Shown here: piece after piece, positions 1-42,596 of the stretch
Layout: the number at the start of each line of letters is the position of its first letter
Numbering within the stretch: position 1 is the first letter of the stretch
NCBI GenBank assembly: GCA_013151555.1
Contig: JAADIA010000035.1
Span: forward strand, 1 to 42,596
Direction of reading: 5' to 3'
Origin: Nitrospirota bacterium
GTDB lineage: Bacteria; NPL-UPA2; JAADIA01
Length of the DNA stretch: 42,596 nucleotides
Translations under genes and position numbers: made by a program
The notes under the pieces: model-generated
The model's database searches: none
Told to the model about the DNA's origin: nothing
Seen by the model: only the letters and a program-made list of their open reading frames with translations

Positions 1-101
1 TCCTTCTGCAAAACATATGCCGCCCGGAGCAGAAAAGCTAACAGAAACAAGACCCAGAGGAAATGCTTCTCTTTTTTCAGAGAAATAAAAAAGCTGCGCA
101 T
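1..101 (-). CDS. N-terminus of a membrane protein, probably a glycosyltransferase (partial)
   Basis: Only the first 33 codons are inside the window; the gene runs off the left edge. It starts with ATG at 101, four bases after the TGA stop of the GT9 gene, and a GGAG motif inside the end of that gene gives a Shine-Dalgarno site at good spacing. The peptide has a short basic stretch (SLKKEKH), then a hydrophobic helix (FLWVLFLLAFLLRAAYVLQ). A helix ending in LLR..Y is typical of the first segment of PMT/ArnT-type membrane glycosyltransferases, and the polysaccharide context agrees. The family call is an inference from very little sequence. Confidence 0.55.
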   Translation of the reverse strand, partial: MRSFFISLKKEKHFLWVLFLLAFLLRAAYVLQK

Positions 102-105
102 AAGC

Positions 106-1149
106 TCACTCCATTTTATTAGAGATAATACGCTCCACTGCTTGCCAGACATCATCTAAAGTTATCATTTTCATACAAGCAGGTTCTCCCCTCACACACT
201 TAAGGGAATGCACATATTGAACGCAGGGACTACAAGATAAATCTTTCCTGACCACGATACACCGGTCTCCTCGTGGACCGACTCTGGCAACATTGCCAGG
301 ACCAAAAAGAGCTATTACCGGAGTATGAAGAGCCACTGCCACATGCATGAGACCGCTATCATTGCCAATAAATAAATCACAGGCTTCAATTAAAGCAACT
401 GACTCTCTTACAGATAATCTTCCCACACAATTGATGGCTTTCCCGGTCATAGAATTTATCATCTTATCGACTAAACGGCTATCATTATCTCCCCCGATAA
501 TAAATACCTTCGCCCTGTAAACTTCCATCAACTTATCCGCAAGGGCAGCAAATCTTTCCTCCGGCCACCGTCTCGGCACCCAACCGGCGCCCGGATGGAT
601 AACTACCTTGAGGAAGCTATCGTTGACTTCCTCTTCTGCAAAAAATCCCCTTACGCCCTCTTTTTCCTCTTCCAAAACCCACAGATCCAAATCCTTCCGG
701 TAATTCTCCATCCCCAGCGCCTGCGCCAGCTCCGCAAAGATTTCCCCTAAATGTTTTTTCTCCGGCTTCTCATAAGGTACGCTAACGCTCAGGAAAGTTC
801 CTCTCCCTTTCCAATTAAAGCCGACCTTCTCTCTTGCGCCGCTCAGGTAGGCTATAAGAAGAGAGGAGAAACACTCGGACAAACATACAACTTTATCAAA
901 CTTCTTTGCCCTTAGCGATTGGATAAATCGCCATTTTCTCTTCAAATTATCTTTTTTATTATAGACTATTATTTCATTAAAATAAGGATTACCTTTCATT
1001 ATTCCAACAGTATTGGGATTAACCATCAAGGTAAGATAAGCAGAAGGAAAGTTATCTCTCAAAGCTCGAAAGAAAGGAAGAGAGAGAATGATATCACCTA
1101 TCCCGGCAACTTGAGAAGTAATAACCAAAAACTTTTTTCCCATTGTCAA
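106..1149 (-). CDS. ADP-heptose:LPS heptosyltransferase-like glycosyltransferase (GT9)
   Basis: A 347-residue GT-B enzyme of family GT9, the family of the LPS heptosyltransferases WaaC/WaaF; it should transfer a sugar from a nucleotide donor at the cytoplasmic membrane. The N-terminal domain begins with a beta strand and a glycine loop (VAGIGDIILSLPFF). The C-terminal donor-binding domain shows HPGAGWVPRRWP, then FIGNDSGLMHVAVAL and ALFGPG, all hallmark GT9 signatures. Near the C-terminus are several cysteines (CSPC..., C...C), as in many GT9 proteins. The best start is TTG at 1149: AAGGAG lies about 10 bases upstream, whereas the ATG two codons in would be too far away. It sits in a co-oriented polysaccharide cluster. 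Exact acceptor unknown. Confidence 0.88.
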   Translation of the reverse strand: MTMGKKFLVITSQVAGIGDIILSLPFFRALRDNFPSAYLTLMVNPNTVGIMKGNPYFNEIIVYNKKDNLKRKWRFIQSLRAKKFDKVVCLSECFSSLLIAYLSGAREKVGFNWKGRGTFLSVSVPYEKPEKKHLGEIFAELAQALGMENYRKDLDLWVLEEEKEGVRGFFAEEEVNDSFLKVVIHPGAGWVPRRWPEERFAALADKLMEVYRAKVFIIGGDNDSRLVDKMINSMTGKAINCVGRLSVRESVALIEACDLFIGNDSGLMHVAVALHTPVIALFGPGNVARVGPRGDRCIVVRKDLSCSPCVQYVHSLKCVRGEPACMKMITLDDVWQAVERIISNKME

Positions 1150-1227
1150 TAGCTTTTCATCTCCTTTAGAAGCAGGGGAAAACGTTCAAACTTAGAAGGA
1201 GGAAAACATAAATTTTCCTTGGATAAT

Positions 1228-2373
1228 TTATGTTTTACCCATCTCCTCATAAACCTTTAAGGTTCTCTGTGCCGTTTTCTCCCAACAAAAAAGTTTGGCC
1301 CGTTCCAAACCCTTCTCCGACATCTGCAACCTCAAACGGTCATCAATTAACACTTCATATAACGCCTGAGCTATTTCCTCCCCATTTTCCGGATCAATCA
1401 ACTTAGAAGCATCTCCGGCTATCTCGGGCAAAGAGGACCTATTCGAAGTAATAACGGGAGTCCCACAAGCCATGGCTTCCAGAACCGGCAGACCAAAACC
1501 TTCATATAAAGAAGGGTAAATAAATAATCCGGCGCAGTTATAAAAAAGAACAATGTCCTCATCCGGCACATAGCCGGTGAAAATCACTCTATTCTCCAAC
1601 TTCAGTTTCTTAACCTCCTTAAATATATCAGCATACAACCATCCCTTCTTTCCAATGATAATCAACTGCTCCTTTACATCGGCGTGCTCTCTTATTAACC
1701 TGGAATAAGCTCTTAATAAATTGACAATATTCTTCCTCGGCTCCAGCGTCCCTACATATAAGATGTATTCCCGTCTCAAATTATATTTTTCTTTAAACCT
1801 CTTCATCTTTTCAGAATCGTTGATACGTCTGTAGAGAGCACCGGCAGCCAGAGGAATAACCACAATCTTCTCTGCAGGAACATGAAGCAACCTGATTATA
1901 TCCATCTTTGAACTGTTCGAGATAGTGATAATTCTTTCTGCTCTTTCCGCTGCCCGCCTCGCTTGTTTCTGCCCTTCTCTCCTCCCACAGCTGGTATGAA
2001 AGTCTCGAAATAACAAGGGAATAAGGTCGAAGATGGTCACTAACAGTCGGGCAGTTCTGACGCGAGGAACAGATGACCCCAGACAATGTACCACATCCAC
2101 TCTGCTGATCATGGATTCAAGATTGTAGCCAAAATAGCTATAAGAGAAGTTAAGAAGGCAAGCGGGAAATCTCTTTATCCGCAAATCAAAATTTCTTTGC
2201 CTGGGGAATTCTATCCTGCTTAACTTAGAGTCAAAAGATTTAAAAAAGAATCCGTAACCAATATAGCGGTTTACTTTATCAATTTCCGCTAAATATTTGA
2301 CGAGGTTGAAAAGATAATTCCCCCCTCCACTTCTTTCCTCGCTCATCAATCCAATGTCAATGGCTATTCGCAA
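1228..2373 (-). CDS. Glycosyltransferase family 4 (mannosyltransferase-like)
   Basis: A GT-B retaining glycosyltransferase of about 381 residues, similar to mannosyl- and rhamnosyltransferases of O-antigen clusters. The N-terminus RIAIDIGLM followed by a glycine-rich loop (RSGGGNYLFNLV) is characteristic. The C-terminal half has YVGTLEPRKN (start of the donor domain) and the EX7E motif inside EGFGLPVLEAMACGTPVI, which binds the nucleotide sugar. A GTG at 2382 is possible, but TTG at 2373 is preferred: a run of G residues (2387-2382) lies eight bases before it and the family usually starts directly with RIAIDI. It follows the nucleotidyltransferase gene by about 30 bases and is probably cotranscribed. 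The linkage it makes cannot be read from sequence. Confidence 0.88.
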   Translation of the reverse strand: MRIAIDIGLMSEERSGGGNYLFNLVKYLAEIDKVNRYIGYGFFFKSFDSKLSRIEFPRQRNFDLRIKRFPACLLNFSYSYFGYNLESMISRVDVVHCLGSSVPRVRTARLLVTIFDLIPLLFRDFHTSCGRREGQKQARRAAERAERIITISNSSKMDIIRLLHVPAEKIVVIPLAAGALYRRINDSEKMKRFKEKYNLRREYILYVGTLEPRKNIVNLLRAYSRLIREHADVKEQLIIIGKKGWLYADIFKEVKKLKLENRVIFTGYVPDEDIVLFYNCAGLFIYPSLYEGFGLPVLEAMACGTPVITSNRSSLPEIAGDASKLIDPENGEEIAQALYEVLIDDRLRLQMSEKGLERAKLFCWEKTAQRTLKVYEEMGKT

Positions 2374-2406
2374 AGGTTGCACCCCCCTGTAGTATTACAA
2401 CTCCGC

Positions 2407-3165
2407 TTACCCATCTTCTCCTTCCCTGATAAAATATTCCTCGGCTATTTGCAAATCTTCAGGACGGTTAATATTTATATAGCAACCACCCAGGGGAAAA
2501 GCTTGCACGATATTCCCTTCCTCTACTATTATCCTCAAGGTATCGGCTATTTCCTTTCTTCCCGTGCGGGAAGAGAAAGGAGTCTTACGGATATAGTCGA
2601 AGATACTTTGTCCGAAGATATAAGTTCCGCACCCAACCAGATTATTCCAAGGAGTCAACGGTTTCTCCTCTAAATCTTTTACTCTCCCTTCCTTATCTAT
2701 CTTGACAGCATAGTTTTTCTTAACATCCTCCAGGTTATCCGTTGTATAGATACCAATCATTGTCTCACAGCTAAGTTCGCTTTCAAAACAATGGACCATC
2801 TCTTTATGTCTCGTCCGCCAATATATCTCATCTCCCAGGATGGTCATAAAGGGTCCTTCCACTAAGCCTTCTGTAAGTAATACTGCGTCTGCCAGACCAC
2901 CTTTTTTTTTATCATCAATATACCTGTTCTCAATATAAGTAATACCCAACCCAAAATCCCGACCATCTTTAAAATAATCCCGGATTACTTCTTTTCTATA
3001 TCCCACTATCAGGTAGGCTTTTCGGAAACCTATCCCCACAAGCAGAGAGACGATATACTCAAGGATAGGTTTATTGTGAACCCGGAGCATCGGTTTAGGT
3101 AACCCCGCCCCCCTGGGCAAAAGTCTCAGTCCCCTGCCACCCGCTAAGATAACGGCTGTATCCAT
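2407..3165 (-). CDS. Sugar-phosphate nucleotidyltransferase
   Basis: A 252-residue single-domain nucleotidyltransferase of the RmlA/GlmU-N type, which makes an NDP-sugar from NTP and a sugar 1-phosphate. The signature loop AVILAGGRGLRLLP...LPKPML is at the N-terminus, with the catalytic lysine in PKPM; ILGDEIYW carries a metal-binding aspartate and LEEKP is also present. The true start is ATG at 3165, which overlaps the stop of the upstream GT4 gene by one base (TAATG) and has AAGGGG eight bases upstream; an open frame further upstream is just a shadow of the GT4 gene. Length is typical for glucose-1-phosphate cytidylyl- or thymidylyltransferases. Sugar and nucleotide specificity are not resolved; it probably supplies donors to the neighbouring glycosyltransferases. 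Confidence 0.85.
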   Translation of the reverse strand: MDTAVILAGGRGLRLLPRGAGLPKPMLRVHNKPILEYIVSLLVGIGFRKAYLIVGYRKEVIRDYFKDGRDFGLGITYIENRYIDDKKKGGLADAVLLTEGLVEGPFMTILGDEIYWRTRHKEMVHCFESELSCETMIGIYTTDNLEDVKKNYAVKIDKEGRVKDLEEKPLTPWNNLVGCGTYIFGQSIFDYIRKTPFSSRTGRKEIADTLRIIVEEGNIVQAFPLGGCYININRPEDLQIAEEYFIREGEDG

Positions 3166-4463
3166 TACTTTCGTCCCCTTCTCTTTGCCAACATTTCCAT
3201 ATAGAGAGCATTCATTTCCCTGAACACCTGTTCCCCATCTGCCAATCTTTGAACATGAGCACACGCTTTTTCTCCCAAGGCGCCGGCCTCATCCGGATGC
3301 TCGAGTAGATAAATCAGCTTTCTTGCCCAATCTTGAGGATCCGCCGGCTCGGCCAGCAGGCCGTTTTCCTTATCCTTGATAAATTCGGGAATTCCTCCTA
3401 TCCGGCTGGCCACGATGGGTTTGTTATAAAGAGAGGCTTCCATGAGCGTTACCGGAGACATGTTCTCCCACTGTTCAGGGATAACCACAATTTCTGCCAG
3501 AGCATAGAGATGTTTAATCTCTGCCGGTGACCTCTTTCCTTCGAACATTATTACATTCTGCTCAAGTCCTTTTTCTTTCACAAACCTTTTTAATTCTCTC
3601 TTATATTCCTCGTCCGGTTGATTCTCGACTACAAACAACACCACCTGGGGAACTTTCTTGACTACTTCCGGCAACGCCTTTATTACTACATGCAGTCCCT
3701 TGTGAAATCGCACCCATCCGATAAAAAGGAGCACTTTCTTTCCTTCCCCTTCATATTTCAGATTGAGTTTCTCTCTTTGAACATTCTTAAAAGAATGTAA
3801 TAATTCCCCTTTGCCTAAAGGTTGATAAATTGTGCGAACTTTTCTCCTCTCAATTCCATAGTTCTGTATGATTCTCTCCGAGGATTCTGAGAGACAGACA
3901 AAGGCATCAGCTTTTCTCAGAAATAAGTTGAAAACATATTTCCTTAGATAAATTCGAACTTTATCTCTTATTCTCTTCAAACCGAGACAGTTTATACAGC
4001 GTGCCCCCTGAAAAAGATGGCATACCTCACCCCTTTTGTCAACCAGGATACGTTTCGGGCAGATACACCAGTAGTCAACCAGAGTCAATATAACAGGGAT
4101 ATGTAATAACTTAGCAGCAATAAGGGGTGAAAAGGAGAACCTATCCATGTTGTGGAAATGGATAACCTGGGGCTGACATCTCTTCAAAGTCCGGTATGAA
4201 TACCAAAAGGAAATCAGGTCAAATTGAACAAGGGAGAAGAGGAAAGATAAAAATCTACTTCCCGGATAATGGCAATCCTTTACTGTTGGTATTTCATGGA
4301 CATCAACTTTCTCATTCCTTATCCCTGTCACCGAGGTAGTCAAAAAGCATACCTCCAAGCCCTTCTCTTTTAACAAGCTCGCTAAATTTAGGCACTCCTT
4401 CTCCGCCCCGCCCCAGTCTTCATGATATCCGGGCAGGGTATTGCTCACCTGGCAGATCTTCAT
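3165..4463 (-). CDS. Glycosyltransferase family 4 with cysteine-rich insert
   Basis: A 432-residue GT-B glycosyltransferase. The N-terminal domain opens MKICQVSNTLPGYHEDWGGA, with the glycine/alanine acceptor loop and then HFHN. Residues of roughly 130-165 carry a cysteine-rich insert (CWICPKR..., C...C..C) seen in a subgroup of GT4 enzymes and possibly metal-binding or structural. The donor domain begins FIGWVRFHKG and holds SPVTLMEASLYNKPIVAS, where the usual EX7E first glutamate region reads EQWENMSPVTLMEA. The ATG overlaps the TGA of the upstream radical SAM gene (ATGA), so translation is probably coupled. The acceptor is unknown. Confidence 0.87.
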   Translation of the reverse strand: MKICQVSNTLPGYHEDWGGAEKECLNLASLLKEKGLEVCFLTTSVTGIRNEKVDVHEIPTVKDCHYPGSRFLSFLFSLVQFDLISFWYSYRTLKRCQPQVIHFHNMDRFSFSPLIAAKLLHIPVILTLVDYWCICPKRILVDKRGEVCHLFQGARCINCLGLKRIRDKVRIYLRKYVFNLFLRKADAFVCLSESSERIIQNYGIERRKVRTIYQPLGKGELLHSFKNVQREKLNLKYEGEGKKVLLFIGWVRFHKGLHVVIKALPEVVKKVPQVVLFVVENQPDEEYKRELKRFVKEKGLEQNVIMFEGKRSPAEIKHLYALAEIVVIPEQWENMSPVTLMEASLYNKPIVASRIGGIPEFIKDKENGLLAEPADPQDWARKLIYLLEHPDEAGALGEKACAHVQRLADGEQVFREMNALYMEMLAKRRGRK

Positions 4464-5590
4464 AACAACCCTAACTTTCTCAGCTGCCTTCTTATACGAT
4501 AAGATACCCCCTTACCAGAACCAGCAGGTCTCATCCGTTTCGTCATCTTATATATCTTTTTCTGCAACTTTTCAGGATATTCCTCCGATACAGGACGGGC
4601 TCCCTCACCATAAAATATATGGTTATGCCCAACTACTTCATTGAAAGGAACATAATAACTGAAATGGGCATTGATCCCCTTCTTCTTTGCCCATTCCAGA
4701 CTGGACAGGTCACCGGCATAATTGGATTTGGGTAATCCGATGATAAAAAAACCATTTACTTTTTTAAAATGTTTCTTTGCTATGTCCAGGGCTTGTTCTA
4801 TCGTTTCTATGCTTTCGCCCTTCTTAATAACTTCCAGCACCTCAGGGAGAACCGATTCAACTCCAAAACTTGCCTGTTCACAACCCGAGGCAGCCATGGC
4901 CTTTGCCATATCCTCATCGAATCTATCCGCCCGGAGGCCGTTGGCACAATTCCAGGTCAGTTGTAAAGGTTTAATCAATTCGCAGAATTCTATAACTCTC
5001 CTCTTGTCAATATTAAAACAGTCATCGAGGATAGCAAAAGATTTTATATTCCATCTTTTCTTAGCCGACTTCAATTCCTCGTAACAATTCCGGGCACTTC
5101 TTGCCCTCCATTTTCTCTTCCTGCTCCAGCAATAAATACACTGATAAGGACATCCCTGGCTGGTCATGATAGCATAATTCCAAACTCCGCTCTGCCAGTT
5201 CTTTCGAAACATCTCAAACGAATCGAATAATTCATAATCGGGGAAGGAATAACTATCGGAAAACGGTTCCGAGAAAACAATTTTATCCTCAAAGTCTAAA
5301 TAAGGATAACAACACTGGATATCAAGAAAGCCTGAGATAGACTTAACCTTCGCCTGAGGATACTTATCTTTATAGAGTTGGGCTATTCTTACCGATTCCC
5401 GCCAAGTTCGGGATTGCACCGATATGCCCAAGACATCGGTCTCCTGCTTCAAAAATCTATCCCGGGGATAAAGCCGCGTATTTAAATCTATTATCTTCAC
5501 TCTGCAATGAGTAGCAGCATAGGCCAGACCTATATTAGGAATATCCCTGTTCACCTTAGCTTCAGGATTTATGAAGAGCATCTTTGGCAT
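4460..5590 (-). CDS. Radical SAM protein
   Basis: A 376-residue radical SAM enzyme. CPYQCIYC (CX3CX2C) binds the 4Fe-4S cluster that cleaves S-adenosylmethionine. Downstream motifs fit the radical SAM barrel (ILDDCFNIDKRR, ASFGVES, GFFIIGLP). The N-terminal ~120 residues resemble a shortened cobalamin-binding type domain (DVLGISVQSRTWRES) but lack the DXHXXG cobalamin motif, so B12 binding is doubtful. The ATG at 5590 is preceded by AGGAGAT at seven bases. It lies between another radical SAM gene and glycosyltransferases, suggesting a role in making an unusual sugar or lipid, or in modifying a polysaccharide component. Substrate cannot be inferred. Confidence 0.85.
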   Translation of the reverse strand: MPKMLFINPEAKVNRDIPNIGLAYAATHCRVKIIDLNTRLYPRDRFLKQETDVLGISVQSRTWRESVRIAQLYKDKYPQAKVKSISGFLDIQCCYPYLDFEDKIVFSEPFSDSYSFPDYELFDSFEMFRKNWQSGVWNYAIMTSQGCPYQCIYCWSRKRKWRARSARNCYEELKSAKKRWNIKSFAILDDCFNIDKRRVIEFCELIKPLQLTWNCANGLRADRFDEDMAKAMAASGCEQASFGVESVLPEVLEVIKKGESIETIEQALDIAKKHFKKVNGFFIIGLPKSNYAGDLSSLEWAKKKGINAHFSYYVPFNEVVGHNHIFYGEGARPVSEEYPEKLQKKIYKMTKRMRPAGSGKGVSYRIRRQLRKLGLL

Positions 5591-5618
5591 TCTGGCTATC
5601 TCCTATTACGTCTGAAAA

Positions 5619-6845
5619 TCAGATGCTTTCCGTTACCCCATATTTTCGCTCTCTGTCAAGGGTGTTATAGGCTCTACAGCCCTTACAAAGTATAGGCACC
5701 TTACCTTTATTTCTACAAACTGCTTTTCTGAACTCCTTGTATCTTTTAGAGTACCATATTTCTTTAAAAGGTTCCTTCAGAATATTCCCAAAGCTATATC
5801 TTCTCAAAAAAGGACGTTTATTTGACATAAGCACAGCGCAACAAGGTAATACATATCCTCCCATCATAATATAAGGCTCAGCCCAGGCAGCACAGTGTTT
5901 CATAGGGGGTAATTCCCGGCGATGGGCCGGATGAGCAAAGCTAATTTCTACATCCAATTCCTTTGCTTTTCTCAAGGTAGCCTGCTGAATTTCCTCCGGA
6001 ACCCTGGAAACAAATAAGTGCTCGATCCCTTCAAAAGCTAACAAACCGGCAAATTCTATTTTGCTCCCATCTCCAAGGGAATCTCTACCCCCTAACGAGT
6101 GAACCAGCTCGATAAACCGGGGCATTTCATGAAGGTTCCGAGTAGTAATTACATAACGAAAGCAAAGTTCGGGAAGAGGTGAGTTCATCTTTTTCTTTAG
6201 CTCAATCAACTTCTTAATATTGCTCAAAGATTTCTCAAAGTTACAACCCACCTTTATCTTCTCATAGGTTTCCCTGGTAGCACCATCCATTGATATCCAA
6301 ATACCGTCCACACCTATTCTTATTAATCTCTCGGCAATATTTCCATCTATAAGATCAAAACTATCTACAAGAAACACTGATATATTTTTCGATTTTAAGT
6401 ATTGGACCATCTTCAAATAATCCTTGTTTAGAAAAGCATCGCCTTCTCCGGTAAGATTAGCCCATTTCAACCTTGGGAATTGCTTGATAATCTTTTGAAA
6501 ATCTTCAAAGGATAGATTCCGACTCTCTTCGTTCCAATAAGTATGTTCACATATGATACAACGCTTATTGCACTGATTAGTAACCTCGATTTCGATAGCA
6601 AAAGGATAAGATAACAGAGAAGCTTTTAGCGGGGGAAACAATTTAAACACCGGCCCCGCAAATCTCCCTAGCCAGTTAGCGGTTCCCTCACCTCCGGCGA
6701 GCACAAAAGATTTAATGAAGAGGAAGTTGTATACAGCTTTGATTCCCCGTCTCTTCAGCAGATATTTTATTGTTCTTCGATAACTCCACAACGCTTTTAT
6801 CCCATCGAGCCAATGTTTAGACATAGAGAATAAAGACCTCATCAT
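5619..6845 (-). CDS. Radical SAM protein with SPASM domain
   Basis: About 408 residues. CNKRCIIC (CX3CX2C) near residue 105 is the SAM-cleaving cluster site, followed by TGEGDAFLN and ISMDGATRETYEKI, both typical of the SPASM subgroup. The C-terminal part (CAAWAEPYIMMGGYVLPCC ... FGNILKEPFKEIW ... LCKGC) is a SPASM auxiliary cluster domain. SPASM enzymes include peptide-maturing and sugar-cyclitol dehydrogenating enzymes. GTG at 6854 would extend it by three residues, but ATG at 6845 has GAAAGG eight bases upstream. A hydrophobic N-terminal region (residues 30-90) before the barrel is unusual. It precedes a second radical SAM gene by 28 bases; the pair probably acts on the same pathway. Confidence 0.86.
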   Translation of the reverse strand: MMRSLFSMSKHWLDGIKALWSYRRTIKYLLKRRGIKAVYNFLFIKSFVLAGGEGTANWLGRFAGPVFKLFPPLKASLLSYPFAIEIEVTNQCNKRCIICEHTYWNEESRNLSFEDFQKIIKQFPRLKWANLTGEGDAFLNKDYLKMVQYLKSKNISVFLVDSFDLIDGNIAERLIRIGVDGIWISMDGATRETYEKIKVGCNFEKSLSNIKKLIELKKKMNSPLPELCFRYVITTRNLHEMPRFIELVHSLGGRDSLGDGSKIEFAGLLAFEGIEHLFVSRVPEEIQQATLRKAKELDVEISFAHPAHRRELPPMKHCAAWAEPYIMMGGYVLPCCAVLMSNKRPFLRRYSFGNILKEPFKEIWYSKRYKEFRKAVCRNKGKVPILCKGCRAYNTLDRERKYGVTESI

Positions 6846-6991
6846 TATCAACACCTTTCAATTGAACTCTTTTCATCCTGAAGGAGAGTGTATTCCCCTA
6901 ACTATTGATAGAAAATCCATTCGCATAATATGTATATGAGACAATGAAAATTGCTTTCCCTTCTCAACTATTAATCTTATGATGCCACTAA

Positions 6992-8518
6992 TTAAAGAAC
7001 AAAAATGTTTCTGAATATTTGCATCTCTTCCTTATCAAAAAAATCTACTTTTCGCAAGATTAACAGATAACTTATAACAAATAGTAATATTTCAGATATC
7101 AAAAATGATAAGGCGTAGAAACGATTTGAGATGAGAATATTTTTAAAACCGAGGTTAAAGATAAATATAATACTACTTAATATGGCAGGAATGAAAACAA
7201 GGCTTCCCAGTCTAAGTCTCTTGCCGAAATCAATCAATGACAGTTTTAAATAATTGTGGAGCCTTACCCCGAAGTAAGTGGTGCTTAGAGTTACAGAGAT
7301 AAGAGTAGCAAGTAATACACCTACGAATCCCATTTTTATAATAAGTATAACACTAAGAATAAGGTTTAAAATAGCCTGTCCCCCTCCCGCTTTCATCTGA
7401 AACTCCGGTTTTCCAATACCAACAGCAATCGCTGACCCCATCGCAAACAAGGACATTATCAGAAAAGAGGGAGCCAACATCTGGATCACCAGAACGGTAT
7501 GGCCAAAATTTTTCCCTAACCAGGAAAAGACAATCAAGTCCGCGGTAGTAAAAATGAAGAAAAATATAGGGAAGGCTATTGCCAGAAGGTATTTTGTTCC
7601 TCGCAAATATAATTTAATGATATCTTCTCTCTTCTGTCCTGCCTCTAATTCAGAAGCTGCCGGGACAATGGCTGAGATTAACAGCGAAGGTATTTCTCTT
7701 GCCTTACTGGCAATTAAATATCCTAACTGATAATAGCCCACCAGACCCAGGGGCAGAAAATACGAAATCAATAACTTGTCTGTCTGGAAAGTGACCACAT
7801 CCTCTATACGCGTTACCCACCGTTTTGTCCCAAATCCGAAGAGCATCTTAAATATCTTTTTATCGAGCGAAAAAGGGTTGATTTTCAGGGTAGGGAGCAA
7901 CTTAAAAGCCATTATAAAATTAATGGTTCCACTTATTCCCAGGATAAGGGCGTTATTCACCATCAACCCGGGCAAACCATATCCTGATTTCAAGAAAAAG
8001 ATAGTTCCGATAATATTGGGAATGGTAATAGCTACAGCAATTTTATTGCTGATATCCATCCGTTGCAAACCGCCTTGAATAGCTCCGAAAACCACCAGGG
8101 CATTGGAAACAGCAAAGATGATTACTCCCAGCAAAAAGACGAACGATGCTTCCCCCCGAAGGTTGACGGGTATCTTAAAGAGACGCAGCAAAGGGTCTAT
8201 AAAAGAGAAGGCTAATATGATAATTAACGCTCCCAGGAGAGAATAAAACACCAGGCCAACGTTAATAACTTGCTTTATTGTTTTATCGTCCTTTTTAGCG
8301 TAAAATTCAGCAATGAATTTTACAAAAGAATCCCGCACTCCGAAATCAAGCAAACCAAAATATCCTGTCAGGACGCCTACGATGGCCCAGATACCAAACC
8401 TCTCCATCCCAATATACCCGATAATATAAGGGGTCAGGAATAAAGCCACCAAAATTGTCCAGAAACGGCCCAGGATATTAAACTTTGTATTTCTTATTAT
8501 CTTCTCGGAAACTCTCAA
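6992..8518 (-). CDS. Wzx-type polysaccharide flippase (MOP superfamily)
   Basis: A 508-residue polytopic membrane protein with about 12-14 predicted helices. The N-terminus (NTKFNILGRFWTILVALFL) and the early motif GYFGLLDFGVRDSFVKFIAE match the MATE/Wzx-like MOP exporters that move lipid-linked repeat units or other polyprenyl-linked sugars across the inner membrane. The start is TTG at 8518 with GAGAGG nine bases upstream. It lies 22 bases after rfbD and within the glycosyltransferase cluster, which fits export of the polymer built by those enzymes. No Wzy polymerase is visible in the window. Confidence 0.87.
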   Translation of the reverse strand: MRVSEKIIRNTKFNILGRFWTILVALFLTPYIIGYIGMERFGIWAIVGVLTGYFGLLDFGVRDSFVKFIAEFYAKKDDKTIKQVINVGLVFYSLLGALIIILAFSFIDPLLRLFKIPVNLRGEASFVFLLGVIIFAVSNALVVFGAIQGGLQRMDISNKIAVAITIPNIIGTIFFLKSGYGLPGLMVNNALILGISGTINFIMAFKLLPTLKINPFSLDKKIFKMLFGFGTKRWVTRIEDVVTFQTDKLLISYFLPLGLVGYYQLGYLIASKAREIPSLLISAIVPAASELEAGQKREDIIKLYLRGTKYLLAIAFPIFFFIFTTADLIVFSWLGKNFGHTVLVIQMLAPSFLIMSLFAMGSAIAVGIGKPEFQMKAGGGQAILNLILSVILIIKMGFVGVLLATLISVTLSTTYFGVRLHNYLKLSLIDFGKRLRLGSLVFIPAILSSIIFIFNLGFKNILISNRFYALSFLISEILLFVISYLLILRKVDFFDKEEMQIFRNIFVL

Positions 8519-8540
8519 CTCTAAAGACCTCTCTTATTTC

Positions 8541-9440
8541 CTATACCCTGCTCACACCTTCCTCGTTCCTTTCCTCCAAATAAGCTTCCAGGGCCTCTGA
8601 CCAGGGACGGAGGTCATCGTTGCCCTGTTCTCCTAACCGGTAGTTCCTCAGAACGGAATATTTCGGCCTTTCAGCCCGGGCTCCGAATTCTTCCGTGGTA
8701 ATGGGTTTCAGGTTCACTTTCCTTCCGGAGAGCTCAAATATCTTCCGGGCAAACTCGAACCAGGAACATTGACCGTTGTTGGAGATATGGTAGAGTCCGT
8801 ATTTGCCGGGTTCCTCCTGATCGGCAGATATAAGCTCTTTTACTTTCCTCGCTAAATCCACCGTATAGGTAGGGGATAATATTTGATCATTGATTACTTT
8901 AATTTCCCCTTTTTTCTTCTCAGCCAGGTTTAACATTGCCTCAACAAAATTATTCCGTCCCTTCCCTTTACAACCGGCTATCCCAAAGAGTCCCGAGGTC
9001 CTGATAAGGAAATATCTCTCAGAAGCAAGAACAGTTTGGACATAAAATTCACCGGCCCGTTTGGAAAAGCCGTAGGTCGAGAGAGGATTAGGCGTATCGG
9101 ATTCGAGGTAAGGTTCTCTTTTCTTGCCATCAAAGATATAGTCAGTGCTGAAATGCACCATCGCCGCTCCGCAGTCTTTACAAGCTAATGCCACATTTTT
9201 AGCTCCCAGAGAATTAACTTCAAAAGACCTTACCTCATTATCTTCACATCCGTCCACATCGTTGTAAGCAGCAGTATTAATGACCACATCAGGTGAATGT
9301 TTCTTAATCACTTTCAAGGTTAAATCACGGTTAGCGATATCCAGGTCTCCCTCAGTAAGAGAGATCAACTCCCGGGAGGCAATTACCTTTGCCAGATCAC
9401 TTCCCAATTGCCCATCGGCACCAATTAAGATTATTCTCAT
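8541..9440 (-). CDS. rfbD: dTDP-4-dehydrorhamnose reductase
   Basis: A 299-residue short-chain dehydrogenase/reductase of the RmlD type, performing the last step of dTDP-L-rhamnose synthesis (NADPH-dependent reduction of the 4-keto sugar). Visible features are the Rossmann glycine motif GADGQLGSDL, the early DLDIANRD, INTAAYNDVDGCE (a family signature), FSTDYIFDG and the catalytic YGFSK (YXXXK). AAAGGAGG nine bases before ATG gives a strong ribosome site. rfbA, rfbB and rfbC are not in the window, so the first three steps must be encoded elsewhere, or the enzyme acts on a related keto sugar. Confidence 0.9.
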   Translation of the reverse strand: MRIILIGADGQLGSDLAKVIASRELISLTEGDLDIANRDLTLKVIKKHSPDVVINTAAYNDVDGCEDNEVRSFEVNSLGAKNVALACKDCGAAMVHFSTDYIFDGKKREPYLESDTPNPLSTYGFSKRAGEFYVQTVLASERYFLIRTSGLFGIAGCKGKGRNNFVEAMLNLAEKKKGEIKVINDQILSPTYTVDLARKVKELISADQEEPGKYGLYHISNNGQCSWFEFARKIFELSGRKVNLKPITTEEFGARAERPKYSVLRNYRLGEQGNDDLRPWSEALEAYLEERNEEGVSRV

Positions 9441-9464
9441 AAAAATTAACCTCCTTTAAAAAAC

Positions 9465-9588
9465 AGCAACCAGTAACTCGTAACTAAAAAATGACCACGA
9501 AGACACAAAGCAAGAAAATTTCGTAACCACGGAAACACGGAAAAAAACTAATCTTTCCGGTTTCTTTCATTCCATGCTTCTGTGGTTA
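9465..9588. repeat. Wordy imperfect inverted repeat (accacggaaacacggaaa type)
   Basis: The gap between the regulator and rfbD (9441-9639) contains a left arm with ACCACGAAGACACAAAG and ACCACGGAAACACGGAAA and a right arm ending CTTCTGTGGT; the arms are partly complementary, so the RNA could fold into a long imperfect hairpin. A short direct repeat (GTAACTCGTAACT) sits at the left end. No gene is supported here. It is one of several unrelated word families in this genome that occupy gaps between genes. Confidence 0.6.
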
Positions 9589-9639
9589 ATGCCTTTTATA
9601 ATTTTTTATATAGCAAGAAATTACTTGAACTCAACAATC

Positions 9640-10137
9640 TTAACTTATTATTTTAAAAGCAGTTGAAATAAGGCTATTTACACGCCAATACGTTTCTTTT
9701 GCTTCTCTCAATCGGTTCCGAACCGCTTTAGCCCTCTTCTCATCTTCACCATTAAGACTTCTTTGTTCCTGCCGGATAGCCTCCTCTGCCCCTTTTATAG
9801 CTTCTAAAGCCTCCTCCATCCTCCGGTTGAGACCCACCCTGAGACGGTCGGTTATTACCTTGAAAATATCCAGTTCTGCTACATAAAAATCCTTCCGGTT
9901 ACCTTTCACCCAGACCTTACGCGCCGCTCCCCACTTCTCCAATTCCCGCACATTGACGCTCACATTACCTTTGCTCACCCCCAGCTTTTCTACCATATCA
10001 TCTAAAGACAAGGGTTCATTACTCATAAAGAGGAGAGCGTAGAGTTGAGCAGCCACCCGGTTAAGTCCGAGGCTGGCACCTAATTGACCAATGCTTTCTA
10101 CGAAGCCGTCGGTAGCTTCATTTAACTTGGAATCCAT
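9640..10137 (-). CDS. GbsR/MarR-family transcriptional regulator
   Basis: About 165 residues. The central winged helix-turn-helix reads AAQLYALLFMSNEPLSLDDM then LGVSKGNVSVNVRELEKWG, the pattern of GbsR-type MarR relatives. A C-terminal alpha-helical region (RRMEEALEAIKGAEEAIR) likely forms the dimerisation coiled coil. The frame extends to ATG 10158, but ATG at 10137 is preferred because AAAGGGG lies six bases upstream and no ribosome site precedes the earlier ATG. Being the first gene behind a strong promoter and co-oriented with the polysaccharide cluster, it is likely an autoregulated repressor of that cluster; this is inference. Effector unknown. Confidence 0.82.
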   Translation of the reverse strand: MDSKLNEATDGFVESIGQLGASLGLNRVAAQLYALLFMSNEPLSLDDMVEKLGVSKGNVSVNVRELEKWGAARKVWVKGNRKDFYVAELDIFKVITDRLRVGLNRRMEEALEAIKGAEEAIRQEQRSLNGEDEKRAKAVRNRLREAKETYWRVNSLISTAFKIIS

Positions 10138-10161
10138 GACAATCCCCTTTGATTTCATATT

Positions 10162-10179
10162 GTTCTAAACATTCTAAAC
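10162..10179 (-). promoter_or_regulatory. Candidate operator: 9-bp direct repeat
   Basis: On the minus strand GTTTAGAAT is followed directly by GTTTAGAAC; each half is itself a partial dyad (GTTnnnAAC). It starts just downstream of the -10 box of the regulator promoter, at the expected transcription start, which is a typical place for a repressor to block transcription. The GbsR/MarR protein encoded right downstream is the obvious candidate ligand. Binding is an inference. Confidence 0.5.
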
Positions 10180-10181
10180 GA

Positions 10182-10210
10182 ATTATACTACGCTGGTTTG
10201 ATTATGTCAA
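10182..10210 (-). promoter_or_regulatory. Sigma70 promoter of the regulator/polysaccharide cluster
   Basis: A full-consensus promoter is visible on the minus strand: -35 TTGACA at 10210-10205, a 17-base spacer, and -10 TATAAT at 10187-10182. It would start transcription near 10175, about 38 bases before the ATG of the regulator. Because all genes down to position 1 face the same way with no clear intrinsic terminator between them, it may drive the whole cluster. Confidence 0.8.
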
Positions 10211-10518
10211 GGCCGGCGGAAAAAAACTTTTAGCTTGCTTTCACATATTGCTCAGGAAGTTGGTCAGGAAAAGAAGGAGGAGTTAGAATATCCTTCCATG
10301 TTTAAATCATTGAACATTTTTCACAACTCCTTGTTTATCCAGCACTTATAATAGACTATCAGGCATCCGCTTTACTGCCTACGTTTAATAAACTCAACAT
10401 ACTATTCAACGCAAAGAAAGACAAAAAAGTTTACCGATGCTTTTCTTCTTCTTCTAACATATTCCCATTTCACAACTTACGCATCTTGCAAAACAATTTT
10501 TCACTCTTTTTTAATAAT
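10211..10518. other. Divergent intergenic region, no gene seen
   Basis: About 300 bases of AT-rich sequence separate the regulator promoter from the sigma54 promoter of the PEP-CTERM gene. No credible coding frame is seen. It holds a direct repeat TCAGGAA at 10252-10258 and 10264-10270 and a partial dyad TGTTTAAATCATTGAACA near 10290-10307. Either could be an upstream activator site for the sigma54 promoter, since such promoters need a distal enhancer-binding protein, but neither is proven. Confidence 0.4.
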
Positions 10519-10535
10519 TGGCATGATTATTGCAT
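10519..10535 (+). promoter_or_regulatory. Sigma54 (RpoN) promoter
   Basis: TGGCATG-N4-TTGCAT matches the sigma54 consensus (TGGCACG-N4-TTGCW). The invariant GG (10520-10521) and GC (10532-10533) are exactly ten bases apart. The start of transcription would be about 10545, leaving a leader of about 83 bases before the PEP-CTERM gene. Known PEP-CTERM systems are often controlled by RpoN with the PrsK/PrsR two-component pair; no such pair is in the window. Confidence 0.8.
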
Positions 10536-10627
10536 GTATTTTATAGTAAAAAGAAGATAAAGAGCCGGGAAATTAAATAAAGCAATTAAATAAGGCCTTG
10601 TAGTTAAAAGGTAAAGGAGACCAGCCA

Positions 10628-11338
10628 ATGAGAAAGATTTGGGCAATCTTAACCGCGGGGATATTCTTGTTTGGAATCACCGGAATCGCCGGGGCAACAA
10701 CGATCAGTTTCGTAACCCAGGGAAACCTTTCCGGACTTTTAGGTGTGGACAGTCCTACCTCCGCCTGGTCCACTAACAATACTACGAAGAATCTTGGAGT
10801 AGCTATGTGGAACCTTCTGGGAGGAACAGCTCAAGTAACCGGTTATACAAATTATCCTCAGACGGGAAATCTAACTCACCGCGGCACCCGTGGTCTGGGA
10901 GTCCATACCGGAGAATGGGACGAAGTAGATAATCCGGAAAGCATTATCATTACTTTTGCTCAACCTCAATACTTGAACTATCTGGAAGTCCGCTCGCTCT
11001 TCTTTGAACCCATGTTGGGAGGCAGAGAAGAAGGAGATGTCTTTGGTTACCTTAATAACAGCTTAACTTTCACCCAACATCTTGTTGGGGTAGAGAACAT
11101 TTATATACCAGGAACAGATGGCTCTCTGGAATATACTTATTCAACACCCTCTGTCATCGACACTCTGGAGTTCACTGTCCTGTCAGGAAAGAGTTACACT
11201 TCTTTCAGCGAATTTGCCGTAGCTAAGTTGGAAGTAGCTCCCGTTCCCGAACCGGCCGGCTTAGTTCTGCTGGGTAGCTTTTCCCTGGGCATAGTTGCCC
11301 TTAGCAAAGTGAAAAAACTAATAGGTGGGATAGCTTAG
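10628..11338 (+). CDS. PEP-CTERM sorting domain protein
   Basis: A 236-residue exported protein. Residues 1-23 form a signal peptide (basic MRK, hydrophobic core, GIAGA before the likely cut). The C-terminus has the tripartite sorting signal: VPEP near residue 208, a hydrophobic helix (AGLVLLGSFSLGIVAL) and a basic tail (SKVKKLIGG). PEP-CTERM proteins are recognised and cleaved by an exosortase and are tied to exopolysaccharide and biofilm formation. The body is beta-rich with no recognised domain. AAAGGAGA seven bases before ATG is a good ribosome site, and a sigma54 promoter lies upstream. The exosortase is not in the window. The stop codon overlaps that of manC on the other strand by four bases. 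Confidence 0.88.
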   Translation: MRKIWAILTAGIFLFGITGIAGATTISFVTQGNLSGLLGVDSPTSAWSTNNTTKNLGVAMWNLLGGTAQVTGYTNYPQTGNLTHRGTRGLGVHTGEWDEVDNPESIIITFAQPQYLNYLEVRSLFFEPMLGGREEGDVFGYLNNSLTFTQHLVGVENIYIPGTDGSLEYTYSTPSVIDTLEFTVLSGKSYTSFSEFAVAKLEVAPVPEPAGLVLLGSFSLGIVALSKVKKLIGGIA

Positions 11339-12435
11339 AGGTACTCTTCCTGTTTCTTATCCGCTAATTTCTTGACTATCTTCTTCACATCCTGGGCTCT
11401 GTCTTTGGCACAGATAAGAGTAGCTTGCGGAGTGGTAACGATGATTAAATCGGAGACGCCCAGGGTGGTTACTAAATGGCCGTCGTTGATGATAATGCAG
11501 TTGTGACTGTCAATTCCCTCAAATTTTCCTATGACGACATTTCCATTATCGTCTTTAGGATGGATTCTTTCCATTGCTAGCCAGGAACCGACGTCGTCCC
11601 AGGTAATATTTGATTCAACCATGAACACGCTCTTAGCTCTTTCCATCACTCCATAGTCAATGGAGATACTTTTTAATTTCTGGAATACTTGCCTGGTAAC
11701 CTCTGCTTCCCGGGGAGTTCCCAGAGAATCTTTGATCGTCTCCAATCCTTTGAATAGTTCCGGCATATGTTCTTCTATGGATTTCAGGATGCTCTCTACC
11801 TTCCAGATGAACATCCCGCTATTCCAATAATAATTTCCCCTTGATAAAAATCTTTTTGCTTCCGCCTTACCCGGTTTCTCCACAAATCTTTCCACCTTAT
11901 ACACTTCAATTTCGTTCTTATTTTCAACGTTTAACTTTCTACCTTTAACTTCTATATATCCATACCCTGTCTCCGCTCGGGTAGGTTTAATACCCAGAGT
12001 AACCAGATGACCTGTCTTTTCCGCCACCTCCGCTCCGGTTTTGATAATTTCCAGAAACTTTTCTCTTTCCCCGATTAAATGGTCAGCTGCTAACACTACC
12101 ATAGTAGTAGACCCAGGATATTTTCTCTCTACCTTGATAGCCGCCAGGCCAATACAGGCAGCGGTGTTCTTCCCTACAGGTTCAAGGATGATATTTTCCT
12201 CAGGCAAGGAAGGAAGCTGAGCCTTCACTTTTCCTGACAAACTTTCTCCGGTAGCAATAAAGATATTCTTCTCAGGGATAAGATATTCTATTCTCTCCAC
12301 TGTCTCCTGGAGCATCGTTCCAGGGCTAACAATAGGCAGTAACTGTTTAGGATGATTGGCACGGCTCTTCGGCCAGAATCTCTCTCCTTTTCCCCCGGCC
12401 ATAATAACAGCTACAAGCTCATTCATCTTGTCCAT
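11335..12435 (-). CDS. manC: Mannose-1-phosphate guanylyltransferase
   Basis: A GTP:mannose-1-phosphate guanylyltransferase of about 366 residues, making GDP-mannose for polysaccharide synthesis. Signatures: VIMAGGKGERFWPKSR, PKQLLPI, ILEPVGKNTAACIGLAA, VLAADHLI, FVEKPGKAEA, YYWNSGMFIWK and ITWDDVGSW. It lacks the C-terminal cupin isomerase domain of bifunctional ManC/AlgA. The chosen ATG at 12435 has GGAGGTGGAT directly upstream; that Shine-Dalgarno is also the coding sequence of the glycine-rich end of AraD, and the two genes overlap by 17 bases. The stretch around GRKLNVENKNEIEVYK looks like a small insertion of low-complexity residues before VERFVEKP. Confidence 0.92.
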   Translation of the reverse strand: MDKMNELVAVIMAGGKGERFWPKSRANHPKQLLPIVSPGTMLQETVERIEYLIPEKNIFIATGESLSGKVKAQLPSLPEENIILEPVGKNTAACIGLAAIKVERKYPGSTTMVVLAADHLIGEREKFLEIIKTGAEVAEKTGHLVTLGIKPTRAETGYGYIEVKGRKLNVENKNEIEVYKVERFVEKPGKAEAKRFLSRGNYYWNSGMFIWKVESILKSIEEHMPELFKGLETIKDSLGTPREAEVTRQVFQKLKSISIDYGVMERAKSVFMVESNITWDDVGSWLAMERIHPKDDNGNVVIGKFEGIDSHNCIIINDGHLVTTLGVSDLIIVTTPQATLICAKDRAQDVKKIVKKLADKKQEEYL

Positions 12436-13087
12436 ATCCACCTCCATGATGGCGAGCGTACCAGATTTCGACTTCCTCCGAAGGCATAGCGGAGAGATTG
12501 ACTCCCAGAACGGAAGCCAGCTCTAAAGCTCCTTTAGCAATCATTGCTACATATTCCAGCATTATCGAAGCCCGGAGAGCCTTGGCTGGAGTTTCATCAA
12601 AGGTAAATAATCCGTGCTTTCCCAAAAGAATAGCCGGACAACCTTCTTCCCGGCAGCGGAGAATAGCTTTACCAATGTGATCTGCTTGGTTATCAACATA
12701 AGGGGTGCAAGGAATCTTTACTCCGAAGATATCCGCGTGAGCCGTGCTATATACAGGGATAGGTTGTTCCAAAAGGGCAAACATGGTAGCATAAGGAGAG
12801 TGGGTATGAATTACTCCCCCGACATCTTTAAGGTTTTGATAGAGATAAAGATGATGAGAGGTATCTACAGAAGGCTTTTTCTTGCCTTCGACTATCTTTC
12901 CTTCAAGGTCTACTATTACCAGGTCTTCCTTCTTAAGGGTGCTATAATTAACTCCGCTGGGCTTGATAATTACCAAACCGGATTCTTTGTCAAGACCACT
13001 CACATTCCCCGTTGTCTCTACCACCAGGTTATTTCGGGGAAGAGCTAAGTTAGCCTTCCAGACTTCTTCTCGCAGATTCTCTAACAC
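12419..13087 (-). CDS. araD: L-ribulose-5-phosphate 4-epimerase-like class II aldolase
   Basis: A 222-residue zinc-dependent class II aldolase/epimerase. It reads like AraD along its whole length: the start LENLREEVWKANLALPR, GNVSG, IKPSGVNYSTLKKEDLV, GKKKPSVDTSHHLYLY, the zinc histidines in IHTHSPYAT, STAHADIFG and GKHGLF, and the ending HHGGGYGQ. AraD interconverts L-ribulose 5-phosphate and D-xylulose 5-phosphate. It starts with GTG at 13087, overlapping the end of the kinase gene by seven bases with GGGAGGT nine bases upstream. Fuculose-phosphate aldolase is the nearest alternative, but the pairing with an AraB-like kinase favours AraD. Confidence 0.87.
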   Translation of the reverse strand: MLENLREEVWKANLALPRNNLVVETTGNVSGLDKESGLVIIKPSGVNYSTLKKEDLVIVDLEGKIVEGKKKPSVDTSHHLYLYQNLKDVGGVIHTHSPYATMFALLEQPIPVYSTAHADIFGVKIPCTPYVDNQADHIGKAILRCREEGCPAILLGKHGLFTFDETPAKALRASIMLEYVAMIAKGALELASVLGVNLSAMPSEEVEIWYARHHGGGYGQDE

Positions 13088-14829
13088 TTTGACATTACCT
13101 CCCTCTTTATCTTCAACAATTCCTTCATCACAGGATAGAGGTCGCCGCTGAAATTTTTCGTTCCCAGGGAATCGTGAAGGGTTTTATATAATTTAAATAG
13201 CCTTGAATAGACAGCCATAGATTCTTCTCTTGGATAGTAAACAGTACTTTTGAGACCACCCATAACCCCTTGAGCGTCTTCCACCCGGGGATAATGTCCC
13301 GCCGCTACGGCTCCGAACATAGCTGCTCCCAGAGCACAAGTCTGAGCCGACCGGGAAATTTTGATGGGCTTCCCTATTATGTCAGCATATACCTGCATGA
13401 GCAAGGGGTTTCTCTCCGCCAGCCCGCCGCAGGTAATCACTTCCTCAATATCTATTCCGTATTCGCTGATTCTATCCATAATCACCTTGGCTCCAAAGGC
13501 TGTGCTCTCTATTAAAGCTAAGAAAATCTCCTCGGGCCTGGTCTGCAAAGTAAGTCCGATTATCTGTCCGGTGAGGTTAGGGTCGACCAGAATGGTTCTA
13601 TTGCCGTTCAGCCAGTCTAAAGCCAAGAGTCCCGACTGTCCGGCCCGCAGGGATTTTGCTTTCTCGGTGAGGATTTCATAAGATAAGTCTTTTGTCTCCT
13701 CCATAAGTTTTTTGATGTCCAGGGAAGAAGCAAAAGAAGTCCGGGAAAGAATATTCTCTACCGGCCATCTCAATTGATCCCGGTACCAGGCAAAAATATC
13801 GCCTACGGCTGACTGTCCTGCTTCCAACCCTACAAAACCGGGAATGATAGATCCCTCAACCTGACCACAGATTCCCTCTATACTTACTTTAAGAGTTTCG
13901 GGAGGGGCAATCATCGTGTCACAGGTAGACGTCCCCATTATCTTAACCAGAGTTCCCGGTTTGATCCCGGCGCCCACGGCCCCCATATGAGCATCGAAGG
14001 CTCCCACTGATACGGATACCCCGGCGCTTAAACTTAACTTTTCCGCCCATTCCTTGCTCAGCCCCCCTACCTTGACATCAGCAGTATAAGTCTCCTGGTA
14101 AAGTTTATCCCTTATCCCCTTCAACTTCTCATCAACGCGGCAAAAGAATTGTTCCGCCGGCAGACCACCCCACTCCCGGTTGAACATGGCTTTATGTCCC
14201 GCGGCACAGCGGCTTCTCTTGATATTCTGCGGCTTCGTATCCCCCACCAGAAGTGCCGGCATCAGGTCGCAATGCTCGACAAAACTGGCCGCTGCCCGAA
14301 AGACCTCCGGGGCAACTTTAGCCAGATGGAGTATCTTGGAAAAAAACCATTCCGAAGAATATATCCCTCCGGAGTATTTTGTATAATCTATTTCGTCCTC
14401 TTTTGCCCTGGCAGTGATTAAAGCCGCTTCCTCAAAGCTGGTATGGTCCTTCCAAAGCCAGACCATAGCGGCAGGATTATTTTTGAACTCTTCCTGGAAA
14501 GAGAGAGGTAGCCCATCTTCGTCTACAGGCAAAAGAGTGCTCCCGGTGGTATCAATGCCAATTCCCACAATGCCCTCGGCCCGAAAACTCTTCTTGTCCC
14601 TTGCTTCCCGGAGCGCTCCCTGGATAGAAGCTTCCATTCCTTCCCAGTAATCTTTCGGATCCTGCCGGGCAAAGTTAGGATCTTTTTCATCAAGGATGAC
14701 TCCGTCTTCTCCCCTGCGATAGTTATAAACACAACTGCCGATTTCTTCCCCGTTTTCTACATCAACGATGAGGGCTCTTACCGAATTTGTCCCGAAATCC
14801 AATCCCAGGGAAAATTTTTTCTCAGTCAT
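13081..14829 (-). CDS. araB: Ribulokinase
   Basis: A 582-residue FGGY-family sugar kinase that matches AraB rather than xylulokinase: LGLDFGTNSVRALIVD, GIGIDTTGSTLLPVDEDG, WLWKDHTSFEEA, YSGGIYSSEWFFSKILH, RCAAGHKAMFNREWGGLP, GAFDAHMGAVGAGIKPG, IMGTSTCD and the C-terminal TCGGLAERNPLLMQVYADI. It phosphorylates L-ribulose (possibly other 2-ketopentoses) with ATP. ATG at 14829 follows AGAGGAGAGCAT. It lies between the isomerase-like gene and araD, so the three form a pentose catabolic unit. Confidence 0.92.
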   Translation of the reverse strand: MTEKKFSLGLDFGTNSVRALIVDVENGEEIGSCVYNYRRGEDGVILDEKDPNFARQDPKDYWEGMEASIQGALREARDKKSFRAEGIVGIGIDTTGSTLLPVDEDGLPLSFQEEFKNNPAAMVWLWKDHTSFEEAALITARAKEDEIDYTKYSGGIYSSEWFFSKILHLAKVAPEVFRAAASFVEHCDLMPALLVGDTKPQNIKRSRCAAGHKAMFNREWGGLPAEQFFCRVDEKLKGIRDKLYQETYTADVKVGGLSKEWAEKLSLSAGVSVSVGAFDAHMGAVGAGIKPGTLVKIMGTSTCDTMIAPPETLKVSIEGICGQVEGSIIPGFVGLEAGQSAVGDIFAWYRDQLRWPVENILSRTSFASSLDIKKLMEETKDLSYEILTEKAKSLRAGQSGLLALDWLNGNRTILVDPNLTGQIIGLTLQTRPEEIFLALIESTAFGAKVIMDRISEYGIDIEEVITCGGLAERNPLLMQVYADIIGKPIKISRSAQTCALGAAMFGAVAAGHYPRVEDAQGVMGGLKSTVYYPREESMAVYSRLFKLYKTLHDSLGTKNFSGDLYPVMKELLKIKREVMSKC

Positions 14830-14847
14830 ATGCTCTCCTCTTAAATA

Positions 14848-14917
14848 ACAGAAGTCAGATATCAGAAGACAGATGACAGATTTTTTCTGTTCTCTGTCTT
14901 CTGTCCTCTGTTCTCTG
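14848..14917. repeat. Wordy imperfect inverted repeat (cagaagacag type)
   Basis: The left arm (ACAGAAGTCAGATATCAGAAG and on to GACAGATGACAGA) and the right arm (CTGTTCTCTGTCTTCTGTCC and on to TCTCTG) are built from the same CAGA(A)GACAG word on opposite strands and can pair into a long imperfect hairpin around a T-run. It fills the gap between the isomerase gene and araB. No coding function is seen. Confidence 0.65.
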
Positions 14918-14919
14918 AA

Positions 14920-16044
14920 TTAAATCAAATACCTCTTCACCACTTCCAGGGTAGCAAGAGCATCGCCACTACTCTGAGCTTTAGTCAGTTTATCCCTGAC
15001 CGCATATATTTGCAATGCTTTCTTCATCACATTACCAAAAAGCTCCCGGGACAAGGCCATCGACTTAGTAGGCTCGGTCCGGTAAGTAAACTGGTCTTCT
15101 CCGAACCAACCTTGATAGTCACTATCAACAGCAGCATAGCAAAAGTCGGCTAACCTCCAGATATCTCCCGTCCCGGTTATTCTATCTTCATCGTTGCTGT
15201 GGAGTTTAGCATTATTTACATGGAGATTCACAATGGGAACACCAAACCTTTTCAGAGTATAAAGGTTATCAGCCGGTTCGTTAGCATACATCTGCTCATG
15301 ACCATAGTCAATAGCCACCCCCATATTATTCCCCTGGCACTCTTCATTAACGGCCTTAGCTACCAGAGCAGCCTTGTGAGTAGTAGAGATAATCATGTTC
15401 CCTTCTCTGGGTTCATGGAGTTTAGCTTCTATTCCAAACCTCAACCCCAATTCCTTGGCTTTCTTATTAATAGCTATGCATCCTTCAATAAACCGATCCA
15501 GTATCTCTCCGTAATTTACCTCAAAGTTGTAATCCCAACCATCGGAACCGGGCCAGAGAGCCACGCTCTGGCAACCGACTTCCCGGGCAATCTCCACTCC
15601 CTGGAGAGCTATTTCCAGAGCTTCTTCCCGAACGGTTTTATTGGCATTGGTTATCCCGCCCAACTTCCATTTAGGATCGGTAAAGAGGTTTGTGTTCATG
15701 TTAGTAGGGATAATGCCGTTCTTTTTCAAAGCTTCCTTGACCATCTCTATAAGGGAAGGATCTTTCCGATAATTCTTATCGATAAACAGGGCTTCATGAA
15801 ACTCTATTCCCTTGATTTTTGCCTGAGCGACTCTTTCAATTTGGGCGACAATATCACTGGAGAACCGTGGATCCAGGCTATTGTATCCTCCCGGAGCAAA
15901 CCGGTCGGCAAAATCACCGGCACACCAATGGCCGGCTGCAAAGCTTATATCAAACTCATCAAAAAATTGATCCAACCTTTCCTTTTCCAGATAACCGCTG
16001 TATTTCGCATCCAACTTATCCAACTTATCCTTATCTACCTTCAT
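14920..16044 (-). CDS. Xylose isomerase-like TIM-barrel sugar isomerase
   Basis: A 374-residue protein of the xylose isomerase-like TIM-barrel superfamily. Visible landmarks are DISFAAGHWCAGDFADRF (near residue 35, comparable to the substrate-binding histidine region), IKGIEFHEALF (metal/acid residues), SVALWPGSDGWDY, RFGIEAKLHEP (metal glutamate), AIDYGHEQMY and VNLHVNNAK. Related families are L-rhamnose isomerases and bacterial xylose isomerases. Because it is followed by AraB and AraD, it likely converts the aldopentose to the ribulose-type substrate, replacing the unrelated AraA. GGAGATAGAGGATT precedes ATG. Substrate identity is inferred only from context. Confidence 0.78.
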   Translation of the reverse strand: MKVDKDKLDKLDAKYSGYLEKERLDQFFDEFDISFAAGHWCAGDFADRFAPGGYNSLDPRFSSDIVAQIERVAQAKIKGIEFHEALFIDKNYRKDPSLIEMVKEALKKNGIIPTNMNTNLFTDPKWKLGGITNANKTVREEALEIALQGVEIAREVGCQSVALWPGSDGWDYNFEVNYGEILDRFIEGCIAINKKAKELGLRFGIEAKLHEPREGNMIISTTHKAALVAKAVNEECQGNNMGVAIDYGHEQMYANEPADNLYTLKRFGVPIVNLHVNNAKLHSNDEDRITGTGDIWRLADFCYAAVDSDYQGWFGEDQFTYRTEPTKSMALSRELFGNVMKKALQIYAVRDKLTKAQSSGDALATLEVVKRYLI

Positions 16045-16072
16045 AATCCTCTATCTCCTCTCTAAAAAAACT

Positions 16073-16168
16073 TTAGACATCAGACCTTAGACATCAGACT
16101 TTAGACAAAAGCCAAACAATCTTTTAGTCTATGGTCTATTGTCTATAGTCTGTAGTTATAGTCTGTGG
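16073..16168. repeat. Wordy imperfect inverted repeat (tagacatcagac / gtctatagtc type)
   Basis: Left arm TTAGACATCAGACCTTAGAC plus ATCAGACTTTAGAC; right arm TAGTCTATGGTCTATTGTCT plus ATAGTCTGTAGTTATAGTCTG. The arms are approximate reverse complements of each other and could fold as a long hairpin. It lies between fmt and the isomerase operon, right up to the fmt stop codon. Confidence 0.65.
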
Positions 16169-16169
16169 T

Positions 16170-17132
16170 TTATTTACTCAAAATGCTCCCGACCTTTAAA
16201 GGACGTCCTTGCAAATACTCTCTTACCGGCATTTTCCGGCTACCTTCCTCTTGCACTTCCTTTATCAGAAGAAACCCTGCTCCCGTGGATACCACTAAAC
16301 CTTCATCCTTGATAATTCCCATCACCTCCCCGGGTCGACTTGTGGTAGTTCCTCCTTTTTGGTTGCCGGTTGCAGGTTCCGTTTTCCAGATTTTAAGTAT
16401 CTTTTCCGGCCCTTTATCTCTCCTAATACAGGTATATGCTCCCAGCCGAGGATTCAGTCCCCGGACTAAATTATGAATATTTCCGGCAGATGTATTCCAA
16501 TCTATCAACCCGTCGGATTTCTTTAAAGGAAGAACATAGGTGGCTTCCTTATTATTCTGAGGAATAACCTTAACCTTTCCTTCCTTTATTTTCTTTAGAC
16601 CTTTCAAGAGAAGTTCCGCGGACAGAGAAGACAATTTCTCCCCGAGAACTCCAGCTGTATCATCAGGACCGATATCCACAGCTTCCTGAAGAATGATATC
16701 TCCTGCATCCAAGCCTTCATTCATCTGAATAATGGTTACCCCGGTCTTCTTTTCTCCTTTTATGATTGCCCGCTCGATAGGAGCAGCCCCTCGATATCGG
16801 GGAAGGAGAGAAGCATGAGCATTCAGGCATCCCCGGGAAGGAAAGCGAAGAATATCCGGGGGCAGAATTTGACCGTAAGCAACTACAATGATAATCTCCG
16901 GATTTCGGTCTTTGAGCCAATTCCTGAATTGAAGATGATGAAGGCTGGAAGGACAATAAACAGGCAATTGATACTTCTCCGCCACTTTCCTGACCGGGGA
17001 CGGCTCTACCTTTTTCCCCCGCCCCCGCGGCCTATCAGGCTGAGTAACCACTCCCACAACTTCCTCGCTCTTAATCAAAGCCCCTAAGCTCGGCAAGGCA
17101 AACTGAGGTGTACCCATAAAAACGATTTTCAT
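16170..17132 (-). CDS. fmt: Methionyl-tRNA formyltransferase
   Basis: A 320-residue enzyme that formylates initiator Met-tRNA with 10-formyl-THF. Signatures: KIVFMGTPQFALPSL, TQPDRPRGRGKK, the formyl-transfer core NAHASLLPRYRGAAPIERAI (catalytic Asn and His) and MNEGLDAGDIIL with the catalytic Asp. The C-terminal oligonucleotide-binding domain begins LIDWNTSAGNIHNLVRGLNP. Within it, the linker TEPATGNQKGGTTTSR looks like an insertion encoded by a GGTTGCCGGTTGCAGGTT word repeat. The usual neighbour def is absent. A TTGCCC-N18-TAAAAT promoter lies upstream. Confidence 0.95.
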   Translation of the reverse strand: MKIVFMGTPQFALPSLGALIKSEEVVGVVTQPDRPRGRGKKVEPSPVRKVAEKYQLPVYCPSSLHHLQFRNWLKDRNPEIIIVVAYGQILPPDILRFPSRGCLNAHASLLPRYRGAAPIERAIIKGEKKTGVTIIQMNEGLDAGDIILQEAVDIGPDDTAGVLGEKLSSLSAELLLKGLKKIKEGKVKVIPQNNKEATYVLPLKKSDGLIDWNTSAGNIHNLVRGLNPRLGAYTCIRRDKGPEKILKIWKTEPATGNQKGGTTTSRPGEVMGIIKDEGLVVSTGAGFLLIKEVQEEGSRKMPVREYLQGRPLKVGSILSK

Positions 17133-17244
17133 TCTTCATAACCCTTTATATTCCTGGGGTTTCATTGCTTCACATCTTGCTTTAGAACCGGTTCAGGAGC
17201 TCCGAATAGTCAAGATTATTTGACGACAACCTCTCCTGTTTTCA

Positions 17245-17274
17245 ATTTTAGCATAAGTTGTTTTAAAAGGGCAA
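17245..17274 (-). promoter_or_regulatory. Promoter of fmt
   Basis: On the minus strand TTGCCC (17274-17269), an 18-base spacer and TAAAAT (17250-17245) form a plausible sigma70 promoter about 105 bases upstream of the fmt start. It is back to back with the plus-strand promoter at 17282. Confidence 0.5.
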
Positions 17275-17281
17275 GCTTTTA

Positions 17282-17311
17282 TTGACAAGAGATGGGCTCA
17301 TATGATAAAAT
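17282..17311 (+). promoter_or_regulatory. Promoter of the small membrane protein / TPR operon
   Basis: TTGACA at 17282-17287 and TAAAAT at 17306-17311, with an 18-base spacer. Transcription would start near 17318, about 30 bases before the small gene. Confidence 0.65.
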
Positions 17312-17348
17312 AATGCTGAAGTGTATAAAAAGTATAAAGAGGTGAAGT

Positions 17349-17537
17349 ATGGCTAAGGAAACAGACAAGAAGTCTTCTTCCCTGGGAGAAAAGTGCTTTC
17401 AGGGAGTTATGTATCTCCTTTATGGAAAAAAGGCGGGAGAAACGCTGGTAGAGAAAGCTGCTCGTTTAGGATTAATTATCTTTATCCTTGTTGTCCTGGC
17501 TCTTTTTCCTACTATTAAAAAAGCTCTTTTTCCTTAA
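17349..17537 (+). CDS. Small single-pass membrane protein of unknown function
   Basis: A 62-residue protein with a charged N-terminal half (MAKETDKKSSSLGEKCFQG) and one transmembrane helix near the C-terminus (LGLIIFILVVLALFPTI). GAGGTG precedes the ATG at four to five bases and a good promoter lies upstream, so it is likely real. No known family is recognised. It is followed after 80 bases by a large TPR protein in the same direction and may anchor that protein at the membrane; this is a guess from position only. Confidence 0.7.
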   Translation: MAKETDKKSSSLGEKCFQGVMYLLYGKKAGETLVEKAARLGLIIFILVVLALFPTIKKALFP

Positions 17538-17617
17538 GTCAGAAAAGTTTAGCTATATTTTTTAATGGCTAACCCTCTCGAGGAAGATAGTTCCTCTACG
17601 GAGAGAAAGAAAAAGCA

Positions 17618-19531
17618 ATGTTAAGAGAAAACGGCGGGACGAGTATAGCTGAAGCAGAACGTTTCTACCACAAGGCTGCTCAGGCTATCGAAATGAAGCA
17701 GTATGACTATGCCATCGGGCTCTTCAAGTCTGCATTGGGACTCGACCCCGACTTTGCCAAGGCTTGGGATGGTCTCAAGGTAGCCCGGGTAAAGAAGTTC
17801 GAGTCTTTAAGCACACCTCAACGGATGTTTAAAGGCATCATTGTTATGATCCAAGCCTTCTTGTATGAAAAACTAAGGAAATGGGAACAGGCTGCAGATA
17901 AATATGAGGACCTCTTCGCTATCGTCCCTCCCCAGGCACCTATCCTCCCCCACCTGGGAGATGCTTACCGGCAAATGGGGCTAATTTCCCAAGCTATTAA
18001 AACCTACCAGTTGGTTCTTACCTTAGACAAAGATAATCTTTACACCCTAAAGAGATTAGGAGATATCTACCTCGAGCTGGAAAATATGAAAGAAGCAAAA
18101 CATTATTATGAGAAATTCATCGTTTTAAAGCCGGACGATGTCCAGATCAGCCGCGAACTAAAGAACTTAGATGCTCTCCTTACTATAGACAAAGGAAAAT
18201 GGGAAGAAGAAACGACCTTTATCGAAAAGACAGCGGACAAACAGAAGGAAAGAGAGAAAGCCGAAGAGTTAGAGATGATCGAACAGAAAGCAGGAAGAGC
18301 AACAAAGAAAAAAGAACCGTTGGATATAACCGCCGAGGACATTGACATCGAAGCCAGTCTAAAGCAGGCGGCAACTTATCTCGACCAGAATCGCATCGAT
18401 GATGCTACCAACGAATATAAAAAGATAATCGGAATCGACTCTAATAACGTTCGAGCTCATCAGGCCCTGGGAGAAATCTACATGCGGGAAAGGTTCTTCG
18501 AGGAAGCCATTAAAGAATACGAGAGGGTCGTAGAATTAGACCCAACAAAACAATCCCTGCTGAACACCCTGGCCAACCTTTATATCAGAAAAGGAGAGGT
18601 CAACAAAGCTATTGAGAAATACGAACAGATAATTTCTCTTGACCCGGAGAATGCTGCTACCCATAGAGTGTTAGGGGATTTCTACCTGAAGCAGGGAAAT
18701 AAGGAAAAGGCTATATCTCTCTATGAGAAGGCAACGGAGTTAGACCCCGGCAATCCTACAATCCACCGGCTTCTGGGAGATATCTATCTGGAAAAGGGAG
18801 AGCTTGATAAAGGAATTACCGCTTACGAGAAACAGTCTGAACTTGAACCCGACAAGCCGGATGTTCAAGAAAAGTTAGGCGACCTTTATCTTCAGAAGGA
18901 AAACTTCGAGAAGGCAAAAGAGAAATACAAAAAAGTTCTGGAGACGAATGCCGGCAACGAGAATATTTTAAAGAAACTGAAAGAAATAGACCTGAAGAGG
19001 TTCGAGACAATCATGAGAAAATGCGCGGAGATCCTCAAATCCCAGCCGGATAACTCCGAAGTTAAAGAGAGAATGGAGAAAGCTCGCCAGGATGCCCTGA
19101 ATCTGAAGATTCAGAATTGTCTGGAAAGAATACAAGAAAGTCCCAAAAATCTCACCCTGCGCCTTGAACTGGGAAAGCTTTATAAGGAACAAGGAGAAGT
19201 GGATAAAGCTTTAGCCGAATTTCAAGCTTCCGTTAACGAACCCCAGGTAAGACGTCAATCTCTCTATATGCTAGGGGTCTGTTTCCAGGAAAGGAATATG
19301 CTGGACATAGCCATTAAACAGTTCCAGAAAGCCTTGGCGGTAAATCCGGGAATTATGGATAATGAGGCGAAAGAGATCCATTACCAATTAGGACAACTTT
19401 ACGAGAAGATGGGGAAAAAAGATCTAGCTCTCTCCGAATACAAGAAAATTTATGAGGTAGACATTGTTTATAAAGATATCGCCCGGAAGATAGAAGCAGC
19501 TTATAAGACAAGCCCTAAAGAACAGAGTTGA
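17618..19531 (+). CDS. Large tetratricopeptide repeat protein
   Basis: A 637-residue protein made almost entirely of TPR units (about 12). Clear repeats occur at roughly residues 15-48, 90-185 and 260-440 (for example AIKEYERVVELDP, AIEKYEQIISLDPENA, AISLYEKATELDPGNP, the canonical helix B plus DP ending) and again at 515-625. A charged linker rich in Lys/Glu (about 200-250) separates the first and second blocks. There is no signal peptide, so it is likely cytoplasmic. TPR arrays act as protein-binding scaffolds; no enzyme domain is seen. The ribosome site (GGAGAG) is weak and distant. It converges on prfA, 41 bases away. Confidence 0.85.
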   Translation: MLRENGGTSIAEAERFYHKAAQAIEMKQYDYAIGLFKSALGLDPDFAKAWDGLKVARVKKFESLSTPQRMFKGIIVMIQAFLYEKLRKWEQAADKYEDLFAIVPPQAPILPHLGDAYRQMGLISQAIKTYQLVLTLDKDNLYTLKRLGDIYLELENMKEAKHYYEKFIVLKPDDVQISRELKNLDALLTIDKGKWEEETTFIEKTADKQKEREKAEELEMIEQKAGRATKKKEPLDITAEDIDIEASLKQAATYLDQNRIDDATNEYKKIIGIDSNNVRAHQALGEIYMRERFFEEAIKEYERVVELDPTKQSLLNTLANLYIRKGEVNKAIEKYEQIISLDPENAATHRVLGDFYLKQGNKEKAISLYEKATELDPGNPTIHRLLGDIYLEKGELDKGITAYEKQSELEPDKPDVQEKLGDLYLQKENFEKAKEKYKKVLETNAGNENILKKLKEIDLKRFETIMRKCAEILKSQPDNSEVKERMEKARQDALNLKIQNCLERIQESPKNLTLRLELGKLYKEQGEVDKALAEFQASVNEPQVRRQSLYMLGVCFQERNMLDIAIKQFQKALAVNPGIMDNEAKEIHYQLGQLYEKMGKKDLALSEYKKIYEVDIVYKDIARKIEAAYKTSPKEQS

Positions 19532-19572
19532 AAAAGCAGAATTAATAAATAGTATCGCAGATAGATATTTTT

Positions 19573-20652
19573 TTAACTTGAGCGCTGGAGCTCCGGAGCA
19601 TTTAGAAGAGCTTCGATCAGGTCATCTAAGCTACCCTTTAAGACTTCGTCCAGTTTATGAAGAGTTAATCCAATGCGATGGTCCGTCACCCTACTTTGAG
19701 GAAAGTTATAAGTCCTTATCTTCTCACTTCTCTTCCCTCTCCCTACCTGGGTCATCCGGTCCTCGGAAATTTCCGCTTCCTGACGCTCTTTTAAATACTG
19801 AAAGAGCCGGGCACGAAGAACTCGCATTGCCTTGGCTCGATTCTTATGTTGGGATTTCTCATCCTGACACTGGACTACAATTCCTGTAGGAACATGGACA
19901 ATCCTCACTGCTGAATCGGTAACATTGACATGTTGTCCTCCGGGCCCTCCGGCACGGAAAGTATCAATGCGGAGGTCCTCCGGATTTATTTTTACTTCTA
20001 CCTCCTTAGCCTCGGGAAGAACGGCTACGGTAACCGTTGAGGTGTGAATCCTTCCTTGAGATTCGGTTGCCGGCACTCTCTGAACCCGGTGAACCCCTCC
20101 CTCATATTGAAGTCGCCGGTGAACTTCCTTGCCCTCCACCCCAAAGATGATCTCTTTAAACCCTCCTCGTCCCACAGGATGGCTACTGCTGATAACTTCT
20201 GTTTTCCAACCCTGGTTCTCAGCATACCGGGAGTACATACGGAAAAGGTCTCCCACAAAAAGGCCGGCTTCTTCTCCTCCCGTACCTGCTCTAATCTCAA
20301 TGATAATGTTTCTTTCCTCATCCTTATCGTTTTGGGGCCGGAGAAACTGTCTTAGTTCCTTTTCTAATTCAACCTTCTTCAAGCCTGACTGTTTTAATTC
20401 CTCCTCAGCCAGAACTATCAACTCCCGGTCCGCTTCCTTCTCCCCTAAGATAGCCGTTGATTCCTCTATCTCCCTCAGCACACGCTTATAATCCTGAAAC
20501 TTACTCACGATGTTCCTTAGTTTATTATACCTTTTGACATACCCATCATATTTAGTCCGGTCAGCGATAACCTGGGGGTCACTCAACATCTCAGCTAAAC
20601 GATTATGCTCTTCTTCTCTCTTCTGCAGTTCTTCAAACATGACCGTATCCAT
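19573..20652 (-). CDS. prfA: Peptide chain release factor 1
   Basis: About 359 residues. It is RF1 rather than RF2: the codon-recognition tripeptide reads PAT in [20 protein letters not shown] (RF2 would have SPF). The GGQ motif that triggers peptidyl-tRNA hydrolysis is in [13 protein letters not shown]1 reads UAA and UAG. GTG at 20661 is in frame, but ATG at 20652 has GGGGTG six bases upstream. The methyltransferase gene prmC, which often follows prfA and modifies this glutamine, is not next to it; the convergent TPR gene is there instead. Confidence 0.96.
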
Positions 20653-20755
20653 TATATACACCCCAGGTGTTTAAGCTATGCTCCTATCTCCTCCTCATCC
20701 CCATCCTTAGAGAGAAGGAAACATAAATGAGGATCCCTTACCTTTTTCCAGCCCC

Positions 20756-20785
20756 AAAAAAAACAGGCAGACACAAGGTCTGCCT
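20756..20785 (-). terminator. Intrinsic terminator after rpmE
   Basis: AGGCAGAC / GTCTGCCT form a perfect 8-bp stem (20765-20772 and 20778-20785) with a five-base loop. On the minus strand it is followed by a run of eight T residues (20763-20756). This is a textbook Rho-independent terminator ending the rho-rpmE transcript before prfA. Confidence 0.9.
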
Positions 20786-20794
20786 TTACCCGCG

Positions 20795-20812
20795 GAAAGG
20801 TTTATACCTTTC
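20795..20812 (-). other. Small hairpin directly after rpmE
   Basis: GAAAGGT-TTAT-ACCTTTC is a perfect 7-bp stem with a four-base loop, starting two bases past the rpmE stop codon and just ahead of the terminator. It may protect the 3' end or be part of a double terminator. No U-run follows it directly. Confidence 0.5.
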
Positions 20813-20814
20813 TC

Positions 20815-21012
20815 TTACAGGCCATATCTCTTTCGGAACCGATCTACCCGTCTGGCAGTATCCACCAATTTCTGTTTTCCGGTGAAGAAGGGGTGACATT
20901 TGGAACATATTTCCACCCTTATATTCTGTTTGGTGGAACGAGTATGAATAACCTCTCCACAGGCACAGGTAACGGTTGCTTCTTTATACTCCGGATGAAT
21001 ACCCTTTTTCAT
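20815..21012 (-). CDS. rpmE: 50S ribosomal protein bL31
   Basis: A 65-residue bL31. [19 protein letters not shown] and [19 protein letters not shown] are diagnostic. It keeps the four cysteines (C16, C18, C36, C39) of the zinc-containing C+ form. It has its own promoter (TTGTCA-17-TATATT) in the gap after rho and is followed by a strong terminator. AGCGAGGG precedes the ATG. Confidence 0.96.
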
Positions 21013-21037
21013 TTTATCCCTCGCTTTTGTTGATTAC

Positions 21038-21066
21038 AATATATCACATTACTATCAGGTTGACAA
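21038..21066 (-). promoter_or_regulatory. Promoter of rpmE
   Basis: On the minus strand TTGTCA (21066-21061), a 17-base spacer and TATATT (21043-21038) lie between the rho stop codon and rpmE. This lets rpmE be made at a higher level than rho. Confidence 0.7.
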
Positions 21067-21080
21067 GAGTTTTTTTTAAT

Positions 21081-22337
21081 TTACTCTTTTATCTGTTCCA
21101 AGGTTTTTAAGAACTCGGCATTGTTTTTTGTCCTTTTCAACCTTTCTACCAACCGTTCCATCACTTCGACAATATTCATCGAGCTAAGCACCTTACGTAA
21201 CAACCAGATTTTGCTCAGATCATCAGGCTTAACAAGCAATTCTTCCCTTCGGGTAGATGATCCTTCAATATCAATGGCCGGGAAGAGACGCTTATCAACC
21301 AACCGGCGGTCCAGACGCAGTTCCATATTTCCCGTCGCTTTAAATTCTTCAAAAATAACATCATCCATACGGCTCCCTGTATCAACTAAGCAAGTAGCCA
21401 TAATTGTTAAGCTTCCTCCCTCCTCGATATTCCGGGCCGTTCCAAAAAACTTTTTGGGTTTGGTTAAAGCATTGGAATCCACTCCTCCGGAGAGAATTTT
21501 TCCGCTATGAGGAACAACGGTATTATGCGCCCGGGCAAGACGGGTAAGGCTATCCAGGAGAATAACTACATCTTTCTTGTGTTCCGCTAACCTTTTGGCC
21601 TTCTCAATAACCATATCGGCGACCTGGACATGACGTTCGGGAGGTTCATCAAAGGTAGAGCTAATTACTTCCCCCTTGACCACTCTTTGCATCTCAGTCA
21701 CTTCTTCCGGTCTCTCTGAAATAAGAAGGACTATCAAAAATACCTCGGGATGATTGGCCGCAATACTATGAGCTATTTTTCGAAGAAGAACAGTTTTTCC
21801 GGCCCGGGGAGGAGAAACTATCAGCCCTCGTTGCCCTTTGCCGACAGGAGTAACCAAATCCATTACCCGCATGGATATCTCATCAGGAGTAGTTTCCATC
21901 TTAAATCGTTCCTGGGGAAAAAGGGGCGTAAGATTGTCGAAGAGAATTTTCCCCTTTTCTGTTTCCGGGTCCTCATAATTAACCGCCTCCACTCGCAACA
22001 AAGCAAAATAACGTTCCGTATCCTTGGGAGGCCTTATCTGCCCGGATACGATGTCCCCTGTGGTTAGACTGAATTTACGAATCTGAGAAGGAGAAACATA
22101 AATATCATCAGGCCCGGGAAGGTAATTATAATTGGGAGACCGTAAAAATCCAAACCCATCCGGTAATATCTCCAGCACTCCCTCTCCAAAGATGAGCCCG
22201 TTCTTTTCTGTCTTAGCTCCCAAAATTCTGAAGATGAGTTCTTGCTTCTTCAGATTTCTAAACTCCGTTATTTTCAAATCTCCGGCTACTTTACGCAGTT
22301 CCGAAATAGTCATTTCCTTCAGACTTCTGATATCCAT
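21081..22337 (-). CDS. rho: Transcription termination factor Rho
   Basis: A 418-residue RecA-fold hexameric helicase that releases RNA polymerase from untranslated transcripts. The N-terminal Rho domain ([18 protein letters not shown]) and cold-shock-like RNA-binding domain ([20 protein letters not shown]) precede the ATPase core: Walker [22 protein letters not shown], Walker [17 protein letters not shown] and the Q/R-loop region [21 protein letters not shown]. Length is usual. It follows coaE by about 48 bases. Confidence 0.97.
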
Positions 22338-22372
22338 TTTTCTCTCCTTAGTTTTTAAACCGAATTTTAGAT

Positions 22373-22430
22373 AACAGACTTCAAGCTAAAAATTTTTACC
22401 TGTGGCCTGTTGTCTATCCGTAGCTAATTT
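22373..22430. repeat. Wordy repeat overlapping the coaE 3' end
   Basis: AGATAACAGACTTCAAGC on one side and CCTGTGGCCTGTTGTCTATC on the other side of an A/T-rich centre form a rough inverted repeat. Part of it encodes the last residues of CoaE. Confidence 0.45.
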
Positions 22431-23027
22431 TGCCATTATCTCTTTCCATACTCTTACAACTTGCTTCTCCACAGCTGCTAAACTACCGTTATTTCTGATT
22501 ACATAATCAGCCAATTTAATTTTGCTCCTTAAGGACATCTGAGAATCAATCCTCTTCGCAGCTTCATTCTCTTTCAGACCGCTTGCTTTCAATCGCCTCA
22601 TCTGGGTCCGGCGCCAGGCGCTAACCACCACCAATACATCCACCAAAGAAGTTAAATTAGCTTCAATAAGAAGAGGAGCATCAATGACGATAATGGTTAA
22701 AGGTTGAATTTTTAAATTTGAAAAATCTTTAATTTTTTTCTTGATGGCCTTTATTGCAACGGGATGAACAATCTTTTCCAACCTCCTGCGTTCTTTCGTC
22801 GAGGAGAAGACTATCTTGCCTAATTTTTCCCGATTGATAGACAAATCCTCGTTCAAGATATCCTTCCCAAAAAGCTCCCCTATTTTCTTCCAAACTGCTG
22901 TCCTTGGTCTCATTGCCTGGTGAGCTATCTTGTCAGCATCAATAACCTCGGCTCCCAACCCTCTGAACATTCCAGCCACGGTACTCTTCCCACAGGCTAT
23001 CCCTCCGGTTACCCCGATAATTAACAT
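22386..23027 (-). CDS. coaE: Dephospho-CoA kinase
   Basis: A 213-residue P-loop kinase performing the last step of CoA synthesis. GVTGGIACGKSTV is the Walker A loop, VIDADKIAHQAM holds the catalytic Asp, and IVHPVAIKAI and VIDAPLLIEA are family motifs. The last dozen residues (ATDRQQATGKNF) are low-complexity and encoded by an ACAACAGGCCACAGG word repeat, so the normal C-terminus seems to have been extended by repeat sequence. ATG at 23027 follows the STT3-like gene by 33 bases. Confidence 0.93.
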   Translation of the reverse strand: MLIIGVTGGIACGKSTVAGMFRGLGAEVIDADKIAHQAMRPRTAVWKKIGELFGKDILNEDLSINREKLGKIVFSSTKERRRLEKIVHPVAIKAIKKKIKDFSNLKIQPLTIIVIDAPLLIEANLTSLVDVLVVVSAWRRTQMRRLKASGLKENEAAKRIDSQMSLRSKIKLADYVIRNNGSLAAVEKQVVRVWKEIMAKLATDRQQATGKNF

Positions 23028-23040
23028 AAGAAAACTCCAC

Positions 23041-23115
23041 CACCATAGACAACAGAAAAATCAGAAGTCATCTTTTCTCTGTCCTCTGTCTTCTGTCTTC
23101 TGTTTTCCGTCTTTC
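23041..23115. repeat. Wordy repeat overlapping the 3' end of the STT3-like gene
   Basis: TCTGTCCTCTGTCTTCTGTC and the following TTCTG, with a weak opposite arm AGACAACAGAAAAATCAGAAG. The word matches the one at 14848-14917. On the minus strand it encodes the tail KQKTEDRGQRKDD of the STT3-like protein. Confidence 0.6.
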
Positions 23116-25169
23116 TCCCACCGTTGCGCTTTCCGTAAGAAATCTATGGCTTGTTTCTCATCACCCAAACCGTAGTAAGCTATCCCCAAGTCATAATAAG
23201 CCTGCCTTAGTTTAGGGTAGAGGATAATCGCTCTTTTAAGTTCTTTTACAGCGTCCGCATACTCTTTCTTTCCCAGATATTCCTTTCCTGCCGCATAACG
23301 TTTTCGAGCTTCTTCAATCTCCTCCGGCCTATAGACCTTATAGATCCTATAGACCTCATTGGAAAAGACCAAACCGAATTTCTCCAACCGCCCCGACGGA
23401 GAAGGAGAAGTTGTCTCCATCAAACCCCGATAAGCCTTTCCCTGATATTTAAAACTAAAAGGTTCGGCCTTTCCGGGAACTTCTAATCGATACCCAATAG
23501 CCTGAGGATCAAACTCCAAATGGTTGGTAATATAGCGGGTAGAATAAGGCCCCGTATTGGTATACATTCCCCGGGGTATAACCAGGTAGTTTACTTCATA
23601 CTTCTCACAGAAAGAATAGAGATCTCCTTCCCCTTCTGAGACGATAGCATCGGCAAACTCCTTTATCTTATCCCGGATATCCCGGGATTCCAGGAAAGAA
23701 TGGATGACTATCGGCCGGCCCGTATAAGTGAGAATCTCCAGGGAAGGAGATATGGAACTCAGGAAAACTTCGTCCTTGCCCGTATTGTTTCTGATCCAAG
23801 ATATCAACTGGCCAAGAGAGTAAGTATCAAATGTCAATCCATGGCTGGCCGTTACCCCCACCTCAACCAGCAGAGCTAATATGATAAAGCAGGTAGCTAA
23901 TCTTTTAAAGATCCGCTTCCTTCCAAGAAAAATTATCCCTCCACTAAAAATTGCCAGGAAAAAAGATAGGAATATCTCCATCCTCTGCAAAAGGAGGTAA
24001 AGGATGAAAAAAACCAGAGTAAAGTAAAGCAAAATCTTTTCGGCAAAACCGGCTTCTCTTCTTACCAATCTCCCGATCATTTTCCCCAGGGGCCATAATC
24101 CTGTGAGGAAGAGAACGAAGAAACCCGTGAGAATATATCTCAGATTAGGGCTGGTCCAGTCAGGGAACCAATAGAACCGGACTTCAAAAGGGAGAAGAGC
24201 GGGGTCGACAGGTTTTTGCCCCAGGAATCTTATTTTATAAAGCATTAGAGAATACACATGGGAGTAAACCTTGGTATAGGGTGAAAATAAGAAGGTCAGT
24301 AAACTTAACCCAAGGAAGATTAAGCAGGATACTAAAAAGGCTTTCCTTCTCTCTACTTTTCCATAGCTTATCAAGGCCCAGGCCAATAACAGGGAATAGG
24401 ATAATAACATCGGATAAGAGAGAATAAAGATGCTCGCCCTTAAGTAAGGAATTAGGAGACCTCCCAGGAAAGCAAAACCAACCAGAACCCCAAAATTCCG
24501 ATATAAGGAGAAGATTTTTTCTCTCCAGAGGAGACTAACAACCATAAATACGGCTAACAGCCCAAAGTAAAACTGAGTAAGATGCCAGGAGCCCAGAGCC
24601 AAAAATAAGAAGAGACCGGAAAAGATAATTTTATACCTCTTCCCTGGTTTCAAGCTACTCAAGAAGAAATAAAGGTGAAAGAAGATAAAAGGAAGAGCGA
24701 AATGTTCCTTGAGAAAAGCAAAGCCTACGTTCCGGGCCACTGCCGGGAGACTGAAGGCATAAAATAAGGTAGAGATTATGGCAGCCAGATTATTTTTCCA
24801 GACCTCCCGGGCTAACAAAAATAAAGCTAAAATGGACAGGCTGGAAAAGATAGGAACGAACAATCTCACATAGGTATTAAAGGGAATATTCGAAAAGGGC
24901 ATTATTTTATAAAAATAGCCTACAAAAAACGCCATAAACCAGGCCGTCTTCTCCCGCGCGCGGAGCCCTTCCGGATACTGAACTTTTTTATCTACCACCG
25001 GGATAGGTTTTCCCTGAGCCACCATCAAAGCATAGCGGTAGTGGGAAGCATCTCCCGCAGTAAAGAAGGCCGGAGAGGATTGACTGGTCCGGTAAAGTCC
25101 GACTCTCAGGAAAACTGCGAACAGATAGATACTTAATAAGAGAACAAACCAATATATATTTTTTTTAAT
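23061..25169 (-). CDS. STT3-like membrane oligosaccharyltransferase-type protein with C-terminal TPR
   Basis: About 702 residues if it starts with ATT at 25169. The first open ATG/GTG/TTG frame begins at 25028 (655 residues), but the in-frame upstream sequence encodes a basic start, a membrane helix (IYWFVLLLSIYLFAVFLRV) and GDASHYRYALMVAQG, the conserved luminal Asp/HYR loop of STT3/PglB/AglB relatives. GAGGTGA lies nine bases before the ATT and there is an in-frame stop at 25178. The protein then has YPEG, about ten further helices, a periplasmic region and a TPR pair near the C-terminus (KEYADAVKELKRAIILYP). The tail KQKTEDRGQRKDD comes from a word repeat. Likely a glycan transferase at the inner membrane; substrate unknown. 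Confidence 0.75.
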   Translation of the reverse strand: MKKNIYWFVLLLSIYLFAVFLRVGLYRTSQSSPAFFTAGDASHYRYALMVAQGKPIPVVDKKVQYPEGLRAREKTAWFMAFFVGYFYKIMPFSNIPFNTYVRLFVPIFSSLSILALFLLAREVWKNNLAAIISTLFYAFSLPAVARNVGFAFLKEHFALPFIFFHLYFFLSSLKPGKRYKIIFSGLFLFLALGSWHLTQFYFGLLAVFMVVSLLWREKIFSLYRNFGVLVGFAFLGGLLIPYLRASIFILSYPMLLSYSLLLAWALISYGKVERRKAFLVSCLIFLGLSLLTFLFSPYTKVYSHVYSLMLYKIRFLGQKPVDPALLPFEVRFYWFPDWTSPNLRYILTGFFVLFLTGLWPLGKMIGRLVRREAGFAEKILLYFTLVFFILYLLLQRMEIFLSFFLAIFSGGIIFLGRKRIFKRLATCFIILALLVEVGVTASHGLTFDTYSLGQLISWIRNNTGKDEVFLSSISPSLEILTYTGRPIVIHSFLESRDIRDKIKEFADAIVSEGEGDLYSFCEKYEVNYLVIPRGMYTNTGPYSTRYITNHLEFDPQAIGYRLEVPGKAEPFSFKYQGKAYRGLMETTSPSPSGRLEKFGLVFSNEVYRIYKVYRPEEIEEARKRYAAGKEYLGKKEYADAVKELKRAIILYPKLRQAYYDLGIAYYGLGDEKQAIDFLRKAQRWEKDGKQKTEDRGQRKDDF

Positions 25170-25245
25170 GAAGGCTCACCTCTCTCCGAATTTTGAGGAA
25201 TATGGTTTTAGGGGATAATTGAGGAGAAAATTTTTGTCGGATTTT

Positions 25246-25866
25246 TTAGAATTTTGCGAAACTGACACCATATTTCCACTTCTTCCACTTCCCGCTTCCC
25301 TCTTTAACTTCTTGATAAAAATCAGTAGATAGTTGTCCTATAGAATGCCCCGAGAGAGAAACCAGGGGAATAAAATAGCCCCTCTCGCCCCTTATAGGAA
25401 ATAGAGTAACTTTTCCATTCCCTCCCGTCATTCGGGACAAGGCCTCGGCTTCTTTCCAGGTCACCCTAAGAGCTACGAAGGAAAATGTCTGGTCCTCTCC
25501 ATACCTAATCAGGTTAATAGTAGCCAAATAGTTTCTTATCTTGACCTGGTAGAGAAGATCTGATAAAAGTCTGGCTTTATCTTCCGGCCGGCTGGCTCCA
25601 TCCATAAGAATACGACGGGAAGACCTCCGCTCTTTAAACTGAAACACTCTAATATCATCGCGAACAAACAAGTAGAGACGGGCAATTTTCTCTACCCGTC
25701 CTTTCGCTCCCCAGGTAAGACTCCAGGCTAATTCTTTTACTTTTCCTTCTTTCATCATCTTCTTCTGATTTTCCGTCAACTTAGCCTGAGCCAACCCCAT
25801 CCAAAGAAGAGCCATGCTCAATCCCAGGGTTATCGTCAACATACCTTTTCTTCCTGTCTTAATCAT
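25246..25866 (-). CDS. Secreted protein with degenerate transglutaminase-like domain
   Basis: About 206 residues from ATG at 25866, which has GGGGAGGG seven bases upstream; an earlier in-frame start at 25974 lacks one. Residues 1-28 are a signal peptide (KTGRKGMLTITLGLSMALL ... AQA). The middle (LYLFVRDDIRVFQF ... RPEDKARLLSDLLYQVKI ... TFSFVALRVTWKEA) resembles the core of transglutaminase-like domains, but the catalytic Cys expected just before the DKA.LL helix is absent (ASRPEDKA), so it is likely a non-catalytic binding domain. It sits between the 5' nuclease and STT3-like genes. The family call is tentative. Confidence 0.6.
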   Translation of the reverse strand: MIKTGRKGMLTITLGLSMALLWMGLAQAKLTENQKKMMKEGKVKELAWSLTWGAKGRVEKIARLYLFVRDDIRVFQFKERRSSRRILMDGASRPEDKARLLSDLLYQVKIRNYLATINLIRYGEDQTFSFVALRVTWKEAEALSRMTGGNGKVTLFPIRGERGYFIPLVSLSGHSIGQLSTDFYQEVKEGSGKWKKWKYGVSFAKF

Positions 25867-25992
25867 CTTATTTCCCTCCCCACAAATATTCAAACTCAGC
25901 CCTTTACCCTTAATTTTATATAATAAATATTGGAATAAATAATACTTATAAAGAAATGCAGTTTTTATACTCAAACCGGAGGCGGATGCTCT

Positions 25993-26871
25993 TCAGAGAA
26001 GAACGCTTTCCCAACTTTCTACCTCCCGGACAAGTTTCTTAAACTCCAACTTCCGAAAGAGTTCCGCTAATTGAGGCAAGTTTCCCTTCTCTACCCGACA
26101 ACAATTGAGGTCGAAAGGAATAGGAACGTCCTCCTTAATGGTAACCAGATACTTGCTCAGCTTAGCCATCCGGGCACACTTTTCTAAGTTTTCCCGCTGT
26201 CGTTGATTAGATACCTGATCAAGGTTATAGAGCAAATTCTCCAGGTTGCCAAACTTCTGAATCAATTTAATGGCTGTCTTTCGGCCGATACCGGCTACCC
26301 CGGGAATATTGTCAGAGGAATCACCCCAGAGAGCCAATACGTCAGGCATCTGCTCCGGATTTACCCCAAAGAGCTCTCTGACTTTATTCACATCATAGAT
26401 TAATCCCTTTTTAGAAGGACTAAATACCCGGATGTTAGAGTTAACCAACTGAAGCATATCTTTGTCACTGGTAAGAATAAAAACCTCTCGGGCTTCTTCC
26501 TCAGTCTTTTTAGCTACGGTAGCTAAAATATCATCGGCTTCATAACCCTCTAATTCGAAGATGGGAATATTAAAAGCTGAAACAACTTCTTTGATTAAGG
26601 GTATCTGCCTCCGTAGGTCCTCCGGCATTTCCGGTCGCTGGGCTTTATATTCAGCAAACTCCCTATGGCGGAAGGTAGGAGCAGCTAAATCAAAGGCTAT
26701 TGCCAAATAACCGGGCTTCTCTTCCCGCAATAACTTCATAAGCATAGTAACGAAGCCATATACAGCATTGGTTGGGTATCCCTGTGAAGTAGACAGGCTC
26801 CTTATAGCATAGAAAGCCCGATAAGCATAGAGATTCCCATCAATGAGAAATAATTTCTCTCTGTTAGCCAT
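25993..26871 (-). CDS. Standalone 5'-3' exonuclease (PolA N-terminal domain type)
   Basis: A 292-residue FEN-like 5' nuclease. Metal-binding and signature motifs: LFLIDGNLYAYRAFYAI, AFDLAAPTFRH, YKAQRPEMPEDLRRQ, LEGYEADDILAT, TSDKDMLQLV and LWGDSSDNIPGVAGIGRKTA with the helix-hairpin-helix. It ends where DNA polymerase I would continue into its 3' exonuclease and polymerase domains; nothing polymerase-like follows. Its position before coaE-rho-rpmE-prfA matches the usual place of polA, so this is a reduced polA or an independent nuclease for primer removal. The ribosome site is weak. Start ATG at 26871. Confidence 0.9.
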   Translation of the reverse strand: MANREKLFLIDGNLYAYRAFYAIRSLSTSQGYPTNAVYGFVTMLMKLLREEKPGYLAIAFDLAAPTFRHREFAEYKAQRPEMPEDLRRQIPLIKEVVSAFNIPIFELEGYEADDILATVAKKTEEEAREVFILTSDKDMLQLVNSNIRVFSPSKKGLIYDVNKVRELFGVNPEQMPDVLALWGDSSDNIPGVAGIGRKTAIKLIQKFGNLENLLYNLDQVSNQRQRENLEKCARMAKLSKYLVTIKEDVPIPFDLNCCRVEKGNLPQLAELFRKLEFKKLVREVESWESVLL

Positions 26872-26908
26872 TGTATGGACTCAAAAAGTTTGGCAGGAGA
26901 TTAAACTT

Positions 26909-26941
26909 GGGTTATTCACTTTCAGAAGGAATGAATAACCC
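26909..26941. other. 10-bp perfect inverted repeat upstream of the 5' nuclease gene
   Basis: GGGTTATTCA (26909-26918) and TGAATAACCC (26932-26941) are perfect reverse complements with a 13-base loop. It lies about 40 bases ahead of the nuclease start. There is no adjoining T-run, so it is not a clear terminator; it may be an operator or leader hairpin. The remaining gap (26942-27166) shows no gene and no confident promoter. Confidence 0.5.
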
Positions 26942-27166
26942 CCCCTCTCCATAAAAACTACAAAACGATTTCAGGGACTAAGCACCCATAATTTCTACAG
27001 AATTCCCGGATGCGTATTTATCGAGGCAAAGGGCCGCATAATTCAAACACTTAATGTTTTAATAAAAGCTTGTGGGATAAGTCCATCCTGTTCTAATTTT
27101 AAGCAAGGTATGAATAAAGCAGGCTAAAAAATCTTTTCCTGGTGAGGTCAAAAATACTTTTATGCT

Positions 27167-28375
27167 TTACTGCGCTTTAAGAGAAGTAAGTTCAATTGCC
27201 CGGAGATTACGTATTCCATACTTAAGTCGATAGGTTTTGCTAACTGCTTCCTCCTGTCCCTTCTTAGTAATCCAGACATAGTTCTTCTTAATTACATAAT
27301 CCAACCCCTTCGCCTTAAGAACTAGATCTAGAATATCAGTCAAGGGGATCCTCTTCGGGGTATAGATACTAACCCGAGGATTTTTCAGTTCTTCTATAGC
27401 CCTTTCATCAAAGGCAATGTTCAATCCACTCATTTTGGACAAGTAAAAGATCACTTTGGAAAGATCCGTATTCTTGAAGTCAACAGCAACCAAGGTCTTT
27501 ATTCCCCTTTTTTCAGGCTCTTCCCTTACCTTTTCTTTCTTGGTTTCCTGTCCTTTCTCAACTTGCTGCTGATCAGATAAAGTCTTTTTCTTAGTAGATA
27601 CCTGGTTTCTCGGACTCACAGCTTCGGTATGAACAGGAGGACGATTCGCCTTCAGGGAAAGAGCGGAAGCATTCCCTTTCTCAAAAAGAAGGGGATACCC
27701 GGCCCTGTTGGTCATATTCGGGTTGCTTTTCCCTCTTTCATTTCTCTTCGCAGAGCGCAGGACAGGCGCCTTTTTCAAGACAAAGCTCTCGAGGAGTCGA
27801 TCAAAATCTTCCGAGTAACGAGGGAAATCTTTCTTCTCTGCTTCATATCCCAATTCGTAAAAATAGGGACCTCTTTGGAGAAAGACCCTTCGGCTTTGAA
27901 TAGAGAGCTCTTTCGCCCCTAAGGGATTAAGAATAGGTAAATGGTACCGGAAAGAAGCAATGACCTCTTTTCCTCTTAATCCTGCAAAGGTTACTTCTTT
28001 CTCCGAGAGAAGCTTAAAGTTCTTAAACAACCTGCGTTTCTTTTTGTAATTAATTACTTTCTCTTCCAAACTGTTATATTTGCCTCCCTCTTCCTTAACG
28101 GGACTAACAGTTACTACCAGAGAAGCTCTATAGGCCTTTTTTTTACTTACCGGCCCCAGAATTTGAACCTGGCTGTATCTTTCATACTTCCCTTCCGATT
28201 CTATTACTCTCCATTTGCTCGGATAGAGAAAAGTAAATCCTAATTGGGAAGAAGCACTCTCATAATCTATATATTTGCCCCGGCTGGCCCATGCTCTCCC
28301 GGGAATTCCCGAAAACAGGAGCAAAATTACCAAAACGAGACAAAAACCACCCTTTTTCTTAGCGCTAATCTTCAC
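27167..28375 (-). CDS. PsbP-like domain plus STN (secretin N0) protein
   Basis: A 402-residue exported protein, starting with GTG at 28375 behind GGGAG. Residues 10-30 form a signal peptide. Residues about 35-205 resemble a PsbP/DUF1795-type beta domain (LGFTFLYPSKWRVIES...). A Ser/Lys-rich linker follows, then residues ~295-395 form an STN/N0 domain: VDFKNTDLSKVIFYLSKMSG, YTPKRIPLTDILDLVLKAKG, YVIKKNYVWITKKG and a short N1-like start (YRLKYGIRNLRAIELT). The N0 half is close to that of the AMIN-TPR-STN protein. It ends there, with no secretin barrel. It is the last gene of the pilus/secretion run and may add an alternative N0 ring to the split secretins. Confidence 0.75.
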   Translation of the reverse strand: MKISAKKKGGFCLVLVILLLFSGIPGRAWASRGKYIDYESASSQLGFTFLYPSKWRVIESEGKYERYSQVQILGPVSKKKAYRASLVVTVSPVKEEGGKYNSLEEKVINYKKKRRLFKNFKLLSEKEVTFAGLRGKEVIASFRYHLPILNPLGAKELSIQSRRVFLQRGPYFYELGYEAEKKDFPRYSEDFDRLLESFVLKKAPVLRSAKRNERGKSNPNMTNRAGYPLLFEKGNASALSLKANRPPVHTEAVSPRNQVSTKKKTLSDQQQVEKGQETKKEKVREEPEKRGIKTLVAVDFKNTDLSKVIFYLSKMSGLNIAFDERAIEELKNPRVSIYTPKRIPLTDILDLVLKAKGLDYVIKKNYVWITKKGQEEAVSKTYRLKYGIRNLRAIELTSLKAQ

Positions 28376-28411
28376 TACCTTGCTCCCTGAATCATAAGGG
28401 AAATAAAAGAT

Positions 28412-29404
28412 TTAATTTCTGGACTGCTGCTCCCAGCCGGGATATTCGCCCAGGCCATAGATTTGCCTCAGCACCTCTTTAAGATAATCTTCTCCTGTAT
28501 CGATCCAGCTCTCATAGAGGTCCAGAAGCCAATCCGAACCTCCGTATTTGGACTTCGATGTCTTCCAGATATTTATCAAGGCAACATCGTTTACATACTC
28601 CTCATCGATAGTATACTCATAATCATAGGCAGTGTTCATATAATCGTACATAGCATGTAGTCCTTCATGAACCAGGACGGCCGCTATTTTACCCGTGTTT
28701 ATATTGGCATCACCGCTATCGTAAATAGTAATGCTGATAGTATTCCCATTCCAGACACCACTGGTATCTCGGGCCGTAGCCGACAGGGTAATACTAACGG
28801 GTATATTGTATCCGTTTCTCCCGATAGCATCAGCCACATAGGCATACCCATTCTCCCTCAAGAAATCCATAGCCAGAGGTAAATACATCACCCAATCGTT
28901 TGGAGTCGTATCAGCCGGATCTATAGGAAGAGGCAGGTCAAGTGCCTTAGGATCGAGATTTGAGCCGATATCCTCTAGCACTTTGGCCAAGGGACCAACA
29001 TGCACTCCCCCGACACTGGCCAGGATCATAAGGCCATTCTTCCTCAAACTATAAAGATCATAGGATTTGGGATTGATTATCCCCGGGTTAAGATAGACAT
29101 AGGAATGCTTCCAGGGGTCAAACATCACCCCCTTCTTTAAATCTCCCTCATCAATTTTATTCACATAGGACCCGGCTTGGAGAGAAGCTATCAGGTTCGC
29201 ATTCCCACTGGGGGGATATGCTCCATAGTCCATCTCGAACATCCGGATACCGCTATCCAGGGCGCGAAGTTCACTTATGGCTTCCGCTTTCCTGGCCTCA
29301 TCCCGAGCACGGTGAAGAGCGGGCAAGACAACCGCTGAGAGAATTGTAATGATAGCTAAGGCGACTAATAGCTCCACCAGCGTGAAACCTTTTTTCAGTC
29401 TCAT
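28412..29404 (-). CDS. GspG-like pseudopilin fused to an HExxH metallopeptidase-like domain
   Basis: About 330 residues from ATG at 29404 (GGAGGT seven bases upstream). The N-terminus is a type III signal sequence: MRLKKG then FTLVELLVALAIITILSAVV, with cleavage after Gly6 and Glu at +5. Residues ~40-125 match the type II secretion major pseudopilin (MDYGAYPPSG ... FDPWKHSYVYLNPG ... YDLYSLRKNG). Another ~200 residues follow, with VLVHEGLHAMYDY (HEGLH at 246-250) and IDEEYVNDVAL (Glu268/269), the layout of gluzincin zinc peptidases. Normal pseudopilins end near residue 140. Peptidase activity is inferred from motif and spacing only. Confidence 0.82.
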   Translation of the reverse strand: MRLKKGFTLVELLVALAIITILSAVVLPALHRARDEARKAEAISELRALDSGIRMFEMDYGAYPPSGNANLIASLQAGSYVNKIDEGDLKKGVMFDPWKHSYVYLNPGIINPKSYDLYSLRKNGLMILASVGGVHVGPLAKVLEDIGSNLDPKALDLPLPIDPADTTPNDWVMYLPLAMDFLRENGYAYVADAIGRNGYNIPVSITLSATARDTSGVWNGNTISITIYDSGDANINTGKIAAVLVHEGLHAMYDYMNTAYDYEYTIDEEYVNDVALINIWKTSKSKYGGSDWLLDLYESWIDTGEDYLKEVLRQIYGLGEYPGWEQQSRN

Positions 29405-29437
29405 CTCTCTACCTCCTTTTTTTCTTTTAAAATTTCC

Positions 29438-29497
29438 TGCCGGATTAAAGTCCGGCGTCCCTTTTGCAATTCCCAATCTTCAATTTACAATTAAGTC
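29438..29497. repeat. Hairpin and wordy repeat in the pseudopilin leader
   Basis: GCCGGATTAAAGTCCGGC forms a short hairpin (GCCGGA/TCCGGC); next to it GCAATTCCCAATCTTCAATT and the following TACAATT is another word-type repeat. Both lie in the predicted 115-base leader of the pseudopilin mRNA. Confidence 0.5.
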
Positions 29498-29527
29498 AGC
29501 TTTCCTAATAAAGTAAAGATTGGTTGG

Positions 29528-29556
29528 AATATACCATGCCATTCTTTTCTTGTCAA
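29528..29556 (-). promoter_or_regulatory. Promoter of the pseudopilin-peptidase gene
   Basis: On the minus strand TTGACA (29556-29551), a 17-base spacer and TATATT (29533-29528). The -35 box overlaps the stop codon of the upstream secretin gene. The gene can thus be transcribed separately from the rest of the pilus locus. Confidence 0.75.
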
Positions 29557-30671
29557 GAAGTCCCTCCTGCTCCAATTCTCTCCCCCCTTGGAGAAACGAG
29601 ATAAGCAGTAATAAAAATGAGCAGGTTTTTCTTCACTTTACTGGAATACTTGTATTGGAAAGCCTTGCCCAGAAAAGGAATACTTCCTAAAATAGGAACC
29701 TTTTTCTCTATCACATCAGTCGAGTCATGAATCAACCCTCCCAGAACTATACTCTCTCCGCTGCGGACCACCATGCTGGTATTGGTCGTCCGGGTATCCA
29801 CTACCGGCCAGCCATAGCCCGCCTCCACGTCGTTATAAACCGTTATCCGTTTCACCAGGACCTTGACCGTAGGTTTAATATCCAGGGTGATGAGAGTACT
29901 TCCCTCCGGAACCGTAGGAGTTACCTCCAGATAGACCCCGGCATCATCCTGCGCTATGGTATAGTTTGTCTGCCATATAGGATACTCGGATGTTCCTACA
30001 TTCTGGATACTTCTTTGGCTGACATAAGGAATATTTTGGGTGACCTCAATAGTAGCCGGCTGTCCATTGACAGTAGTCACCCGGGGAGCAGAAAGAACAT
30101 TGACTTTCTTTTGCTTCTCCAGAGCCCGGAGGAGAGCATTAAAAGCCGTATCGTTCAATCGGGTAATCCAGAAGGAGGTCCCTGCCGATTCATTAGGAAA
30201 CCCGGCATCGGAATCCGCCCAATTGCTGATAACATCTACGTTTCCATCGCTAGGGCCGGTCTTGATATTCGGTATATCCAGGTTAACTCCCAGTTCATTG
30301 ATATTAGTGACCGTCAACTCCACAAATTTGGCCTCGATAGTAACCTGAGGATGATAAACATCCAGGCGTTTGATCATTTCCTCTATCTTCTTTTGAAGCG
30401 AAGGCGGAGCTTTAACGATAAGGGTACTGGAAACAGGGTCAACCTCAATGGTAGCTTGAGGAAACATTTTCCTTAAAACGTCAACGATAGTTCTTTCACC
30501 TGACACAGCTCCCTGCTCCGGGGACACTCCCTGATCGGGAATAATCGCCCCCTCTCCCGGCGGCCCTCCCGGCCCCCCTGGCATCCCCCCCTCCGGAGGG
30601 CTTTCTCCCTGAGCAAAGGCCACCCCTCCCAGGGATAAAATCAAACCGAAAACGATAATTAACTTTGTCAT
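29553..30671 (-). CDS. Short secretin, copy B
   Basis: A 372-residue outer-membrane secretin. Residues 1-20 are a signal peptide; then a Gly/Pro-rich linker (GGMPGGPGGPPGEG), an N1/N3-type secretin ring domain (FPQATIEVDPVSSTLIVKAP ... MIKRLDVYHPQVTIEAKFVE) and the secretin barrel: VLSAPRVTTVNGQPATIEV, TVPEGSTLITLDIKPTV, SGESIVLGGLI and VPILGSIPFLGKAF, ending with the IFITAYLVSP strand. Complete PilQ/GspD proteins are longer, with an N0 domain before the ring domains; it is missing here. It is a tandem paralogue of the next gene upstream. GGAGGTG seven bases before ATG also forms the stop of copy A. Confidence 0.9.
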   Translation of the reverse strand: MTKLIIVFGLILSLGGVAFAQGESPPEGGMPGGPGGPPGEGAIIPDQGVSPEQGAVSGERTIVDVLRKMFPQATIEVDPVSSTLIVKAPPSLQKKIEEMIKRLDVYHPQVTIEAKFVELTVTNINELGVNLDIPNIKTGPSDGNVDVISNWADSDAGFPNESAGTSFWITRLNDTAFNALLRALEKQKKVNVLSAPRVTTVNGQPATIEVTQNIPYVSQRSIQNVGTSEYPIWQTNYTIAQDDAGVYLEVTPTVPEGSTLITLDIKPTVKVLVKRITVYNDVEAGYGWPVVDTRTTNTSMVVRSGESIVLGGLIHDSTDVIEKKVPILGSIPFLGKAFQYKYSSKVKKNLLIFITAYLVSPRGERIGAGGTS

Positions 30672-30677
30672 ATTATT

Positions 30678-31736
30678 TCACCTCCTGACTACCGTCTTCT
30701 CCCCGCTGGGAGAGAGGAGGTAAGCGGTAATAAAGATGAGGAGATTTTTCTTCTCATCCTTAGAGTACTTATGCCGAAAGGCATATCCTAAGAGAGGGAT
30801 ATCCCCTAAAATAGGGGTCTTCTTCTCCACCATTCTGGAATTGTCCCTGATCAACCCTCCCAGAACCACTGTCTCCCCGCTATCTATCACCAGGGTAGTA
30901 TTGGTAGTTCGCTCGTCAATGACCGGCCAACCGAGGTCAGCAGGAATATTAAGACCGGCAAATATATCTATCTGTTTGACCAATTCGCGCACTGTGGGCT
31001 TAATATCGAGAGTAATCAAAGTACTTCCCTCAGGCACCCGCGGAGTAACTTCTAAAAAGATGCCGGCATCTTCTTCTTCTATAGTATAGTTAGTCTGCCG
31101 CGTTGTTCCCGACCCTGTTTCCGATTGCTGTGTTGATACGGCACTAACATAGGGAATAGTCTGGGTAATCTCTATGGTAGCTTTCTGTCCATTGAGGGTA
31201 GTTACCATAGGAGCGGAAAGAACATTGACCTTTTTCTTTTTACTCAGAGCTCGCAATACCGACTGGAAGGCCGTATTGGAAAGCTTGGTGTACCAGAGTG
31301 ACCAGGCTGCCCCGCTCTCCGGAAAGCTGGTATCGGCATCCGCCCAGTTAGTAATGACATCCATGTCAATATTCTTCCCTTTCCTGAGAACGATGTTAGC
31401 AATATCCGTATCTATCCCCAACTCATTGATATTGTTAACCGTCAACTCCACAAACTTGGCTTCAACAGTGATTTGAGGATGATAGACATCCAGACGTTCG
31501 ATCATTCCCTCTATCTTCTTCTGAAGCGAAGGCGGAGCTTTAATGATAAGGGTGCTGGTAAGGGGATCCACCTCAATGGTCGCCTGAGGAAACATGCTCC
31601 TTAAAACATCTACGATGGTTGTCCCTCTCCCCGTCCCTGCTTCTGTTCCTGTTCCTGGTTCCTCCTGCCCTCTTGCTGAGGCCAGAAAGGAAAATAACAA
31701 AACGCTCACTAGAATTAATTTTATTGCTTTCATCAC
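30678..31736 (-). CDS. Short secretin, copy A
   Basis: A 352-residue secretin with its own signal peptide (LILVSVLLFSFLASARG), a short Gly/Thr linker (GTGTEAGTGRGT), one N-terminal ring domain (IVDVLRSMFPQATIEVDP ... SLQKKIEGMIERLDVYHPQI) and the barrel (VLSAPMVTTLNGQKATIEI, SGETVVLGGLI, TPILGDIPLLGYAF, LLIFITAYLLSP). It starts with GTG at 31736 or ATG at 31733, four bases after the AMIN-TPR-STN gene. The N0/STN domain that should precede it is the end of that separate gene. Very similar in layout and sequence to copy B, so they arose by tandem duplication. Confidence 0.9.
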   Translation of the reverse strand: MMKAIKLILVSVLLFSFLASARGQEEPGTGTEAGTGRGTTIVDVLRSMFPQATIEVDPLTSTLIIKAPPSLQKKIEGMIERLDVYHPQITVEAKFVELTVNNINELGIDTDIANIVLRKGKNIDMDVITNWADADTSFPESGAAWSLWYTKLSNTAFQSVLRALSKKKKVNVLSAPMVTTLNGQKATIEITQTIPYVSAVSTQQSETGSGTTRQTNYTIEEEDAGIFLEVTPRVPEGSTLITLDIKPTVRELVKQIDIFAGLNIPADLGWPVIDERTTNTTLVIDSGETVVLGGLIRDNSRMVEKKTPILGDIPLLGYAFRHKYSKDEKKNLLIFITAYLLSPSGEKTVVRR

Positions 31737-31740
31737 CTTT

Positions 31741-33414
31741 CTAATTTACCTCCTGTTGTTTTCCCAAAAGGGTAGGCGCAACCTGCCGGATCGTGCGTAT
31801 TCCATACTTGAGCTTATAGGCTTTAGTAACCGGCTCTTCCAACTGTCCCTTCTTCGTAACCCAGATATAGGTATCCTTAATCACATAGTCTAATCCTTTT
31901 ACCTTCAGAATCAGATCCAGGGCATCAGTCAAAGGAATCTTCGTAGGAATATATATAGTGACCCGGGGGTCGGTTAACTCCTCCAAGGCCTTCTCGTCGA
32001 TGACGATAGCTATTCCACTCATCTTGGAGAGAAATAAAACCACCTCGCGAAGGTCCGTATCCTTGAAGGTCATGGTAACCATAGTTTTCTCTGCCTGGTT
32101 TTTCAATCCCACTATTGCCACTGCTTCAGGTCCTGTTTTTTGGCCGGGTTTAGTCCCTCCTCTCCTCGTCTCTCGCCCTTCCGGATTTATGGTATCGTGA
32201 TAATCAACAGGAGAGGTATAAAGCGCCTTGGTTACATCCAGGGCTCTTCGCCCTTCTACTAATTCTTTCTCAGCATCAGCTCTCTCTTTATCTACTTTTA
32301 AAGCCTGCATCCTTGCCTTTGTAATTAGTTGCTCAGCCCGCCTATTGCCCGGACTGATATCAAGCACTTTCTCCCCTTCAGCGATAGCCTCTAGATAACG
32401 TCCCTGGAGGTAATATTTCTTTCCTCGATTCAGATAGGCAGCAAGCTTATTCTCTTTCGCCTCTTCCCGCAGCCTGATTTCCTCCTGGATTTTCGCTTCT
32501 TTCTTCTTCTCCCCCGCCAGAGCCAGATAACTTCGCGCCTCCTTATTCTTCGAATCCAAAGCTAAAACAATTTCGAACTCCTTAATAGCCTCATCGAATT
32601 TGTTAGTTTGGTAGTATTTCTCTCCCCGGGCTAAAGAATCTTTGATCTTCCGCTCCCGTTCCTTTGCTTCCCGGCGGGAAACCTCCTCAGCTAACTTTCT
32701 CTTAGCTGCTGCTGCTTTCGCTTTAAGTTCAATTTCTTTTTTCAGCTTTTTATCCAGGAGCTGCTTAGCTCTTTCTTCAGCTCTCTTCCGATACATCTCT
32801 TCTCTTTTTGCAATCTCTCTCTTTGCTTCTAACTTTTTCTTCTCTTCCGCTTTCTTTTTCAGCTCAATTTTCCTGGTTAGAGCCAAACGCTCGGCTTCTT
32901 CCTTCTTCTGTTTGATTCCCGCTTTTTCCTCAGCGGCTAGCTTTCTCTTCATTTTCTTCTCCGCTTCAGATCTTGCCCGCTCCTCGCTCCGCAAACGAGC
33001 CTTTGCTTCCCTGGGAAGAGAAAAATAGAGCAATAACCTTTTTCCTGCTTTTCGCACCCTGCTCTTGGCTGACTGGGTTAAGTTAACCACGATACGAACA
33101 GTATCCGGCTTATACTGTGAGTAATTGACTGTCTTCACTATCCCATTCATTATTTCCACAGTCCTGGGTTCCTTAAGAGTAACTCCCGGAATATCCAAAA
33201 CCAGCCGGGGGGGATTCTTAAGAGTAAAGGAACGATAATTCACAGATTCTGTGAACTCCAGGGTAATAACCGTCTCTCCTGTCTTTTGCCCAACCCCGAT
33301 AGCACCCACTTCCATTGTTCCGGAATAAGCAGTCGTCAATCCTAACAGAAAAAGCAGGATAAAGACTATTCCTCTTTTTGTTTTTGTCTTAATAGATTTC
33401 CTCGATCCATCCAT
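31741..33414 (-). CDS. AMIN-TPR-STN protein (N-terminal part of a split PilQ-like secretin)
   Basis: About 557 residues from ATG at 33414 (GGGAG nine bases upstream); an upstream in-frame start lacks a ribosome site. A signal anchor (GIVFILLFLLGLTTAYSG) is followed by an AMIN domain at about 35-130 (VITLEFTESVNYRSFTLKNP, RLVLDIPG, IVKTVNYSQYKPDTVRIVV), a long Lys/Glu/Arg/Ala coiled coil (130-260), two or more TPRs (GEKYYQTNKFDEAIKEFEIV; GKKYYLQGRYLEAIAEGEKV), and an STN/N0 domain (FKDTDLREVVLFLSKMSG ... IPLTDALDLILKVKG). In PilQ the AMIN and N0 domains are on the same chain as the secretin; here the gene stops after N0. AMIN domains bind peptidoglycan or pilus parts in the periplasm. Confidence 0.85.
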   Translation of the reverse strand: MDGSRKSIKTKTKRGIVFILLFLLGLTTAYSGTMEVGAIGVGQKTGETVITLEFTESVNYRSFTLKNPPRLVLDIPGVTLKEPRTVEIMNGIVKTVNYSQYKPDTVRIVVNLTQSAKSRVRKAGKRLLLYFSLPREAKARLRSEERARSEAEKKMKRKLAAEEKAGIKQKKEEAERLALTRKIELKKKAEEKKKLEAKREIAKREEMYRKRAEERAKQLLDKKLKKEIELKAKAAAAKRKLAEEVSRREAKERERKIKDSLARGEKYYQTNKFDEAIKEFEIVLALDSKNKEARSYLALAGEKKKEAKIQEEIRLREEAKENKLAAYLNRGKKYYLQGRYLEAIAEGEKVLDISPGNRRAEQLITKARMQALKVDKERADAEKELVEGRRALDVTKALYTSPVDYHDTINPEGRETRRGGTKPGQKTGPEAVAIVGLKNQAEKTMVTMTFKDTDLREVVLFLSKMSGIAIVIDEKALEELTDPRVTIYIPTKIPLTDALDLILKVKGLDYVIKDTYIWVTKKGQLEEPVTKAYKLKYGIRTIRQVAPTLLGKQQEVN

Positions 33415-33604
33415 CGCTTCTATCTCCCTCTGCTTTTTACTTGTCCGTCGGCAGTAACTCCGCCTGGAACTTCGTTTCACCCTTCTTCATGAGCCATCCT
33501 CCAGGCTCCTCCAGGGATTTTTCTCGCCCGCATTCCCCCATATTTTTTCTTTGTCTTTTTTCCCTTCTCTTTCAGACTCTATTTTCCTGCTTCTTTTACT
33601 TAGA

Positions 33605-34150
33605 TTATCCACCCAAAGGCAACATAAGCTCTTTCTTCTTTTCCTTATTATATAACTCTACTTTATCCTTTTCAATCTTAATCACTTTCCACCCTTCAAT
33701 CTCATCTCCTTCTCTCACGTTATAAGTTTCTCTCCCCTCAATGAAAGCAATGAACCCGTCAGGAGTACCTATTACACCCCGGTATATCAATTCCCCTTCG
33801 GTTCTTATCCCTTTTCTGCTTCCAGAAGACAGTTTTGCAACCTTTGGCAATTGGGAAAAAGGATTTCTTTGAATCAAGTCATTGTAATAGGTAATCGGCT
33901 TTCTGACCAGGAGACCGTCAAAATCCACAGCAACAGCCGCTTTGGTTGCTGCCAGCCTCTCCTTTTTTATCCTCCCGATAGTTACTACCTCTTCCGGAGA
34001 AGAAGTTTCCCTCTTAGACCAACCAATGATAAAATATAAACCGAGAAAAACAAATGTAGCCAAGAGAAATAACGAGATCACTTTCTCGGGTTTCTCCTTT
34101 ACAAAAATCAGTATCTTCAAGAAACTAAAATCAAACTTCACTTTTTTCAT
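33605..34150 (-). CDS. pilP: PilP/GspC-like inner-membrane protein
   Basis: About 181 residues. One N-terminal transmembrane helix (VISLFLLATFVFLGLYFIIGW), a linker, then NPFSQLP and the HR-type beta domain (LIYRGVIGTPDGFIAFIEG, YNVREGDEIEGWKVIKIEKD, VELYNKEKKKEL) typical of PilP and GspC, which link the inner-membrane complex to the secretin. ATG at 34150 overlaps the PilO stop (ATGA); a TTG at 34174 is an alternative. The following 190-base gap (33415-33604) shows no convincing gene. Confidence 0.75.
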   Translation of the reverse strand: MKKVKFDFSFLKILIFVKEKPEKVISLFLLATFVFLGLYFIIGWSKRETSSPEEVVTIGRIKKERLAATKAAVAVDFDGLLVRKPITYYNDLIQRNPFSQLPKVAKLSSGSRKGIRTEGELIYRGVIGTPDGFIAFIEGRETYNVREGDEIEGWKVIKIEKDKVELYNKEKKKELMLPLGG

Positions 34151-35046
34151 CCCTCGTTGGAAGGAAATAGCCAAACGGAAAGGAGAAGATTAACTTCCAA
34201 TTCTTTCTTCTCATTTTCCTTTTTCCCTCTCTCTAATGATTGTTTCCCGATAGACACCGCTCTTCTTCCTTGCCTCAATCGCCCTCCTCTACTCCGGGGA
34301 CTTGCCTCTCTCCCACTAACCACGGACTTAATCTCCAGACTTTTTACAGTAAAGAAATGAGAACGGTTAGACAACTGGTAGAGAAGATTGGTCAAGGTTG
34401 ATATTGAAACCCTCACTCCCAGCTCAAAATTTAATTCTTCCAATAACCTTTGTGAGGATTCGTCCCCTGAGAGGGAAACGACCACACCCATCCCTCCCGC
34501 ATTCGATTTTGCTCCCTCCGGAGAAAACGGGAGAGGTTTGAATGTATCGAGATTGCTCACTCCCGATTTTGCAACGAGGGTTAGCAATTCTTTGGCAGTC
34601 ATTAGTTGACTCAAAAGCATAGACAACTCTTTCTTGCTCCCTGGTTTCTCTCTCTTAAAACCGAGGCGAGGAGGAATTTCGATTGCGGTCATTCCCTTCA
34701 GGCTATGAAGGTCGTTTCCCACTTTCTCCAGTTGCTCTTCAAAATAAAGATTTAGTTGCCCTGTTTCCCCCGGCAAAGAGACCAATCGATCAAAATCCAG
34801 CGTTTTTATCACTTTTGCATATTGTTCTTTCAGCATCTCTTTTTCCTTCGTCAACTTTACAATCATCTCCGGCGAAGGGGGATTATCTGCATATTTTTGG
34901 AGTTGAGCTACCTTTTGCTTAGTCAAATCAATCACTTCTTGCCTCTTTACCACAACCGGCCTCACCAAGAAGAGATAGAGGCTAAGGGAAACAAGTACTA
35001 ACGTAAAAATAGCTGCTCCCAAGAGATGCTTTTTCAAAAAAGTCAT
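34147..35046 (-). CDS. pilO: PilO-like inner-membrane alignment protein
   Basis: About 299 residues with one N-terminal transmembrane helix (LLGAAIFTLVLVSLSLYLFL), a coiled coil (QEVIDLTKQKVAQLQKY ... LTKEKEMLKEQYAKVI) and a C-terminal ferredoxin-like region, the PilO/GspM plan; several such proteins in other phyla (Amuc_1100 type) are of this length. A basic, Ser/Arg-rich insertion near the C-terminus (SPRSRGGRLRQGRRAVS) is unusual. Two ATGs are adjacent; the second (35046) has better spacing from GGAG. It lies between PilMN and PilP, as expected. Confidence 0.75.
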   Translation of the reverse strand: MTFLKKHLLGAAIFTLVLVSLSLYLFLVRPVVVKRQEVIDLTKQKVAQLQKYADNPPSPEMIVKLTKEKEMLKEQYAKVIKTLDFDRLVSLPGETGQLNLYFEEQLEKVGNDLHSLKGMTAIEIPPRLGFKREKPGSKKELSMLLSQLMTAKELLTLVAKSGVSNLDTFKPLPFSPEGAKSNAGGMGVVVSLSGDESSQRLLEELNFELGVRVSISTLTNLLYQLSNRSHFFTVKSLEIKSVVSGREASPRSRGGRLRQGRRAVSIGKQSLERGKKENEKKELEVNLLLSVWLFPSNEG

Positions 35047-35102
35047 CATTTTCTCCGCTAATTGCCCATTCTATCTATGTGAAAACTGAAGAAATAGAAC
35101 CT

Positions 35103-36869
35103 TCATCTTCTTTTAAATTCCCAATTTCCGCCTTCATTGATATTGTCTTCTTCATATACATCCGCTCCCTGCGGCGGGGTAAAGGTTTTGCTTCCCTCCG
35201 GAGGTGCGCTTTCGACAGACTGCCTGGAAACAGGTTGCCTGGAAACAGGAGCAAACTTGTTAGAGAAAGAAAAAGCAGATTTTTTGAAAGGGAAAGACTC
35301 CAAAGATATCTGAAGACTAAACTGGTAAAATTCTTCCTTTCCCCTTATTCTCTGCGGAGTACCTGCTTCCACTTTTCCAAAAAAAGGAGAAGATTCCAAT
35401 TCGAAAACAGTACCTCTAATAACCGGGATAGTTGGGGCTTCCCCTTCCAAGAAGAGAATTCCATTCTCTTGAGAGAAACTATTCAAGCTAACCTCATCGG
35501 GAACAAGCCTACTCAATTCCAAAAGAACCGTCAACCAGAATTCCTTCCCCTGGGTTAATTTTTTCAAAGTTTCTAATCTCTCAGTAATTGTTCCTATCTC
35601 TCCTTTGAGCATTCCTATCGGCTGTTCATACTTCTGATATTTTTTTAATTTTTCCTCAATAGTCGCTAATTGGTTCTTCTTCAAATCGTAATCCTGACGG
35701 GCAAAAGCGTAGGCCATAACCGCAATTAAGAGAGTCAAAACAAAAGAAAAGATGAAATATCCTTTCCTCTTTTGAAATTCTTTTTTCTTGGTTATCTCTA
35801 TTGGAAGTAAACTAATTTCACTGGCACATTTGGTAAGGGGGCGGAGAGCTAAGCCAACAGCTACTGCGAAAGAAGATTCCTGACCGGAAAGAGGAAAACC
35901 ATTCGGGAGGTGAATATTCTTTAAAAGAGAACTTTTCTTCACTTCTATCTTTAATTCTTTCTCTAAAAACTTATCCAGGTTAGCAAGTTCAGCCCCACCA
36001 CCACTTAGAAATATCCGGTCAATGGTCGTTCCTCCCAATTCCGCCTGGAAAAAGGTCAGGGAGCGCCCTATATCGTTCACTAAACGGGAGAGGACGGGGA
36101 TAATCACCTGGGTAAATTTTTTCTTCTCATCTTCTAAATCGACCATCCTCTTTTCTCTCTTCATCTTCTCTGCTTCCGCAAAGTCCATTCCGAAACTCTG
36201 CTGGATAGCCTGGGTAAGATCATGCCCTCCAATAGGAATACTTCTTGTCCAACAAAGACTTCCTTCCCGTTCAATACTCATCTCTGTTGATTTAGCCCCG
36301 ATATCAAGGAGAATCGATGTTTCTTGCTCAGATAATTCCTGGTTGAACTTAAGACAGTTATAAAAGGCTAAAGGGCTATAATCAACTACTTCCGGTTCTA
36401 TTCGGAAAGCAGATACTTCTTCCAGGAGTTTATTAATCAATTCTGCTTTCGTAGCTACCAATACCACCTTGATATCCATCGCTTTCTTTTTCAAAACCTG
36501 ATAATCCCAGATGACTTCCTCAAGAGGAAGGGGAATCTGCTGCTGGGCCTCGTAGTTAACTATTTGAGCGATACGGGTGGTATCAACCGGAGGAAGTTTG
36601 ACATAGCGGATATAGACAGAGGGACCTTGGGTAGCCATAGATAGAGCTTTCCCCTTCAGGGTTCCCATCTCTCCTAAAGCTTTCTCCAAAGCTTCTCTAA
36701 TATTCTTTTTTTCCTTGGCTTTCTCACCATTCAAGGAAGAAGGGAATTCAATTAGGGCCGCTCCGGACAGCTCGATTTTTTCCTTCACTTTTTTTAAGGC
36801 TACTACTTTTATCGAGCTGGACCCAATATCTAATCCTATAGATTCTTTAGTCTTATTAAAGATAGCTAT
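35103..36869 (-). CDS. PilM-PilN fusion protein
   Basis: About 588 residues if it starts with ATA at 36869. The first GTG (36788) would remove the ATP-binding start SIGLDIGSSSIKVVALK, which is encoded in frame just upstream; AAAAGGAG lies seven bases before the ATA. Residues 1-345 are PilM, an actin-like ATPase (PPVDTTRIAQIVNYEAQQQI, LLDIGAKSTEMSI, FLSGGGAEL). Then comes ISLLPIE, the peptide by which PilN normally binds PilM, then a transmembrane helix (GYFIFSFVLTLLIAVMAYAF) and the PilN coiled coil and periplasmic domain. Usually PilM and PilN are separate. The tail contains a tandem PVSRQPVSRQSV. Confidence 0.85.
   Translation of the reverse strand: MAIFNKTKESIGLDIGSSSIKVVALKKVKEKIELSGAALIEFPSSLNGEKAKEKKNIREALEKALGEMGTLKGKALSMATQGPSVYIRYVKLPPVDTTRIAQIVNYEAQQQIPLPLEEVIWDYQVLKKKAMDIKVVLVATKAELINKLLEEVSAFRIEPEVVDYSPLAFYNCLKFNQELSEQETSILLDIGAKSTEMSIEREGSLCWTRSIPIGGHDLTQAIQQSFGMDFAEAEKMKREKRMVDLEDEKKKFTQVIIPVLSRLVNDIGRSLTFFQAELGGTTIDRIFLSGGGAELANLDKFLEKELKIEVKKSSLLKNIHLPNGFPLSGQESSFAVAVGLALRPLTKCASEISLLPIEITKKKEFQKRKGYFIFSFVLTLLIAVMAYAFARQDYDLKKNQLATIEEKLKKYQKYEQPIGMLKGEIGTITERLETLKKLTQGKEFWLTVLLELSRLVPDEVSLNSFSQENGILFLEGEAPTIPVIRGTVFELESSPFFGKVEAGTPQRIRGKEEFYQFSLQISLESFPFKKSAFSFSNKFAPVSRQPVSRQSVESAPPEGSKTFTPPQGADVYEEDNINEGGNWEFKRR
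35213..35252. repeat. Short tandem word repeat in pilMN
   Basis: CTGTTTCCAGGCAAC occurs twice in tandem (minus strand) and encodes PVSRQPVSRQ near the C-terminus of the PilMN protein, in a Pro/Ser-rich disordered tail. Confidence 0.55.
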
Positions 36870-36997
36870 GACATTGCTCCTTTTAAACGTCAGCCTTCAC
36901 TCTATTCAAGAACTAACTTAATTATAAATTCAAACAAACTCTTAATTTACAGGCACTTAAAACTTTTAGTTTCCAATTTGATGCTCATAGAATATTT

Positions 36998-37026
36998 ATT
37001 GTATCACAAATTATTCCTATATTCAA
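36998..37026 (-). promoter_or_regulatory. Promoter of the pilMN-led operon
   Basis: On the minus strand TTGAAT (37026-37021), a 17-base spacer and TACAAT (37003-36998). It would give a leader of about 120 bases before pilMN. Together with the gap after pilC, it separates pilMN-pilO-pilP-secretin transcription from the ATPase genes. Confidence 0.6.
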
Positions 37027-37046
37027 GTAAATTTAATCATTAATCA

Positions 37047-38294
37047 TTAGGTCAAAGACATTGCCATCTGAATCAGAGGAATAAATAAGGCGATAACAAT
37101 AAAACCAACCAGCGATCCCATAAGAACAATGAGAAGAGGTTCCATCACCGAAGTTAACGCCGCCACAGCTGTATCTACTTCATCGTCATAGTTATCCGCT
37201 ATTTTAATAAGCATCTGATCCAGGTTTCCTGTTTCCTCTCCGACGGCGATCATGCTGGTAACCAAAGGAGGAAAGACTCCGCTGTCTTCCAAAGGACCGG
37301 CAATAGTTTCCCCTTCGCGGATACTATCATGGACATTACTAATGGCCCGGGATATCACTATGTTCCCGGACGTTTCTTTAGTTATAGAAAGAGCCTGAAG
37401 TATCGGTACCCCGCTGGAGATAAGAGTGCCTAACGTTCGACTGAACCTGGCCACCGATAATTTTTGGACCAAAGGTCCGAAGAGAGGAAAACTCAATTTC
37501 ATTTTATCAATAGCAGCTCCCCCTCTTTTCGTTCTTTTTATTAATTTGAAAACTATGATTAAGGCAATAATAACCACAGGGATGAGCAACGCTTGCTTCG
37601 TTCGGAGAAAGTTATTGATACCTATCAAAAGCTGGGTAGGAGCCGGAAGGTCTTGCTTAATATCCTTGAACATCTTGACAAAAGTAGGAATAACAAGTTT
37701 AAAAATAAGAGCTAAAACGCCTACTATAACGAAGATAACCACAATAGGATAGACCATAGCTCCCTTTATCTTACTCTGAAGCTTTGCGCTTTTTTCTGCG
37801 AACTCTGCCAAACGTTGAAGAACAGTATCCAGAACTCCTCCAATCTCACCAGCCTTAACCATATTCACAAAAAGTTTGGAAAAGGCTCGAGGATGTTTAG
37901 CTAAAGCTTCAGAAAAAGTGCTTCCCCCTTCCACATCTTGAGAGACCGTTTCCAAAATCTCTTTCAGAGTACAGGGTTTCATCTGCTTTCGAAGAACGCC
38001 AAGACTGCGAATGAGGGGAAGCCCGGCATCGATAAGCGTAGATAATTGTCGCGTGAAGGGAGTAAGGTTTTTGGCACTTACCCGGCCGGCCATCCCGGGT
38101 ATCTTAATTTGAAACTGGAAAGCACTCGGCTTCCCGGAAGAGGACTTATCTTTAGACCTTCGTTCGATTATCCGGGTAGGGAAATAGTGCATCTCCCGCA
38201 CCTGGCTGATAGCCGAGGCTTGATTATCAGCTTCGACCATCCCCTTTACCTGTTTACCTTTCGCATCAGTAGCTACATAATCAAAGATGGGCAT
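37047..38294 (-). CDS. pilC: Type IV pilus inner-membrane platform protein PilC
   Basis: About 415 residues with two GspF domains. It begins MPIFDYVATDAKGKQVKG, the usual PilC/GspF start, with GGGGAG ten bases upstream; the open frame upstream to 38381 runs through a wordy repeat and is not coding. First domain about 70-200 (FTRQLSTLIDAGLPLIRSL ... MVKAGEIGGVLDTVLQRLA), the helix pair IKGAMVYPIVVIFVIVGVL, then the second domain (FSRTLGTLISSGVPILQAL ... AVGEETGNLDQMLIKIADN) and C-terminal helix (VGFIVIALFIPLIQMAMSL). It holds the assembly ATPase at the membrane. Confidence 0.94.
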   Translation of the reverse strand: MPIFDYVATDAKGKQVKGMVEADNQASAISQVREMHYFPTRIIERRSKDKSSSGKPSAFQFQIKIPGMAGRVSAKNLTPFTRQLSTLIDAGLPLIRSLGVLRKQMKPCTLKEILETVSQDVEGGSTFSEALAKHPRAFSKLFVNMVKAGEIGGVLDTVLQRLAEFAEKSAKLQSKIKGAMVYPIVVIFVIVGVLALIFKLVIPTFVKMFKDIKQDLPAPTQLLIGINNFLRTKQALLIPVVIIALIIVFKLIKRTKRGGAAIDKMKLSFPLFGPLVQKLSVARFSRTLGTLISSGVPILQALSITKETSGNIVISRAISNVHDSIREGETIAGPLEDSGVFPPLVTSMIAVGEETGNLDQMLIKIADNYDDEVDTAVAALTSVMEPLLIVLMGSLVGFIVIALFIPLIQMAMSLT

Positions 38295-38324
38295 TTTGTC
38301 ATATCTCCCCAAATCAGTGCTTTT

Positions 38325-38475
38325 AAAAATCCGAAATTCTAAGTACGAAATACGAAACAATATCAAATGATCGAAATGCAAATAACCGAAACACTAAGTT
38401 TTGAAAATTTTAACCTTAGAATTTTAAATTTGTTTCGAACTTCGATATTCGGGTTTAGATTTTATTTTTTAGCGT
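38325..38475. repeat. Wordy imperfect inverted repeat (ccgaaattctaagtacgaaa type)
   Basis: Left arm AATCCGAAATTCTAAGTACG and on to AAATACGAAACAA; right arm TTTGTTTCGAACTTCGATAT and on to TCGGGTTTAGATTT. The arms are approximate reverse complements and can form a hairpin of more than 30 bp. It lies between pilB and pilC. Confidence 0.65.
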
Positions 38476-38509
38476 CGAAACCAAGACAACCTTTACTTAA
38501 CAGACAAAG

Positions 38510-38527
38510 CATAGTCCCCGGACTATG
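38510..38527. other. Perfect 8-bp hairpin after pilB
   Basis: CATAGTCC-CC-GGACTATG, a near-perfect palindrome 15 bases beyond the pilB stop. No T-run follows. It may be a piece of a GTCTATAGTC-type word repeat, or a processing or attenuation hairpin between pilB and pilC. Confidence 0.5.
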
Positions 38528-38541
38528 GACTAAATTGTTTC

Positions 38542-40266
38542 TCAAGCAAATAGCTGAGTCCCCTTGACCACTTCCTCTATAGTAGTAATTCCCTGATAAA
38601 TCTTCTCCAGACCATCCTCCCGCATCGTTCTCATCCCCTGTTCCCGCGCTTTTGCCCGAACATCCTTAGTAGGAGCCTTCCCGATGATAAGAACTCTTAT
38701 ATCCTCGCTCATAACGAGGAGTTCGTAAATACCTGTTCGCCCTTTATATCCAACATTGTCACAAAGATCGCACCCCTTCCCCCGATAGAAGGTCCGTTCC
38801 TTAACCTCATCCGCAGTCAGCCCGATAGCTTGCAGTTCGTTCTCACCCGGCTGGTAGGGTTCTCGACAATTCTGACAGAGGGTTCGAACTAATCTCTGGC
38901 CAAGAACCGCCTCCAGCGTAGAGGTAATCAGAAAGGGTTCAATCTGCATATCGACCAAACGAGTTATCGTAGAAGGAGCATCATTAGTATGTAAGGTACT
39001 GAGAACCATATGTCCCGTAAGGGAAGCTTGGATAGCAATCTCGGCTGTCTCTAAATCTCGAATCTCGCCGACCAGGATAACATCCGGGTCCTGACGAAGA
39101 ATATGGCGCAAACAACTGGCAAAGGTAAGACCAATAGCTTCTTTAATTTGCACCTGCATAATCCCGGGGATATTATACTCTACCGGATCCTCAGTAGTAA
39201 TAATCTTTATCTCGGGACTGTTAATTGCCCGGAGAGCAGAGTATAAAGTAGTTGTCTTACCACAACCGGTTGGGCCGGTAGCCAGAATTATTCCATTGGG
39301 TTTTTTGATCAATTGCTCAAATTTTACAAGGTCATCAGGTAACATTCCAACATGATCCAGAGAAAGCATAACAATAGACCTGTCCAGAACTCGCATTACG
39401 ATACTTTCCCCAAAAACAGTGGGCAGAGTAGAAATGCGAAGGTCCACTTCCCTCCCTCCCATATCGATCTGAATACGTCCATCCTGCGGAAGACGCCTCT
39501 CTGCGATATCCAAATTAGCCATAACCTTTATTCGAGATGCAAGAGCCAAGCTCAAATGTTTTGGGGGAGGAACCATCTCATAGAGAGTTCCATCAACCCG
39601 GTAACGAATCTTGAATTGATCCTCAAAAGGTTCGAAATGAATATCACTGGCCCGGGCCTTGACCGCCTGCATAAGAACCAGGTTAAGGAGCTTAACTACG
39701 GGGACTTGTTCCGTTAATTGTTGTAACTGTTGAACACTGGTCTCCGGTTCTTTTTCTTCCGCTATTTCAGTAATCTTACCGGCCTGTTCTCCAAGCTCTT
39801 CCAAAAGCTCTCCCACCGATTCCATCTCTGTTCCATAATGCTTCTCTATAGCCCTTTCCACATGCTCCTCAGTACTAATGGCTCCCTTAACTTCACAACC
39901 CAAGAGGAAACGAAGATCGTTCAAGGTGTGAGCATTCAAAGGGTCCGCCATAGCCACGACAAGAGTATTATCCTCCCAGCTTACCGGGATAACCTTATAA
40001 ATGCGGGTGACGGAAGGAGAGACGCGATCGAGAATATCCCTGGGGATTTCCAGTTGGTCAAGATTAATGGACGGCATCCCTGTCTGTTCCCTCAAAGTCA
40101 TAACAACATCAGCTTCCTTAACAAAGTCCAAATCTATAAGCACCTGTCCCAGAAGTCGCTTTGCCTTCTTCTGCTTCTCTAAAGCCTCCTGGAGTTGCTC
40201 CTCATTAATTAATCCTTTGGCTACCAGGAGTTCTCCCAAGGCCCGCCGGCTTTGACTATTTACCAT
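38542..40266 (-). CDS. pilB: Type IV pilus assembly ATPase PilB (GspE family)
   Basis: A 574-residue hexameric secretion ATPase. N-terminal MshEN-type domain (LGELLVAKGLINEEQLQEAL ... TGMPSINL), then N2 (SDIHFEPFEDQFKIRYRVDG), Walker A GPTGCGKTTTLYSAL, Asp box TTEDPVEY, Walker B ILVGEIRDLETAEIA, His box LSTLHTNDAP, and the zinc tetracysteine (CQNC ... CDLC). GGAG seven bases before ATG. It powers pilus extension or pseudopilus assembly with PilC. Confidence 0.95.
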   Translation of the reverse strand: MVNSQSRRALGELLVAKGLINEEQLQEALEKQKKAKRLLGQVLIDLDFVKEADVVMTLREQTGMPSINLDQLEIPRDILDRVSPSVTRIYKVIPVSWEDNTLVVAMADPLNAHTLNDLRFLLGCEVKGAISTEEHVERAIEKHYGTEMESVGELLEELGEQAGKITEIAEEKEPETSVQQLQQLTEQVPVVKLLNLVLMQAVKARASDIHFEPFEDQFKIRYRVDGTLYEMVPPPKHLSLALASRIKVMANLDIAERRLPQDGRIQIDMGGREVDLRISTLPTVFGESIVMRVLDRSIVMLSLDHVGMLPDDLVKFEQLIKKPNGIILATGPTGCGKTTTLYSALRAINSPEIKIITTEDPVEYNIPGIMQVQIKEAIGLTFASCLRHILRQDPDVILVGEIRDLETAEIAIQASLTGHMVLSTLHTNDAPSTITRLVDMQIEPFLITSTLEAVLGQRLVRTLCQNCREPYQPGENELQAIGLTADEVKERTFYRGKGCDLCDNVGYKGRTGIYELLVMSEDIRVLIIGKAPTKDVRAKAREQGMRTMREDGLEKIYQGITTIEEVVKGTQLFA

Positions 40267-40353
40267 TTCCTCACTCCAGAAAATAACACGTTAATTTTTT
40301 TACCTTCGCAACTTAAAATTTATTGAGTTCGCAGAGTTTATTTAAGCAAAATC

Positions 40354-41418
40354 CTACGTATATCCCAGTTTAGCTTGAAGGGCCGCAGCATCATAAGCCC
40401 GATTCATTGCTTCCTCATAGCTAATTAGTCCGTTGCTATGAAGTTCGTAAAGGGATTGGTCTAAGGTCTTCATTCCATATTTGGCTCCCGTCTCAATGAC
40501 GGACGGAAGATTATAGGCTTTCTTTTCCCTGATCAAGTTCTGGACAGCCGGAGTAGCTATCATTACTTCGAAAGCTGCAACCCGGCCCCGGCCGCCATCT
40601 TTGGGAAGGAGCATCTGGGAAATTACCGCTAAAATGGATACGGAAAGTTGAGCTCTAATCTGCTCTTGTTGCTCCATAGGGAAAGCATCAATGATCCGAT
40701 CCATCGTTCGAGCAGCTCCCGTAGTATGCAGGGTAGCAAAGACCAAATGTCCGGTCTCTGCCGCCGTAATAGCAGCTTCCATGGTAGCCAAGTCCCGCAT
40801 TTCTCCCACTAAAATCACATCCGGGTCCTGACGAAGCGCCTTGACTATAGCTTCAGCAAAGGAGGGAACATCCACTCCCAGTTCCCTTTGAGTGACCACC
40901 GACTTTTTATGTTTATGATAATACTCAATAGGATCCTCAACCGTGATTATGTGACAATCCCTTTCTTGATTGATAAAATCAAGCATTGTAGCCAAAGTGG
41001 TCGTCTTCCCGCAACCGGTTGGTCCGGTAACCAGGATAAGTCCCTTCGGTTTATAAAGGAGCTCTTTGATAGTCGGAGACAAACCAAGCTCCTCAAAAGT
41101 CAAAAGCTTTGAGGGAATCAGCCTCAAGGCTAAACCTATATTACCCTTCTGCTTGTAAACACTTACCCTGAACCTGGCCAAATCTCCAAAAGCGAACCCG
41201 AAATCCGTTCCCCCTCTTTCCTGGATTTTCTGCTGATGGGCAACGGAGGTAATCGATTTCATCAGCTCCATGGTATCCTCTGCCGTGAGAGGTTTGAAAT
41301 CTAAGACGTCCAGCCTTCCATCAACCCGCAATACCGGCGGCTTATCTACCGTTAAATGCAGATCGGAAGCATTCCTTTCCACTACAACACTTAAAAGCTC
41401 ACTTATATCTATACTCAT
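40354..41418 (-). CDS. pilT: Type IV pilus retraction ATPase PilT
   Basis: A 354-residue PilT. It lacks the N1 domain of PilB, starts with the PAS-like domain (ASDLHLTVDKPPVLRVDGRL), and has Walker A GPTGCGKTTTLATML, Walker B ILVGEMRDLATMEAAI, His box FATLHTTGAARTMDRIID and the C-terminal AIRNLIRE-like helix (PAVQNLIREKKAYNL). Its presence suggests true retractable pili and not just a type II secretion pseudopilus. The ribosome site is weak. Confidence 0.95.
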   Translation of the reverse strand: MSIDISELLSVVVERNASDLHLTVDKPPVLRVDGRLDVLDFKPLTAEDTMELMKSITSVAHQQKIQERGGTDFGFAFGDLARFRVSVYKQKGNIGLALRLIPSKLLTFEELGLSPTIKELLYKPKGLILVTGPTGCGKTTTLATMLDFINQERDCHIITVEDPIEYYHKHKKSVVTQRELGVDVPSFAEAIVKALRQDPDVILVGEMRDLATMEAAITAAETGHLVFATLHTTGAARTMDRIIDAFPMEQQEQIRAQLSVSILAVISQMLLPKDGGRGRVAAFEVMIATPAVQNLIREKKAYNLPSVIETGAKYGMKTLDQSLYELHSNGLISYEEAMNRAYDAAALQAKLGYT

Positions 41419-41435
41419 AACAATACCTGACTCAT

Positions 41436-41512
41436 AACAACACCTGTTTAAAGTTTAAGGTTTAAGGTTTAAGGTTTGAAACTTCAGGCTATTCTTTTTC
41501 ACTTGCCCTCTT
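41436..41512. repeat. Wordy repeat (tttaaggtttaagg type)
   Basis: Tandem GTTTAAAGTTTAAGGTTTAA and on to GGTTTAAGGTTTG, with a weak opposite arm (CTTGAACCCTTA) downstream. It fills most of the gap between pilT and the next ATPase gene. Confidence 0.6.
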
Positions 41513-41547
41513 GAACCCTTATCTTTCCTTTGTGCCTTATCTTTAAA

Positions 41548-42596
41548 TTACTCCACATCCATCTGGGTTACCCGAACGACCTCGGCTACGGTAGTTACCC
41601 CTTTAAACACCTTTTGCCATCCATCTTCTCTCAGAGTTCTCATTCCTAAACTTCGGGCTTTCTCCCTGATTTCAGCACTCGAGGCCCGTTTTAAAACTAA
41701 ATTCCGAATAGGGTCAGAGACTATCAAGACTTCAAATATCCCTTGACGTCCCCGGTAGCCAAGCTGATTGCACTCCGGGCACCCCTTCCCTCGATAAAAC
41801 TTTAGCCCGGAGACATCTTCTAAAGATAATCCTATCTCTATCAATTCATCGTCCGGAGGTTGGTAAGACTCCTTACACGCCGGGCAAATAACCCGGACCA
41901 ACCTTTGAGCCATAATTCCCTGGATAGAAGAAGATGCCAGGAAAGGCTTGATTCCCATGTCAATCAGCCGGGTCATCGCCGAGGGAGCATCGTTAGTATG
42001 CAGAGTACTGAGAACCATGTGCCCCGTGAGGGCAGCTCTAATAGCGATCTCCGCTGTCTCCCTATCCCTGATCTCCCCGACCATAATAATGTCCGGAGCC
42101 TGCCTTAGTATCTCCCTGAGAACCCTGGCAAAGGTCAACCCAATCTCTGTTTTAACTTGAGTTTGATTGATTCCACTCAGCTGATACTCCACCGGTTCTT
42201 CCACGCTAATCAGCTTTTTATCCGGCTGGTTTATCTTATTCAAACAAGCATAAAGAGTGGTGGTCTTTCCACTACCCGTAGGACCGGTAACCAGAATTAT
42301 TCCGTTAGGCAAACTGAGAAGATGTTCAAATTGAGCTTTATCTTCGGGCAGGAAACCCAGATCAGACAAGTCTAAAAGAAGGCTTGATTTATCCAGGATC
42401 CGGAGCACTACACTTTCGCCATGAAGGGTAGGAAGCGTGGATACCCGCAAGTCTACTTCTTTTCCCAGAAGGTTAAGCTTTATTCTCCCATCCTGAGGAA
42501 GACGCCTCTCGGCAATATCTATCCCGGCCATAATTTTTACCCGGGAGATGACCGAGCCTTGAAGTCTCTTGGGAGGAGCGGGAACCTCATAGCAAA
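41548..42596 (-). CDS. Second GspE/PilB-type ATPase (5' part cut by the window edge)
   Basis: The reading frame is open through the right edge (42596), so the N-terminus lies outside; the visible part is about 349 residues. It begins in the N2 domain (EVPAPPKRLQGSVISRVKIM, then DIAERRLPQDGRIKLNLLGK) and includes Walker A GPTGSGKTTTLYACL, Asp box EEPVEYQ, Walker B IIMVGEIRDRETAEIA, His box LSTLHTNDAP and the tetracysteine (CPAC ... CPEC). It is a paralogue of the pilB two genes downstream. Having two assembly ATPases suggests two machines or specialised extension motors. Confidence 0.93.
   Translation of the reverse strand, partial: CYEVPAPPKRLQGSVISRVKIMAGIDIAERRLPQDGRIKLNLLGKEVDLRVSTLPTLHGESVVLRILDKSSLLLDLSDLGFLPEDKAQFEHLLSLPNGIILVTGPTGSGKTTTLYACLNKINQPDKKLISVEEPVEYQLSGINQTQVKTEIGLTFARVLREILRQAPDIIMVGEIRDRETAEIAIRAALTGHMVLSTLHTNDAPSAMTRLIDMGIKPFLASSSIQGIMAQRLVRVICPACKESYQPPDDELIEIGLSLEDVSGLKFYRGKGCPECNQLGYRGRQGIFEVLIVSDPIRNLVLKRASSAEIREKARSLGMRTLREDGWQKVFKGVTTVAEVVRVTQMDVE

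Follow-up and report, generated by a model that had tools for sequence, protein, structure and literature searches.

A probable modular type IV pilin with a predicted C-terminal thermolysin-like gluzincin core in a Nitrospirota pilus locus

Modular type IV pilins such as PilB and PilC of Streptococcus sanguinis consist of a class III signal and a pilin module, onto which a functional module is grafted C-terminally (PMC8179133). A survey published in 2021 describes 264 modular pilin architectures and predicts S74 and M26 peptidase modules among them; ligand binding is the function of those that have been studied, for example through the vWA module of PilB and through lectin modules (PMC8179133).

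Here we analysed a stretch of 42,596 nucleotides (the window) from a Nitrospirota bacterium (GCA_013151555.1, contig JAADIA010000035.1). The window encodes a pilin-like protein with a C-terminal extension that resembles the core of thermolysin. Its source is a single draft genome of 99 contigs from a little-known phylum. A previous sequence-only reading of this DNA was aware of no such system in the literature, which is too strong, since according to the survey the principle of the modular pilin is known and peptidase modules have even been anticipated (PMC8179133). To judge from the sequence, what is new is the thermolysin-like core on a pilin, and this fusion was found in one genome only. 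Literature on a pseudopilin combined with a metalloprotease was not found. The InterPro entry cited as M26 in the survey, IPR011493, is one that we take to be a GLUG repeat and not a catalytic domain.

The pilin module and its gene

The modular pilin gene encodes a protein of 330 amino acids on the minus strand, with the ATG at 29404 and the stop codon ending at 28412. The coordinates 28412-29404 reported earlier are thus correct, and the strand, which had been left out, is minus. Directly upstream of the ATG is the sequence AAAGGAGG. A sigma-70-like promoter (TTGACA-17-TATATT with a TG extension, that is, an extended -10) is found ahead of the gene at 29528-29556 (minus strand). It shows 11 matches out of 12, is one of four sites this good on both strands of the window, and a site of this quality occurs in 0.3% of the shuffles of the intergenic stretch. 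The promoter-like site suggests that the gene is probably transcribed from its own promoter, with a leader of approximately 115 bases. Between the promoter and the ribosome-binding site this predicted 5′ leader contains a GC-rich hairpin (29438-29457, minus strand), which is possibly regulatory.

The pilin module comprises residues 1-125 (29030-29404, minus strand). The N-terminus, MRLKKG|FTLVELL, is a class III prepilin signal with a predicted cut between G6 and F7, so that Glu would be the fifth residue of the mature protein; a hydrophobic helix is also present. In Pfam, residues 1-27 match N_methyl (PF07963, 1.5e-8, above the cut-off), which corresponds to the N-terminal class III signal IPR012902, and residues 33-124 match T2SSG (2e-11), where the core ends at about residue 124. 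In the PDB, the module matches GspG (5wda, E=7e-12).

The sequence-only reading had called this part a complete GspG-type pseudopilin. The details it named are all present: the cleavage site G|F, the Glu at position 5 and, in the core, DPW...YDLYSL; these and the T2SSG core are shared with GspG, the major pseudopilin of type II secretion. The module is not complete in the sense of GspG, however, as the NCBIfam GspG model TIGR01710 gives 68.1 bits, below the cut-off of 88.85, and the Asp-rich (calcium-site) tail is absent, with the extension standing in its place. The ordinary GspG of the same genome, encoded on another contig, does have the Asp-rich tail (GPDGVEGGGDDIVNW). Unlike GspG, moreover, the protein is encoded in a type IV pilus locus. 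On these grounds the modular pilin is not a true GspG. An origin of the pilin module by recent duplication of the GspG gene of this genome was considered and rejected; a tree keeps the two apart, with weak support.

The C-terminal region and its similarity to thermolysin

The pilin core (residues 1-124) is followed by a C-terminal tail of 205 residues. HEGLH is located at residues 246-250 (28655-28669, minus strand) and no other HExxH is encoded by the 34 probable genes of the window. H246 and H250 are predicted zinc ligands, and E247 is the predicted general base. The sequence DEEYVND (residues 267-273) contains E268 and E269, 18 and 19 residues past H250, and D273, four residues past E269; both motifs and their spacing are as had been noted. 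The stretch E269-Y-V-N-D273 (28586-28600, minus strand) would provide the third zinc ligand and its Asp partner. We prefer E269 because D273 is found at +4, as in the pair E166/D170 of thermolysin; E268 is possible, and MAFFT put E268, not E269, at the third-ligand position.

The tail has no match in Pfam (none to the M4 catalytic models at E values up to 10) or among the PDB sequences. NCBIfam yielded two weak, irrelevant matches and no peptidase, and nothing matched in phage and plasmid records. Searches in several hundred genomes returned weak matches only, the best of which include large secreted metallopeptidases of the gluzincin type. These align exactly on WNG...SG...NTG...HExxH of the tail and bear weak FTP/PepSY, M4 or M36 signals. 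The relatives of the secreted peptidases, gathered with these peptidases as queries and without the window protein, form a family in which the two His and the Glu of HExxH and the Glu and Asp of the downstream ExxxD never vary; HEGLH aligns to the invariant HExxH. Searched against the PDB, the family profile, again without the query, finds bacillolysin with 2.4e-10 and thermolysin with 1.6e-9 (range 2e-10 to 3e-9).

The thermolysin-like (M4/M36-type) profile scores the window protein with 18.6 bits over residues 199-260, and the best control reaches 11.9 bits. Unrelated reading frames (1,584) and two sets of 2,000 shuffles each served as controls; the first set was unconstrained, and in the second HEGLH, E269 and D273 stayed at their positions. 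Since the family had been picked after the weak hits were seen, the test was redone without the initially noticed members: the protein scores 15.3 and 15.6 bits and ranks first, with best controls of 13.9 and 12.3 bits, so that the margin shrinks to 1.4-3.3 bits once these seeds are removed. An hhalign comparison gave a score of 38.2 (P=8.8e-6), with a maximum of 26.3 among 633 controls. The profile alignment proper covers the two strands and the helix with HExxH; beyond it, E269 and D273 lie at the spacing of the family. Altogether, the hmmsearch and hhalign results delimit a gluzincin-like core at residues 199-273 (28586-28810, minus strand) with a predicted beta hairpin, HExxH helix and third-ligand helix. 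By this similarity, the pilin carries an additional module of a type that is not confined to pilus biology; it matches no curated family.

The order W218-N-G, HExxH-A, D254-Y255 and E269xxxD273 is that of thermolysin and bacillolysin (M4, clan MA) and of fungalysin (M36), at nearly equal spacing, and HAMYDY of the tail aligns with HAVTDY of thermolysin. W218 and H246 are 28 residues apart and H250 and E269 are 19 apart; the thermolysin distances are 27 (W115 to H142) and 20 residues. The scores and alignments indicate a real similarity of the tail to thermolysin-like cores and not a motif that arose by chance. The proposal of a gluzincin-like module on a pilin, with thermolysin as the right comparison, is supported by the profile and hhalign scores.

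For the full-length protein as well as for the isolated tail, AlphaFold2 without homologues returned models with a pLDDT of 37-38. The order of elements in the low-confidence model (two strands, the HEGLH helix and the E268/E269 helix) is as expected of a small gluzincin, and a fold search with it gave no matches. Because of the low pLDDT no fold is claimed from this model; the gluzincin fold is predicted from the profile similarity.

HExxH with a downstream ExxxD, a feature of M4, is present (H246-H250, E269-D273). A Pfam scan of the protein detects no FTP/PepSY propeptide, and the pilin module occupies that place. No histidine follows H250 and only 61 residues follow E269; the transition-state His231 of thermolysin has no counterpart, as there is no His after H250. 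In contrast to the approximately 316 residues of thermolysin, bacillolysin and fungalysin, about 130 residues of the module are recognisable or modelled. With no Pfam match, no propeptide, no second M4 domain and no His231 counterpart, the modular pilin is by its sequence features not an M4 family member. In HEGLHA, Gly and Ala are at positions that we take to be excluded by PROSITE PS00142. The nearest sequence relatives of the tail are four secreted M4/M36-like gluzincins of other phyla, which differ from the modular pilin in their large size and in lacking a pilin module. These four and their relatives are encoded in scattered genomes, and their recognition by the Pfam M4 and M36 models is marginal, although their profile matches thermolysin.

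Proposed function and alternative explanations

With moderate confidence, we propose that the protein is a modular (minor) type IV pilin, in which the GspG-like module carries a C-terminal minimal thermolysin-like gluzincin as a displayed zinc peptidase. The pilin module would anchor the protein in the inner membrane, prepilin peptidase would cleave it after G6 and the subunit would join a pilus or pseudopilus. The pilus motor would carry it most likely to the filament tip or near it, because the added module is bulky, as has been argued for modular pilins (PMC8179133). The zinc peptidase would then be displayed in the periplasm or brought to the cell surface by way of a secretin, and would cut a protein or peptide there. 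The signal, the pilin module and the C-terminal graft are like those of the Streptococcus sanguinis-type modular pilins, which differ in that the grafted module is a vWA, lectin or S74 module and not a thermolysin-like gluzincin core. The modular pilins that have been studied mostly bind. A pilin with an intact zinc-protease active site would open the idea of an enzyme that is retractable or mounted on a tip to direct tests. If the proposal is true, the functions of type IV filaments would be widened from binding to catalysis, and a small gluzincin core would become available for study without the second domain.

The main alternative is that the module has a gluzincin-derived fold without peptidase activity and that, stabilised by zinc, it provides a minor pilin with a domain for binding or adhesion. 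This is possible, if rather unlikely: known modular pilins that have been studied bind ligands (PMC8179133), and the module is short and has neither the His231 counterpart nor the second M4 domain, but none of the catalytic residues of HExxH and of the third-ligand motif has been lost. Their preservation in a sequence that is otherwise not recognisable as a family member suggests selection on these residues.

We regard it as unlikely that the protein is a periplasmic processing enzyme that uses the pilin helix as an anchor and, without being displayed, remains at the inner membrane to trim proteins of the pilus, the secretin or the envelope. The likely own promoter and the adjoining secretin and N0 genes would be in line with this, as would the observation that pilins reside in the inner membrane until they are assembled (PMC8179133). 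However, it would be unusual for a housekeeping peptidase to be anchored by a pilin signal, and in other species of the phylum the machinery is present but this gene is not.

It is very improbable that HEGLH arose by chance and that the extension is an unrelated helical one, although such an origin would agree with the missing family match of the tail and the low AlphaFold confidence. Any HExxH occurs in 0.15% of the composition-preserving shuffles of the tail, and HExxH with hydrophobic flanks and a suitably spaced Glu in 0.0045%, the latter being a pattern picked post hoc. Furthermore, the profile and hhalign scores exceed those of the motif-preserving shuffles, and WNG, HAxxDY and ExxxD are collinear with thermolysin. 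An assembly or annotation artefact, in which a misassembly or base error joined two genes, might be suspected in a draft genome of 99 contigs with a fusion seen once, but it can be practically dismissed, since the frame is continuous, the G+C content is even over the junction (48.0 and 46.8%), only the pilin part has a ribosome-binding site and a promoter in front of it, and the gene order on both flanks, which is that of same-phylum genomes, counts against a chimera.

The pilus locus and its counterparts in related genomes

The modular pilin gene is part of a pilus locus on the minus strand. The order of genes is three T2SSE ATPases, PilC, a PilM-PilN fusion, PilO- and PilP-like proteins, an AMIN-TPR-N0 protein, two secretins, the modular pilin and a PsbP-like/N0 protein. 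The type IV pilus machinery, with PilB, two further T2SSE ATPases, PilC and the PilM/PilN-, PilO- and PilP-like proteins, is located at 33605-42531. The AMIN-TPR-N0 protein (31741-33480, minus strand) represents a secretin N-terminus that has been split off; it is followed by secretin 1 (30678-31736, minus strand) and secretin 2 (29553-30671, minus strand; Secretin_N and Secretin), which is 65% identical to secretin 1. Downstream of the modular pilin, the PsbP-like + N0 protein (27167-28375, minus strand) has an N0 domain that is 61% identical to the N0 of the AMIN-TPR-N0 protein. The secretin is thus split: at 29553-33480 and 27167-28375 (minus strand), N0, accompanied by AMIN and TPR or by a PsbP-like domain, is encoded apart from the barrels, and each half is present in two copies.

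Two genomes of the same phylum (G008 and G006) encode two full-length tandem secretins, directly followed by a Pol I exonuclease gene, and a genome of the same order (G002) encodes two secretins with a similar split. A pilin-peptidase gene is absent from the corresponding locus in these three genomes, from which we infer that the modular pilin gene, and probably the second N0 protein too, was gained in this lineage. Homologues of the fusion were not found in the same-order and same-phylum genomes examined, nor in a pattern scan of 84,980 genomes, a kind of scan that reaches close relatives only. Viral and genome collections likewise contained no relatives when searched with the tail or with a degenerate core pattern (artificially varied copies of the tail core, for search use only). 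Among the HExxH...ExxxD frames of the fetched loci, one of 100 has a pilin N-terminus, and this is the window protein. That pilin-peptidase fusions are common among relatives was rejected, since just one of the 113 pilin-like frames of these loci, again this protein, contains HExxH.

The neighbourhood fits the earlier suggestion that the module is pushed through the neighbouring secretins, a passage that may take place. A more specific arrangement seems doubtful to us, in which secretin 2, the PsbP-N0 protein and the pilin-gluzincin form a dedicated protease-delivering filament with a second channel; the enzyme would act as piston or tip and would be pushed out and pulled back, not secreted.

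Further observations concern other genes of the window. The PilM-PilN fusion (35103-36788, minus strand, 561 amino acids) resembles the Amuc_1101 family, and the proteins next to it are similar to Amuc_1100 and Amuc_1098, pilus proteins whose names derive from Akkermansia. The window also encodes, at 23061-25028 (minus strand), a TPR-containing membrane protein that is Dpy19-like (C-mannosyltransferase-type) and is conserved beside the pilus locus in G006 and G008.

Follow-up and report, generated by a model that had tools for sequence, protein, structure and literature searches.

A split PilQ-type secretin in which the tail strand of a separate N0 adaptor may complete the ring domain of two tandem pore subunits

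The type IV pilus secretin genes of the window (the whole 42,596-nt stretch of DNA analysed) encode the N0 domain on one chain and the barrel on two others, and the chain is cut inside the ring domain. The first strand of that domain is kept at the C-terminus of the N0 chain, and the remainder of the ring, together with a secretin barrel, is encoded by two adjacent paralogous genes. We propose that this is a split PilQ-type secretin and that the tail strand of the N0 adaptor probably completes, in trans, the ring of the two tandem pore subunits. By sequence, the nearest named family is Amuc_1098 of Verrucomicrobia, and the predicted role is that of an outer-membrane multimer through which pili pass.

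The genes follow the order pilT-pilB-pilC-pilMN-pilO-pilP-N0-secA-secB-pilin-second N0 on the minus strand of the window (Table 1), and the pilM-N-O-P operon context of PilQ is therefore present around the split secretin genes. A T3SS gene neighbourhood is absent from the window, where the neighbours are the type IV pilus genes for PilB, PilC, PilMN and PilT. Secretin A starts 4 nt past the stop codon of N0 subunit 1 in a different frame, and both secretin genes have a strong Shine-Dalgarno sequence (AGGAGGT, AGGAGGTGA). The first-pass annotation had described three adjacent genes here, with N0 on a chain apart from two paralogous barrels that each have their own signal peptide and linker. The ORFs confirm this arrangement, Pfam and NCBIfam matches bear out the separate N0 chain, and the two secretins, at 65% identity, are true paralogues; their signal peptides were recognized by inspection, and the linkers are of Gly/Thr (A) and Gly/Pro (B) type. 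Two further features of the neighbourhood were observed: the long C-terminal part of the pilin carries HEGLH, a HExxH zincin-like motif, and the N-terminal part of N0 subunit 2 resembles PsbP weakly (E 5e-4, below the cut-off).

Table 1. Type IV pilus and split secretin features of the window
Feature	Coordinates	Strand	Composition or basis
PilT retraction ATPase	40354..41418	-	
PilB/GspE ATPase	38542..40266	-	
PilC/GspF platform protein	37047..38381	-	
PilM-PilN, fused	35103..36788	-	
PilO-like	34147..35049	-	Position and similarity to relatives
PilP-like	33605..34174	-	Position and similarity to relatives
N0 subunit 1	31741..33480	-	Signal peptide, AMIN (peptidoglycan-binding type), TPRs, N0/STN, C-terminal tail; likely start ATG at 33414
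Tail DNA (ring-domain strand 1) and stop codon of N0 subunit 1	31741..31830	-	
Secretin A	30678..31736	-	Signal peptide, Gly/Thr linker, ring domain without strand 1, secretin barrel; likely start ATG at 31733
Secretin B	29553..30671	-	Signal peptide, Gly/Pro linker, secretin barrel; ring without evident strand 1
GspG-type pilin with extra C-terminal part	28412..29476	-	Between secretin B and N0 subunit 2
N0 subunit 2	27167..28375	-	N-terminal part weakly PsbP-like, N0/STN, same tail as N0 subunit 1

In Pfam searches, N0 subunit 1 matched AMIN (7e-16) and two TPR stretches, and no barrel was present. Its N0/STN matches were weak and under the cut-off (FecR_C, 5e-5; STN, 1.4e-3, with 18.8 bits against a Pfam cut-off of 28.4). 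On the 428-position NCBIfam PilQ model, the N0 ORF covers positions 4-84 and secretin A covers 133-424, and the N0 chain and secretin A also match the NCBIfam Amuc_1098 model in order. We assigned the N0 domain of subunit 1 on the basis of the FecR_C/N0, PilQ and Amuc_1098 model matches; the N0 region of subunit 2 is 55% identical to it. A profile search with A5 against solved structures gave TPR proteins or TPR-bearing constructs in the 60 matches listed. Inspection revealed no lipobox Cys where either window N0 protein is likely to be cleaved. Both barrels are intact in Pfam (PF00263; 5.5e-45 for secretin A and 6.3e-41 for secretin B), and fold matches to PilQ and GspD structures were obtained at Z 11-12. 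The Secretin_N match is partial in both copies, covering profile positions 13-65 of 69 in A and 8-65 in B, and a complete Secretin_N is absent from the pore chain.

The cut had been placed just after N0, with one ring domain and one barrel assigned to each secretin gene. The barrels stand, but the N0 chain continues through ring strand 1, and the rings left on the secretin genes are incomplete. The strand (YxLKYG) forms the C-terminal tail of the N0 chain (VTKAYKLKYGIRTIRQV in subunit 1 and the equivalent VSKTYRLKYGIRNLRAI in subunit 2), and the secretin starts at ring helix 1. In subunit 1, the tail strand lies at about residues 549-560. In fused relatives (L064-L084, G006, G008 and others), N0 is followed by the strand 'xTRVYxLxxG', a variable linker, the helix 'TIKDVLE' and the rest of the ring. 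This linker, between 'ETRVYFL' and 'TIKDVLE', is long, hypervariable and often Gly/Ser/Glu-rich, and its position is that of the split in window-type loci. In canonical PilQ-like chains (e.g., L124), the strand runs directly into the helix and Secretin_N is matched from position 1. Among the split genomes, the N0 chain stops shortly past the ring strand and the mature secretins start near the helix, often with only 2-6 residues ahead of it (by inspection); the Gly/Thr and Gly/Pro linkers of the window are longer than in most split relatives. In split genomes, no stretch of the N0 proteins is better conserved than the tail, whose nine columns have a mean pairwise identity of 72% compared to 41% upstream and 39% just downstream.

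Structure models of moderate confidence (mean pLDDT 64-68) agree with this placement. In the model of secretin A, ring helix 1 is H41-48 and no strand lies N-terminal to it, residues 18-38 having a pLDDT below 50, whereas in the model of a fused relative residues 138-143 form a strand. A second, short strand of that fused model (171-176) adjoins helix 1 and is a possible alternative edge strand. When aligned to solved secretins, the fused model begins 13-16 residues before secretin A in nine shared chains (e.g., 240 vs 254 for 5zdh, 1 vs 14 for 6ve2 and 239 vs 253 for 5wq8), these ranges being the first and last aligned residue only. Joining the window tail to its ring raised the Secretin_N score from 29.8 to 30.4 bits and the match became no longer; the L059 joint alone lengthened the match, which then reached positions 1-69 (29.8 to 31.7 bits). 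Support from this joining test in Pfam was weak. Because the strand is found on the N0 tail, the secretins start at the helix and the secretin model lacks the strand, the ring domain is divided between two chains. These data show that the cut sits inside the ring domain, after strand 1, with the strand kept on the N0 chain.

The N0/secretin/secretin cassette is complete in 14 other genomes (G002 [L037], L056-L062, L177-L180, L182 and L183) and incomplete at contig ends in L055 (a 6023-base contig of G007), L063/L187 (one genome, G067) and L181. The split and the duplication are therefore conserved in related genomes, a comparison that the first-pass annotation had proposed. All named cassette records belong to Candidatus Omnitrophota and include Candidatus Kappaea frigidicola. 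The first secretin gene is spaced from N0, and the second from the first, by -4 to +33 nt in all loci measured except L183, where 168 nt lie ahead of the first secretin, and the relative reading frame of N0 and the first secretin differs among split genomes. A survey of 384 genomes drawn from the GTDB phylum to which G060 belongs gave nine genomes with a full-length N0 match, each in a 366-387-aa open frame, and a further such match of 451 aa in G079. A scan of genome contigs with secretin A alone as the query gave no match. Conservation of the cassette in many independent assemblies indicates that the split is real and not an assembly error. With N0 on an ORF separate from that of the barrel, and conserved so in relatives, this is a split variant and not a canonical PilQ. 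In many split loci, a secreted protein of 103-107 aa, weakly YbjQ-like, lies directly 3' of the second secretin (L056:10235-10549, L058:4460-4771, L062:6497-6820 and others). It is absent from the window and is a possible assembly partner.

Splitting and duplication are separable, because each occurs without the other. Tandem pairs of fused secretins, with N0 on both chains, are present in G006 and G008 and in many Omnitrophota, Auribacterota and Verrucomicrobiota, whereas in G215 (L184) and G034 (L015) a split N0 precedes only one secretin. L184, L185, L186 and L015 form a second split type with the tail 'VYDV(Q/E)DL(V/I)G'. In the trees, window-type split secretins form one clade (100/100), and secretins A and B of the window are each other's closest rows. 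The window pair grouping with itself indicates either independent duplication or gene conversion. A single ancient A/B duplication for all split loci was rejected, as a first-secretin clade costs 179 log-likelihood units (p-AU 4e-59). A quick tree placed G150, G140 and G215 apart (98), but the careful tree put all split rows on one side of a branch (94/88), and a claim of two independent splits was dropped; judged from these trees, the secretin was split either once or twice. Tandem fused PilQ pairs of Auribacterota, Lentisphaerota and Verrucomicrobiota (L074, L075, L079, L087, L112 and L129) were also seen to group each within its own lineage, a pattern pointing to repeated duplication or gene conversion.

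In the arrangement that we propose, the adaptor subunit would be AMIN-TPR-N0 and the pore subunit would be ring plus barrel, present as two tandem copies. The adaptor tail would insert in trans into the ring of the pore subunit as its missing edge strand, and the N0 ring would be clipped under the pore and not covalently tied to it. The AMIN and TPR parts would anchor the N0 subunit to peptidoglycan or to assembly factors. N0 would join PilP and the inner-membrane platform as the N0 of PilQ does; PilP binds the N0 of PilQ and is itself tied to PilN and PilO (PMC3441751). Secretins A and B would both be pore subunits, in one mixed ring or in two pores, and we infer that they may hetero-oligomerise. 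The fuller statement, in which strand donation by a separate N0 adaptor completes the rings of two paralogous pores and provides a clip-on N0 floor that hetero-oligomeric or alternative pores can bind or exchange, is in our judgement evenly poised.

The number of N0 genes bears on which of these arrangements applies. In most split relatives, two secretins are accompanied by one N0 gene, whose product must have either both of them or just one as its partner; with the two N0 genes of the window, A and B could have separate partners. The first-pass annotation had one N0 shared by two secretins, which agrees with the 1:2 number of most split relatives but is not shown for the window, because its two N0 genes carry the same tail. 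A strict 1:1 number of N0 to secretin was rejected on the same 1:2 count. The G002 N0 protein (L037:7764-9491) has two N0/STN domains on one chain beside two secretins, the second domain being recognized by inspection. A mixture of A and B, or one common N0 pool, is more likely in relatives with a single N0 gene. A variant of our explanation for the window, compatible with strand donation, is that there are two homomeric pores, N0 subunit 1 with secretin A and N0 subunit 2 with secretin B, for different conditions or filaments. We regard this as a tentative possibility: the two N0 genes and two secretins of the window, the doubled N0 of G002 and the N0 on each of the two secretins in G006 and G008 would fit it, but most split genomes combine two secretins with just one N0 gene, in G060-G068 no additional full-length N0 protein of window type was evident genome-wide, and in the window A and B adjoin closely, with both N0 genes in one run with them.

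Alternatively, the N0 tail could be a relic of the split, the shortened ring working without strand 1 and N0 being separate with no ring under the pore. The N0 protein might in that case serve, for example, as a periplasmic anchor that binds PilP or as a TPR chaperone resembling a pilotin. TPR domains do occur in Tad and T4aP pilotins (PMC4500985), but no lipobox was seen by inspection in the window proteins, unlike in lipoprotein pilotins. N0 and the ring domain of Neisseria meningitidis PilQ have no fixed relative orientation (PMC3441751), and the gain in Secretin_N score on joining the window tail is small. A relic should decay, however, whereas the tail is the most conserved N0 stretch and is kept in both window N0 copies, and we consider this alternative unlikely. 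That a frameshift introduced by sequencing or assembly has broken up a fused gene, or that the locus holds a decaying duplicate, has a negligible probability despite the existence of fused homologues, since the split recurs in many independent assemblies with a variable frame relation, each of the two window secretins comes with its own signal peptide and Shine-Dalgarno sequence, and both barrels are intact. A frameshift or read-through joining N0 to secretin A was likewise rejected, as the frame relation differs by genome and each window secretin has its own start. The first-pass annotation had regarded fused homologous loci as evidence against a split; such loci were found (G006, G008 and many in Omnitrophota, Auribacterota and Verrucomicrobiota), and we read them as a different evolutionary state and not as a sign of a frameshift.

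The split arrangement can be set beside several known systems. The window genes share with PilQ and Amuc_1098 (NCBIfam TIGR02515, NF042912) the barrel, ring, N0, AMIN or TPR modules and a place after pilM-pilN-pilO-pilP; those are single chains, whereas here N0 and ring strand 1 are apart from the ring remainder and barrel, which are present in two copies. In the rhizobial T3SS, the N- and C-terminal secretin parts are also on separate genes, RhcC1 and RhcC2 (PMC3973906, PMC3574062), and RhcC2 has been described as a Tad-like secretin acquired separately (a rereading in PMC4500985). The rhizobial genes are apart, whereas those of the window are adjacent in a type IV pilus operon, both parts match one family, and the barrels are in tandem. 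DotD of the Dot/Icm T4BSS has an N0 fold on its own chain, is proposed to form a periplasmic ring and carries a conserved strand-bearing segment (the 'lid') needed for DotH targeting (PMC2951367). A stand-alone N0 chain with such a segment is also what the window N0 proteins have, but DotD is a lipoprotein, its lid is N-terminal and its partner DotH is not shown to be a secretin. Tandem fused PilQ pairs (L064, L074, L080, L112 and others) likewise have two adjacent paralogous secretins after pilMNOP, but in Omnitrophota, Auribacterota and Verrucomicrobiota each of these chains has its own N0. In an open-licence library, we found no description of an Omnitrophota PilQ, of a type IV pilus secretin encoded in pieces or of chains that share a ring domain. 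Split secretins (rhizobial T3SS) and a stand-alone N0-like domain (Dot/Icm) are thus already known, and the type IV pilus case, of which we found no account in that library, is apparently new.

It remains to be explained in structural terms how the N0 ring connects the pore in the outer membrane with the pilus motor in the inner membrane. A natural split at the N0-barrel joint, kept across a lineage, suggests that the covalent link between N0 and barrel is dispensable. It also suggests that docking relies on a short strand and offers two-part and two-pore versions of the secretin in a candidate bacterial lineage and its Omnitrophota relatives, and the tandem secretin pairs of several phyla raise the question of what purpose the second pore copy serves.
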